Source: Tubulanus polymorphus
Lineage: Eukaryota > Nemertea > Palaeonemertea > Tubulaniformes > Tubulanidae
DNA: 64,000 bases
Direction: 5' to 3'
Assembly: GCF_964204645.1 (NCBI RefSeq)
Contig: NC_134027.1
Location: forward strand, 24,230,485-24,294,484
The stretch's first letter is position 1. Every line of letters starts with the position of its first letter. Positions 1 to 64,000 of this stretch are shown piece after piece. The position numbers and the translations under genes were made by a program. The notes beneath the pieces were generated by a model that was not told the origin of the DNA, ran no database searches, and was given only the letters and a program-made list of their open reading frames with translations.

Positions 1-1302
1 GGAGCGTTCGCAGTTACGGCGAAAAACAGACATAATTTTTCACGGGAAAACGATCGAAAATGTGCGTTCTGCAAAAAGATCAATCACGTTGCGGTGGACT
101 GTAAAACGTTTCCAGATGCTGAAAAACGCAGAGAAATTGTTGCTAGGGATAATTTATGCTTTAATTGTCTCTCGAGCGGTCACAAATCGACGAAATGCTT
201 ATCGAAAAACAGATGCAGAGTTACAAACTGTGGCAAAAAGCATCACACATCAGTTCATTTAGATGCAAAATCAACCACACCTGTGGCCGCAAAATCAACC
301 GATGAGAAAGCTGACAGGGATTGACATCAGTATCTGGGCGCCGCCGATGGAACAGTGTTATTAAAAACAGCTATCGCGAACGCAAAAAGTCGCGAAGGCG
401 TAACGACTAACGTAAACATCTTGTTCGACGAGGGCGCTCAGCGGAGTTTTATTACTCAAAGAACAGCCGAAAGATTATATATAAACAGTGAAGAAACCGA
501 AACTATATCGATCAACACATTTGGCGCGAAACAATCAAGTGCGCGGTCACTGATTGTTGCGAACTTTACACTATGTTCTGATGAAACCGACATACCGATA
601 ACGGCGTTAATTGTTCCACAAATTGCGTCGACAATGCGAAACCAAACCGGCAGATCTATCAAAGATTTACCGTATCTGACAGGTTTGAAATTAGCGCATC
701 CGTTTTCTACCGAATCACACTTCGAAATCGACATTTTAATCGATGCCGATTTCTATTGGTCAGTGGTCGGTAACCACACAATCCGCGGAAATGGACCCAC
801 GGCAGTATCTTCGAAATTAGGGTATCTTCTCTCTGGACCGTTTAGTGATTGCGATCCAATAAATACTGCACGAGTTTACAACGTGGATGTTACGTCACAT
901 CGTTCGGAGGAAGTCAACCTCCAAAAATTCTGGGATCTCGAATCCATAGGCGTAACTGATGCAACAGATGCGGCTTCAAAAGAATTCAATCTACTCGACT
1001 ACTGTCAATCAAGCCTGACGACATCCGACACGGGACGGTATACTGCGAAGTTGCCGTGGAAGAGTGGACACGCCCCCCTTCCGACAAATTACTATGTTAC
1101 TCGAAACATAACACAGTCGATGATTCGTCGGCTATCGCCGCAAGAAAGTGAACTCAAAACCTATCGCTTCAAGGTTATATTGTTCGGCGTGGTGAGTTCA
1201 CCCTTTATATTGAATGCTACTGTTCGTTTTCATCTAAATAATTATAATAACCATGTATCACGTGACTTAGTTAAAAATATATATGTCGACAACGCAATGT
1301 AG
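1..1302 (+). pseudogene. BEL/Pao retrotransposon Gag-Pol remnant (degenerate)
   Basis: One frame is open from the window edge except for an in-frame TGA at 322-324. Before the stop are Gag zinc knuckles (CxxC at 61-75, then CFNCLSSGHKSTKC and a GKKHH segment). After it come a retropepsin-like DEGAQRSFI motif, the BEL/Pao segment with LIDADFYWSVV and GYLLSGP, and a fragment of reverse transcriptase (FGVVSSPFILNAT) ending in YVDNAM and a stop. The stretch between the protease region and this RT piece is far shorter than in intact elements, so an internal deletion is inferred, and RNase H and integrase are absent. The element is therefore dead: nonsense codon, internal deletion and 3' truncation. 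Family assignment rests on motif order known for BEL/Pao. Confidence 0.88.
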
Positions 1303-1486
1303 TAGACTTTATAATCTTAGTTTCAGAATTAATTTCAATTATACACATCATTTTTAGTTGTCAGTAGTTCCTTATCTGACTATCATAAATTTATAACAAT
1401 ATACATGCATCATTTATTCGAATATCGATATTATTTAGTTGTAGTAACATTTTTCTTAATTACATCTATCTAGTAATTTTCTGTCG

Positions 1487-1631
1487 CCCGGGAGAATGTC
1501 GGGAATTGTTATATGTCAGTTACCAGTAACGCACTCCCCTCAGTTCATGTAACCCCGCCTATGTAAGCCCCGCATGAACTTATGCTGTAGCGAGTAGATA
1601 AATAAATCAGAGTTTACTTAGACACCAAACA
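1487..1631 (+). repeat. Candidate polypurine tract and 3' LTR of the BEL/Pao remnant
   Basis: A purine-rich CCCGGGAGAA (1487-1496) is followed by TGTCGGGAATTG, the usual start of a BEL-type LTR. A possible end is the ACA at 1629-1631 after GACACCAA. The LTR would be only ~135 bp. A TAAATAAATCAG segment near 1599 could be its TATA or poly(A) region. No second LTR lies in the window, so boundaries are inferred. Confidence 0.4.
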
Positions 1632-1670
1632 TATTGGTCGTTGCTCACCTCTCCGGCGGTCTTGCTTATT

Positions 1671-1997
1671 TTACTCAAACCTGGACCATTTAATGTGGCA
1701 ATCATAGCCCACAGTGCAGTCATAGATGAAATGCAGCTCATCTCCTACAGTGTTAGGACACAGTCTTTCACTTCTGTCTATATGAGCGTTCGATCGTTTA
1801 TTTACCGGTAACAAATAGGAACCAATTCTGAATTCGAATAAGCTACGCGCAAGACTTTCGTCAAGTTGAGTTATATATCTTTCAAGTTTAACATCGTTTT
1901 TATATAGATTGAAATTAAGACAACCACTAGCGAACCTGCGGGTGTATCCTCGCCTGTCCAATGTGGTAGCGCTGCGGGTACCCCATCCCGCCGTCAT
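1671..1997 (-). pseudogene. LINE reverse-transcriptase C-terminal fragment
   Basis: The minus-strand reading of ~108 codons contains FRIGSYLLPVNKR, then RLCPNTVGDELHFIYDC. This is the post-RT tail shared by many Jockey/CR1-like non-LTR elements (a (R/L)xxxHKLP(V/I)E..GRY block, then a C..C..GDE.H(F/Y)...C block). It has no RT core and no endonuclease, so it is a 3'-end relic. The related plus-strand LINE at 30.4-31.2 kb carries the same two blocks. Confidence 0.7.
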
Positions 1998-2039
1998 TCA
2001 TTTCTCTGTGTTATTTAACTTTGTTGACGTATTGCTAAA

Positions 2040-2096
2040 ATGTTTTATTGTAAAAATTATAAGTGTCAATAAAGAATTTGAATTGAATTGTATCAT
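2040..2096 (+). repeat. Retroelement 3' tail (AATAAA plus short A/T-rich repeat)
   Basis: CAATAAAG is followed by the short repeat TTTGAATTGAATTG, as seen at the 3' ends of LINE/SINE insertions. It points to a plus-strand element whose body is otherwise unrecognisable here. Confidence 0.4.
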
Positions 2097-2285
2097 CAAG
2101 TCCGCAATATGATAACGTAAGTTCAATCCATAATCCGAAATTTAGTATTTAACGATAACGAAGGTCATGGTGGAGCTCGTATTTCCGGTTTCGGTGTGTG
2201 CTGGAAAAAAAGCGTGTGAGATTTTTATTACTCTGAATTAAAAGTTAAGAGAATTGGCTTTGAATACGGTGCAGGAGTCGGAGAT

Positions 2286-5200
2286 ATGGTCGAGGATGAT
2301 AACAAGACGAGAGTGTTGGCAAAATTATCACGTAAGAACAATGAAAACCGTCCTTCTAAATCTTAATGAGAAATATTTTCTTTTTCCCGTTTTTTGAATT
2401 TTGTTAATTGTTGCATTTCTCTGCTGTGAATTATTTTCGGGCCCAAGAAGTCGAAACACCTTATAACTTCAAAATGAATCACGTCAATTTAGTTCATAGA
2501 AAACGTTATTTTTCCGCTTTCGAGAGTTTTTTCGGGTTCGAAAAGTCTGGTCCTCCTTATCATTACCGAGATAACGTAATTTACCGAGATCAACCGAGCG
2601 AGATGACATGAAATATATAAAATGTATATATATTCCTTACCGATTTTAACACTTGAAATCATATTATATCAGTAATAAATGCCTGCTGGAGTCATATTTT
2701 ACATATTTTGTCAGATATTTTTGTAGGAAAATAACTTTTAACTTAACCGAGATGAGATCGTCGATCAATCAAATTCAATGAAATTTTATTGCTAACCGAG
2801 ATGACGTATTTGAAGTCAAAATTTTTTTTACAAAATATCTGGAAAAATATGACTAGAAGATATTTATTACTGATAAAACATGATTTCAAGTGTTAAAATC
2901 GATAAGGATTAAATAAATATGTTATATTTCATGTCATCTCGGTTGATGTCGGTAAATTATGTCATCTCGGTAATAAGGATGACCCAATTTTGTAGCAGGC
3001 CTAAATGAAGGCCGAAAATCAGGGTAGTGGGTGTATAATCGTTATTTTATTCCTCAGCTCTGACGGTAGCGCGTTTTGAACCGGTCGGACGATGGTTCGA
3101 GGCTCACGGTTTACGACGACTGCACCAGAAGTCGCTGTCTCACAACTCGATCGAGTCGTCGACGTCCGAAGCGAGTTCGGCCGAACTCAGCGACAACGAG
3201 GAAAACGACGCGTTCTTGCGATCGCTGGATCCCACCGACTGGAAGGTGAGAGGCTATCCATCAAACGCGGTCCCGACCGTTGATTCTTTAAAAAAAACTC
3301 CTTCTAAGATGGAAAATGCTTTTAAAGCCTAGCGCACATCGACAAAGCGACTGGAGACAACTAGTTGCTAGTGAGCGAGTACCCCGCGCACATCGAAAAT
3401 TTAGTAAAAACCAGCAACTACGTGGCTCATGCCGGTCGCTAGGTCTATAGCGCACACATCGACAGCATCTGAGATGTGTTATCTAGCAAATATTCTTGAG
3501 GGCATCACAAGTCACGTGACAAATAGCTTTGTTTTAGTCAGTTACAACCATGTGTTGTTGATTATGGAGCGCTCACATCGACGGATATGAGAGCAACTGA
3601 GTACAACTAGTTGCTCAAAAGTAGAACATGAGCAACTGGGTGGAACTGGAGATAGCTAGTTGTCTCCAATCGCAGTGTCGATGTGCGCTAGGCTTAAAGG
3701 TGCTCGAAACACCTTTTATTTGAACTGAGTGCCCGAACTCCTTCAATTTTGAGAAATACTCTATTAGAAATTTTTTTCCAGTTTATATAATAGGTGAATA
3801 TATGAAGTCTGGCCATATTTGCTTCTTCGCTGAATCCCCCGCGGTTGTGCTACTGTACCGCGCAGAGTGTGGCCGATAAGTCAAGCTCTGCAAATGTTTT
3901 TAACCCCCAGTGACCCATTTTCTTCAATCCTTCTAGTGCCGACGAATAAGAACTGGAGATAATTTTGAAATTTTTCACAAACATTTGGCCCCAGTGTGTC
4001 GAATAATGGGCATTACGCCCCTATGGTGTGTCTATGCCTCCAAACTGTATATCGTTAGTTACTAATATTTCTAATATTACTAATATTTAAGACAGGTGCT
4101 GCCATCTTATGATAGAGTTAAAACTAATTACCAATAACATCAATACGCTCTGATGCGTTGTACTTAATACATGTTGACAGTTCTAATTCTCTCATTCGCT
4201 ATTAACTGTCATCCTTAAAACCGGACCACAAGTGTCATCTATTCGGAGAAATGTGTTTAACCTCATCCCATAGTATTGATTGACGATTTTTGAATTGTTT
4301 TTTGTTTGCTCTTTTTTCTAGAACCAAGACCACTACGCTGTGCTTGGGCTCGGTAAACTTCGTTACAAAGCCTCGGAACTTCAAGTTAAAAAAGCCTGTA
4401 AGTTAAGATTGCCAGGTCTGAACGCAGCACACAACCCTGTGGAACTGGGTCTAGAGTGGCATTTAAACCAACCCACACAACTGTGGAACTGGATCCGGAG
4501 TCAAGTTGAACCTACACAACTGTGGAACTGGATCCAGAGTCAAATTAATCCCACACAACTGTAGAACTGGATCCAGAGTCAAATTAAACCCACACAACTG
4601 TGGAACTGGATCCAGAGTCAAATTAAACCCTCAAAACTGTTGCACTGGATCCAGACACAAATTAGACCCACACAATTGTGGAACTGGATCTAGGGTCAAA
4701 TTAAACCCACACAACTGTGGAACTGGATCTAGGGTCATATTAAACCCACACAACTGTTGAACTGGGTCCTAGAGTTGGATTAAACCTACACAACTGTGGA
4801 ACTGGGTCCTAAGTCGGAAATGACCTACAAGACTGTTTTACCAGACTAAAATAACTACATGTGGAACTGGATCCAGAGTCAAGTTGAACCCACACAACTG
4901 TAGAACTGGATCCAGAATCAAATCCACACAACTGTGGAACTAGATTCATAGTCAAATTAAACCCACACAATAGTGGAATTCGGTTCAAAGTGTAATAAAA
5001 AATCACAAAACTTGTGGCTTGAGTTCCGAGTCAAAAAACGATATAATTCTTCTCAATCGTTTGTTGAATGCTGAATAACTTTCCACGTTTCGTTTTTTTC
5101 ACAGTCAAGAAGAAAGTTTTACGCCATCATCCGGATAAACGTAAATCTCGCGGTTTAGACGTCAACGACGGAGACGACGACTACTTTTCGTGCATCACTA

Positions 5201-8200
5201 AAGGTACCGGTTTTTTGGCGTCTGCTGATTCTTCGTAATTTAACCACTGCGTACGCAGCGTTACGCGCCGCTTGAATGTTAATCGCATTAATTTCGTTTA
5301 CTTGATTTTGCCAGCGAATGAAGTTCTCGGAAACGCCGCCAGGAGGCGCGCTTACGACAGCGTCGATCCTTCGTTCGACGACGATGTGCCGTCCGTTAAT
5401 CAGAGCAATAAAGACAAATTCTTCGACGTGTTTGGTCCAGTTTTTGAAGCGAACGCCAGGTATATTTACGAATTGTCGGGTTTAAGTTTGCAGATACCCG
5501 TGAGTTGATATGATCGAGTCCAGCAAATTTATGCATTACGCAGGGTGCCTATCACTCCTTGATTCCGTCAAAACTTCTTATCGGAAAATTTTTTTAATGT
5601 GCTTGAAACTTCTTTTATTTTTGTGCAAAATGCCTTAAACTCCTTTTAAATCCTTCAATTTTTAGAAATAGGCAATTACCGTAGAAATTTTCGTCTAGTT
5701 TGTAGTAGTACAGTAGACTACCCCTAAATCGATACAGTTGGGACCATGATTTGTTCTTACCAATTAGGTGTTACCGAATACGAAATCGAGTTTAGGTTGC
5801 ATTAAGGATGAAAATTTGCTTACAAAACAACTGAAAATGATGGTTTACTGAGATGAACCGTACCGATTTAGGACGAGTCTTCAGTAACTGATCTGAATGA
5901 TGACGTGTTTCATGAATTTTTAGGTGGTCGAACAAAAAGCGAGTGCCCAATTTCGGCGACATGGGCAGCACATTTGAGGACGTGAACAAATTTTACAACT
6001 TCTGGTGAGAAAACGTTTCTATAGATAATCGCTGGTTTTTCTTACGATCGCAGTAAGAAAGAAAAAGCGCGGATTTCGTTCGCGCAATTTTTGATTTCGG
6101 ATTTTTGTTTCTCTTCGCGAACAGGTACGACTTCGATTCGTGGCGCGAATACTCTTACCTCGACGAAGAGGAAAAAGAAAAGGGCGAAAAGTGAGAAGAA
6201 AACCTCGACTGAAAGATTTTTAAAAATGATTTTCAGGGTCCCTGCAACTCCTTGATTCCTTGAAAACTCCTTCTAAACCAAAAATATTTTTCAAGGTCCT
6301 TGAATATCCTTGAATTTTAGCAAAATGTCCAAAAGGCCCTGGAAACTCCTTGAATTTTGAGAAATTGGCAATTTTTTGGCTCAAGGCCTAGTTATTATAC
6401 ACACAAATTCCACCTGAATAAAAGGTTTACTGAGTAAAACAGTACCGATTCAGGAGGTGTCAACAGTAGTTGAGATATGAAAGTGATGCAAACACTCCTC
6501 GCAAATTTGAAATTTTCTTCTTGAAAAGTCCTCGAATTCTCGAATGACTGATTTGTAGGAACCCTGGATTTTGCAACGAAAATGTTTCTCCTCTCTAACA
6601 CCACGTGGTATTCGCTTTCCGTCTGAATTTCAGTCGCGAAGAAAGACGTTGGATCGACAAACAAAATAAAGCCGAACGACAGAGGCGAAAAAAGGAAGAG
6701 GTGACGAGAATTCGAACATTGGTCGGTATGTATATTTTAACTGGCTTCATGCTTGCACAAGTACTTCTTGATTCTGCAAACGATCCTCTTCAATTGAAGA
6801 AACATTTTCAACACACTCGACCTCTAGTTTTATAAGAAATAGCTCTCTATTACACTCATGGAATTCAGGGCCCAGTTGCACAGTCGTGACTTAAGTCCAA
6901 AAGTGGTCTTAAATCTTAAGACTGGTCTTAAGTTGTTAGATTGGCTATAGAACTAAGTTGGTCTTAGACTAGTCTAAAGTCTAAGCCATGACTATGCAAC
7001 CAGCCACAAGGTTCTTACTGATCAATAAAAATCGGGGAGTTTTAGATTTGTTTTTCGGTGCATAGGGAATTTTTTTTTCTTGCTGGCACAACCCGCGCCG
7101 AGGAAATCTTATGTTATGATTTAATCGGGGATTTTTTTTTTATCGGGGGAAATATTTTGGCTGATTTGTAAGAACACGGATCTACTAACTCTGTTTTGCT
7201 GCCAAGTGTTGTTATTTCGCTGAAAATGTCGAACTATTTCCCGCGTAGATAACGCGTACGCGTGCGATCCGAGAATCCAGAAATTCAAGGACGAAGAAAA
7301 AGAGAAGAAACTGGCGCAAAAACGGGCGAAACAAGAAGCGGCGAGACTAAGAGCGGAGGAGGAAGTGCGGGTGAGTCGAGCGGGGTCGTTATTACTGGGT
7401 CCGAAAAACAAAATGGTGGCATTTTCAACTGCGGAATATGATTAGCATTTAGGGTCTAGCATATCAGGGTCGGGTTACACCGCGTAATAGGGTAGATGAG
7501 GGGTAAGGCTAAAAGTAGTCAATTCCAAGCAGCCGGCTTGATCCGTCCAGGTGTTCGGTTTTTCTTCAGGTGAAGAAGGCTGCGGAAGAAGAGGCAAGAA
7601 AGAAGAAAGAAAAAGAAGAGGCGGAAGCTAAAGCTCAGGTTAGTAAAAAAAATCTCACATCTTGGGAAGAATCAGATCGCTACACAATTTCATGATGTCA
7701 TAGGGAGATATAGGGGCGCAGCCATCTTGTATGGAAGGGTCTATGCATATGCATCGAATTGATCGTGGGTTATTTGATGATATCTCCAATTGAGGTGGCA
7801 GCCATCTTGCCACGGTCAACAGATCTGATCTCTATGCGTTTTGATGATGTCATAGAGAGATTTAGGAGAGTCAAAAAGTAAGGAGTAAAGTAGACCCAGT
7901 TACCAGTACCGATAGGTGATTTGATGTCATAGGGGGGCAGCCCTCTTATATGGAAGTTGATATAGATCTTAAATCAATTTCGTTCATTGGAGTAAATATT
8001 GGAATTCTCACTTCTTTCTTGAAATTAAATCAGGGAAAAGTCAGGGTATTTTAATTTGTGGTGCCTATGGTTGTTCTTGTTGTATCTTGTCAAGAAATGC
8101 CCCCCCCCCCCCACACTGAGGATATCTAATAATTGTATCGGGGAAATTTTTTGGTCCGGGGTCAGGGAATTTGAGCTGTTTCAAATCTATTTTGAATTGT

Positions 8201-11200
8201 AAAATTGTAAATCATAAGCGAGTTGTAAATTGTTTTCAGGCGGCCGCGCTGAAGAAGGAAAAAGAGGCCCAGAAACGAGTTTTGAAAAAGGAGAGAAAAA
8301 CGTTTCGCACGGCTCTGCAGGAATTCGATTATTTCGCGACCGATGCCGATAATAAAGTGTCTCAGATGCAGGACGTCGATCGACTAGCCGAGTCTTTATC
8401 AGCGGTCTGGTAAATATCATTCAGTTAGTTCAATTACATTGTCAGATTATAACTAAGAACAATGGAACTGGGTTCAGCACTGTGGTTATGATTTCAGAAC
8501 TGTGAATCTGGGTTCAGAATAGTGGTTACAGGTCCAGAACTGTGAATCTGGGTTCAGAACTGTGGTTATGATTCCAGAATTGTGAATCTGGGTTCAGAAT
8601 AGTGGTTACGGGTCCAGAACTGTGAATCTGGGTTCAGAACTGTGGTTATGGGTCCAGAACTGTGAATCTGGGTTCAGAATAGTGGTTATGATTCCAGAAC
8701 TGTGAATCTGGGTTCAGAACTGTGGTAATGATTCCAGAATTGTGAATCTGGGTTCAGAATAGTGGTTACGGGTCCAGAACTGTGAATCTGGGTTCAGAAC
8801 TGTGGTTACGGGTCCAGAACTGTGAATCTGGGTTCAGAACTGTGGTTATGGGTCCAGAACTGTGAATCTGGGTTCAGAATAGTGGTTACAGGTCCAGAAC
8901 TGTGAATCTGTGTTCAGAACTGTGGTTACAGGTCCAGAACTGTGAATCTGTGTTCAGAACTGTGGTTATGGGTCTAGAACTGTGAATCTGGGTTCAAAAT
9001 AGTGGTTATGAGTCCAGAATTGTAAAACTAGGTTCAGAGCTGTTGTTATGATTTCAGAACTGTGAATCCGGGTTCAGAACTGTGGTTACGGGTCCAGAAC
9101 TGTGGAACAGTTTTTTTTCAAATTATGGAATTGTATAAAACAAAAATGTGGAATCGGGTTCAGAACTGTGGAACTGGGTCCAGAACTGTGGAATTGGGTT
9201 CAGAACTGTGGAATTTGGGTTCAGGACTATGGAATTGTGTTCAAAACTGGAACGATTGTTTTCCAGCAAAAATGAATTTTGAGTTTCTTTCTCAGGTCTG
9301 TGCAGTTTTAAGTTAGATTACATGTACCTCATTTCCAAGCATTTCAAAACTCTAGAATCAACTGTTCTATTTACAGTTGACACTATTTCCAGTCTTGAAT
9401 GTTGAAATAAATCTAGGAGGATGGGTGAAAGTATTCCATCCAAAACGCTAGAATAGAAAAATAGCTATTGTTTTTTGGAATCTCTATTGTAATATTGTGT
9501 TTACGCAACTGTTCTATTTACCGGTACAGTTTACAAGAGTTGAATAAAGAATTGACAAGCGGCGACAAAGTGCGAGCGAGAACAGCTTTCAATACTCAGG
9601 TCAGTTTCCGCAGGCTTAGCCACATCCTTCCTCAGCAGGTATTCGAACCTGATGGCATCGCTATACTCAGCCACGATACGAACCTCTGCCACACTAGACC
9701 GGGTGTTAACAGGTACATGTGCAGGTTTGCTGTACAAAATCAGATTGCCCATGTCATAATTCTGGAGGCAAATTTCACGGAAGAACTTGAAATCGGATAA
9801 CCGGATTAAGAAAAAGTGGGATATCTGATTGGCTAATTATGACATCATCTAAGCTGCGTATCTGGTCTAGTGTGGCAGGGTTTCGTAGCGTGGCAATCTC
9901 GATGCCGTCAGGTTCTAATCCCTGCCGGGGGAAAATGGATTTGCTATTCAAATACGTATTCATAGAAAACTTCTCTTAATGAATGACGTATGCAAATTTC
10001 AGGTCCAGATCATGAACGATAAATTGGCGAAGGAGAAAGAGGAGCTGCTAGCGAAGTTACATCGAACGAGTGGCGCATCGGGCACCGGCGGCGCGGGTAG
10101 CGGTAAAAACCGTAAATGGAAGGACGACGAGACGACGATGTTGATCAAAGCTGTGAATCTATTCCCGGCCGGAACCGTGCAAAGGTCGGTTAAAACGTGA
10201 ATTTTGAACGCATATCGCTCCCGCGTTCGATTTGGGCAAAATGAACTGCGAATGATTATTTTTACCGATGACGCTAGCTGACATTTTATCGTTTTTCAGA
10301 TGGGAAACGGTCGCTAATTTCATCAATCAACATTGCGGCTCATCGTTTAACGCTAAGGAAAGTTTGAACAAAGCGAAAGATCTACAGAAAATGGGTGAGT
10401 GGGAAATTTTTTTTTTCTGACCACAAGAATTTCCAAAGAGATATATTCAAATTCGTAGCCGTCCTTCATTTCTGTAGTGGATGGCTCCGGGTAGACCTGT
10501 ATTTGGAGCCATCCTCCTAGTGGACGTGGTTATGGCAGTGTCATCGGCTACGAATGAAAACCAGCGATGAAACTTAGGATTTTCCATTGAATAGTTTTTC
10601 GGCCTCGAATGACCTGGATTAAATCTACCGATGCCGAACTTTTCTGTCGATTCATGATCGCTTGTTTCGTGGATTTCAGATCCGTCCGCTATGAAAGAGG
10701 AAGCGAATAAAAAGGCGTACGATAAATTCTCGAAAGGGAAAGAGGAGGCGCCGGCTGTTCATATACAAGATAAAATCAGTGAAAGATACGACAGTAAGTG
10801 ATGCTTCATTAATTCCTGACCCCCCTTGAGACAATCGCCATTTTAGCGTGGACGATCAGTTTATGAAAGTGTGCTGATAAAATGTCTTATGTCTGGTGTT
10901 TGTAGTTCATTTTCGATTAAAAATGTCTCTGGTGAAGTTCTGAACACATGTGAAGTGTGGACGATCAGTTTTTGAAAGCGTGTCTAATATCTGGTGTTTG
11001 TAGTTCAATTTAATTAAAAAAAGATGAAGCCCTGAACACATGTGAAGTGTGGACGATCAGCTAATTGAAAGTGCATTGATGAAATGTCTGGTGTTTGTAG
11101 TTCAATTTAAATTATAAATGTCTCTGGTGAAGTCCTCAACACCTGTGAAGTGGTGGACAATCAAATTTCGAAAGTGTGCTGATAAAATGTATTATATCTG

Positions 11201-12329
11201 GTGTTTTTAGTTTTCAATTAAAAATGTGAAGTCCTGAACATATGTAAAGTGTGAATCATCCAAAATTGAAAGAATAGTGAAAAATTGTTGATTGTCTGAA
11301 GCCACAGAGACCATAGAGCAGGGGTCTGAATATGTTTAGAATTTCCGCCATCCTAACAAAGCCACTGATGAATATATTTGTGATCAGTGATTTATTTGTA
11401 TTTTAAGGCGCAGCTGTGCAGCAAGTCGCCGAAATGGGAACGAACGCGGCGCCATGGTCGGCGGACGAACAGAAACTGCTCGAGCAGGCGTTGAAATCGT
11501 TTCCGGCGTCGACGCCCGAACGGTGGGAACGAATCGCCGAATCCGTTCGCACCCGCAGTAAGAAGGATTGCATGAAGCGATACAAGGTTCGTTACGAAAA
11601 TGAGAGAACGGGAAATTTCGAATCTACCGGTCGGCCACTTTACTGGGAGTCGGGGAATAGTGGGGCGATTTTCTTAAAAAGCTTAAAATAGAAAGCTAGG
11701 TAAATTTGTTGACAAAGTTAGATCACGTGTGAACTGTTTCCGTTTATGTTTGACGTATTTTGACTGCGTTAATGGATTGTCTTCTTAGCAGTTACAATCA
11801 GGGAAACCACCTTACGTGTCAGGGAAAAAGCGAATCAAAGTAATAATGCTGCAAAGCAGCGATAACGGGTTTTCTGCCTAGCAGCATCCTTCACATGCAA
11901 ACAATAGAGAATTACGGTGTCTTCCCATTTTACCCCTTCCCAATTTGCCATTTTCCCATTTCGCCCCTTCCAATTTTTTTCGCCCTGCCAATTTTTTTAT
12001 TGGTTCCTTTCCCACCCGGGCCCTTGCTGTGTTTTTGATGGATATTTACATCAGCTACACAACTTATGTAGTAAGGCGCAGTCACAATTAGCACATTCAT
12101 GATACATTTAACGTAGCTTCTTTGAAAATGTACACAAATTTTGACTGATCAGCTACAGCTACATCAACATTTTATGTCATCCGGAAAAGTGGCCACCCTG
12201 AAGAACGGCTTGTTTCGAAGTTTGAGTGATTATGAGTTGTTTCTTTCGTTTCAGGAATTGGTCGAAATGATTCGCGCCAAGAAAGCGGCGGCGCAGGCAG
12301 CCGCGAAAATTAAACCGTCTGCGAGTTGA
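2286..12329 (+). CDS. DNAJC2: DnaJ homolog subfamily C member 2 (MPP11/zuotin/ZRF1), complete, 17 coding exons
   Basis: Ribosome-associated J-protein that stimulates Hsp70 on nascent chains; its two SANT domains also give nuclear, chromatin-linked roles in the family. Coding exons: 2286-2331, 3058-3245, 4322-4397, 5105-5203, 5315-5459, 5924-6004, 6125-6190, 6634-6725, 7249-7370, 7570-7638, 8240-8409, 9530-9599, 10003-10184, 10300-10394, 10680-10793, 11408-11586, 12255-12329. They sum to 1869 nt (622 aa plus stop), close to human DNAJC2 (621 aa), and every junction keeps frame with GT-AG sites. Landmarks: [10 protein letters not shown] near residue 32; J domain ~79-155 starting [11 protein letters not shown], with HPD at 112-114; charged helical middle ([20 protein letters not shown], then K/E-rich); SANT1 ~445-500 ([20 protein letters not shown]); SANT2 ~553-603 ([20 protein letters not shown]). 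The start ATG at 2286 is the least certain point but its exon phase fits. ATTTCCGG, an ETS-like site, lies at 2181-2188. Confidence 0.96.
2549..2984. mobile_element. Foldback-type MITE, copy 1 (DNAJC2 intron 1)
   Basis: Arms of about 200 bp are inverted copies. The left end carries TTACCGAGAT repeats and the right end CATCTCGGTAATAAGGATG. A second copy lies at 53310-53765 with its asymmetric centre in the opposite orientation. No ORF, so non-autonomous. Confidence 0.8.
3326..3694. mobile_element. MITE with 3-bp TAA target duplication, PIF/Harbinger-like (DNAJC2 intron 2)
   Basis: The ends are perfect inverted repeats (AGCCTAGCGCACATCGACA and its complement) flanked by TAA at 3323-3325 and 3695-3697. 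A 3-bp TWA duplication is the Harbinger signature. The motif GCGCACATCGA recurs inside. The element is inserted in an older dispersed repeat related to those in introns 5 and 6. Confidence 0.75.
3900..4170. mobile_element. Old copy of the TTAA-flanked MITE family (DNAJC2 intron 2)
   Basis: It starts TTAACCCCCAGTGACC and contains degraded forms of the family's inner segments (CTGGAGATAATTTTGAAATT, ATCGTTAGTTACTAATATT). Better copies are at 45195-45486 and 63661-63950. Boundaries are uncertain. Confidence 0.45.
4430..5000. repeat. 39-bp minisatellite array (DNAJC2 intron 3)
   Basis: About 13-14 diverged units carry ACACAACTGTGGAACTGGAT followed by CCAGAGTCAAATTAAACC. Because 39 is a multiple of three, several frames stay open through it, giving spurious repetitive ORFs. 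The unit core resembles that of the 40-bp array in intron 11 (8455-9270). Confidence 0.9.
5530..5905. repeat. Dispersed repeat, copy in DNAJC2 intron 5
   Basis: Contains CACTCCTTGATTCCGTCAAA and TTTAGAAATAGGCAATT and ends with a GGTTTACTGAGATGAACCGT segment. The same order of motifs occurs in intron 6 (6238-6490) and, split by a MITE, in intron 2 (3284-3325 and 3698-3790). Confidence 0.6.
6238..6490. repeat. Dispersed repeat, copy in DNAJC2 intron 6
   Basis: Contains CCTGCAACTCCTTGATTCC, repeated ACTCCTTGAATTTTGAGAAA, and GGTTTACTGAGTAAAACAGT near the right end, matching the intron 5 copy. No coding content. Confidence 0.6.
6868..7010. mobile_element. Short palindromic MITE (DNAJC2 intron 8)
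   Basis: The left end GGGCCCAGTTGCACAGTCGT pairs with the right end ACTATGCAACCAGCCAC, with TTAAGAC/GTCTTAA repeats between. Related copies: UROC1 intron 5 (57470-57600) and 62640-62940. Confidence 0.6.
7685..7960. repeat. Internally repeated segment (DNAJC2 intron 10)
   Basis: GATGTCATAGGGAGAT-type and GCAGCC(A/C)TCTTGTATGG-type motifs recur about three times, like a decayed dispersed element. A run of 13 C lies further on in the same intron near 8100. Confidence 0.4.
8455..9270. repeat. 40-bp minisatellite array (DNAJC2 intron 11)
   Basis: About 19-20 units of GGTCCAGAACTGTGAATCTG plus GGTTCAGAACTGTGGTTATG; the two 20-bp halves are themselves related. Homogeneous in the middle, diverged at 9060-9260 where the unit reads GGAACTGGGTCCAGAACTGT, close to the intron 3 array. 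Confidence 0.92.
9605..9945. mobile_element. Inverted-repeat element with tRNA-promoter-like boxes (DNAJC2 intron 12)
   Basis: The left arm (CGAACCTGATGGCATCG, GCCACACTAGACC) is repeated inverted at the right (CTAGTGTGGCAGGGTTTCG, CGATGCCGTCAGGTTC). Read on the minus strand, the left arm has TGGCTGAGT and, about 25 nt later, GGTTCGAATACC, similar to pol III A and B boxes. A related copy lies in UROC1 intron 4 (57090-57330), sharing TATCTGATTGGCTAAT and ATGACATCATCT. Confidence 0.6.
10845..11275. repeat. ~100-bp tandem array, four units (DNAJC2 intron 15)
   Basis: Each unit has GTGGACGATCAG, GAAAGTGTGCTGATAAAATG and GTCTGGTGTTTGTAGTTCA, then a GTGAAG(T)TCTGAACAC segment. Units begin near 10850, 10955, 11050 and 11153. 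A single monomer-like piece lies in NATD1 intron 2 (52065-52145). Confidence 0.85.
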
Positions 12330-12559
12330 CCGCCGATCTCTGCTGCACCGTCGTCGTGAAGAAAAACTGTTAACGAACATTTGTGCTAAAAATAACGAAA
12401 CGAACTGTCTTATACAAACAACATAGACAGGTGGGGATAGGGCAATGAGGGGTAGGGTGAGAGGGGTTATTGAAAATGTCGGTTGTTAAAAGAGAAATTC
12501 GTTTTCATTTATCGTCACCTGAAAACATTAATCATTTCATGTGATATTCATTCATTGAT

Positions 12560-12565
12560 AATAAA
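12560..12565 (+). promoter_or_regulatory. DNAJC2 poly(A) signal
   Basis: AATAAA 231 bp after the DNAJC2 stop codon. It lies 3 bp before the left breakpoint of the tandem block duplication. Confidence 0.75.
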
Positions 12566-12626
12566 CGCAACAGTTCTTTATATAAGTAACAATTTACAGT
12601 TCCGATTTCATTGTATAGAATAGAAG

Positions 12627-13180
12627 ATGAACAGGGGTGTCCCGGGTTCGAACCTGGTGTGTCGGATTCTGATTCCTGATGCTGAGACGAACAGGGGTGT
12701 CCCGGGTTCGAACCTGGTGTGTCGGATTCTGATTCCTGATGCTGAGACGAACAGGGGTGTCCCGGGTTCGAACCCAGTCTGTTGGATACTGATTCCTGAT
12801 GCTGAAAAGAGGACGAACAGGGGTGTCCCGGGTTCGAACCCGGTCTGTTGCATACTGATTCCTGATGCTGAAAAGAGGATGAACAGGGGTGTCCCGGGTT
12901 CGAACCCGGTCTGTTGCATACTGATTCCTGATGCTAAATAGATGACGAACAGGGATATCCCAGGTTCGAACCCGGTCTGTTAGATTATGATTCGTGATGC
13001 TGAAAAGAGGATTAACGGGGGTGTCCCAGGTTATAACCCGGTCTGTTGGATACAGATTCCTGATGCTGAATAGAGGACGAACGGGGGTGTCCCAGGTTCG
13101 AACCTTATCTGTTGATACTGATACTGATTCTGAGTTTTCCTGATGCTGAATAGAGGTTGAACAGTAGGATTCGAATCGGA
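12627..13180. repeat. 60-66 bp tandem array with B-box-like palindrome, block 1 array 1
   Basis: Nine units, each with ACAGGGGTGTCCCGGGTTCG and AACC(C/T)GGTCTGTTG, then GATTCCTGATGCTGA. The core CCGGGTTCGAACCCGG is a perfect palindrome and contains GGTTCGAACCC, one base off the pol III B-box consensus. Units are adjacent with no unique spacers, so this is not CRISPR-like. Both strands are open over five units, giving false ORFs. Confidence 0.93.
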
Positions 13181-13189
13181 TCTAATGCC

Positions 13190-14700
13190 GAATGAGGTAT
13201 AGTGGTACAAATACTGATTCCGAGTCGTCCGGTATAGAGATGAACGACGTGGACGCGTGTGTTTCTGTTAAGATATATCTACGACTGCAATATAAACAAA
13301 ATCCTCAAATATCTATCTATCTTCAATGTAAAGTTCTAAATCGCATCTCAAACAATGAAATCGTAGCAGTAGCTTAACAACACAAAATTGCCATTTTAGG
13401 CGCCTTCCTAAAAGTGCCGTCGGTGGCCTACGTAGCGTTTTGAAACTGCAACTCTGTCTGATTGTGTTGCAGCTGAGGAAAAAGAAAACACCATCTGAAA
13501 ATAGAAATCGTCACATTTTGAGCGATATGTAACTCTATTGTTTGTATCAAAAGGGAGAGAGGCGACAATAAATTGCACTAAATGTTCTAGTGTAAAGATT
13601 TTAGGACCAGTCCAACAATGCGGGACCTGTGGGACCGCCTCAAAATGGCGCCTGGTTACTGGAAACTTGACAAACAGTAGTTTAGCTTCCGGAAAGTGAA
13701 TCATAAGCAGCCCTCAAAATTGAATATTTATAAAATGACTCAATTGAAATATTCATATTTCAGCAGTTTGGAACATACATAAATTTACAATATCATATTC
13801 AACCTGCTGCATATTGATCGAAATATCCCGAAATCTTAACTCATGGGTCAGATGGATTCAACTGATGACAAATATCCTGAATAGAGTAATCTTAACTCAG
13901 TAACTGAAAATCGCAAAGGTGCCTTCTAAGTAGAATTCAATTTGCCTAGAATAGCTGAGAAGGTTATTCTGCAGCAGTCAAGGAGAATCTTAGCGATAAT
14001 AAGACGAGATTTATATTTAACCGTATCTTTTGAATTTCAATTAATAACCTTACTGGATCGACACACATATCAACATCACAGCATATCACCACCAAAAGCA
14101 CGGGTAGGAGATCCTAATTCTCACCAATTGCGTATAACTTTAGTGGCTGATTCAGGCAAACGCGAGCATTTTCGGGACGCAAATTAAAGGTGACAGAATT
14201 CAAAAAACGCCAAAATGGAAAACAACGTACGCGTTGCAAAATACTTGCCGAAATTGACCAAAAATCCATTTTGAATTTGATGCAAAAACGGCCCTTTTCG
14301 CGTTTTGGCGTGGTATACTTCATTCAAACCGAATTTGATTTTGGCGCCTACACCAAAACAAGCACACGTATATCCCGTATCAAGGATGACAACAAAAAAT
14401 CCATGGGTACAGCAATACATTGTGATCAGTTTCAGAACAACTATCTACCCCTAGAACTATGCATGCGACGACTAGGGGATCGACCAACAGATACACGTTC
14501 ATTGTTGAGAAAATGAGATGTTATTTGTGAATATTCAATTCAGTGGAGCCGGTAAATACGTGATCGTCAATTCAGTCCTTTCACGATTTTGTTAAACGTT
14601 TTAAATCTCATTGTAGACCCAGGTTCATTTAGTACCTCCGTTTTATTTAAAGTCAGAGACTGGCACTATTTTTCTATAGCCCTTACTTTGTTTGTCATGT
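13190..14700. other. Non-coding interval of block 1
   Basis: I see no gene. Upstream of WSC gene A it holds a dispersed repeat (14215-14345, related to 21225-21300 and 25615-25700) and, at about 14418-14460, a reversed copy of the type-B WSC leader (ACTATCTACCCCTAGAACTA). ORFs here have no recognisable motifs, and most of the 13.4-14.4 kb part is missing from block 2. Confidence 0.5.
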
Positions 14701-14708
14701 CTAAATCG

Positions 14709-14716
14709 TATAAATA
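14709..14716 (+). promoter_or_regulatory. TATA box of WSC gene A (type A promoter)
   Basis: TATAAATA 229 bp upstream of the ATG. A non-coding leader exon (about 14740-14835, ending ATCTAG before GTAAGG) is spliced to the exon that begins G-ATG at 14937. The same box and leader precede genes C and E. Confidence 0.75.
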
Positions 14717-14937
14717 CTGAGCCACATAGAATGTCGAATCAGTTGCGAAAATATAAATCTTCTAGTTAAAGACAGTCTTGTCATCTACCACTCCTTCTGT
14801 CGACCAGGTATTTCTCTTTACACTCGCGCATCTAGGTAAGGTCAGTTCCTGTCCACCATTCTACCAGGAATTTCTTTGCATTCGTTTTCGACTCGATTTA
14901 ACTCTTATTTATGAACATTTTTAATTCGCTTTCAGGA

Positions 14938-15513
14938 TGTTTACAAAAACTCTGTTAATCGCGTTGGCGTTCATTATGGTCGTTGGTGGTATGTAACATT
15001 AAGTATTTGTGAAAAAGTCTAATCGGCCTCCTTTCGAAATTTCTTTCTCTTGAGTCTTATCAGCCCCCTTTTCTCTTTTCTGATAGCTGATAGTTCGGCA
15101 GAATTTCGGAAGTATGTCGGATGTTATAAGGACAGCCACAAGAGAGATATGATAGCGAGTGGGGCACGTGATAGGAAAGGCATGACTGTCGGCAAATGCA
15201 TAACTATTTGTAAGGGCAAAGGTAGACTATTCGATATTTTGAAATACTTTTGACATCAATTTACCGTCTTCATGGGTTTTCTAGTATAACCACGGGTTTT
15301 GAGCTAATTACTACGTACATTTTTTTTTCAGGATATAGATTTGCCGGTCTTCAGTTTAGTTGGCAATGTTTCTGTAGTAATCGCGTCGGTTATAATGGCC
15401 CGGCAGAAGAATCTGAATGCAATAAGCGTTGCACAGGAAACAGGCGAGAAATATGTGGAGGCAGTTGGAGAAACTCGGTATACTCCACTATGCGCTCATC
15501 TAAACACTTGTAA
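14938..15513 (+). CDS. Secreted single WSC-domain protein, gene A
   Basis: Exons 14938-14989, 15087-15221 and 15332-15513 join in frame (122 aa). Exon 1 encodes a signal peptide (MFTKTLLIALAFIMVVGG). Exons 2-3 encode one whole WSC domain from YVGCYKD to SVYST with its eight cysteines: GCYKD, KCITIC, CFC, ECNKRC, ICGG. WSC is a carbohydrate-binding module of secreted and surface proteins; here it makes up almost the entire mature chain, with a short basic tail. A non-coding leader exon precedes it. Poly(A) signal AATAAA at 15550-15555. Closest paralogues are C and E. The ligand and role are unknown. Confidence 0.9.
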
Positions 15514-15649
15514 AGGGTGTAAATTTGATGTTCATCGATTGAGGACCTCAATAAAGATCGATATTGCATTTCATTCACCGTTTTACTTATATTTCAAATG
15601 ACGTCGGGTGACACGAGCTGCGCCCTAATGTGGCTTATTTTTATTGTCT

Positions 15650-15800
15650 CTAGTTCAAAGTGGTACGAATTGAGGAATTAACACGGATGCCCTGGGTTCG
15701 AAACTGGTTTAAGTCTCTAGTTCAATGCGGAATGAATTTAGGATTAACAGGGATGTCCTGGGTCTGAACCTTGTTTAGTGTATCTTGATTTCAAGAAGTG
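15650..15800. repeat. Two tRNA-promoter-like repeat units after WSC gene A
   Basis: Units with CTAGTTCAA(A/T)GCGGAATGAA and GATG(T)CCTGGGTTCGAA, the family seen after genes B, C, D and F. These copies are more diverged. Confidence 0.75.
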
Positions 15801-17160
15801 TGGATTAATATATATTTCCATTATAACAATCACACGTACATCCAATCAAAAATGAATAAACCAAAATCGTGGTCATTCTGTTACCCAATATATACAGAAT
15901 TTAAAAGATCTTAAAATCACATTTTTGTTTTTCAAGAATCATAAGCATGGTCTGTAGGGTATGGTGGCTGATTCGGGTCATACTGTTGTCATATAGTTTA
16001 GAATTCTCGCGCGAGAAAACCAATGTGAAATTTTTTTCAGTATGGCCCGAATCAGCCACCATAGATTCTAATATCCTGATGCTGCTGAATCGATGATAAC
16101 AGGTTTCCTAGGTTCGAACCCGATCCAGAACGGATTCCTCACTGAAAGGGAATCATATCAAGCGGTCCTTAAAATGGCAATTGACTCTGGAACAATGGTC
16201 AATTGAAATATTCATATTTCAACACTTCACAATAAGTTTATAATCCTGCAGCATATTGGTCTTAATATCCTGAATAAATTAATCTTAACTCGTGGATCGG
16301 ATGGGTTCAACTTATGATACAATATCCTGAATAGATTAATTTTAACTCTTAACGCATGGACCATATGGGCCCGACAGCAAGAATCGGCATAAAGTTTTGA
16401 CCACGTGTTCAATTCCAAGTTTTCGGAATCTTTCTTGAGGGAAGTAGAATGCCAAACTGGAATGACCAAGGTTCTAACTCTTCTCTATACGATTACTGAG
16501 TATATCATTAAGTTAGATTATATGTAATTAATTACCTTTTAATCTTATTCTAATTATCGATCACTAGTAATTTGATGTTGTTTGTAATTAGCTTCGTTTT
16601 ATTTCATATAAGTACCAGTATGATATGAAAATTTAATCACTTGCGATATGCCTGAAGAGGGGATAATGTAACTCCCGAAAACGTTTGCTATGATAAATAT
16701 ATAACCTCATGAGATTTGGATTGTGAATTTTGGTGTTCATTTCTTAATCAAATATATTTCATAACTCCTATTTTCCGTATATTTTATGAATTCTCTTGTT
16801 TTTCATGATGAATTCGAGTGGATGTGCCCTACGTCACTGAATGCTGTGGTCTGGCGGAATCGTTTAGCTGATTTGGGCAATAACGTAGAGGGACGCGTCG
16901 GAACAAAATTTAACTGCCGAACTTCCTTAAAAAGATCGATTTTGACGCGTACGTTAAAGAAGAGACGTCACGTCAAAAAATGAGAAACCACACATTCTTA
17001 CGAATCTAGAACAATAACTGAATGTTTAAAGCAGAAAACCGAATTATTGTTCTCGATGAACTTTACATCAACAGTGTTTCATCGTGTAACCATGTAGAAT
17101 TTGAATAAATATGTGAATCGGGGATTTAAACATACTTGATACATATTCAATTTTAAAAAG
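15800..17160. other. Non-coding interval between WSC genes A and B
   Basis: No gene seen apart from the MITE at 15962-16061. A 65-codon ORF at 16786-16983 is frame-shifted in the block 2 copy, so it is not coding. GCCTGAAGAGGGGATAATG with CCGAAAACG (near 16648) resembles a retroelement tail. Confidence 0.5.
15962..16061. mobile_element. MITE, internally deleted copy (block 1)
   Basis: Inverted ends TGGTGGCTGATTCGGG and CCCGAATCAGCCACCA, flanked by TA on both sides. The block 2 allele (22352-22703) is ~350 bp with the same ends. Confidence 0.75.
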
Positions 17161-17189
17161 CCGCTTACGATATACTGACCAACAGACTG

Positions 17190-17196
17190 TATATAA
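17190..17196 (+). promoter_or_regulatory. TATA box of WSC gene B (type B promoter)
   Basis: TATATAA followed by CTGATAGATTTCTAGGGGTA and a short leader exon ending CTCATCAG before GTAAGTG (17252). This promoter type is shared with genes D and F and unrelated to type A. Confidence 0.7.
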
Positions 17197-17357
17197 CTGA
17201 TAGATTTCTAGGGGTAGATCATTGTTCCGAAGCTGATAACAAACTCATCAGGTAAGTGCGTAAACTACGGGTAACACGGGTAGGAAAAACTCATCGTCGA
17301 TCAAAATAGAAACACGCTCGTTTTCAACTCGATTTAACTCATTTCTGAAATTTCAGA

Positions 17358-18305
17358 ATGTTTACGAAAATTCTGTTCATCGTGTTGGTGTTGTCTATGG
17401 TGGTTGAAGGTATGAAAATGTCATCAAGTATTTTTGAAAAACAGCCAAAATCTAATCTAGCCCCCCCTGTCGAAATTTCTTTCTCTTTTATGATACGTAG
17501 CGCGTCGTTTCGTAAGATATCGGAAGTATGTCGGATGTTTTAAAGACAGCCGCCATAGAGATATGAGACTGATTAGGACACAGGGACGCATGACTGTCGG
17601 GAGATGCATAGGTATTTGTGGGCGCAAAGGTGAGTACAATTCGATTTTTCGAAACATTTTTGACATCAATTTACCTTCTTCACGGGTTTCCTAGTATCAC
17701 AGCCTTCTTCCAGGCGATGCAGCTGCAGCGGTTCGAATTCGTTTGTAGTTTGTTCTCGGGAAGGGGCTTCGATTAATTTCTGACCTCAGATTCCCGAGAA
17801 GGAACTAAATTTTGAATATGTTGCATACGAAAATCGTGGTCATTCTGTTAAATAGCACCGTACATTCTGATGTGGTGAAAATTTAGAAAGTTTCCAATAT
17901 AAACAGAATATAAAAGATTAAGATCGCATCTTAATTTTTCAAGAATCAATAGAAAAATAAACGACGTACAACACACCTGACGATGGTCTCAGGGGATTCC
18001 GAAGCGTCGTGCATTTTACATTTACTTCTTGAAAAATAAACATTCTTTTTCTATCTTCTAAATTCTATATATATATGGTGGGTTTTAAACTAATTACAAC
18101 GTACATTTTTTCAGGATATAGATTTGCCGGTCTTCAGAATGGTAAGAAATGTTTCTGTGGTAATCATGTCGGTATGCATGGCCCAGCACATGAATCTCGA
18201 TGCAATAAGCGTTGCACAGGAAACAGGCGAGAAGTATGTGGAGGCAGTTGGAGAAACTCGGTATACTCCACTATACACTCACGTAAAGACCTCAAATTGA
18301 TGTAA
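17358..18305 (+). CDS. Secreted single WSC-domain protein, gene B
   Basis: Exons 17358-17409, 17501-17629 and 18115-18305 (123 aa). Signal peptide MFTKILFIVLVLSMVVEG, then a basic RRFVRYRKYVGCFKD start to the WSC domain. The domain is fuller of Arg than in A/C/E (SRHRDMRLIRTQGRMTVGRC). The eight cysteines are conserved (KKCFC, RCNKRC, VCGG). The short tail is RKDLKLM. Poly(A) signal at 18322-18327. It differs from gene D by only a few residues. Intron phases are identical across the family (phase 1 after the signal exon and in mid-domain). Confidence 0.9.
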
Positions 18306-18404
18306 ATCGATTGAGAACCTCAATAAAGATCGATATAACATTTCTCTCGCCGATTTACTTATATTTCAAATAACATCGGGTGACACAAATAGAGCTGAGC
18401 CCTA

Positions 18405-18945
18405 GCCTGGTTTATTGTCTAGTTCAAAGCGGAATGAATTGTCGGGTTAACAGAGATGTCCTGGGTTCGAACCTGGTTTATAGTCTCTAGTTCAAAGCAG
18501 AATGAATCGAGTATAAACAGGGCTGTCCTGGGTTCGAACCTGGTTTATTGTCTCTGGTTCAAAGCGGAATGAATTGAGTATAAACGGGATGTCCTGGGTT
18601 CGAACCTGGTTTATTGTCTCTAGTTCAAAGCGGAATGAATTGAGTATAAACAGGGCTGTCCTGGGTTCGAACCTGGTTTATAGTCTCTAGTTCAAAGCGA
18701 AATGAATTGAGTATAAACAGAGATGTCCTGGGTTCGAACCTGGTTTATTGTCCCTAGTTCAAAGCGGAATGAATTGAGTATAAACAGAGATGTCCTGGGT
18801 TCGAACCTGGTTTATTGTCTCTAGTTCAAAGCGAAATGAATTGAGTATAAACAGGGATGTCCTGGGTTCGAACCTGGTTTATTGTCCCTAGTTCAAAGCG
18901 GAATGAATAGAGGATAAACCGTGATGTACTGGGTGACACAACACA
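18405..18945. repeat. tRNA-promoter-like tandem array after WSC gene B (~8 units of ~63 bp)
   Basis: Unit: TTGTCTC, then TAGTTCAAAGCGGAATGAAT, then (G)TATAAACAGGGATGTCCTG, then GGTTCGAACCTGGTTTA. The A-box-like TAGTTCAAAGCGG and B-box-like GGTTCGAACC are 43 nt apart, start to start, as in a tRNA gene. No full tRNA cloverleaf is evident. Confidence 0.92.
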
Positions 18946-19042
18946 TATGCTGATACAACGCGATTGTTCATACTGATTCTAGTAACAGTTCTTTATATAA
19001 GTAACAATTTACAGTTCCGATTTCATGGTTTAGAATAGAAGA

Positions 19043-19395
19043 TGAACAGGGGTGTCCCGGGTTCGAACCTGGTGTGTCGGATACTGATTCCTGATGCTGA
19101 GACGAACAGGGGTGTCCCGGGTTCGAACCCGGTCTGTTGCATACTGATTCCTGATGCTAAATAGATGACGAACATGGGTATCCCAGGTTCGTACCCGGTC
19201 TGTTAGATTATGATTCCTGATGCTGAAAAGAGGATTAACGGGGGTGTCCCAGGTTATAACCCGGTCTGTTGGATACAGATTCCTGATGCTGAATAGAGGA
19301 CGAACGGGGGTGTCCCAGGTTCGAACCTGATCTGTTGATACTGATACTGATTCTGAGTTTTCCTGATGCTGAATAGAGGTTAAACAGTAGGATTC
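19043..19395. repeat. B-box-like tandem array, block 2 copy of array 1
   Basis: Same CCCGGGTTCGAACC unit as at 12627-13180 but only about six units, so copy number changed after the block duplicated. Confidence 0.92.
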
Positions 19396-19993
19396 GAATC
19401 GGATCTAATGCCGAATGAGGTATAGTGGTACAAATACTGATTCCGGCGGGTTGTCCGGAATAGAGATGAACGACGTGGACGCGTGTGTTTCTGTTAAGAT
19501 ATATTTACGACAAAATCCTCAAATATCTATCTTCAATGTAAAGTTCTAAATCGCATCTCAAACTATGAAATCGTAACAGTAGCTTAACAACACAAAATTG
19601 GCGACAATAAATTGCACTAAGAAGGTTTTAGTGTAAAAATGTTAGGATCTATGTCCAACAATGCGGGACCTGTGGGACCGCCTCAACAACTAGGGGATCG
19701 ACCAACAGATACTCGTTCATTGTTGAGAAAATGAGATGTTATTTGTGAATATTCCGTGCTATCGATCATGTAAATATCTCTTTAATTCCTAATTTCAATT
19801 CAGTGGAACCGGTAAATACGTGATCGTCAATTCAGTCCTTTCACAAATGCAGTCGATTTTTTCAAACGTATTAAATTTCAAATCTTAAATCTCATTGTAG
19901 ACACTGGTTAATTTAGTGCCTCCGTTTCAGTTAAAGTCAGAGACCGGCACTATTTTTTCTATAGCATTAACTTTGTTTGTCATGTCTAAATCG

Positions 19994-20001
19994 TATAAAT
20001 A
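19994..20001 (+). promoter_or_regulatory. TATA box of WSC gene C (type A promoter)
   Basis: TATAAATA in a leader nearly identical to that of gene A, with the same spliced non-coding exon (TCTAG before GTAAGG). Confidence 0.75.
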
Positions 20002-20223
20002 CTGAGCCACATAGAGTGTAAAATCAGTTGCGAAAATATAAATCTTCTAGTTAAAGTCAGTGTTGTCATCTACCACTCCTTCTGTCGACCAGGTATTTCT
20101 CTTTACACTCGCGCATCTAGGTAAGGTCAGTTCCTGTCCACCATTCTACCAGGAATTTCTCTTTGCATTCGTTTTCGACTCGATTTAACTCTCATTTATG
20201 AACATTTTTAATTCGCTTTCAGG

Positions 20224-21114
20224 ATGTTTACAAAAACTCTGTTCATCGCGTTGGCGTTCGTTATGGTCGTTGGTGGTATGTAAATATCATAAGTATTTGT
20301 AAAAGAGTCAAATCAGCCCCCTTTCGAAATTTCTTTTCCTTTTCTGATAGCTGATCGTTTGGTAGCATTTCGGAAGTATGTCGGATGTTATAAGGACAGC
20401 CACAAGAGAGATTTGATAGTGAGTGGGGCACGTGATAGGAAAGGCATGACTGTCGACAAATGCATAGCTATTTGTGGGCACAAACGTAAGTACAATTCGA
20501 TTTTTTGAAACATTTTTGACATCAATTTACCTTCTTCATGGGTTTTCAACCACCGCAGCCTTCTTCCTGGCTTCGGATCCGTTTGTAGTTTGTTCTCGGG
20601 AAGGAGCTTAGATAAATTTCTGATCTCAGATTCCCGAGAAGGTACTAATGTTTGAAATGTTGCATACAAAAATCGTGGTCATTCTGTTAAATAGCACCGT
20701 ACATTCTGATGTGGTGCAAATTTCAAACCCGATGTACACAGATTTAAATCGGCAACAATCAAAAGCAAAATACACGGCGTATAGCTGACGATAGGGAGAG
20801 TCCGAAGTGTCTTGTATTTTACTTTTGATTCTTAAAAAAATAAAATTCAGATCAGATTTCTATCTTTTAAATCATATATTTCTATAGCGGGTTTTAAACT
20901 AATTACTTCGTACATTTTTTCAGGATATAGATTTGCCGGTCTTCAAAATAGTTGGCAATGTTTCTGTGGTAATCATGTCGGTATGCATGGCCCAGCACAT
21001 GAATCTGAATGCAATAAGCGTTGCACAGGAAACAGGCGAGAAATATGTGGAGGCAGTTGGAGAAACTCGGTATACTCCACTATACGCTCACGTAAAGACT
21101 TCAGAAGGTTGTAA
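20224..21114 (+). CDS. Secreted single WSC-domain protein, gene C
   Basis: Exons 20224-20275, 20351-20485 and 20924-21114 (125 aa). Signal peptide MFTKTLFIALAFVMVVGG. WSC domain from YVGCYKD, with SHKRDLIVSGARDRKG, KCIAIC, NSWQCFC, ECNKRC and ICGG. The exon 2-3 junction codes Arg where the paralogues code Gly, because exon 2 ends CAAAC rather than AAAG. Poly(A) signal at 21142-21147. Block 2 partner of gene A. Confidence 0.9.
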
Positions 21115-21479
21115 ATTCGATGTTCATCGATTGAGAACCTCAATAAAGATCGAAATGACATTTTTTCACCGTTTTAATTTTATTTCAAATGACGTCGGGT
21201 GAAATTGTGTAGAAAATCAGTTTCGTTGCACCTAAACGACCTTCAGCCTTTTCGCGCGGTATACCTCATTTAAACAGAATATCATTTTGACACCCACAAG
21301 GGCCGATCCAGGTGCCTTAACATGTTTTTCTTTCATTTTATGAAATATGAAAGATAATTCCTCGGCGATAGCCATCGAATAGTCAATCAAAATAGCCTCG
21401 GCCCCTGACAGCGTCAACATCTACCCGACTAGAAGCTGAAATAAACTTTCGCACTATTTTACACGTGGAAAACGACCAT

Positions 21480-21625
21480 TAAATTGTCTAGTGCAAAGTG
21501 GTACGAATTGAGGAACTAACACGGATGCCCTGGGTTCGAACCTGGTTTATAGTCTCTAGTTCAATGCGGAATGAATTTAGGATTAACAGGGATGTCCTGG
21601 ATCTGGACCTTGTTTAGTGTATCTT
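21480..21625. repeat. Two tRNA-promoter-like units after WSC gene C
   Basis: Counterpart of 15650-15800: CTGGGTTCGAACCTGGTTTA and CTAGTTCAATGCGGAATG. Confidence 0.75.
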
Positions 21626-21810
21626 GATTTCAAGCAGTGTGGATTGATATATATTTCAATTATAATAATCACACGTACATCCAATCAAAAATGAATAAAC
21701 CAAAACCGTGGTCATTCTGTTAAATTTAAGTTGTTTATTGGTAGAATAGCCCCGGACACTCTGATGTGTTATAAATTTTATACCCAATACAAAATTTAAT
21801 ACAGAATTTA

Positions 21811-22260
21811 ACAGTTGGCGTCGTCACGCCTCACGTGACAGCTTAAACAAAGAGACTAGGTCGTGGTCACGCCTCAAGTGACGGTTCCTATTACCCCCGA
21901 TAGATGGCAAACTAGTCGAGCCTGGCTGCTGACACTGAGTCAGCATGCTCTATAGAGAGCTCACAAGCGATTGTATATACTCTACACACACAGGCAGTAT
22001 GTACTGGTTGTCGGCGACTTTTTTGGTTGCGTGACCTCAACTTGACCTCAGGTTTTGGGGGTCCTACCTTGCACCCGTAGGTCCAAACTTTTTATAACTA
22101 ACATTTTCTGGTAGAGATACCTATTAGCTTCATAACAGATATTGGTTTTAGGAGGGTCTCTACACTGGAAATGTATCGACCTTTACATAGAAATCAGAAG
22201 ACAAAATTAATTCCCCCAGATTGAATGGATAATGAAGAAATATATCCCCAGCGAAAGAGT
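21811..22260. mobile_element. 450-bp insertion specific to block 2
   Basis: Block 1 has an uninterrupted GAATTTAAAAGATC at the matching place. Here ACAGTTGGCG...GCGAAAGAGT is inserted with TTTA on both sides (21807-21810, 22261-22264), so a 4-bp target duplication is likely. No ORF or clear TIR; class unknown. Confidence 0.65.
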
Positions 22261-22351
22261 TTTAAAAGATCTTAAATTCAGATTTTTATTTTTTTAGAAT
22301 CATAAGCAAAATACACGACGTACAACACACCTGACGATGGTCTGTAGGGTA

Positions 22352-22703
22352 TGGTGGCTGATTCGGGCCATACAAAAAAATTTTACTGTACGGCTAAAAC
22401 AACGATAAAAAATTTTCACATTGGCCCATTTTTTGGTTTTCTCGCGCGAGAATTCAAAAGGTTTGGTTTCCTCGTTCGGGAAAACTGAACATTTTGGTTT
22501 AAAAAATTTTTCTGACTGGCGAGAAGCTAGATAAAATTTTTTTTACAATGACCCATTTCTTTGTTTTCTCGCCCGAGACTTTTTGAATTCTTGTGCGAGA
22601 AAACCAAAAGTTTTGAATTCTCGTGCGAGAAAACCAAAAAACGGGCCAATGTGAAAATTGTTTTTGTATGGCCCGAATCAGCCACCATACGAATCAGCCA
22701 CCA
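22352..22703. mobile_element. MITE, long copy (block 2)
   Basis: Ends as in 15962-16061. The interior has CTCGCGCGAGAA-type palindromes and repeats of GAGAAAACCAAA. TA flanks. The last 17 bp are duplicated (AATCAGCCACCATACG). Confidence 0.75.
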
Positions 22704-23825
22704 TAGATTATCCTGATGCAGCTGAATCGATGATAACAGGTGTCCTAGGTTCGAACCCGATCCAGAACGGATTCCTCGATGAAAGGGAATCATATCAAGC
22801 GGTCCTTAAAATGGCAATTGACTCTGGAACAAAGGTCAATTGAAATATTCATATTTCAACACTTTACAATAAGTTTATAATCCTGCAGCATATTGGTCTT
22901 AATATCCTGAATAAATTAATCTTAACTCGTGGGTCAGATGGTTTCAACTTATGATAAAATATCCTGAATAGATTAATCTTAACTCTTAACTCATGGACCA
23001 TATGGGCCCGACAGCAAGAATCAGCATAAAGTTTTGACCACGTGTTCAATTCCAAGTTTTCGGAATCTTTCTTGAGGGAAGTAGAATGCCAAACTGGAAT
23101 GACCAAGGTTCTAACTCTTCTCTATACGATTACTGAGTATATCATTAATTTAGATTGTATGAAATTAATTACCTTTTATTCTTATTCTAATTATCGATCA
23201 CTAGTAATTTGATGTTGTTTGTAATTAGCTTCGTTTTATTTCATATAAATACCAGTATGATATGAAAATTTAATCACTTTCGATATGCCTGAAGAGGGGA
23301 TAATGTAACTCCCGAAAACGTTTGCTATGATCAATATATAACCTCATGAGATTTGTATTGTGAATTTTGGTGTTCATTTCTTAATCAAATATATTTCATA
23401 ACTCCTATTTTCCGTATATTTTATGAATTCTCATGTTTTTCATGATGAATTTGAGTGGATGTGCCCTACGTCACTGAATGCTGTGGTCTGGCGGAATCGT
23501 TTAGCTGATTTGGGCAATAACGTGAGGGACGCGTCGGAACAAAATTCAACTGCCGAACATTCTTTAAAAGATCGATTTTGACGCGTACGTTAAAGAAGAG
23601 ACGTCACGTCAAAAAATGAGAAACCACACATTCTTACGAATCTAGAACAATAACTGAATGTTTAAAGCAGAAAACCGAATTATTGTTCTCGATGAACTTT
23701 ACATCAACATTGTTTCATCGTGTAACCATGTAGAATTTGAATAAATATGTGAATCGGGGATTTAAACATACTTGATACATATTCAATTTTAAAAAGCCGC
23801 TTACGATATACTGACCAACAGACTG

Positions 23826-23832
23826 TATATAA
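23826..23832 (+). promoter_or_regulatory. TATA box of WSC gene D (type B promoter)
   Basis: TATATAA followed by the same leader as gene B, ending CTCATCAG before GTAAGTG. Confidence 0.7.
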
Positions 23833-23993
23833 CTGATAGATTTCTAGGGGTAGATCATTGTTCTGAAGCTGATAACAAACTCATCAGGTAAGTGCGTAAA
23901 CTACGGGTAACACGGGTAGGAAAAACTCATCGTCGATCAAAATAGAAACACGCTCGTTTTCAACTCGATTTAACTCATTTCTGAAATTTCAGA

Positions 23994-24952
23994 ATGTTTA
24001 CGAAAATTCTGTTCATCGTGTTGGTGTTGTCTATGGTGGTTGAAGGTATGAAAATGTCATCAAGTATTTTTGAAAAACAGCCAAAATCTAATCTAACCCC
24101 CCCCCCTTTCGAAATTTCTTTCTCTTTTATGATACGTAGCGCGTCGTTTCGTAAGACATCGGAAGTATGTCGGATGTTTTAAAGACAGCCGCCATAGAGA
24201 TATGAGACTGATTAGGACACAGGGACGCATGACTGTCGGGAGATGCATAGGTATTTGTGGGCGCAAAGGTGAGTACAATTCGATTTTTCGAAACATTTTT
24301 GACATCAATTTACCTTCTTCACGGGTTTCCTAGTATCACAGCCTTCTTCCAGGCGATGCAGCTGCAGCGGTTCGAATTCGTTTGTAGTTTGTTCTCGGGA
24401 AGGGGCTTCGATTAATTTCTGACCTCGGATTCCCGAGAAGGAACTAAATTTTGAATATGTTGCATACGAAAATCGTGGTCATTCTGTTAAATAGCACCGT
24501 ACATTCTGAATATGTGGAGAAAATTTAAAAAAGTTTCCAATATATACAGAATATAAAAGATTAAGATCGCATCTTAATTTTTCAAGAATCAATAGAAAAA
24601 TAAACGACGTACAACACACCTGACGATGGTCTCAGGGGATTCCGAAGTGTCGTGCATTTTACATTTACTTCTTGAAAAATAAACATTCTTTTTCTATCTT
24701 CTAAATTCTATATATATATATATGGTGGGTTTAAAACTAATTACAACGTACATTTTTCCAGGATATAGATTTGCCGGTCTTCAGAATGGTAAGAAATGTT
24801 TCTGTGGTAATCATGTCGGTATGCATGGCCCAGCACATGAATCTCAATGCAATAAGCGTTGCACAGGAGACAGGCGAGATGTATGTGGAGGCAGTTGGAG
24901 AAACTCGGTATACTCCACTTTGCACTCACGTAAAGACTTCAAATGGGTGTAA
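23994..24952 (+). CDS. Secreted single WSC-domain protein, gene D
   Basis: Exons 23994-24045, 24140-24268 and 24762-24952 (123 aa). Signal exon identical to gene B at protein level; the WSC domain differs at a few sites (RRFVRHRK, TGDRRDVCGG) and the tail is RKDFKWV. Poly(A) signal at 24980-24985. It is the block 2 partner of gene B, and the near identity implies recent duplication or gene conversion. Confidence 0.9.
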
Positions 24953-25069
24953 ATTCGATGTTCATCGATTGAGAACCTCAATAAAGATTGATATAACATT
25001 TCTTTCGCCGTTTTACTTATATTTCAAATAACATCGGGTGACACAAATAGAGCTGAGCCCTAGCCTGGT

Positions 25070-25450
25070 TTATTGTCTAGTTCAAAGCGGAATGAATTGT
25101 CGGGTTAACAGAGATGTCCTGGGTTCGAACCTGGTTTATTGACGCTAGTTTAAAGCGGAATGAATTGAGTATAAACAGGGATGTCATGGGTTCGAACCTG
25201 GTTTATTGACTCTAGTTCAAAGCGGAAAGAATTGAGGATCAAGAGGGATGTCCTGGGTTCGAACCAGGTTTATTGTCTCTAGTTCAAAGCGCAATAAATT
25301 TAGTGTCAACAGGGATGACCTGGGTTCGAACCTGGTTAATCGTCTCTAGTTCAAAGCGAAATGATATGAATATGAACAGGGATGTCCTGGGTTCGAACCT
25401 GGTTTATTGTCCCTAGTTCAAAGCGGAATGAATAGAGGATAAACCGTGAT
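25070..25450. repeat. tRNA-promoter-like tandem array after WSC gene D (~6 units)
   Basis: Same unit as 18405-18945, more diverged (TTTAAAGCGG and GATGTCATGGGTTCG variants). Confidence 0.9.
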
Positions 25451-25813
25451 GTACTGGGTGACACAACACATATGCTGATACAACGCGATTGTTCATACTG
25501 ATTCTAGTATCCTAATGCTGCTGAATTTATGATAACAGGTGTCCTAGGTTCTTTTCGTAAGATTTTTGGTATACGCATATACGTACAAAAACCATAGCGG
25601 GAATTGAACAAAAATCCATTTTGTTGCGCCAAAGCGGCCGTTAGCATTTTCCACGCGGTCTAAGTACCTCATTCAAACAGAATTCAATTTTGGCACACAC
25701 AACGGAACAAGGTCGGATCCAGTGGGACTCGTCCCCCCAAATCTTTTAGAGCCCTTAAATTTTCTTTCTTTCATTTTATAAAGAAATATGAATTGTTCCC
25801 GATGACAGCCAAC

Positions 25814-26176
25814 TGTTAGGTTGGAAGATCCTCGGTTGATGGTGATTTCCAATGTGGGGTAACTAGTCAGAGGTATAGAGCCAGGAACGAACGTAAGAGT
25901 CGAATATATGCGTGTTATATAGATTCAATCGTCGATGATATAAGGTAAAAATGACAATTTAACATAATCGGGGGGTTAGTTTATATAGATATATGGTTAG
26001 TTACAAGAAACATGATATCACATATATAATCTGATTAGTCGTGGTTAATAAGTTGATCTCCCGTGTTTGTAAACAACAAGGGAGTTTCCAAGAGATTAAC
26101 CACGTCTAGGCAAGAAAAGTTCGATATAAATAATTAATCACGTAAATAGGTCGATTGTAATCCTATCTGCGTAACA
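25814..26176. mobile_element. Candidate solo LTR
   Basis: TGTTAGGTTGGAAG...CTGCGTAACA with CAAC at 25810-25813 and 26177-26180. A related repeat copy near 21360-21405 lacks this segment, which supports an insertion. No coding sequence. Confidence 0.45.
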
Positions 26177-26180
26177 CAAC

Positions 26181-26700
26181 AAATAGCCTTGGAGAAGACA
26201 AACATTTCAAAATTTTCTGACAGAGGGCCCCTGACATTCAACGTAGAGGACTTCTACAGCAACATCTACCCAAGAAGAAACTAAAATAGACTTTTAGGCC
26301 TCATAGAAAACGACAAAAATACATATTATAATGGACAAAATGATTTTCAATCTCGTTGTACATTATAGTTCCAAAACCTCGATGCATTGAATAAGGCAGC
26401 CAGCAAAGTTAGGCCTATCCTCAATCAGCCGCTTGTCAGTTCAGGCTGGTTGGAAGGTTGTTTGAATGAACTGGAACCGAAATTTCTAATTATGCGGGCT
26501 TCGATCTTAACAAAAAATGCTCGAATTAATTCGATCGCCGATCACACAACTATCTGTACTTCGATGTGATATCCCTGCTAATCCTCAATTCATTCCGCTT
26601 TGAACTGGAGACAATAAAAATAAATCACACTAGGGCGCAGCTCTATTTGTGTCACCCGAGGTGATTTGAAATATAAGTAAAACGGTGAAAGAAATGTAAT
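26181..26700. other. Non-coding interval right of the solo LTR
   Basis: Contains a dispersed repeat at 26330-26530 whose inverted relative is at 42440-42700, and one diverged minus-strand WSC-type array unit at 26580-26625 (ATTCCGCTTTGAACTGGAGA). No gene seen. Confidence 0.5.
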
Positions 26701-26740
26701 ATCAATCTTTATTGAGGTTCTCAATCGATGAACCTCGAAT

Positions 26741-27634
26741 TTACACCCCTCTGATGTCTTTAGATGAGTGCAAAGTGGAGTATACTGAGTTTCTCCATCT
26801 GCCTCCACATATTTCTCGCCTGTTTCCTGCGCAACGCTTATTGCATTGAGATTCAGGTGCTGGGCCATTCATACCGACACGATTACCGCAGAAACATTGC
26901 CAACTAAACTGAAGACCGGCAAATCTATATCCTGAAAAAAATGTGCGTAGTAATGAGTTTAAAACCCGCTATATAAATATATAATTTAAAAGATAGAAAT
27001 CTAATTTTTATTTTTTTAAGAATCATAAGTAAAATACAAGACACTTCGGACTCGCCCTATCGTCAGCTATACGTCGTGTATTTTGCTTTTGATTCTTGCC
27101 GATTTAAATCTGTATATATCGGGTTTAAAATTTGCACCACATCAGAGCGTACGGTGCTATTTAACAGAATGACCACGATTTCTGTATGCAACATTTCAAA
27201 CTTTAGTACCTTCTCGGGAATCTGAGATCAGAAATTCATCTAAACCCCTTCCCGAGAACAAACTACAAACGAATCCGAAGCATTGCTGCATCGCCTGGAA
27301 GAAGGCTGCGGCGGTTGAAAACCCATGAAGAAGGTAAATTGATGTCAAAAATGTTTCAAAATATCGAATAGTCCTTACCTTTTCGCTTACAAACAGCTAT
27401 GCATTTGTCGATAGTCATGCCTTTCCTATCAACTGCCCGACTCGATTTCATATCTCTCTTCTTGCTGTCTTTATAACATCCGACATACTTCCGAAATTCT
27501 GCCGAACTATCAGCTATCAGAAAAGAGAAAGAAATTTCGAAAGGGGGCCGATTAGACTCTTTCACAAATACTTAATGATATTTACCAACGACCAAAATGA
27601 ACGCCAACGCGATGAACAGAGTTTTTGTAAACAT
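26741..27634 (-). CDS. Secreted single WSC-domain protein, gene E (minus strand)
   Basis: Minus-strand exons 27634-27586, 27513-27379 and 26931-26741 (124 aa). Signal peptide MFTKTLFIALAFILVV; exon 1 is one codon shorter than in A and C because the donor moved, but the phase is kept. WSC domain with SKKRDMKSSRAVDRKG, KCIAVC, QCFC, QCNKRC, ICGG. The poly(A) signal is the complement of 26708-26713. It is type A in promoter and sequence, and the only family member facing left, so it lies tail-to-tail with gene D. Confidence 0.9.
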
Positions 27635-27857
27635 CCTGAAAGCGAATTAAAAATGTTCATAAATTAAGAGTTAAATCGAGTCGAAAACGAATGCAAAGAG
27701 AAATTCCTGGTAGAATGGTGGACAGGAACTGACTTTACCTAGATGCGCGAGTGTAAAGAGAAATACCTGGTCGACAGAAGGAGTGGTAGATGACAACACT
27801 GACTTTAACTAGAAGATTTATATTTTCGCAACTGATTTGACATTCTATGTGGCTCAG

Positions 27858-27865
27858 TATTTATA
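27858..27865 (-). promoter_or_regulatory. TATA box of WSC gene E, with a second upstream promoter copy
   Basis: The complement of TATTTATA reads TATAAATA. A near repeat of the promoter segment (CATTCTATGTGGCTC, then GTATTTATACGATTAAGACAT) lies further upstream at 27970-28025, so the promoter is tandemly duplicated. Confidence 0.7.
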
Positions 27866-28289
27866 CGATTAAGACATGACAAACAAAGTTAATGCTATAG
27901 AAAAAATGGTGCCGGTCTCAGACTTTAAACAGAAGGAGTGATAGATGAATGCAAACACTAAGCTGATTTTACATTCTATGTGGCTCGGTATTTATACGAT
28001 TAAGACATGGCATACAAAGTTAATGCTATAGAAAAAATAGTGCCGGTCTCTGACTTTAAAAAAAACGGAGGCACTAAATTAACCAGTGTCCACAATGAGA
28101 TTTAAGATTTACAATTTAATACGTTTGACAAATCGACTGAATTTGTGAAAGTACTGAATTGACGATCACGCATTTACCGGTTCCACTGAATTGAAATTAG
28201 GAATTGAAGAGATATTTACATGATCGATAGCGCGGAATATTCACAAATAACATCTCATTTTCTCAACAATGAACGAGTATTTGTTGGTC

Positions 28290-28385
28290 GATCTCCTAGT
28301 CGTCGTATGCACTTTCCTGATGAGTTTTTGTATCAGCTCCAGAACAATTAACTACCCCTAGAAATCTGCCCGTCACAAAACGAAT
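28290..28385 (-). promoter_or_regulatory. Relic of a type B WSC leader upstream of gene E
   Basis: On the minus strand this reads TTTCTAGGGGTAGTTAATTG then CTGATACAAAAACTCATCAG, matching the type B leader. No following WSC exons are found, so it is a promoter fossil. Confidence 0.55.
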
Positions 28386-29384
28386 ATGTTCAATACATCG
28401 TTTCTTAACAAAGTTCCAGTCATTTGGCAAACAATCGATAACAAAATTAGAAAATCTCCACCAATTCATTCATTGATCACCCGGCTCTACAAAATACACC
28501 TCATCAATAGATATTAGATATTCATCCCCTCCCCTAAAATATTCTATCATGGTATGTTTATGTTATACAATAGTTATTGTAGTATCACCATTGTAATGTT
28601 GTATGCTGTTTTGAAAATAGCTTACCATAAGCCGCGATCACACGGAGACGATTTGGCCCGGGCCAAATTTGGTCCGTGCCTAATTAGAGATGGCGTTCAC
28701 ACGCAAACCAATCACTCGATACTCGAGATGTAGTTCGAATTTTTGGCTTGACCGAACACAGCTGTTATGATAGGCAATTTTTGATATTTAAAAAACATGC
28801 GCAAATCGATAGCAGTTGTATGTTCATAATACATACAACTCTATTCACTGGGAATTCCTGAACGGCCATGTTTTGACTAATGGTTTTTCGATGTCTATTT
28901 GCTTTTGTTCACTAGAAATTCACAAACGGGCAAGTTTTGGCTTAATGATTATATAATATTAATTTGCTTTTGTTACTGGTTATGTCTCGGATTAATAAGA
29001 AATATTTTGGATTTAGTTTTCAAGACAAAGTCAAGTGTCAACGTCTACATGTTTGGAAACCGAGATAACCCCGGGCTTGTTTCTTAACCAGGTTGCTAAG
29101 AACATTAATTCTTGAGGCCCTGATGGGTGAATCAGGTCCCGAGGTTGGTCGTCGGCCCTCCCCAAATGTGGTGGCGTTGGTCACGAGAATAGTTCATTGG
29201 AAACCACATTTTGAAAGTATAAAAATAAGAGACATTGCTGAGCTAGTTGGGAGAGCACCCGGGAGAACAACGGGGAAGAACACATTCAAGAAATTAGGAA
29301 ACAAAGATTTGTAAAAGGTGTCCATTACGTAGGAAACACGAATATAATAAAATAGTTGTGAGTATCTAGATTTCGGAATATATA
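28386..29384. other. Intergenic stretch without recognised genes
   Basis: Contains GGCCCGGGCCAAATTTGGTCC near 28655, related to a palindromic segment at 37625-37760. The ORF at 29093-29314 has no motif I recognise. Confidence 0.4.
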
Positions 29385-29530
29385 CACATGAGTTGTTTAT
29401 TTATTTTGGTCTCGGGTCAAAATTCAAATTATATACACATGAGTTGTTTATCTATTTTGGTCTCGGGTCAAAATTCAAATTATATACACATGAGTTGCTT
29501 ATTTATTTTGGTCTCGGGTCAAAATTCAAT
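29385..29530. repeat. 51-bp tandem repeat, three units
   Basis: Units of TTTTGGTCTCGGGTCAAAAT plus TCAAATTATATACACATGAG, nearly identical. The length is a multiple of three, so a false repetitive ORF runs through it. Confidence 0.85.
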
Positions 29531-30359
29531 TTGTGTCGTTGTGCGGAGCTGAGGAAGGATACGCTCTCCAACGATATTTTGGTTCCTTCTTCGGGTCGCA
29601 TAACACAGCAATGAGGATCCGGTCCTCAAAAGTACCTCATTTTTCAACGAAAAATTAAACATTCTAATCCCGGAACAACAAATCGATCGCGCGCACTGGG
29701 CAGCGATCCTTTGATCCTCGACGCCCGCGCCCATTAATCGTAAAGTTCGTGCTACTGGACATCTAGACAAAGAGCGCGTCGTAAAACTGAGAAGGAACTC
29801 AAAGGAACTAGAACACGTGTCTGTGGTATGTAACCCCATGTTTTCATGAACTACCGAAGACCGGGGTCAGCTAAAATGATATCGAGTTACGGGCAGAGAT
29901 GCCACGACCACAATTTGGGTTCACCTTTAACTCGTGTTAATTCTGAGAGGAAACTGATGGCTCATTCATGATTGGGAGAATTTAGAAAAAGCTCGGAAAC
30001 ATATACACAGAGCATCTAAAACAGCTCATGGCCGTCCCGCTTACAAAAGTGAACATTTGTTATACAGTCATATTGTAGCTCATCTTCCTCCAAGTCTTCC
30101 TCTGTGTACAGTACCTCGTAGCCTAATATATCGATTTTCCATTTGACAAACTCTGATCAAAGCTCTTGTGAAGGGTGTCGTTAATGAAAAATCAATTGTT
30201 TTGCCCTATTCTATAAGTTCCGTAACAGCATGGTTAATTCGGATCAGTCAAATTGCTGAACAGATCGCCTCGGTGACGTCACAAAAAGGAAACCGTACGT
30301 ACAAGTACATCGTGCGAAGCCTCATTACCATAGTCTTTCTTCGTTCTTAAGAAAGTACA

Positions 30360-31325
30360 GGAGCATTCATTAGATATAGATGTTGCCCTAAAATTATTTG
30401 ATTCAATGGTCATATCTGTTTTATCATTTGGTTCTGAAGTATGGGTGGCACGAAAATCAAGGGATATTGGAAAAGGTGCATCTCTCTTTTTGTAAATATC
30501 TTTTAAAGTTGAGAAGGTCGACCCCCAGTATATTTGTATATGGGGAACTGGGTCGTTTTCCCCTTGAGGTTACTATTAAGATACGTATGCTTAACTTTTG
30601 GGCAAAACTAGTGAATGATGAAAATAGTATGTCGTCTATGATGTATCGCTATTTATATAGATCACAAATCAGAATCTGGACAGAATCTGTTAGAAACTAT
30701 TGGCCTAGGTTATTTTTGGATTGACCAGTCAGTAGTAAATGTAAATTTGTTCAAAACCTTAATAGAACAAAGGATTAGAGATCATTATATCCAAAATTGG
30801 CAAGGTATAGTTAGAGAAAGTCCGGGTGCCTCAACATACAAATTTTTTAAAGTAGATTGGGGCTACGAAAATTACCTTAATAGCTTGCCACAAGATTTGA
30901 GAATTGCCTTGTGCAGATTTAGATACTCTAATCATAAATTGCCAATAGAGTTAGGTAGATACCAGGGTGTTGCCAGGGGAAATCGGTACTGCGTCAAATG
31001 CCAAGCTAATGTTGTTGGTGACGAGAAACATTTTCCATTAAATTGTTCATATTTTTCGGATTTACGTCTAAAATTCATCCACCTTCGTTTTTGGAGATCT
31101 CCAGACCAATTCGCACGCCTTTTAAATTCTACATGTGAAGCTTTGAGTAATTTAGCAATATTTATTAAAAAGGGTTTATTATCATATGTTTAAAGCCATG
31201 ATATTCTAGCTTGTATCTTTTTTTTGTATTAAAGTGTACTATGTTGTTGTTATTATTTTGTAAACTACTCTGTGCTCTGCGCATTAAGTATTAATTGTGG
31301 AGCAATAAACTGAAACTGAAACTGA
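30360..31325 (+). pseudogene. LINE (Jockey/CR1-like) 3' end with frameshifts
   Basis: RT C-terminal region split over frames: LKLFDSMVISVLSFGSEVW, then (new frame, 30398-30724) KVHLSFCKYLLKLRRSTPSI and VYGELGRFPLE, then (30747-31193) RFRYSNHKLPIELGRYQGV and CVKCQANVVGDEKHFPLNC. At least two frameshifts and a stop separate these blocks. It ends with a 3' UTR and an ACTGAA repeat tail (31309-31325), which directly abuts the foldback element. Family assignment is by the conserved HKLPIE.GRY and C..C..GDE.H blocks. Confidence 0.85.
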
Positions 31326-31337
31326 ATGGTTAAAACA

Positions 31338-33099
31338 ATAAACCATTTTACAGTTGCTAGCCGCCATTTTGTTAGGGTACTTTTGCCCCGTATTGTTGGG
31401 TCATTTTTTTCTCTTTTTTAAAAACCCTCCGTGATGTGTATTGTATTATATTTCATCTACCCATGGATGGATTTTGACAGTTTCAGCAACATTCAAACCG
31501 CATAAATCTCTAGTTTTCTGTTATGTAAAAATCATTTCTCAAATTTACAACAATGCGACATGAGAGCGATATAAAAATCGGTGGTCAGTTTTTGCCGTGC
31601 GCATAGAAATCAAGGGTACTGAAATTTGAAGTTCGTTATTTTCAGAAATAATTTTCTAAAAAATCCAAACATTTCAAGCACTGTGCGCATAAACACCCCC
31701 TTTCAGGTGAACTTTGAAATTTTAAGATATCTTTCCTAGTTTTTTTCCTATGGCACTTTAACTGCAGCGCGTGTATTGTCATTCCGAGATTCGGCGCTGT
31801 TTTCTTTGCGTGTATTTTAGTATATGGGTGTTATTTCTTCATTTTCACTACACTTGTCTCTACGGAAAATGGTTTTAATTGTTGGTACGAGTATCAGGTT
31901 TAAATATCACGTCGTTTATGCAATATAATAGGTCGAAGACATTAGAGATGTTGGGGTTTAAGGGATTTTTCTGACCAGTTTTAGCAGCGAGACTGAGCGG
32001 CATTTTGATCACGCATTCGAAGTTGCGCGCGGGAAGAGAATATATGGGCCTATATTGAGATGGAAGAAGAAAAGAAATATATCACTCAAAATCGAGTATG
32101 ATGACCATTTAAATCAGTAGTCTATCAATAAATTTACATAAAAATCTACTGAAATTAGATGGATGGAGAAGTGGTCAAAAAGCTGGACAAATGGGGTGGG
32201 GCAAATATTCAGCTACTTTCTATGAATACTTTGTATTAAGTACACACAAGATTGATTAGATTGGGAAGAAAATATAGGAAAATGTTTTCTTGTTTTGGTG
32301 GTGAAATATCAAGTATCAAGTTCGAATGTCAGACGCACGTGATAAAAAGTAAAAAGTGACATCTACCATCACAAAAACGCAAGAAGTGTGTGGATTGCAT
32401 TTACAACAAAAGAGTGATATTTTTGGGTTTTCTTGGGTGCATGTACGTAAGCCTCTGCCTGCCGTAAAAGCGGCTACCATTACAGCCATTACGAACTAGC
32501 GCCGGAGAACGGAATACAGTATTAATGCCGTAATATTTAAACCTGATACTCGTACCAACAATTAAAACCATTTTCCGTAGAGACAAGTGTAGTGAAAATG
32601 AAGAAATAACACCCATATACTGAAATACACGCAAAGAAAACAGCGCCGAATCTCGGAATGACAATACACGCGCTGCAGTTAAAGTGCCATACGAAAAAAA
32701 CTAGGCAAGATATCTTAAAATATCTTAAAAGTTCACCTGAAAGGGGGCGTTTATGCGCACAGTGCTTGAAATGTTTGGATTTTTTAGAAAATTATTTCTG
32801 AAAATAACGAAATTTCAGTACCCTGGATTTCTATGCGCACGGCAAAAACTGACCACCGATTTTTATATCGCTCTCATGTCGCATTGTTGTAAATTTGAGA
32901 AATGATTTTTACATAACTGAAAACTAGAGATTTATGCGGTTTGAATGTTGCTGAAGTTGTCAAAATCCATCCATGGGCAGATGAAATATGATACAATACA
33001 CATCACGGATAGTTTTTAAAAAAACGAAAAAAATGACCCAACAATACGGGACAAAAGTACCCTAACAAAATGGCGGCTAGCAACTGTAAAATGGTTTAT
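31338..33099. mobile_element. 1.76-kb foldback element with long inverted arms, copy 1
   Basis: Ends ATAAACCATTTTACAGTTGC and its complement. The arms run inward about 580 bp each (for example GGTACGAGTATCAGGTTTAA at ~31883 against its complement at ~32540), with a ~600-bp unique centre. No transposase. An 87-codon ORF kept in both copies spans an arm and is probably not coding. Copy 2 (40319-42074) is almost identical. It sits in the intron just before an orphan Ig exon. Confidence 0.88.
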
Positions 33100-33195
33100 C
33101 GGGTACTTTTTGTAAATATTCGATCGTGGAACTATTCCGCTAAACGCAGCACTGGGTCCTCACTTGTTTTGATCTTATGTATATTGTTGATTTAG

Positions 33196-33477
33196 GTAAC
33201 GTTGAACTGCGATGCCACCGGGTATCCGCTACCAGAAATCCGTTTCTACAAAACACATATAATGAATGGTTTGAGCGACTTCGAACAAAAATCCACCGAG
33301 TTAACATCGAAGGGTAACGTTGAGTTGGTCACATCTCGTCAACCAGAGCGGGTTATGGCTCGTTTGGTGATCAGGTCGCCGACGGCAGCTGACCTGACCG
33401 GCTGGTATTCGTATACCTGTCGCGCTAAAAACAAATACATGGAAGCATTTCGCGCTATGACGCTGCTGGGAAACTAG
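33196..33477 (+). pseudogene. Orphan Ig-domain exon (5' part of its gene missing)
   Basis: 282 nt, the same length and acceptor context as exon 4 of the complete neighbour (36530-36811): GTAACGTTGAACTGCGATGC coding VTLNCDATGYPLPEIRFYK, and ending with SYTCRAKN and a stop. It is a single I-set-like Ig domain half (Cys in TLNC, Cys in YTC). Exons 1-3 are absent: upstream is the foldback element and then a LINE. It may be the exon lost from the right-hand gene at 37464. Confidence 0.8.
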
Positions 33478-34097
33478 ATAAGATGTACGGACGGGGCAAT
33501 TATTTGAGTAATGCAGAATCGAAATGAGTGTTTGTGCTTTCTTTTCCCCGAATCCACGTCGACCAATGTGAGAAACGGTATCGTCAATTTTACTTTCGGC
33601 GATACTCATTTGAACTGGCATCGTGTACAATTTAAAATAATGCATCGACGAAAGATCTATGATAAACTCCTACGGTGAGTGGAGACATGCAGGTCCTCGA
33701 ATTCGTGCAATGTTATACAATTTTGTTTATGTCATTCATTTAGAATAAAATCATCATTGAGAAAACAGTGTACAATTTGAAACAAAAATCATATTTCCAT
33801 CGTAACTTTTCGTTTCTCTCCAGGTAAGATTTGCCACCATTTTGTAAATGTAAAGCGTTTGATGATATTTGTGATTGCGGAGGAGGGCACGTTGATTCGA
33901 ATGTGAATTATTTCTAACAAACATATTTAGGACCTACTTTGGAAAACAACTCGTAATCACGATAAACATTACCGGGTAATATGTTAAACGTAGCAATTAC
34001 CCACTTGTAATCTATGTGGAAAGACCAAATATTCCATCATTTGTGAATAAAGGGCTTGTTTATACAAGTTTGGCAGTTCACACGCAGTGTAAGCACT

Positions 34098-36811
34098 ATG
34101 GAGGGAAAGCTAAGTTGGTCCTTTTTCGCAGTAATTTTCACGGTGAGTAAGATGTCTCAGTCTTTGTTCGATTTAGAAACGAATAAATGAATGACCGATT
34201 TTTGTAGATATTCTGAAATGTATCAGAGGAAAATTCATGGTGTAGGCCTATAGCAGTTTCACGTTTTAATCTCGATGAAGCACTCTGAATCCGTGTAATT
34301 ACATAACATAATTGCACAATATAAAAGAATAACGAGTCTCAAATGTTTGTTTGAGCTGTAGTTTATTTTTTGTTTTAACGTTTCGACTATATCCTGATAG
34401 TTATCTTATAACCGATTGTAATCTACAAGAAGACATTGGAAAATTCATCACTGAATGCTTTGATAAATCATTCACATATCTATCTCAAATGTATATAACT
34501 ACTTGTTTAGTTTTTATTTTTATTTGTTTATTATTATACCTGTTGATCTCAAATACTTTTCATATTCTGTATGTCTCAGTACGCAAGGATTTTGAATACA
34601 ATGAAGGGTCGTCTGCGAATCTGAATCTATGAATCTTCAGAAATGTTAAGATTACAAACAAAATCATGGAAATCCATTAACAGAGATACTTATCCATTAA
34701 CCAGATATCTGGCCATGTTTTGTTTGTATGAATTGTTACAGGTATGTATCGCGTCGTTTGGTATTGTTTGGGCAGACGATCAGGATAATGAGTGCTCGGA
34801 TAATCTCGGTTGGATTCGGCGAGTTGAAGTTTCCGAGTACGAACCACGAAAACCGTTCGTCATATCAGTCACCGCTGATACGAGCCTGGAATTAGAAACC
34901 CACTGGTATATTCGGTTTTCCGAACGAGAAGTGCTGATCACCAATACGGGTAAATTAGTCCATATACGTATACGTATATACCAGAAATACTTATCTAAAT
35001 AAGTCGCAATCATAAATAACATCGTCCGGCGTCCTGTAAACCACTGATAATTAATAAAACTGATGAAATTTCTGTAGTATAAAAGGAAAAAAGAAACTTA
35101 GTTATTTCGTTTCTTATACTTTCGATTTTCAGCAGATCAGGAGGTGTGAGTCTCAGTATGATGCGAAGGTCTCTGAATTTACATTTCCAGATGCTGGAGA
35201 TGATGATGGATACGGTAAAATATCTCAACAAACTTCGGGCTCGTCAACAACAGCGCGTTTAGAAGTCGAATCAGCCCCAGAAACACTAGAAAAAATAGCA
35301 ACGTACCGACTGATGCTAATACTGACTGGCTGCCAAACATACACCATACATGTCATGGTAGATGCCGGTAAAATGGCAATCGTGCGCGATATCCCGTTGG
35401 GTAGAGCTACCGGGTCTCCGGAGACAATAGTGCTGGAAGATACAGTCGATGGTACGGTGACGTTACAGCGACGCTTGACGTTCGATGTCACTGAAGCGGC
35501 CCCGCAATTCTCACGCAGTAAGGCCAGTGAAGGCATCGTGAGTGCCACGTCTGAAGACTGGTACAAATCATTAGATAACGACGGTAAAGAAGCGGACCAT
35601 TACAGTCCGAACTTGATCGACAATCACGGAACGTATAACAAATGGATCGACGATCTGACCTACGAGGCGAAGATGGTCGTTAAACTGAACGCAACAGATG
35701 AAAATACCGGCGAATACTGCGCATCAGCCCCATACTTGGATTTAGGCGTCGACAAAGTAGTTGAGATTTACACTTCCATGTGTTCACTCATGACCGAGAG
35801 AAGCGATTTCGGAAAGATCAAAAATGTAATGGTATATGCACCTCCGTTAGACCAGGATATATGGCACATCAAAATTGACGCTCTGGAGAAGTTTGGTGTA
35901 GTACCTATCAGCCATAAAGAGAAGACCATTGTCACTGTATTCACCGTCGCTTATCCGAGTCCTTATATTCTGATGACGAGCAAAAATGGTCAATTCGTAA
36001 AACCAGTTTCGACGATTCGCGCGAATAGCTTTCTCGAATCCTATTTTGAAGTGGATGGAAGCCAGTCGGCGATTTTCGAGGATCAGTGGAAGTTGGACGT
36101 CGGTTATCGAAATTCGATTCAAACGAAAGCGATCAAATTCGCGAAGTTCGAACCGATTACATTCATTTCAAACAAACAAATGACGAGATTTGTGTTCGAT
36201 GCGACTAGCAAGAAACAGGTAACATATTCTAAAATAGTTCTTGATCGAGTGTATTTGTTGGTACCTGCGAAATACTAATTCTGGACTCCTTCTTATTGGT
36301 GAATTGCACCTTTTTTGGTAAAAGATTGAAAATTACTGTATTTATTTTCTTATTCAACTGTCGTATAACATTATGGATCCTATCATGCTTGGTTCTAGTT
36401 AGTTACCTAAATCGTTGGTGTGGTAGGTTTAAAATAATCGGGTGGTTTTTGAAAATATTCGATCGTGGAACTATTAAACACAGCACTGGGTCCTGACTTG
36501 TTTTGATCTTATGTTTATTGATGTTATAGGTAACGTTGAACTGCGATGCCACCGGATATCCGCTACCAGAAATCCGTTTCTACAAAACACTCAGAATGAA
36601 TGGTTTGCAAAACTTCGAAAAGAAATCCACCGAGATTAAATCGACGGGTAACAAGAAGGTGGTCATATCTCGTCAACCGACGCGGGTTATGGCTCGTTTG
36701 GTGATCACGTCACCGACAGCAGCTGACGTAGGCGGCAGGTATTCACAGTACACCTGTCGCGCTAAAAACGAATACATGGAAAAATTTGGCTTTATGACGC
36801 TGGAAAACTAG
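34098..36811 (+). CDS. Secreted Ig-domain protein of unknown function, complete copy
   Basis: Exons: 34098-34142 and 34742-34949 (signal peptide WSFFAVIFTVCIASFGIVWA, then DDQDNECSDNLGW), 35141-36218 (359 codons of unfamiliar sequence, with ILTGCQTYTIHVMVDAGKM, DIPLGRA, GEYC, SVAYPSPYILMTS-like runs), and 36530-36811 (C-terminal Ig domain, TLNCDATGYPLPEIRF to YTCRAKN). Predicted ~537 aa, secreted, no membrane segment seen. Problem: exon 2 ends in phase 1 (ACG-G) while exon 3 needs phase 2; both tandem copies show it, so a junction is misread or a tiny exon is missed. The central region matches no family I know. The Ig domain lacks the usual core Trp, having Tyr in RFYK. Confidence 0.72.
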
Positions 36812-37463
36812 ATCAGGATGTACGGACGGAAAATTTTTTTAGTAATCCAGAATTGGAATAAATATGTGTGTTTTCTTTTCTACGCATTTCTCAGCGAAAC
36901 TATACATAACAGTTAACGTAAAATTTACTTTCGATTTTTGACGCTATTTCCAAAGAGTATATACTCTTTGGAAATGGTGTCATGTAAAACTTGAAATAAT
37001 GCATCGAAAAGCGGTCTATAATAAACTCTTACGGTAACTGGAAACGTTCAGGCCCTTAGATGATATATTCGTTCAATCGTATACTATTTTGGTTCTGTCA
37101 TTCCTTCGGAATAAAACTAACGTTAAGAAGACTATGTAAAATTTACGAAAAAAAATCTTATTTCCGTCATGAGTTTTCGTTTTCTCACATTTTTTTCTCA
37201 CGATTTTTTGTAAATGTAAAATATCAGATACGTATACGTGATTGCGGAGGATACGTTAATTCGAATGTGAATTTTGACTGATAACGACAACATATTTAGG
37301 GCTATACTTTGGAAAATAACCTCTAATTACGATAAACATTACGGAGTGATATGTTAAATGTTGCAATTACCTATACGCGGAAAGACAAAACATTTCATTA
37401 TTTATGATTTTGGCTTGTTTATACACGTTTCTGTCTGGCAGTTTCACACGTAGTGTAGTCACC

Positions 37464-39819
37464 ATGGAGGGGAAGCTAAGTTTGACATTTCTTACGTTCA
37501 TGGTGAGTAAATATATCTTTGTTCGATTTAGAAATGTGAATGACGACGCTTTTGTTGATATTCTGAAATGTATCATCGACACATTTGTTGTGAACATAGG
37601 CCTGTTCCATGTTTTAAGCTTATACTTAGACCAGTCTAAATTCGCCCCGGCCCAATTTGGATCGGACCAAGCGCTTACACCTGAAAAGCGTCGGTTCCAA
37701 ATTGGTCTGGTCCATTTCAGACCGGTTTAATTTGGAACGACCCAAAAGAGCGAATCAGGTCGCGTTCCAAATTTTGGAACTGACTAAATCTCTGTGGTAT
37801 ATATGTATCAAACCCCGTCAATGATTCGTAATCAAGCTGATCGATAGTTTTTTGATTTCATATAATTTCTATGTTGCCTGAAAATTAATGTATCGGCTTA
37901 TAGATTATCATTTATCGTGTATTGCTCGCGGTGTTTTTTTATTGTTCTGAAAATAACCTAGAATTTATCATAGATTACGAGGTGTCCAGATCGATAGTTT
38001 TTTGATTTCATATAATTTCTATGTTGCCTGAAAATTAATGTATCGGTTTATAGATTATCATTTATCGTGTATTGCTCGCGGTGTTTTTTATTGTTCTGAA
38101 AATAACCTAGAATTTATCATAGATTACGAGGTGTCCAGATAAACTACAATCATCAAAATTGTTCAAATAGAAAACTGCGACAGGGACTCATAAATCTATC
38201 ATAGATATAAATTTCGGGGTAAGATACTAATGGCGTCATCTCGCAGGGCAAGAGTCCCAAATTTCTCTTTGTACTCATGATTGTTTCCACGTTTCGACTT
38301 TATCTAAATAGTCATCTTCAGTAAGGTTACAAACAAAATCATGGAAATCCATGAACAAAGATACTAATCAAGAAACCACTTTTTTGACCATGTTTTGTTT
38401 GTATGAAATGTTACAGGTATGTATCGCGTCGTCTGGTGTTGTTTGGGCAGACGATCAGGATAACGAGTGCTCGGATAATCTCGGTTGGATTCGGCGAGTT
38501 GAAGTTTCCGAGTACGAACCACTGAAACCGTTCGTCATATCAGTCACCGCTGATACGAGCCTGGAATTAGAAACCCACTGGTTCGTTACTTTACCTGAAC
38601 GAGGAGTGCCAGTCATCAATACGGGTAAATTATTCCATCTGTATTTTTCGTATACCTACTAGGTATATTAAAGGAAGGAAGAAATTTTGTTCTTTTGTTG
38701 CTCAATCTTTGAATGTTCGGTGTTGAACCATCTCATACCAGAAAGCCTGAGTCTCAGTATGATGCGAAGATCTCTGAATTCACGTTTTCAGATACTGGTG
38801 ATGATGATGGATACGGTAAAATATCTCAACAAACTTCTGGCTCGTCAACAAAAGCACGTTTAGAAGTCGAATCAGCCCCAGAAACACGAAAAAAACTAGG
38901 AACATACCGCCTAACGATAATACTGACCGGCTGCCGAACATACTACATTTATCTTATGATAAAGGCCGGTAAAATGGTAATGATGCGCGATATCCCGTTG
39001 GGTAGAGCTACCGCATCTCCGGAGACAATAGTGCTGGAAGATACAGTCGATGGTACGGTGACGTTACAGCGACGCTTGACGTTCGATGTCACTGAAGCGG
39101 CCCCGCAATTCTCACGCAGCAAAGCAAGCAGAGGCGTCTTGAGGGCCACATCGGAAGACTGGTACAAATCATTCGATCACGACGGTAAAAAAACGAACGA
39201 TCACAGCACGAACCCGATCATCAATCACGGAACGTATAATAAATGGATCGACGATCTGACCTACGAGACGAGCACATTCGTTAAAATGAACGCTAAACAG
39301 ATAACAGATGAAAACACCGGCGAATACTGCGTATCAACTGCTTACTCGGATTTAGGCGTCGACAAAGTAGTTGAGATTCACACTTCCATGTGTTCACTCA
39401 TCACCAAGAGAAGCGATTTTGGAAAGATCAGAAACGTACTGTTATATGCAGCTCCGTTGTATCAGAATTTATTGCGGGATAAAACGGAAGATGTCGGGGT
39501 GGTACCAATAAGCAGTAAAGAGAAGACCATTGTCACTGTGTTCTCCGTGGCTTATCCGAGTCCTTATATTCTAATGACGAGCAAAAGTGGTCAATTCGTA
39601 AAACCAGTTTCGATGATTCGCGCGGAAAACCGTCTCATATCCTATTTCAAAGTGGATGGAAGCCAGTCAGCGATTTTCGAGGATCAGTGGAAGTTGGATG
39701 TCGGTTATCGACATCCCATTCAAACGAAGGCGATCAAATTCGCGCAGTTCGAACCGATTAGATTCATTTCAAACAACGAATGGCATAAAACAGTGCTCAA
39801 TGCGACTAGCAAGACAGAG
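37464..39819 (+). CDS. Secreted Ig-family paralogue lacking its Ig exon (3'-truncated)
   Basis: Tandem paralogue of the gene at 34098: exons 37464-37502 (MEGKLSLTFLTFM), 38417-38624 and 38742-39819; the last has exactly the length of its counterpart (1078 nt). The same exon 2/3 phase conflict exists. The Ig exon that should follow the donor at 39820 is missing: a hairpin and then the foldback element take its place, and beyond 42074 no Ig exon occurs. Read-through would end a few codons into the intron (KIVRNR then stop), giving an Ig-less protein. It is either a pseudogene or a shortened secreted form. Confidence 0.7.
37625..37760. repeat. Palindromic repeat in intron 1 of the Ig paralogue
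   Basis: Repeated and inverted forms of TTCCAAATTGG(T) and GGACC/GGTCC (GGTTCCAAATTGGTCTGGTCC region). The related segment at 28640-28690 suggests a small MITE family. Confidence 0.4.
37841..38139. repeat. 150-bp direct tandem duplication
   Basis: Two copies (37841-37990, 37991-38139) starting TCGATAGTTTTTTGATTTCA differ at two or three positions, so the duplication is recent. Confidence 0.95.
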
Positions 39820-39850
39820 GTAAGATATTCTAAAATTGTTCGTAATCGTT

Positions 39851-40025
39851 GACGAGAGAAATCCCACAATGATTCAGTCAAAGATGAAAAATTCTTGAAT
39901 TGAAGAGATCTATTTTGAGCAACGTTCCGGCTATAAAAACTATTAGCCATCAATTCAAGAATTTTTCACACTTCAATTCAAGAATTATTTATCTTTGACT
40001 GAATCATTGTTGGGTTTCTCTCGTC
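39851..40025. repeat. Long hairpin after exon 3 of the truncated Ig gene
   Basis: Left arm GACGAGAGAAATCCCACAAT...TCAAAGATGAAAAATTCTTG is matched by the right arm ending TTGGGTTTCTCTCGTC. Arms of about 55-60 bp, with TTCAATTCAAGAATT repeated in the loop. It starts 31 bp past the donor site. Confidence 0.85.
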
Positions 40026-40318
40026 ATCCATCTCACACGGATAGTGTGTATCTTCTCGACTCATCCTGTTCCCGGTCGTTATGTATTTGTACCTGTGGTT
40101 TAGTTTCACGGATCGGATATTTACACAAGCCCATCGATTAGGTAACTATCTAGACCCTTTCGATGTTCGAATTGCACCATTTATGGTAAATGAATCGAAT
40201 ATGAATTTCAACTCTATTTGAGTTAGATCTTATTCGACAACACTGTGGTATAACACTATAGGTCCTATCATGCTTTGTTCTAGTTAGTTACCTAAATCGT
40301 TGGTGGTAAGCTCTTACA

Positions 40319-42074
40319 ATAAACCATTTTACAGTTGCTAGCCGCCATTTTGTTAGGGTACTTTTGCCCCGTATTGTTGGGTCATTTTTTTCCCTTTTTA
40401 AAAAACCCTCCGTGATGTGTATTGTATCATATTTCATCTGCCCATGGATGGATTTTGACAGTTTCATCAACATTCAAACCGCATAAATCTCTAGTTTTCA
40501 GTTATGTAAAAATCATTTCTCAAATTTACAACAATGCGACATGAGAGCGATATAAAAATCGGTGGTCAGTTTTTGCCGTGCGCATAGAAATCAAGGGTAC
40601 TGAAATTTGAAGTTCGTTATTTTCAGAAATAATTTTCTAAAAAATCCAAACATTTCAAGCACTGTGCGCATAAACACCCCCTTTCAGGTGAACTTTGAAA
40701 TTTTAAGATATCTTTCCTAGTTTTTTTCCTATGGAACTTTAACTGCAGCGCGTGTATTGTCATTCCGAGATTCGGCGCTGTTTTCTTTGCGTGTATTTCA
40801 GTATATGGGTGTTATTTCTTCATTTTCACTACACTTGTCTCTACGGAAAATGGTTTTAATTGTTGGTACGAGTATCAGGTTTAAATATCACGTCGTTTAT
40901 GCAATATAATAGGTCGAAGACATTAGAGATGTTGGGGTTTAAGGGATTTTTCTGTCCAGTTTTAGCAGCGAGACTGAGCGGCATTTTGATCACGCATTCG
41001 AAGTTGCGCGCGGGAAGAGAATATATGGGCCTATATTGAGATGGAAGAAGAAAAGAAATATATCACTCAAAATCGAGTATGATGACCATTTAAATCAGTA
41101 GTCTATCAATAAATTTACATAATCTACTGAAATTAGATGGATGGAGAAGTGGTCAAAAAGCTGGACAAATGGGGTGGGGCAAATATTCAGCTACTTTCTA
41201 TGAATACTTTGTATTAAGTACACTCAAGATTGATTAGATTGGGAAGAAAATATAGGAAAATGTTTTCTTGTTTTGGTGGTGAAATATCAAGTATCAAGTT
41301 CGAATGTCAGACGCACGTGATAAAAAGTAAAAAGTGACATCTACCATCACAAAAACGCAAGAAGTGTGTGGATTGCATTTACAACAAAAGAGTGATATTT
41401 TTGGGTTTTCTTGGGTGCATGTACGTAAGCCTCTGCCTGCCGTAAAAGCGGCTACCATTACAGCCATTACGAACTAGCGCCGGAGAACGGAATACAGTAT
41501 TAATGCCGTAATATTTAAACCTGATACTCGTACCAACAATTAAAACCATTTTCCGTAGAGACAAGTGTAGTGAAAATGAAGAAATAACACCCGTATACTG
41601 AAATACACGCAAAGAAAACAGCGCCGAATCTCGGAATGACAATACACGCGCTGCAGTTAAAGTGCCATAAGAAAAAAACTAGGCAAGATATCTTAAAATT
41701 TCAAAGTTCACCTGAAAGGGGGCGTTTATGCGCACAGTGCTTGAAATGTTTGGATTTTTTAGAAAATTATTTCTGAAAATAACGAAATTTCAGTACCCTG
41801 GATTTCTATGCGCACGGCAAAAACTGACCACCGATTTTTATATCGCTCTCATGTCGCATTGTTGTAAATTTGAGAAATGATTTTTACATAACTGAAAACT
41901 AGAGATTTATGCGGTTTGAATGTTGCTGAAGTTGTCAAAATCCATCCAAAGGCAGATGAAATATGATACAATACACATCACGGATAGTTAAAAAAAAAAC
42001 GAAAAAAATGACCCAACAATACGGGACAAAAGTACCCTAACAAAATGGCGGCTAGCAACTGTAAAATGGTTTAT
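40319..42074. mobile_element. 1.76-kb foldback element, copy 2
   Basis: Same ends and arms as copy 1, differing at scattered sites and a few small indels. It is inserted after GTTACCTAAATCGTTGGTGG, the same intron where copy 1 adjoins the orphan Ig exon. Confidence 0.88.
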
Positions 42075-42099
42075 TTGATCCGGCATTCATGACCGATAT

Positions 42100-42330
42100 T
42101 CATATTTATTCGGGATACTTAGATTAATACTGCAAACCTGTAAAATATGAATATTTCAATTGAGGATTAAAACTGCTAGATAAATATTCACTTTTAAAAG
42201 CTGCTTACGATATGCTGACCAACAGGCGGAATTTAACTGACAGATATCTATGATTGCTAAATAACTGCTCTGATGCTGGCAACAAACTTTTCAATATGTG
42301 TCAACTACGGGTGATTTGAATTTTTTTTTT
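42100..42330 (+). pseudogene. Relic of a type B WSC gene promoter and leader
   Basis: GCTGCTTACGATATGCTGAC, CAACAGGCGGAATTTAACTG and a degraded GATGCTGGCAACAAACTTTTC follow the order of the leaders of genes B, D and F (about 17150-17260). The TATA is lost (ATTTAAC). No WSC exons follow; ATGAAGTTGATGTTGATG at ~42344 opens a short hydrophobic reading frame that stops after 19 codons. Confidence 0.6.
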
Positions 42331-44070
42331 TCAAATCCAAGACGATGAAGTTGATGTTGATGATCATATCGCGTTTGCTAGTTTTAACTGCTGGTTTCAG
42401 CTGATCGGCGGTCGAGTTTACAGAATTTTTTGTTTTAATCGAAGTACATAATTGGGAAATTCGGTTCCGGTTCATTCAAACAATCTTCCAACCAGTCTGA
42501 ACCGGCAAGCGAATGATTGGGGTGAATTTTTCTGGCTGCCTAATTTAATACATCGAAATTTTGGAAATAGCTATATTACAAGGTGGAGATCATTTTGTCC
42601 ATTTTTATATTTTTGGTCGTTTTCTACGTGTAAATGGTCCGATAGTTTATTTTAGTTTTTTTCTCGGGTAGATGTTGATGTCGAAACCAATGTTTAACGT
42701 TAATTGGTGAACTTGCGTAGTAGTTTGATCAATAAAACTAAAAATTGAGCTTAACCAGGAACATTGCAACAAAAGGTTTTTTGATTGATGCCATACCTAT
42801 TAAGTGTGCTGAACAACATACTAAAAGTCTACCAAATTCTGCTCATAGGAAGTCCCATTTTTCAAGATGGCCACCAAAGACCTACCTGTAATCAGAAAAT
42901 CAGCTGATACTCCACAAATATGGATCATAGAGTTAGTTAAATGGCATGTTACCCCATGTTTTCAGGTATAGCGAATTCATTAATGATGTTTTTTCAACCC
43001 ACCCATGGTCACATGACCCAGAAATACAGCACCACCATTACCTATGCAAAATACATATTAAAAATTCCTTTATATATTTGTTTCTATTGGTGCTAACGGT
43101 GTCGATATTGGTTTCTACCCTATGTTTTCAGGGTCAGACAATTCATTTTTCATACCTAGGTTTTTCTATCTAAAGTAATCATGTTACCCAAAAATCCAAG
43201 ATGGCCATCATTTTAACCTGGTCATGTGACCAATTAAGCAAAGATATCTAACTACCACTCTTTTTGGTAAATTGCTTAATTTCATGCCGGCATATAATTC
43301 AACAACAATTTTTCATCATTCTCTGATATTATGTTAGTTTAAATGTAGATTTTAAATGAGATGGTTTGAGAAGATGCGATGACGTCGGGTAATTGGTAAC
43401 TACTTTTTCAAATTGACGCCTCATTAACTTTCAAGATCTAGTTGCGAATGAGGGTAGTCTCGGCTGTTCCGATTGGAATTTGTTAATGATAAAATTTAAC
43501 AATCAGTTCATTCCACCACGTAGCAAGAAGTTGTGAACTCTATTTCCATAGTTAATGTTCCAAATTGCTGATCGGAGACGCCATGATGCCAATGGATTGT
43601 AGTACCATCAATCTTCATCTAGAAAAGGTCTCGTGCTGTTTTGGTTATTAAAAGAGTGATTTTACATGAACCACATAGAGAAATAGGCCTACACGACAAA
43701 CCATACTTTCTGCAAGTGCATCTTTGGGTTCTACAAAAAGTTGTGCAGAAAGGACTTTCATCTTAGATGTGTAGAAAATCAAAATGCGTAGAGCATTGCG
43801 AATTGTTTATTTAAACTCCAAACATTTCCATCGTACATAAAGGAAACTTTAAGTATTTACAAATATTTTCAGAAAATTGTAACTTTTAAAACATAACAAA
43901 CTGCTGGTCCCTAAATCATCATCATTAGTTCATTAATATATTTGTCAAATTTCATATCATTTCTATATTGCCTAAAAGATTAATTCTGCGAACTTGCAAA
44001 TTATGAATATTCCAATTGAGGATTGACACTGACTTGATAAATATTCAAATCTACTTGATGAGTATTCAAG
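42331..44070. other. Non-coding interval before WSC gene F
   Basis: 42440-42700 is an inverted relative of 26330-26530. 42735-43250 carries loosely repeated CAAGATGGCCA(C/T)C and CATGTGACC motifs of a decayed dispersed repeat. I see no gene. Confidence 0.45.
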
Positions 44071-44114
44071 CTTAAAAGCAGCTCACGATCAACAGATTAC
44101 TGTACTGCTGGTAA

Positions 44115-44121
44115 TATATAA
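44115..44121 (+). promoter_or_regulatory. TATA box of WSC gene F (type B promoter)
   Basis: TATATAA then CTGATAGATTTCTAGGGG; leader exon ending CTCATCAG before GTAAGCG (44177). Confidence 0.7.
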
Positions 44122-44292
44122 CTGATAGATTTCTAGGGGTTGGTCATCGTTCTGAAGCTGACAACAAACTCATCAGGTAAGCGCGTAAACTACGGGTAAC
44201 AAGGCAGGAAAACTCATCGTCGATCAAGATAGAAACACGTTCGTTTTCAACTAAATTTAACTCTTAATTTACATTTCTAAAACAATTTCAGT

Positions 44293-45790
44293 ATGTTTAC
44301 GAAAACTCTGTTTATCGCGTTAGCCTTGTTTATGGTGGTTGGAGCTGCTGAAGGTATGTATATACATCTAGCCGTTTCTGATATCTCATTGATGTTTGAG
44401 CCGATCAAAAAGAGATGAAATCTTATTTAGCCCTCTTTCGAAATTTCTTTCTATTTTCTGATCTGTTCGTTCGGCAGCAATACGGAAGTATGTCGGCTGT
44501 TATAAAGACGGCACCCATGACAAGAGAGATATGATAGCGAGTGGGGCAGGTGATAGGAAAGGCATGACTGTCGGGAAATGCATAGCTATTTGTAGGGGCA
44601 AAGGTAAGGATGATTCGATTTTTTAAACATTTTTGACACCAATTTACCTTCATGGGTTTCCTAGTATAACCATCACAGCCTTCTTCCAGGCGACGCAGCA
44701 ATGCTTCGAATTTGTCCGAGGTTTCTTCTCGGCTTAGATAAATTCCTGACCTCGGATTCCCGAAAAGGAACTAAAGATTGAAAATGTTGCATACCAGAAT
44801 TGTAGTCATTCCGTTAAACGTTAGATGTTTATTGGTAGAATAGCCCCGTACACTCGACGTGGTAAAAAGATAATAAGTTAAAAACCCACTATACTTTTCA
44901 AGAATCAAAATCAAAATACACGACGCTTCGGACTCTCCCAAGAGACCGATCGTCAGGTGTGTTATAGAATATATATATAGAATCTGGATCCAGTTCATCC
45001 AGTTTCCTCTCAATACCAAGATGCCGTCAAAAGACAGTTGGAGGTCGAGGTCTCCGGCATCTTGCACCATCTCTTTGGAACTCGCTAAATTTGGACATTC
45101 GAAACATCGCTGAACTTTTAACTTTTAAAATCCGCCTGAAACATCATCTTTTTATGAAAGCATATGCACTCTAATTCAGTATCACTATCATTAAAACCCT
45201 TTCAGTGCGTCTACACCGCAGTGCGGTGTGTAAATCAGTGATGGATTTTGCTAGTACACCGCACTGCGGTGTATTGATGTAATTAGTAATTTGTAATTAT
45301 CTCTATTGAAAAATGGCAGCAAGTGTCAAACATAGTGAAATACTAGTAACTAACGATACACCGCACTGCAGTGTAGACGCACTATAGTGGTATTCCCATT
45401 GTTCAACACACTAGGGTGGAATTTTTTAGAATTTTCAAATTTTCTCCAGCACTATAGGGTATTAATTAGTCAGCACTGAAAGGGTTTTAAGCGCTGGTGA
45501 ACATTGTTTCAATGAAACAGGCGCTATACAAATGTGCTATTAGTATCATAATTATTATCTAGTGTGTTTTAAACTTATTAATACGTACATTTTTTTCAGG
45601 ATATAGACTTGTCGGTCTCCAGTTCGGTTGGCAATGTTTCTGTAGTAATCGTGTCGGTTTGAATGGTCCGGCAGCAGAATCTGAATGCAAAATGCGTTGC
45701 GCAGGAGACAAGCGAGAAATATGTGGAGGCAATTATAGGAATTCAGTGTATGCCACTTCACGTTCGTCTTATGATTTCGTTCTGTACTAA
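44293..45790 (+). CDS. Secreted single WSC-domain protein, gene F
   Basis: Exons 44293-44353, 44478-44603 and 45600-45790 (125 aa). Signal peptide MFTKTLFIALALFMVVGAAE is longer than in A-E. WSC domain with YVGCYKDGTHDKRDMIASG, KCIAIC, QCFC, ECKMRC, ICGG, and a divergent tail (YATSRSSYDFVLY). It combines a type B promoter with a type A-like domain, and is the most diverged member. Intron 2 (~1 kb) contains a LINE 3' end and a MITE. Poly(A) signal at 45818-45823. It is separated from the A-E cluster by the Ig array. Confidence 0.88.
45072..45185 (+). pseudogene. LINE 3'-terminal fragment (WSC gene F intron 2)
   Basis: Plus-strand reading contains WNSLNLDIRNIAEL, then FKIRLKHHLFMKAY, the standard C-terminal ending of many LINE ORF2 proteins (WNSLP..IR...L..FK..LK..LF). 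The 3' tail resumes after the MITE as GCGCTATACAAATGTGCTAT and an AT-rich repeat at 45520-45560. Confidence 0.75.
45195..45486. mobile_element. TTAA-flanked MITE with nested palindromes
   Basis: Ends AACCCTTTCAGTGC and GCACTGAAAGGGTT, with TTAA at 45191-45194 and 45487-45490. Inside are ACACCGCACTGCGGTGT palindromes. TTAA duplications fit piggyBac/Kolobok-type elements. Family copies: 3900-4170, 55870-56103, 56500-56600, 63661-63950. Confidence 0.8.
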
Positions 45791-45914
45791 ATTCGATGTT
45801 CATCGATTGAGATCCTCAATAAAGATCGATAAAAGATATTACATTTCTTTCACCGTCTTACTTATATATCAAATGACATCGGGTGACACAAATAGTACGA
45901 GCCCTAGCCTCGTT

Positions 45915-46325
45915 TATTGCCTATAGTTCAAAGCGGAATGATTTTTAGGATTGACAGCTATGTCCTGGGTTCGACCCCGCTTTATCGTCTCTACTTCAAA
46001 GCGCTACGAAATGAGGGTTAACATGGATGCCCTGGGTTCGAACCTGGTTCACTGTGGTCTCTGATTTGAAGCGGAATTAATTGAGGATTAACAGTGTCCT
46101 GGATTCGACCCCGATGTATTGTCTCTAGTTCGAAACGGAATGAATCGAGGATCAACAGGGATGTCCTGGGTTCGACCCCGCTTTATTGTCTCTAGTTCAA
46201 GCGCTACGAAATGAGGGTAAACATGGATGTCCTGGGTTCGAACCTGGTTTACTGTGACTCTGGTTTGAAGCCGAATGAATTAAGGATTAACAGTGTCCTG
46301 GTTCGAGCCTGGTTTATTGTCTCTA
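45915..46325. repeat. tRNA-promoter-like tandem array after WSC gene F (~7 units)
   Basis: Same family as the arrays after genes B and D (CTAGTTCGAAACGGAATGAA, GATGTCCTGGGTTCGA). Alternate units differ (TTCGACCCCGCTTTAT versus TTCGAACCTGGTTTA), suggesting a two-unit higher-order repeat. Confidence 0.88.
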
Positions 46326-46639
46326 GTTCAAATCACATGCGCATACTATCAAATATGAATAAACAAATAACGATCAAACAAATTTATTATCAAAAAATTT
46401 TTCAAGTTGAATTTACACAATATTTCTACAGTAAAACTAAGTTAAGTCAGCATCAAATGTCTTCACACTGTCATTAAGCCATTTTTGAGTCGCTATTTGT
46501 ATTTACTCTTCCATTTGCCAGGTGGGTCATTAATTGGATAAGGCGAAAAAGAATTTGTCCCTTGTTTCTCATTTCTGCTGAGTTTCAAATTTGACCCGGC
46601 CAGCCACCTATCTACCCTGTTTTTTTTTCCTTTTTACCC

Positions 46640-46785
46640 CTCAACCCGCTAAGCGCCACGCAGGGCATTATAAGCGGGTTCGATGTTTCTTTTTCCCAAT
46701 AGGGGGAGAGACTGGAGAAGAACCTTGACAAGACAAGACCAGTGACCGGCAGCTTAACCCACTCGGCCACTGCGCCTCTCTCAAA
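46640..46785 (-). repeat. tRNA-derived SINE 5' region (minus strand)
   Basis: On the minus strand GGCGCAGTGGCCGAGTGGGT (complement of 46757-46776) matches the 5' part of a Leu/Ser-type tRNA with an A box (TGGCCGAGTGG). GGTTCTTCTCC ~34 nt later is a degraded B box. The rest of the element is unclear. Confidence 0.6.
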
Positions 46786-47497
46786 ACCTCTCTCTCAACC
46801 CTGTACAACTCACGATCAAACTTACCACGATTACAGACCCGTCAGCTGTAGATATAACAAATTTTATTGCAGTTAACAAAATGACCCGGCCGATGATAAG
46901 GAGAAAACTCATATTACTTTAGTGAGTAATGACTTTTTTCACAATCCCTAGAGGATGACCAGGGCTTCTAGTGGTCCTATTTTCCTATTTTTTAGTGCTT
47001 GTCCTATTTTGTCCTATTTTTATATGAAAAAGTCCTATTTGTCCTATTTTCTCTCATTTTCCAGCTCGTCGACGACTTTTTATCGACAAAAATGTTCTTT
47101 ATATCTTTTCATATGATGTGAAACACCATTTTGAGTGTTTGGTAGAACCTGCAGCATTCATGTTCGATAAGTTCTGGCTATACAACTTCTTTTCTAATCT
47201 TTATATCCTAACATGCCCAATGATTTTGTTCCAAATGTCACATGTTGCAGTGCAACTGGGCTTTGGCTATATGAGGGTTACAAACCAGAGGTGGTCGAGA
47301 AGTCAATCTCTTTTCATCCAAACATTTCTTGATTATAATGCTAATTCTTTTGGGTCCGCCTCAGGTATACATTGCCAAGTATCACCACAGGGATGCTCTG
47401 TTGTGATCTAGCTGTGTGCAGTGACAATACTGAAAGCAATTATGGATTGCTTTGATTGTTGCCACTGCTTTAAATATTGTAACCTTAGACAGGAACA

Positions 47498-49894
47498 ATG
47501 CCGAACCGGACCAAGTTCTCGGATTCATGGTTGATTGAAGATGATAAACAAGGACACAAAATAAATGAATGGTGCCAACCAGTGAAAGGCGATATTTATA
47601 AGGCATATTGCTTTATATGTGAAAAAAAACTATCTATTGATAACCAGGGTTTAGGCCAACTAATACAACATGCCTCAAAAATGATGCATCAAAATAATAG
47701 CAAGATAAAACTGAACAAAAATCATAAAAAACTTTTCCCGGTTGATAACACTTTAGAATGTGAAAGCTTAAGTGATAAGGTACTCAAGGCAGAAATAATA
47801 TGGGCCATGTATGTGGCTGTAAATGACTACAGCTTCTTGTCATGCAACGATGTGTGTGAAACTTTCAGATGCATCTTCAAAGATCCAGCTGTTATAAATG
47901 AAATGACGTTGTCAAATGGGAAAGTGTCTTATACGATAAGCGATGGAATAAGAATACAGTTGACAAATGAGTTGATGAATGATATTCAGGATTGTACTAC
48001 TGGATATTGTGTTTCATACGATGAAACACCAAACAAGCAGAAACTGAACCAGTTGGATATATATGTGGGGTATTTTTCACCTATATCCAAGAAAATTGAA
48101 ACTCGAACAGCTGAAATGGTACTCGGGGAGCTTCTCGGTGCCATGAATGACTTCAACATTGACTTATCGAAAATCATAGCTTTGTGTAGTGATGGCCCAA
48201 ATGTAAATATATCAACTTGGCGTAAGATGTCAGCAAAAGTAATAGAAAAGGGCGGAAAGATGATAGATGTTGGATCATGCAGCCTCCATATGGTTCATAA
48301 TGCGTTTAGAAAAGGCTTAGCATCTTTTGGCGCTGACATAGAAGAGTTTGCAGGAGATATACACACATTCTTCAAGTATGCCACAAGGCGACAAGATTAT
48401 GCAGTGTTCCAGCGAAAGGTTGGTGTAAAGGAAAATACATTCCTCAAACATGTTGATTCGCGTTGGTTGACACTAATTCCAGCACTCTGTAGAATCAGCG
48501 AACAGTTTCCAGCTTTGAAGGCATATTTTGGTGATCTCAAAAAGAATACTAAGAATGATGATTCTCAATCTGCATGTTGTAAACGAATACAGAAGGTACT
48601 ACTCGACGTAACTGTTCCTGTGAAGATACAATTTATCCTAGATATCGGTAATATGTTTCAACGGTATGAAACTCTTTTCCAAAAGCGTGAACCGATGATT
48701 CACATTTTGTATACAGAAATGTGCGAGTTAATGCATAAAATATTGTTACGCTTTATTAAGCCTGATTCTCTCCCAGAAAAGACTGGAGCAAAGTTGCTGG
48801 CTGCTGATATTGAAAAATGTGAGCAGCTCTCTGATGCTTGTTTAGTGGTTTGTAAGCTCACCAAGGATAAACTTGCTGTTCTAGATTCTTCGAAACAAAA
48901 ACTGATAATAAAAGGCATTCGGGCATTCTATGTTAAAATAGCATCATATCTCCAACAGAAACTTCCCCTTGGAAATAATTTCCTACGAAACGTGAGGTGT
49001 TTACAACCGGAACGTCGGTCTGTTCATCGATTTGGGTTGTCAATTAAGGCTCTGGCGGTTGATCTGCCGACTATCATACCTGCATCACAAGTCTCCACAG
49101 TTGTAGACGAATGGAAGATATATAGCAATGACTTGCTTGAAGATGATTGGTATAAAGACTCAGATGGAATAAGGTTACGAATTGATAAAGCATGGGAGAA
49201 AATATTTGTTCGCCAGACTGCTTCTGGTGATAGCAAATATACTGTCCTGCCCAAATTGGTAATGGCATGCCTTACTATATCTCATGGTAGTGCTGAGGTT
49301 GAAAGAGGGTTCTCTGCCAATTCACGCACCATTACTGGTTCAAGGGCAAGTCTTGGAGTTGAAGCAATTACAGGTTTGAGAATGATCAAGGACAAATTAA
49401 AGACCACTGGACAGAAGCCATGTGAAATGACATTATCACCTGAGCTACTATCATGCTGTAGACGGTCTTATAAAAACTATACAGAGAGACTTAAGAAAGA
49501 GAAAGAGATGGCTGAAAAGGCAAATAAGAAAGCTCTAGAAGATAGAAAAAGAGCCGAGGAGGCAAAGCAGGTAGAGACAGAATATGAAAATACAAGAAAA
49601 ATCCTTGAAACTAGAAAATTAGAGTTGTTGGAAGTTGATCATTCATCCATGGAATCAATGACGACAAATAAACAACTACTCATGGAAGGCAATGAAAAAT
49701 TGGCCAAAGCTATCAAGGAAAAGGACCTTACACAAATCAAAGTTGCACAGTGCATGATTGAGGTGGCACACAATAAATTTGATAAACTTGAGAAGGAAAT
49801 GAAAGACAATCGACAGAGAATAGGTGAAATTGAGAAAAGGAAGAGAAAATTAAATGATGACCATGCTGAAACCATGAAAAAGCTAAAATGTTAA
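47498..49894 (+). CDS. hAT-superfamily transposase with C-terminal coiled coil
   Basis: A 798-residue uninterrupted ORF. N-terminal C2H2-type finger (C38, C41, H58, H64), then the RNase H-like core with the expected acids: D175 in SYDET, D232 in CSDGPNVN and E600 in HGSAEVERGFS, the last inside the hAT dimerisation motif. A C-H pair (CSLHMVHNAF) lies between. Residues ~670-798 are an unusually long Lys/Glu-rich coiled coil beyond the normal end of hAT transposases. No frameshift or stop, so it may be functional or recently active. Start chosen at the first ATG before the zinc finger. The upstream ORF at 47118-47411 looks non-coding. Confidence 0.92.
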   Translation: MPNRTKFSDSWLIEDDKQGHKINEWCQPVKGDIYKAYCFICEKKLSIDNQGLGQLIQHASKMMHQNNSKIKLNKNHKKLFPVDNTLECESLSDKVLKAEIIWAMYVAVNDYSFLSCNDVCETFRCIFKDPAVINEMTLSNGKVSYTISDGIRIQLTNELMNDIQDCTTGYCVSYDETPNKQKLNQLDIYVGYFSPISKKIETRTAEMVLGELLGAMNDFNIDLSKIIALCSDGPNVNISTWRKMSAKVIEKGGKMIDVGSCSLHMVHNAFRKGLASFGADIEEFAGDIHTFFKYATRRQDYAVFQRKVGVKENTFLKHVDSRWLTLIPALCRISEQFPALKAYFGDLKKNTKNDDSQSACCKRIQKVLLDVTVPVKIQFILDIGNMFQRYETLFQKREPMIHILYTEMCELMHKILLRFIKPDSLPEKTGAKLLAADIEKCEQLSDACLVVCKLTKDKLAVLDSSKQKLIIKGIRAFYVKIASYLQQKLPLGNNFLRNVRCLQPERRSVHRFGLSIKALAVDLPTIIPASQVSTVVDEWKIYSNDLLEDDWYKDSDGIRLRIDKAWEKIFVRQTASGDSKYTVLPKLVMACLTISHGSAEVERGFSANSRTITGSRASLGVEAITGLRMIKDKLKTTGQKPCEMTLSPELLSCCRRSYKNYTERLKKEKEMAEKANKKALEDRKRAEEAKQVETEYENTRKILETRKLELLEVDHSSMESMTTNKQLLMEGNEKLAKAIKEKDLTQIKVAQCMIEVAHNKFDKLEKEMKDNRQRIGEIEKRKRKLNDDHAETMKKLKC

Positions 49895-50169
49895 GATATG
49901 AACGGTGTGTAGACACATTCATCGTTGTACTGTATAAGCCCTTGGTCATTGTTCTTTTATTAAAGTGTAATTTTGTCTTATAGTTAAGTGAAATTAATCA
50001 TTTTGTACTATTTACCAGTTTCATGGTGTTTTAAAACAGTTTTGAAAAAACATAATGCACCATCAGTGTTTAGTTTGTTATGATATAGTTTGTAGTGTTG
50101 CGAGTTAATAATGTTTATATAATGTTTATAAGTTCATGAAAAGTTTAGCATTATGTTTGTAAGTTTATA

Positions 50170-50373
50170 CAGTGTAACCTCGATATAACGAACTCCATGG
50201 GACCTACGAGCAATCATATGATTGCTCGTAGATGGGACTGAAATCTATGTTCGCTATTTAACCGATAGTTCGTTATATCAGGTGATAATTGTAATAAATC
50301 CACCAATCGGGACAAAATATATAGTTAACTGATAAATCGTTATATCAGGGTTCGTTATAACGAGGTTCCACTG
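50170..50373. mobile_element. Pogo/Tigger-like MITE nested in the hAT element
   Basis: Ends CAGTGTAACCTCGATATAAC and the complement CAGTGGAACCTCGTTATAAC, with TA at 50168-50169 and 50374-50375. It contains a perfect 28-bp palindrome (50204-50231, centred on CATATG). Confidence 0.85.
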
Positions 50374-50719
50374 TAGTTAAGATTTTAAATAGTAATACTC
50401 TGATACCTTTTGTATCTACCGGGTACCTCACTGCAATTTATTATGAGTTGCTGCAGTCATTCAGTTTATTGTAAAATGTTTTTTCGAAAAAAAGAAATGA
50501 AAAAATGTAATAAATAAACTTTATTTTCTAGTTTCAGATTACTGAAGTTCATTCAAAGACATCTGTGAATATGATGCTGCAGGTTGTATCCTCTCTTCAT
50601 ATATTAAAGTCCTATTTTCTGATGGATATCCAATATATTCTATGAAATTTTCCTATTTCTGGACACTCTTCCTATTTTTTTTATGGACCAGATCACTGGA
50701 ACCCCTGGATGACTCATCT

Positions 50720-51005
50720 GAGGTTGACTGCAGCTATAGAAATGAACTGATTACAAATTTTTTTTTAGTTTACAAAATGACCCAGCCGATGAGGGAAAAC
50801 AAGGTATCATTTTTTTCACAATCCAAGAGGATGACTTATCCGAGGTTGATTGTTCGACTGCTACTACATGTATAGAAATGAACTGATTACAAATTTTATT
50901 AGTTTAAAAAATGACCCGGTTGATCAGGAAAAACAAGTTAACATTTTTTAGCCTGGGTAGTGACTTTTTTCACCACCCCTAGAGGATGACTTATCCGAGG
51001 TTTGT
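50720..51005. repeat. Repeat family that served as the hAT target
   Basis: Two successive copies of ATAGAAATGAACTGATTACA ... AAAATGACCC(A/G)G(C/T) ... AGAGGATGACTTATCCGAGG. The left flank of the hAT element (46830-46959) is another copy, cut at GATGAC. Confidence 0.75.
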
Positions 51006-51329
51006 TATACGAAAGTAGACTCTACGGGCTCCATTGAGAACCTCGGCTTTCTTAATATAGTTCTACACACACTGACGCACGCTTCAAACACCTCAAGTAA
51101 ATGGATAAATATTCCCTGAGTAAAAGTAAGGAAAAGATTCAACCATGAATAACGAGAAAGGTGACGAATTTGATTTAAAACGTGGTCGTTGCGTTGAGAG
51201 CTGGTTGAAAATCCATGACAGCCAAAACAGAAGGAATTCATTTCCTAATGAGTGAATAAACAGTTAAGATAATAGATGGATTTGCTCGTCAGAAAATGAA
51301 ATGTGTACGGTTTTTGTTGTTATGGATTA

Positions 51330-51549
51330 GGCTAAACAAAAATGATACCTCGTTTCTCCGCAGCGGTCAGGTCATTTTTGTAAAATATAATAAAATTTGT
51401 AAAGGGTGCATTTCTATAGCGGCCGGGTCCGTTACGGTAAAATTTAACACGATTTTTAAAAAAGGAATGTACAGGGTAGATAGGCAGCCGGCCGGGTCAA
51501 CTAAAAGCTCAGCAGAGCGGAGAAACAAGGTAGCAATTTTCTTTTAGCC
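51330..51549. mobile_element. Small MITE with GGCTAAA ends, copy 1
   Basis: Ends GGCTAAACAAAAATGATACC and the near-complement GGTAGCAATTTTCTTTTAGCC, with internal GCGGCCGGGTC motifs. Copy 2 is at 60009-60227 with TTA flanks, Harbinger-like. Confidence 0.75.
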
Positions 51550-51909
51550 TTTTCAAAATGTTTTCAGGCTGGATCTCGCATTTCACATAATTTAAAAACC
51601 GAGCAGAATAACTCATCGAAAATTCATCGAAATGTTGATATTCCAAGTGACTGCACGGCCGCCTATTTCTCAACGTACTCTCAGTTCATTGTTCACTGAG
51701 GTTTAATCACAGTTAAAAACCATTTCAAATCACATTTCGATGACTAGTTGAGACTCAATGATTAGCACATAGTTAAATCCCAAATATTAATCTCTGTCGA
51801 GTAAAATCAGGGGCCATTTCACAGATAATCTTCGAGTAGTATTGCGTTGTTAGGACTAACGACCATCTCAAGTCATTCTGCGAAATGCCCCCCTTAGTCT
51901 CGGGTATTT

Positions 51910-54212
51910 CTATGAGTTCGTTAACGGGACCACTTTGTCGAGGTATTCCGGTTTTGGATTATCGTTGATATATTTCTGCAGGTACGTGCAGCTCAATTTC
52001 ATTTGATGATTTTCGTTCACTACAAATTCGAACGCTGCCTAAAAATATAAAGAAAAAAAATGCACGAAATGTCTCTGGTGAAGTTCTGAACACGCGTTGA
52101 AGCCTGGATGTTCAGTTTTTGAATCAGAAAGAGGGCTGAAAAAATGTCTCGTGTTCGAAGATGTTTCGTTTTACGGGAAATACCTTAGCGAGTAATTTCG
52201 CGATTCCGCGCCCTTGAAAGACAGGTGGAACTTCGGTATGATATAGATCAGCGACGTGAGGTTTTATCCACGCGTAATCTAAAAGCGCTGTGTGTCCTGA
52301 AATTAAAACGTTCAACGAATAAAAAAGATGAAAACATTACTCTCCAACTGATCTAAGTTCTAATAGCATAACGATACAATAGATTAAGACCGTATAGTCT
52401 CCTCAGCTCATTTTGGTTCCAGAGTCAAATAACTAACTTGATAACGGTATAAGCTTATTTTGGTCTTATAACCAACCAATCAACTAACTCAAGACAATTA
52501 AATACTTGTAGTATCAAAGGAATGTGAATATACAAGCAAGAGTAGAGTGGAGAGTGGAGCAAGGAGCAGGAAGTGACATCATCTAATGGTCGTAACCATG
52601 ATTCTTTATCTAATTTTATTGATTTTAATCATGGATGGCTTTTTTTTCGAGTGTTTTCAGTGGTAGTTTTTGTCCTTTTTGCATGGACAATATTTATCTA
52701 TGTCGTGTTTTAAGTGGGCAATCTTTGTCCTGTTACATTTTTCATCCCGCTATTTTGATGAAGGTCTTATGACCAGGATTTGACCTGACTCGCCCCCTCT
52801 CCACTCCACAGGGTTTCGAGGAACACTGTATGTAACCTTGGAGTAATCAGTCTGATTACTCCAAGATGTAACAGAGGCCGACGTTTGAAGGGGTATGTGA
52901 CACTTGGAATGCTTATCTCAATCTGCAGATTACAGAAAAGGGGAAAGTTTAAATGGGCGATAGATAACACAATAAGTCAGACAAGTATTGGTTAAAGTTC
53001 ATCAGATATAGACCTAGGTAGTCCTATGATATGCATTTAAGGCAACTACACAGATCGAAAATCTGGATATCGAGGCTTAAATCTCCGATGAGAAAAACCA
53101 TAGTTCTACTGATCAGACCAAAGTCCAGTAAATACTCTCTACTGCTGACTGAAACGATATCAGTTAACCAAGACCAAAAAGTCAAAATATTACACCAGAC
53201 CTCTCTGTGATTTAAGATATCAAAGTTAATCCGAAATTTGTATGTAATTTTAAGTATTTCGAAAAATATAGACCACATTTACAACTACAAATAACTGCTA
53301 GGTGGGTGGGGTCATCCTTATTACCGAGATGGCGTATTTTACCGAGATGAACCGAGATCAAATGAGATGAAATTAAATATAACATATTTATTTATTCCTT
53401 ATCGTTTTTAACACTTGTAATCATGTTTTATCAGTAATAAATACCTTCTAGAGTCATATTTTACATATTCTTTTATTTAAAAGAATTTTGACTTCAAATA
53501 CGTATACGTTAACTCGGTAAGCAATAAAATTTCATTGAATTTGATTGATCGACGATCTCATCTCGGTAAAGTTAAAAGTTATTTTTCTACAAAAATATCT
53601 GACGAAATATGTTAAATATGACTCCAGCAGGCATTTATTACTGATATGATATGATTTCAATTGTAAAAATCGATAAGGAATAAATAAATATGTTATATTT
53701 AATTTCATCTCGGTTGATCTCGGTTGATCTCGGTAAAATACGCCATCTCGGTAATAAGGATGACCGGGTGGGTGCCATAAATTATAATGTACCAGTTACC
53801 ACTGACTAACTGAGGCAAGATGGTAAACCCTAATTCATTGTTTCAGACCAAAAATGATTTTAACTACATATAAAAAAGACCTTAAATCTTTACCTACAAT
53901 TTTATAACATAACCCTTACTTTGATCGAACCCTCTAGAACCTCACTAATTAACCTTTATTTTATTCAGTTCAAAAAGCCGCCATGTTGGGGAAGATTAAT
54001 AACCAAAACTGTACCAACATTTTATTGATTTACTTGCCTTCCAAATTGATGTAGAATTGATGTTTTTCTCGATCGTGCTGCACCGTGTAAGAGGCGGTTG
54101 ACGCGGCTTCGCTGGTTTTACTACTCATCTTCGAAATTTGTATTCGTTGACAGCTCGATATTCTTAAATTACCGGCGCATTTTATCAACGCTCGAGACGA
54201 GAAGGAATTCAT
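51910..54212 (-). CDS. NATD1: NATD1-like GNAT acetyltransferase (Yjdj-type)
   Basis: Minus-strand exons 54212-54038, 52296-52184 and 52038-51910 (138 aa). The small GNAT-fold domain matches NATD1/GTLF3B: YTVQHDREKHQFYINLEGH, DLYHTEVPPVFQGRGIAKLL (acetyl-CoA loop QGRGIA), then a C-terminal exon with CTYLQKYINDNPKPEYLDKV. Known members are ~110 aa. The extra N-terminus (MNSFSSRALIKCAGNLRISS), rich in Ser/Arg and lacking acids, could be a mitochondrial presequence; an internal Met at 54128 is an alternative start. Intron 1 keeps frame only with a GC donor (G then GCAAGT, 54037-54032); the GT four bases on breaks it. Substrate unknown in this family. Confidence 0.93.
52065..52145. repeat. Single monomer related to the DNAJC2 intron 15 array
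   Basis: AAATGTCTCTGGTGAAGTTC TGAACAC, then GGATGTTCAG, then GGGCTGAAAAAATGTCT, same order as the 10845-11275 units (NATD1 intron 2). Confidence 0.55.
53310..53765. mobile_element. Foldback-type MITE, copy 2 (NATD1 intron 1)
   Basis: Ends GTCATCCTTATTACCGAGAT and its complement. The centre is the reverse complement of the copy at 2549-2984. GGTGGG-rich flanks on both sides. Confidence 0.82.
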
Positions 54213-54320
54213 AATCAATTCAATTCAACATGGCTCCACATAAATCCAATTCAATACCTTTATTTTCGATTCAAGGTGGCGCCACATGACAGTCAGATAT
54301 TAGTCCGTCCCTAAAAAGTT
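54213..54320. promoter_or_regulatory. Shared head-to-head promoter region of NATD1 and UROC1
   Basis: Only 108 bp separate the two start codons. AACATGGC (54228-54235) resembles a YY1 site, and GGTGGCGCCAC (54276-54286) is palindromic. No TATA box. A bidirectional promoter is inferred from the spacing. Confidence 0.5.
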
Positions 54321-57300
54321 ATGTCACCGAATCGCGTCGAAATGTCTCGTTTAAAGCAACTTTCTGTCGGTTTACCGTTGAATCCGATGCCCGATAATAA
54401 ACCCAGAGATACTTCAATACCACACGCACCTGTTAGAACACCCGGCTTGAACTGTCATCAACGCAAAGTAAGTTTATTTTCCAAAAATGACAGGTCTGCA
54501 TTAAAACTGATATAAATAGAAAAAAAACTTCTTGCTTTAAATTTTGCTTTAAATTGATGAGTTGATTTAAAATCAGTCTCAATAAGATCAGTCTCTATAT
54601 TGCATTCGGCTCTTTTACATGTACATTATTAAAACAATGAATATAAATAGTGAGACTTCAGGACAGATATTTTTCAGTGTCTTATTGCGGAAATGAAATA
54701 TCAAGACCTCGATTCAGCTATCGAAAATATTCTCTTACTTCTACATTAATTAATTCATCTATGCCTGAAACTTATTTTTTTCCCTTTAATACAGAAATAA
54801 GTAAATTTTCTTCTTATGAATCAACCTTTCAAATGAATTATTTGTCAGAACATTTTCCTTATCGTTATTGTTGAGAATCATTTTCGATATTTACGACGGA
54901 TCAGAATATTCATTCAACTCAAAATGTTCTTCCATTAGTCTAGCACATGCCTAGATATTTCGCCGTTTCGTCAAATATTGTTGTGAGTTTGGGTTTTTTC
55001 GGGACCTGACATGACAGGTTCTGGAAACTCTGCAGACAGACATCATTCCTTGATGTAGTCTGAATACCAGTCGTTACGGGTTCCTTATGGGTTGTTTGGG
55101 GAATGACAGCTAGGTATTAGACCAGGCGTGATGCTGTTGCAGCCACTATCAGTGCTGACAAGTGGGTTCGGGTCCTGCTGGCTGCTTACAGTGTGCGGGC
55201 AACACTTCTAAGGCCGTCCCGTCGTGAGGTTAAATGAATAATCCAATATACCCTTGGGAAACCCAAGATCCAAGTGACGTTAAGCCAAAAAAACAAACGA
55301 ACAATGCTAGTATTTCACTGATAACTTGTTCTGATTGGTTAATTCACACTACCCCCGTGCAGCACAATTACAGATAATTCTGTAAACACTAAACACTCAA
55401 GAGTCGAAATGAAATAGAAGATTGGATAGAGCAGTATTCGAAATATAACTAACATCGCTATTTGAATCTTCTACTTTCAGATAGCCTTACAAAATGCCCT
55501 TCGTTACTTTCCACCGAGTCTCCACGACGTCCTGGCTGCTGAATTCGCCGCCGAACTTCGCGACTACGGACATATTTACATGTACAGATTCATTCCCGAC
55601 TTCCCGATGAAGTGAGTTTCTTTGACCCAACTTCGCCAGTTTATAGGCCTATGTGGCAGGGTTTTCCATATCCAATCCTACAAATTCTGTAAACTGCTTA
55701 CTTTTGGAAAAAAACCCTAATTTGAAATGCTTACCGGTACTTTTCTGGTAAAACCTTTGAGCGCTAAAGATTTCTATTGCCTTCGATCGTTGTCTCATCT
55801 TTTCAGTTACAACTAGTCAAAATTGTTTTAAAATAGATTTTTAACTTTGATGCAATTACTCATTTTCATGGCTTTTACCCTTTAGTGCTGATGAATAGAT
55901 AGTGCTTGGTATAATTAGAAAATTTTGAAATTTCTGTCCCTATTGTGTTTAACAATAGGCATGTGTCTGCATTGTTTTAGTTACTTTTGAACTGTGTCTG
56001 CCATTTAGAGATAGATAACCATTTACTTAGTACATCAATACACCGTGGTGTGGTTTACTAACAAAGTTCACGGATTCATAGACACACTGAAAGGATCAAT
56101 CATTAATTTGGAAAAAGGCATATATTTTCGTATGATAATAATTTTTTAGGGCGCATGCCATTGATGAATACCCGGCTCGATGTCGTCAAGCCGCCGCTGT
56201 CATGTTGATGATCATGAATAACTTGGATCACAAAGTCGCGCAGTTTCCCCATGAGCTTGTCACCTATGGCGGGAATGGTCAGGTTTTCTCGAATTGGGCG
56301 CAGGTACTCTCTCATCACTTTCTGAACATTGTGACCCCCTTGATGGTACAGTTAGTTCAACCTTTGGCTCAGATAAGTTGTAACTGTCGAGCAGAAAATT
56401 TATCTAAAATGGATGTTGACTGATCAAGACCCTAATGTAACGGAGATGATTTTATAGTTTTAGAAAATTCCGCCCCGGTGTTGTACTAAAGGGGTCCACT
56501 GCTTTACTGTGTCTACACTGTGGTGCGGTGTATCGTTAGTTAGTAATATTGCACAATGTTTGACAGCTGCTGCCTTCATTCATTAGTGATCATAACTAAC
56601 CAATAATTGCTTATTAGACTGCACTATACCATTGTACAGAAGATCTTCTTGTTGAAACTTTACCCTATAGATATTGATACTATTGATATCAATGTCCCTT
56701 GTCTTCGGAAACCCATCAAAGCTCCTGTACAGACATGTTACAACAGTCCAGTTCCAGCTCTGAGTATTTGTTCATTTTAGATGTTTTGACTCATAAGTCA
56801 AATACAGTCTGGATTCCATTGAATTTTCGCGTAATGCAACAACCCTTCTGCGTCGATAGCAATCATCTTCATACGTGCATTTCATTGTTCGTTATTATTT
56901 TCAGTTTTGGTTGACGATGAAGTATTTGTCGGAAATGACCGAAGAGCAGACGTTGATTATGTGCTCCGGACATCCGCAAGGTTTATTTCCGAGCCACGTC
57001 GGATCTCCGAGAGTCGTCATCACAAACGGCATGGTACGTCTGTCATTAATCCCTTGATCCCGATGACAGGGGGTGTGATAGATGGTTTCCATTGACAAGT
57101 CTGAGATCGATCAAGTCATCCTCCCCCAGCTGGCTTTCGAGTCTGATGGCAATTCTACACTCAGCCACAGCACGAACCCCTGCCACACTGAACCAGGTGT
57201 GCAGGTTTCAAAGATTGCGGCACCAATCAGATTGCTTGTTGTATAGCCTAATCACTGAGCAACTAAAATACAACAGGATATCTGATTGGCTAATAATGAC

Positions 57301-60300
57301 ATCATCTGAGCTAAGCGTGTAGCCAGTTTTTTTTAATTCTCTCGTTTCAGGTAATTCCGAATTATTCGTCGAGGGAAGATTATGATAAAATGTTCGCTAT
57401 GGGAGTTACAATGTAAGATTTAACTCGATTCTTTATAATGATTCACGGCATTTCAGCCTTCAGGGGTCAGCTGCACAATCATGGCTTCAATTTAAGACCA
57501 GTCTTAGAACATTTAATCGTAGCTAATCAAACAATTTAAGGCCAGTTTAATGATCAAAGACTGTTTATGGACTTTAGTCATGAATTTGGAACTGGGCCCT
57601 GGTAGCTCATCAGAAGTTGTTTCGTCATTCGAAAAAAATGTTGGCAAAAATTTTGTTTTCATTATTATAGGTATGGTCAGATGACTGCTGGCAGCTATTG
57701 CTACATAGGTCCGCAAGGAATTGTACACGGCACAACTGTAAGTCTCAAAATTTTGTTCCTTAGTTCAAGGGAGCTGTGAGACATCCGGAATAAATAATTG
57801 GCAATTTTGACTCGGGCAAAAACCGTTAATTAGGCCTAAAAATGGTATCTTCTCAACACATATACCGAATAAAACATTCCCTCAAGGGCCTTATAACCAA
57901 TTGATTCTCAGGCTTCTGTTACTAGACCCTTATTTTCATATGGTCTGTCTGTATGTCTGTCTTTCAGCTATTTAGCTTTGTTAATAGTGGGTCACTGACG
58001 TAGAATTCGTGAGAAGCAGTCAGAGAAAATGAATTGACTTTTGAAAAGCTTGTCGTTTGACTATCTACCTAAGCGTTTTAGATTGATTGGGCTATTTCTA
58101 CAGCAGAACATTCAGCGCAAGATTTATTTTCTTACACAGTTGACAGTTTTGAATGCTGGTAGAAAGAAGACCGCTGATGGAGAACTCGCTGGTAAAGTGT
58201 TCGTTACGGCTGGTTTAGGCGGCATGAGTGGAGCTCAACCGAAGGCAGCCGTCATCTGTCGTTGCGTCGGCGTCATCGCTGAGGTATGATATACGTAATC
58301 TATGATAATCATTGAATCCTCCCTCGATAGAGATTTGAACCCATTGGTGTAGATACTGTGTGAAACCATATCCTAGTAGAAGACACACTGATGGCATCAT
58401 GAGACTCGGCCATATTCTTCCCTGGGATTTCAACCTGACTGTTCCGACCTCACTGGGATTTGAACCTAATGGTATTGTGAGACTGCCACATTCCTCCCAT
58501 GCAAAGATTTGAACCTGATGGCATCTTGAGACTCTGCCAAATTCCGCTCTGATAGGGATTTGAACCAAATGGCATCGTGAGACTTCTCTGCCACATTCCT
58601 CCCTCGCAAGGATTTGAATCTGATGGTATCATTAGACTCTGCCACATTCCTCCCTAGCAGAGATTTAAACTTGATAGCATCAAGACACTGCCACGTTCCT
58701 CCCTTGCAAGGATTTGAACCATCTGTGATAGTGAGACCGGTAGTCAGCTATGGCAGGGGTTCATGCTGGGACGGAGTTTCTCCATGCTGCATAAGTAATA
58801 AGTAGCAAACTATTAATTGAAATCGAACAATAATGCAAATTGCTATCAATTCAGGTGAGCGAAGACGCATTGAATAAACGTTATGATCAGGGTTGGTTAC
58901 TGGAGAATACGAACGACCTTGACGATTTGATCAAACGTATCCGAAGATGCCGTCGCGATAAATCGCCGATCAGCATCGGTTACCACGGCAATGTAGTCGA
59001 TGTTTGGTAAAGTTTTCCGCAGACGAGCGCATATTCTGATATTCACGGATAGATGGCGGCATTTCTAACGGATGCCTGTCTTTTTCTTCTGATTTTCCAG
59101 GGAAAAACTCGTCAAAGTTCACGAAGAGACCGGTGAATTGCTGGTTGAACTCGGATCCGATCAGACATCTTGTCACAATCCCTTTCAAGGCGGATATTTT
59201 CCTGTTCAGGTGCATGAATTTCTTTGCTTCATCCACAAAGTCAGTTGTGTCGGATCCAGTTCGTTGATTTCAATTTCTTTTCAATTTTTTTTTGCACTGT
59301 AGCTCTCCTACAAAGAATCGTTAGAGATGATGCACAAAGATCCGGAAAAATTCAAAAGTCTGGTGCAAGAAAGGTTCGATTTTGTTGATAATTTCCTTAT
59401 TTCTGTTGTTGTTATGTTGTTGATTATGCTTTGCTTCGTTCTCAAAATACATAACTAACGCAACTAACAGTTCAAAGGGATGGAGTTCCTAGTCTATACA
59501 TATACATAGTTCATAAGAGCAAGCACCCTAGTCGTTGGTGGGGGGGTCCTGTCCCAAGAAATTAATGAATCATTTCTGATTATCTAGAGAGATTCTGAGA
59601 GAAAATCACTTGCAATAATTTGCGAAAATGTTATCTTAGCAAAAAATTCACCCCTGGGTGATTCATTTATAACACAAAGATACATGTATTTCTAATATGT
59701 TTTTGCATGCGATTTTGTTGTGCGTTTAGTTGTTTTCAGTTTAGTTTTAACTTGTATATTTACGTATAATATGTAGTTTGCGTCGGCAAGTAAGCGCTAT
59801 TAACTACCTGGCTGATAAAGGCATGTTTTTCTGGGATTACGGAAACGCGTTTCTGTTGGAAGCGGCGAGAGCAGGTAATTTTCATCTGTAGCGGTAACAG
59901 TTCACGACCCGGTTCCACAGTATTGAGTTGATATTTGTTTGCTCAAATGAGCTGATTTTAACCATTAACTCCTTCAGTGCTAACTAATTGTTACCCTAAA
60001 GTGCTTTAGGCTAAACAAAAATGATACCTTGTTTCTCTGCAGCGGCCGGGTCATTTTTGTAAAATATGATAAAATTTGTAAACAGTTCATTTCTATAGCG
60101 GCCGGGTCTGTTATGGTAAAATTGATCACGATTTTAAAAATGTAATGTATACGGAAGATAGGCGGCTGGCCGGGTCAACATTTAAGCTCAGCAGAGCGGA
60201 GAAACAAGGTATCAATTTTTTTTAGCCTTAGATGTATATTTTTCACATGAGATAGAAATTTGCTAATTATTTGTCTGCGTTTATAAATTTCTAGGAGCTG

Positions 60301-61031
60301 ATGTACGAAACGAAGGCCAAACTGAGAAAGATTTTCGATATCCGTCCTACATGCAAGCGTTCATGGGTGACATTTTCTCCATGGGATTCGGCCCGTTCAG
60401 GTAATATCTATTGTAATAAGTTTAGAAAAATGTTGGGTGCCATAACGCGGTAGTTTATACCTGATATAGGTCTTTTAAGTGACCAGCACAGAACTAACTG
60501 GCAGCTGAACTAAGACATTGATTTATAATCTGTTTACACTGTATCGAAGAATTGGCAAAAAGTTTCTTTTACTAAATTCAGAAAAGAGGGTTAATTCTTT
60601 TAAGATAAATTAAGTTAACCAATTATGTTGCTTACAATCTGAAGTTATTCATAAATCATCGAAATCTTAATTTTGGAAACAAGATTATAGATTTTTTGGA
60701 ATGGCTCGTTTTCAAATAAAGATATGGCACGATTTTCATTGATTTTCTAGATGGGTTTGCGCATCGGGTGACCCGCACGACCTTGAAACTACCGACACAA
60801 TAGCGTGCGAGGTTCTGGAGAAAATCGTGATGGATGGAGGTGAGAGAAATCTAACAAATCACGAGTTAGACGAGTTCTAGGACAAAATCAACGTTGACCC
60901 CTGTCCTAATTCTTTTAGGTACTTGATTCATTTTAAAAGATTGCGTTTCTTAATTTCTAGTTCCTGATTGCGTCAGACATCAGTACGAGGATAACATACG
61001 TTGGATCAAGGAAGCCGGTCGCCACGAAATG
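54321..61031 (+). CDS. UROC1: Urocanate hydratase, N-terminal three quarters; C-terminal exons missing
   Basis: Second enzyme of histidine breakdown (urocanate to imidazolone propionate, NAD+-dependent, cytosolic). Exons: 54321-54467, 55481-55611, 56150-56303, 56905-57033, 57353-57414, 57671-57737, 58140-58283, 58855-59006, 59101-59209, 59303-59373, 59777-59874, 60295-60400, 60751-60839, 60961-61031: 510 codons, all in frame. Landmarks: VPHAPVRTP-like IPHAPVRTPGL; YGHIYMYRF; LVTYGGNGQVFSNWAQFWLT; YIGPQGIVHGT; Gly-rich NAD site GLGGMSGAQ (255-263); DLGSDQTSCHNPF-like LGSDQTSCHNPFQGGYFPVQ; WDYGNAFLLEA; ends at NIRWIKEAGRHEM. Vertebrate UROC1 is 676 aa. The conserved tail with the SRDHHD and GGGVGWGE blocks is not found before 63.2 kb. 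Read-through past 61031 stops after 11 codons. Confidence 0.93.
55870..56103. mobile_element. Copy of the TTAA MITE family (UROC1 intron 2)
   Basis: TTTTACCCTTTAGTGCTGAT at the left and ATAGACACACTGAAAGGATC at the right, with ACACCGTGGTGTGG inside. Reverse orientation to 45195-45486. A partial copy follows at 56500-56600. Confidence 0.6.
57090..57335. mobile_element. Copy of the tRNA-like inverted-repeat element (UROC1 intron 4)
   Basis: Shares CTCAGCCACAGCACGAAC, TGCCACACTGAACCAGG, TATCTGATTGGCTAAT and ATGACATCATCTGAGC with the DNAJC2 intron 12 element at 9605-9945. Confidence 0.6.
57470..57605. mobile_element. Palindromic MITE copy (UROC1 intron 5)
   Basis: GTCAGCTGCACAATCATGGC at the left and AGTCATGAATTTGGAACTGG GCCC at the right; same family as 6868-7010. 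Confidence 0.55.
57847..57998. repeat. Near-identical repeat in UROC1 intron 6 (partner at 61388)
   Basis: Starts CACATATACCGAATAAAACA and ends TAGCTTTGTTAATAGTGGGT. The partner 61388-61546 differs by an A/G change and a short TATG expansion. Confidence 0.9.
58311..58740. repeat. ~50-55 bp tandem array with minus-strand B-box motif (UROC1 intron 7)
   Basis: About eight units of GACTCTGCCACATTCCTCCC plus GCAAGGATTTGAACCTGATG. On the minus strand each gives GGTTCAAATCC, an exact B-box match, with TGGCAGAGTC ~24 nt before it. It resembles the arm of the intron 4 element, so the array probably grew from it. Confidence 0.85.
60009..60227. mobile_element. Small MITE with GGCTAAA ends, copy 2 (UROC1 intron 11)
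   Basis: TTA flanks at 60006-60008 and 60228-60230; ends and interior as in 51330-51549. Confidence 0.8.
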
Positions 61032-63239
61032 GTGAGTACTTGCTGGGTGTTGACAATCAGAGGATAGCTTTAGAACGGGTTGTCGAGTGCATGCCCCATT
61101 TTCAGGATCGGAAGTCGACCATGTTGCGTATGAACCATGCTTTTTTCGTTGATTTGCAAATCGATTTCATGAATGAGAGAATGATCGCGACAGCTGTAAA
61201 CTGAAATCAATCGCGATCACTCGTACGTAATTTTAATTATACCCGGCATTGCGATTGTGCATCGTTTTAATGAAAGCTCGTTAATGGATTAATTAGACAA
61301 TCACTGCACGACTGCAGTCTAGTGGTTTATGTATGTTATTCAAGGGGCATCTGTAACTCAAACATCGATAAATGAACAATAGGCCTGTTTGGAGGAATAC
61401 ACATATACCGAATAAAACATTCCCTCAAGGGCCTTATAACCAATTGATTCTCAGGCTTCTGTTACTAGACCCTTATTTTCATATGGTCTGTCTGTATGTA
61501 TGTCTGTCTTTCAGCTATTTAGCTTTGTTAATGGTGGGTCGATGTTGATGAAACTTGGGTACAATGTTAGCATGGGGGTCTAGGTTTGTGGTGCAAAAAT
61601 TGGCCCAGTGCGCCACCTAGCGGCAGAACTAACACTCTTTTCAGCGTAATGACCTTGGATATTACCTCATAACTGAGAAACAAGAGTTGAAGTTGTCTTG
61701 ACTAAATTTAGCTATTGGTCCTAGACACAACATATCAAAAATGCAATGGCGACTACCGCATGTGAATTTCGGAGTTGCCTCACATGCATACCACGTCAGT
61801 GATGACGGTTAATTTCTGTTGTAACGTTAGTATTCCTGAAGATGGCTATTAGGATATAATCGAAACGTAGAAATAAACTGCTAGCTCATCAAGAAACCTT
61901 TTCGGACTACTTGTATTGTGCGATTTTAGCATACCATAGTCATTTCATTTCCACGCAAGTCATTTCTAAGTCTTTGAGTTTTATAGATGAATCTATAACC
62001 GTCAGATGAAGAATCTATTCGTGAAAACAAAAATAAAAATCGTCAATAGAATTTCATTACAATCTGTCACTGGGTTCTATATACATATAAATAAATATAC
62101 ATGGATAACATTTTCACATTGGATATATACAAGAGAGCTGCGTGTTGACTGCAGACGCACGAACTACGGCAGACGGACGCCACATGGAAATTCAATTTAT
62201 CACAAAAAAATGGCAAAAATACCGCAAAAATTACGATGTCGTGCTTTATTTTAGAAAATACTAAACATCGATCTAAACGATGGTATAACAATACCGGTAA
62301 ATGATGATTTTATCGTTAATTTTGGAGCAGTTTGGATTTTATTTTATTTTTTGATAAAAAAGAAACAATGATTCTGATGATGCTAACATGATGTAATAGG
62401 CAATCGGTAATAGATGCCTCGGTATTGAAAAGAAATCAGTTTATATGTATTTTGACTAGATACTTTTTACGGACACTAAGAGGAAAAAGTACATATTGAT
62501 TACAACCAAAGACCCAGCTGGCTTACTGGAATCAGCGTGTCTTAGCATCTGCCTATTCCACAATTCTTGGTTCAACATTTTAAGTCGTGAAAAATGTTAT
62601 AAATCTTCCTGTTACCAAGCTGATGAAGATAGACTTGTCTAGATTTAATAGAACTCTGTCCAGTGCATAGTCGTTAAAACTATTGTGCCTTAGATCTTAA
62701 GACTGGCCTTAAGTTGTCGGATTGGTTGATGAACCAAATAAGGCTATATTGGTTTCAAATTGTAAGATTAACTATAGAAGCACAATGAGCTTACACTGGT
62801 CATTGTAAGATTGATAATATAACCAAAATAAACTTGGACTTGTCTTAAATTGTTAGATTGACTATTGATCCAAAATGAGCTTAGACTGAACTAAAGTTGT
62901 TGACTAATTAACTGACATAGACTTTGAGCCATGACTATACAAAATGACTGAGCTTTCATAGTCATGATAACACACGAAACTGATGAAAACCTTGGAATGC
63001 TGAATCGTAAACCTGGACCCAGTACCTTGAACACAGTTAGAATTGTCGTAAGATGCACTTCGTGATGACTGGCAACAATTGGCTAGAGTTTGGATATCTA
63101 GTTTATCATAACCAATTGGGTTCAAATCCCACTGTTATCATTTTTACATAGCAATGTAAATGAGTCAGGGCAAATTCGAGCGGCTTGAGAAGTAATAGGC
63201 AGGGTGGATGTGGTCGGCTTGAGTGCTAACAGGTTTAAA
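61032..63239. other. Region after the last UROC1 exon; no coding sequence found
   Basis: Holds the 61388-61546 repeat followed by a ~350-bp element ending near GAAGATGGCTATTAGGATAT and AATCGAAACGTAGAAATAAA (SINE/LINE-tail style), and at 62640-62940 a diverged palindromic MITE. I searched by eye for the urocanase C-terminal motifs on both strands and did not see them. Confidence 0.6.
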
Positions 63240-63599
63240 CTACGCACCGCGTGTATTTGAACCGGGTTGAATTTTATAAATCCGCGTCAGTTCTCGTAAC
63301 GCCATCGTGACCGCGTCGTCGCCGCGGCTGTCGTCGTAGAGACCGTACTGTAAATATCGAGCGACTCGCTGCGCGTTCGTTTGCAGACGGCGTACACGCG
63401 ATTCGGGGATGTTCTTCAGCGTGGCGACGACGTCCTCACGTCGACGCGTGATCGACGATCCGTCGACGAACACGGTGAAACCGGCGTAGTTCAGAACGTC
63501 GTCGAACGGATATTTTACTCCGGATTCGAAGACGACCGGAATGCAGCCGGACAGCAACGAATCGTAGAACGATTTACGCGTCGGAGAGTCCCCTGGTGG
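63240..63599 (-). CDS. Exostosin-family (GT47) glycosyltransferase, last exon only
   Basis: Minus-strand exon with acceptor TTTCATTTCAG at 63600-63610 and stop at 63242-63240, coding 119 residues in phase 0. It begins PPGDSPTRKSFYDSLLSGCI and PVVFESG, the GT47/exostosin signature (donor-sugar binding region), then YPFDDVLNY and an Arg-rich helix (VRRLQTNAQRVARYLQYG). Family members are Golgi type II membrane enzymes of heparan sulfate or related glycan synthesis. Everything upstream lies beyond the right edge. The exon is markedly GC-richer than its surroundings. Confidence 0.88.
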   Translation of the reverse strand, partial: PPGDSPTRKSFYDSLLSGCIPVVFESGVKYPFDDVLNYAGFTVFVDGSSITRRREDVVATLKNIPESRVRRLQTNAQRVARYLQYGLYDDSRGDDAVTMALRELTRIYKIQPGSNTRGA

Positions 63600-63660
63600 C
63601 TGAAATGAGAAAACGGTTACCAATAATTTGTTTTCGATGTAACTTTAAACAATGAATTAA

Positions 63661-63950
63661 CCTTTTCGGTGTCTACACTGCAGTGCGATGAACAAATAAA
63701 TTACAGACTTTGCTAGTACACCGCACAATGATGTAATGATGTTATTAGTTAAGTCATTAGTTTTTATCTGTATTGAACGATGACAACACCAGTCAAACAC
63801 AGTAAGATATTCGTAACTAATGATACATCGCACCGTGGTGCGGATGCACTGGAAAAGTATGCCCATTATTAATGCGATGGAGAATTTTTTCAGAATTTCA
63901 GAATTATCTCCAGCACTCTGCGGTATTTATTCGTCAGCACTGATAGGGTT
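63661..63950. mobile_element. TTAA MITE family copy (intron of the exostosin gene)
   Basis: TTAA at 63657-63660 and 63951-63954; ends CCTTTTCGGTGTC and CAGCACTGATAGGGTT; GCACCGTGGTGCGG inside. Another copy seems to start at 63975 (TTAACCCTTTCATGACTC) and runs off the window. Confidence 0.75.
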
Positions 63951-64000
63951 TTAATTCAACGACACGGAAATTGAATTAACCCTTTCATGACTCAAAAATC

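Follow-up and report, generated by a model that had tools for sequence, protein, structure and literature searches.

A permuted copy of two Ig-like gene-array units between foldback elements in Tubulanus polymorphus, with a circular intermediate as its probable route

Introduction

Circle-mediated duplication is usually inferable only from the flipped order of the copy. In human and cattle segmental duplications through circular DNA, a donor order A-B/C-D appears elsewhere as B-A/D-C, and both closing and insertion took place without homology, with only microhomology and short indels at the joints (PMC7450558); the KIT translocations (Durkin et al., cited in PMC7450558) are described as circle-mediated duplication as well. 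The eccDNA amplification of region B in wine yeast involved non-homologous insertion of an autonomously replicating circle, with no breakpoint repeats (PMC3053389). For the vasa duplicate of Nile tilapia, which is attributed to a circular intermediate, the sections on circularization propose an 8-bp inverted repeat at that step and describe neither a tandem-paralog crossover nor a flanking element pair (PMC3245284). How reintegration sites get chosen has been named as an open question (PMC3420103), and our literature search found no published case of recombination-based reintegration of circles. Among DNA transposons, the ISL2EU group of the PHIS elements produces an AT target duplication in A|AT|T (PMC4482050).

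Here we analyzed a stretch of 64,000 nucleotides (the window) in which, according to an original prediction made from the letters alone, two near-identical foldback elements bracket a circularly permuted array of Ig-like genes that is cut at the same intron on both sides.

Materials and Methods

The window corresponds to C3:24230485-24294484 of its own assembly (268 Mb), in which the donor was searched with the inner block as query; region C11:4950001-5000000 was then compared with the window. The full gene of the window was placed in a three-way alignment with genes C and A of the C11 array, and informative columns were scored. For the circle test, we used a 61-bp anchor at window 35500 that is present in C11 genes A and C, 7,228 bp apart; the A-to-C segment was closed in silico at the anchor and then opened at the intron-3 site of gene B.

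Results

The order in the window is element 1 (E1), orphan Ig-like exon, full gene, gene without Ig exon and element 2 (E2), so that the predicted unit order and coordinates hold (Table 1). The orphan exon gave a weak Ig_3 match and is ~84% identical to window 36530-36808. Between the end of gene B exon 3 (~39820) and E2 no Ig exon was seen in the window, the large exon 3 gave no domain match in Pfam, and an Rfam scan of the whole window returned no matches. Two small repeats were observed in gene B, namely a ~150 bp tandem duplication in intron 1 (37839-38140, 98.7%), common to C11 and the window, and a multi-copy foldback repeat with 61-bp arms in intron 3 (39845-40031), also on C11.

Table 1. 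Features of the permuted block, its bordering elements and its flanks (window positions).
Feature	Position	Strand	Remarks
LINE 3' part, 5'-truncated, with terminal (ACTGAA)n; forms the left outer flank and stops 11 bp short of E1	30334..31326	+	multi-copy matches stop at 31322-31326
Element 1 (E1), foldback, ISL2EU-like non-autonomous	31338..33099	+	AT duplication bases counted in at both ends
Permuted 7.2-kb block, source C11 array	33100..40318	+	
Orphan Ig-like exon, corresponding to that of array gene B	33196..33474	+	protein identical to C11 gene B Ig exon
Full gene, hybrid: 5' part array gene C, 3' part array gene A	~34100..36808	+	from informative sites
C-to-A crossover interval, exon 3	35436..35588 (outer limit 35700)	+	
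Gene B exons 1-3, Ig exon missing	37465..39820	+	99.6% to C11 gene B
Element 2 (E2), subfamily of E1, not its sister	40319..42074	+	AT duplication bases counted in
Right outer flank, within WSC-domain gene array	42075..42674	+	
Element terminal sequence			AAACCATTTTACAGTTGCTAGCC

A close relative of the inner block was found on contig C11. Window 35147-40322 corresponds to C11:4982702-4977523 (98.7%) and window 33098-36182 to C11:4977523-4974438 (98.1%); the two matches meet at a single base, C11:4977523, with no element between the equivalents of window 40322 and 33098. The C11 locus is an element-free tandem array of about five gene units, in which gene B is intact, with exons 1-3, an uncut intron 3 (CTCTTACAATAATCGGGTACTTTTTG) and then the Ig exon that is orphaned on C3. 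The left part of this uncut intron extends leftwards from 40318 and its right part rightwards from 33100, confirming the cut in one intron on both sides, and an identical cut position on the two sides is far beyond chance. Relative to its contiguous C11 donor, the C3 block is circularly permuted, as had been claimed, and the element-free intron 3 that the original prediction proposed as a check is present in gene B of the C11 array in the same assembly. Donor and copy are about 98.5-99.6% identical (block-C11 divergence 0.4-1.5%). Another abrupt junction occurs within the C11 array at C11:4968894-4967723 (L032/L036), where a gene B-type intron 1/exon 2 piece (window 38193-38515, 97.5%) passes into the post-Ig-exon region (window 33506 onward) with ~6 bp overlap.

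The full gene is a hybrid. Up to 35435 it agrees with C11 gene C at all but 3 of ~1,590 informative columns, from 35589 the informative sites follow gene A, and from 35786 they do so nearly throughout. Up to the switch the hybrid is 99.6% identical to gene C, and beyond it ~98.5% identical to gene A. Immediately 3' of the switch point (equivalent of window 35592), the exon-3 frame of C11 gene C is disrupted by a 1-bp insertion; the hybrid gene on C3 was spared this insertion because the crossover sits just upstream, and its reading frame is open. When the in-silico circle (7,228 bp) was aligned with the entire block, 7,223 bases showed 99.32% identity, and there were 6 gap columns; an A x C crossover followed by opening in intron 3 thus explains the block without further events. 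The closing junction of the proposed circle is readable as the C/A switch itself. Given that unequal sister exchange would give the same sequence linearly, the circle is a step that we infer.

Self-comparison of the window revealed direct 1.76-kb copies at 31335-33099 and 40316-42074. They share 98.6% identity across 1,765 alignment columns, and the inverted arms of each copy, ~575 bp long, are 95% identical. The genome contains at least 38 near-full-length copies (94-99% identity), and end matches numbered 178 and 182, corresponding to ~180 copies in 268 Mb. All 30 inspected copies begin with ATAAACC and finish with GGTTTAT, with A before the element in 29/30 and T after it in 28/30. The paralogous unfilled site of copy L005, found in L008, reads CAATTCAATTGTCG, a 2-bp AT duplication in A|AT|T; TA as target duplication was ruled out by this site. 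The duplication matches the published ISL2EU signature (PMC4482050), and the elements appear to be ISL2EU-like and non-autonomous, differing from that group in being non-coding foldback copies with arms of ~575 bp. Many DDE_Tnp_4 ORFs with YqaJ ORFs nearby were detected in the genome, and one pair of a DDE_Tnp_4 (400 aa) with YqaJ recurs in about ten places with the same scores and a spacing of ~1.4 kb (e.g., C1:15909638-15911537). Such repeated pairs would be expected of recently active ISL2EU-type elements and suggest their presence. At C1:20380820-20383445, a complex double element has three end repeats within 2.6 kb and probably arose when an element inserted into a second one or recombined with it.

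E1 and E2, together with copies at C7:15488743 and C4:21050117, form a four-copy subgroup marked by common indels. E1 and E2 are 18 substitutions apart, subgroup pairs generally being 16-18 apart, and four derived sites are common to the E2, C7 and C4 copies and absent from E1. A sister clade of E1 and E2 was rejected (lnL difference 15.7, p-AU 0.0055), and the evidence for their non-sisterhood appears good, yet not overwhelming because all four sites fall within T/A runs close to the ends of the element. The near-identity of the elements therefore stands, while their reading as sister copies does not, since E2 groups with the C7 and C4 copies; a composite transposon, with flanking elements that are sisters from one insertion, failed on the same test. 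In its B and C parts, the block diverges from C11 (18/4943) less than E1 does from E2 (18/1755; Fisher p 0.002), but when the whole block was compared with C11, the E1-E2 divergence was not significantly higher (Fisher p 0.16). These comparisons favor two distinct elements brought together, of which the first came with the circle and the second already resided on C3, rather than a duplicated single element.

The outer flanks read ACA-AT on the left and AT-TTGATCC on the right and fit a single insertion site of the family, A|AT|T; given the 2-bp AT duplications made by this family, the earlier impression of no obvious target duplication is thereby refined. AT on both outer sides of the 10.7-kb composite would be equally expected from one resident element being split. 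At search sensitivity, nothing else in the genome matched the first 327 bp of the right flank, and no paralogous empty outer site was found; the 11 bp after the LINE, considered as its target duplication in a test of former outer-flank contiguity, were unmatched within 20-31.3 kb. The inner junctions are short of one AAT unit compared with C11 (AATAAT), indicating that element insertion there was not base-perfect. Sequence type is uniform at both ends within E1 and likewise within E2, the two types differing. In the surroundings, a WSC-domain gene array flanks the inserted block on both sides (15000-28000 and 42000-46500) and has its own internal duplications, e.g., 16020-18800 versus 22646-25459 (95.6%), and an 800-codon open frame at 47489-49891 has a weak match to a hAT dimerisation domain (E 0.016).

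Discussion

We consider it probable, with considerable room for doubt, that the C3 block is a copy of two C11 array units that moved as a circle and integrated at a resident C3 element. Homologous recombination between tandem genes A and C would have released a 7.2-kb circle, and the source C11 haplotype, or the circle, would have borne one element in gene B intron 3. This element would then have recombined with the related resident element on C3, so that the block would come to lie between two full elements, with gene B interrupted at intron 3 and with a hybrid gene whose reading frame is intact. The model predicts that E1 and E2 are distinct family members, because a circle with one element met a resident one. 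Given that the reference C11 gene B is without element, a polymorphic or transient insertion must be assumed. Furthermore, E1 and E2 are unmixed at their ends, which fits poorly with a mid-element crossover and points to exchange within ~75 bp of an end, or to conversion or other joining. Of the routes listed in the original prediction, excision and reinsertion as a circle is the one that the evidence favors, the circle and its integration remaining conditional steps. One insertion followed by unequal exchange between units is borne out in its exchange, visible as the A x C crossover in the full gene, and contradicted in its single insertion by the rejection of sister elements (AU p 0.0055). 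Movement of the 10.7-kb composite by its foldback ends also predicts sister elements and is disfavored.

The same block sequence would arise linearly if an unequal A x C crossover had produced a C11 duplication A-B-hybrid-B-C with an element in both B genes, from which the 10.7-kb segment was transferred to C3 through ectopic gene conversion or moved there as a composite transposon. The outer ends suit the family target, and the many DDE_Tnp_4 and YqaJ pairs make an active ISL2EU-type transposase plausible, but this route requires E1 and E2 to stem from one insertion, against the rejected sisterhood, and C11 in this assembly has neither a duplicated B nor an element; we regard it as unlikely. 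The single sequence type at both ends of E1 and of E2 would be readily accounted for by an element-free circle that opened within intron 3 and became attached to the ends of C3 elements, through either microhomology end joining or a transposase-type reaction on two neighboring elements. The loss of 3 bp where the circle opened resembles end joining in the human and yeast cases, and ACAATAA is common to the left junction and the left outer flank/E1 boundary, although the common ACAAT is also expected from the target preference of the element. However, such joining presupposes that C3 already had two direct element copies close together, with ~180 copies in the genome, and its alternative, duplication of one copy, is disfavored by the phylogeny; we regard this element-free route as quite unlikely.

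An assembly artefact, in which the 1.76-kb repeat caused an element-bearing alternative haplotype of C11 to be misjoined to the C3 element locus, would explain why the locus switch falls exactly at the repeat ends, and the block-C11 divergence could be heterozygosity. Yet each element has private variants that accurate long reads can resolve, two independent misjoins would be required, and some molecule must hold the hybrid gene and the permutation anyway. We consider an artefact unlikely.

Under the circle model with a resident C3 element, a single assembly preserves the donor array together with the crossover that closed the circle, the site at which it opened and the two borders of its insertion, donor and copy being ~98.5-99.6% identical, and thus each step of the move can be tested. 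The original prediction did not include the donor array, the hybrid nature of the full gene or the true target duplication. The locus illustrates how a tandem array can seed a new locus on another chromosome, with an open-frame hybrid gene, and bears on how reinsertion sites may be selected. It is conceivable, but in our view improbable, that an active ISL2EU-like foldback family acts more generally as a docking site for tandem-array circles, so that, through homology or transposase, genes in permuted or hybrid form would spread from one chromosome to another.

As in the human and cattle duplications, a circle would have been closed, opened at another point and inserted at a distant site (PMC7450558). 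With region B of wine yeast the locus shares a circularly permuted gene cluster at a new site and genes split at the opening point (PMC3053389), and with the tilapia vasa duplicate it shares the permuted arrangement of an animal gene that kept its introns when duplicated to another site (PMC3245284). Non-homologous closing and insertion, a trait of the human, cattle and yeast cases and not of the mechanism, was not found here; instead, closing maps to a tandem-paralog crossover in exon 3, and both borders are copies of one transposon family. The C3 case is thus a variant that differs from the published circle-mediated duplications compared here in the homology between tandem paralogs at closing and in having copies of an element at both borders of the insertion.
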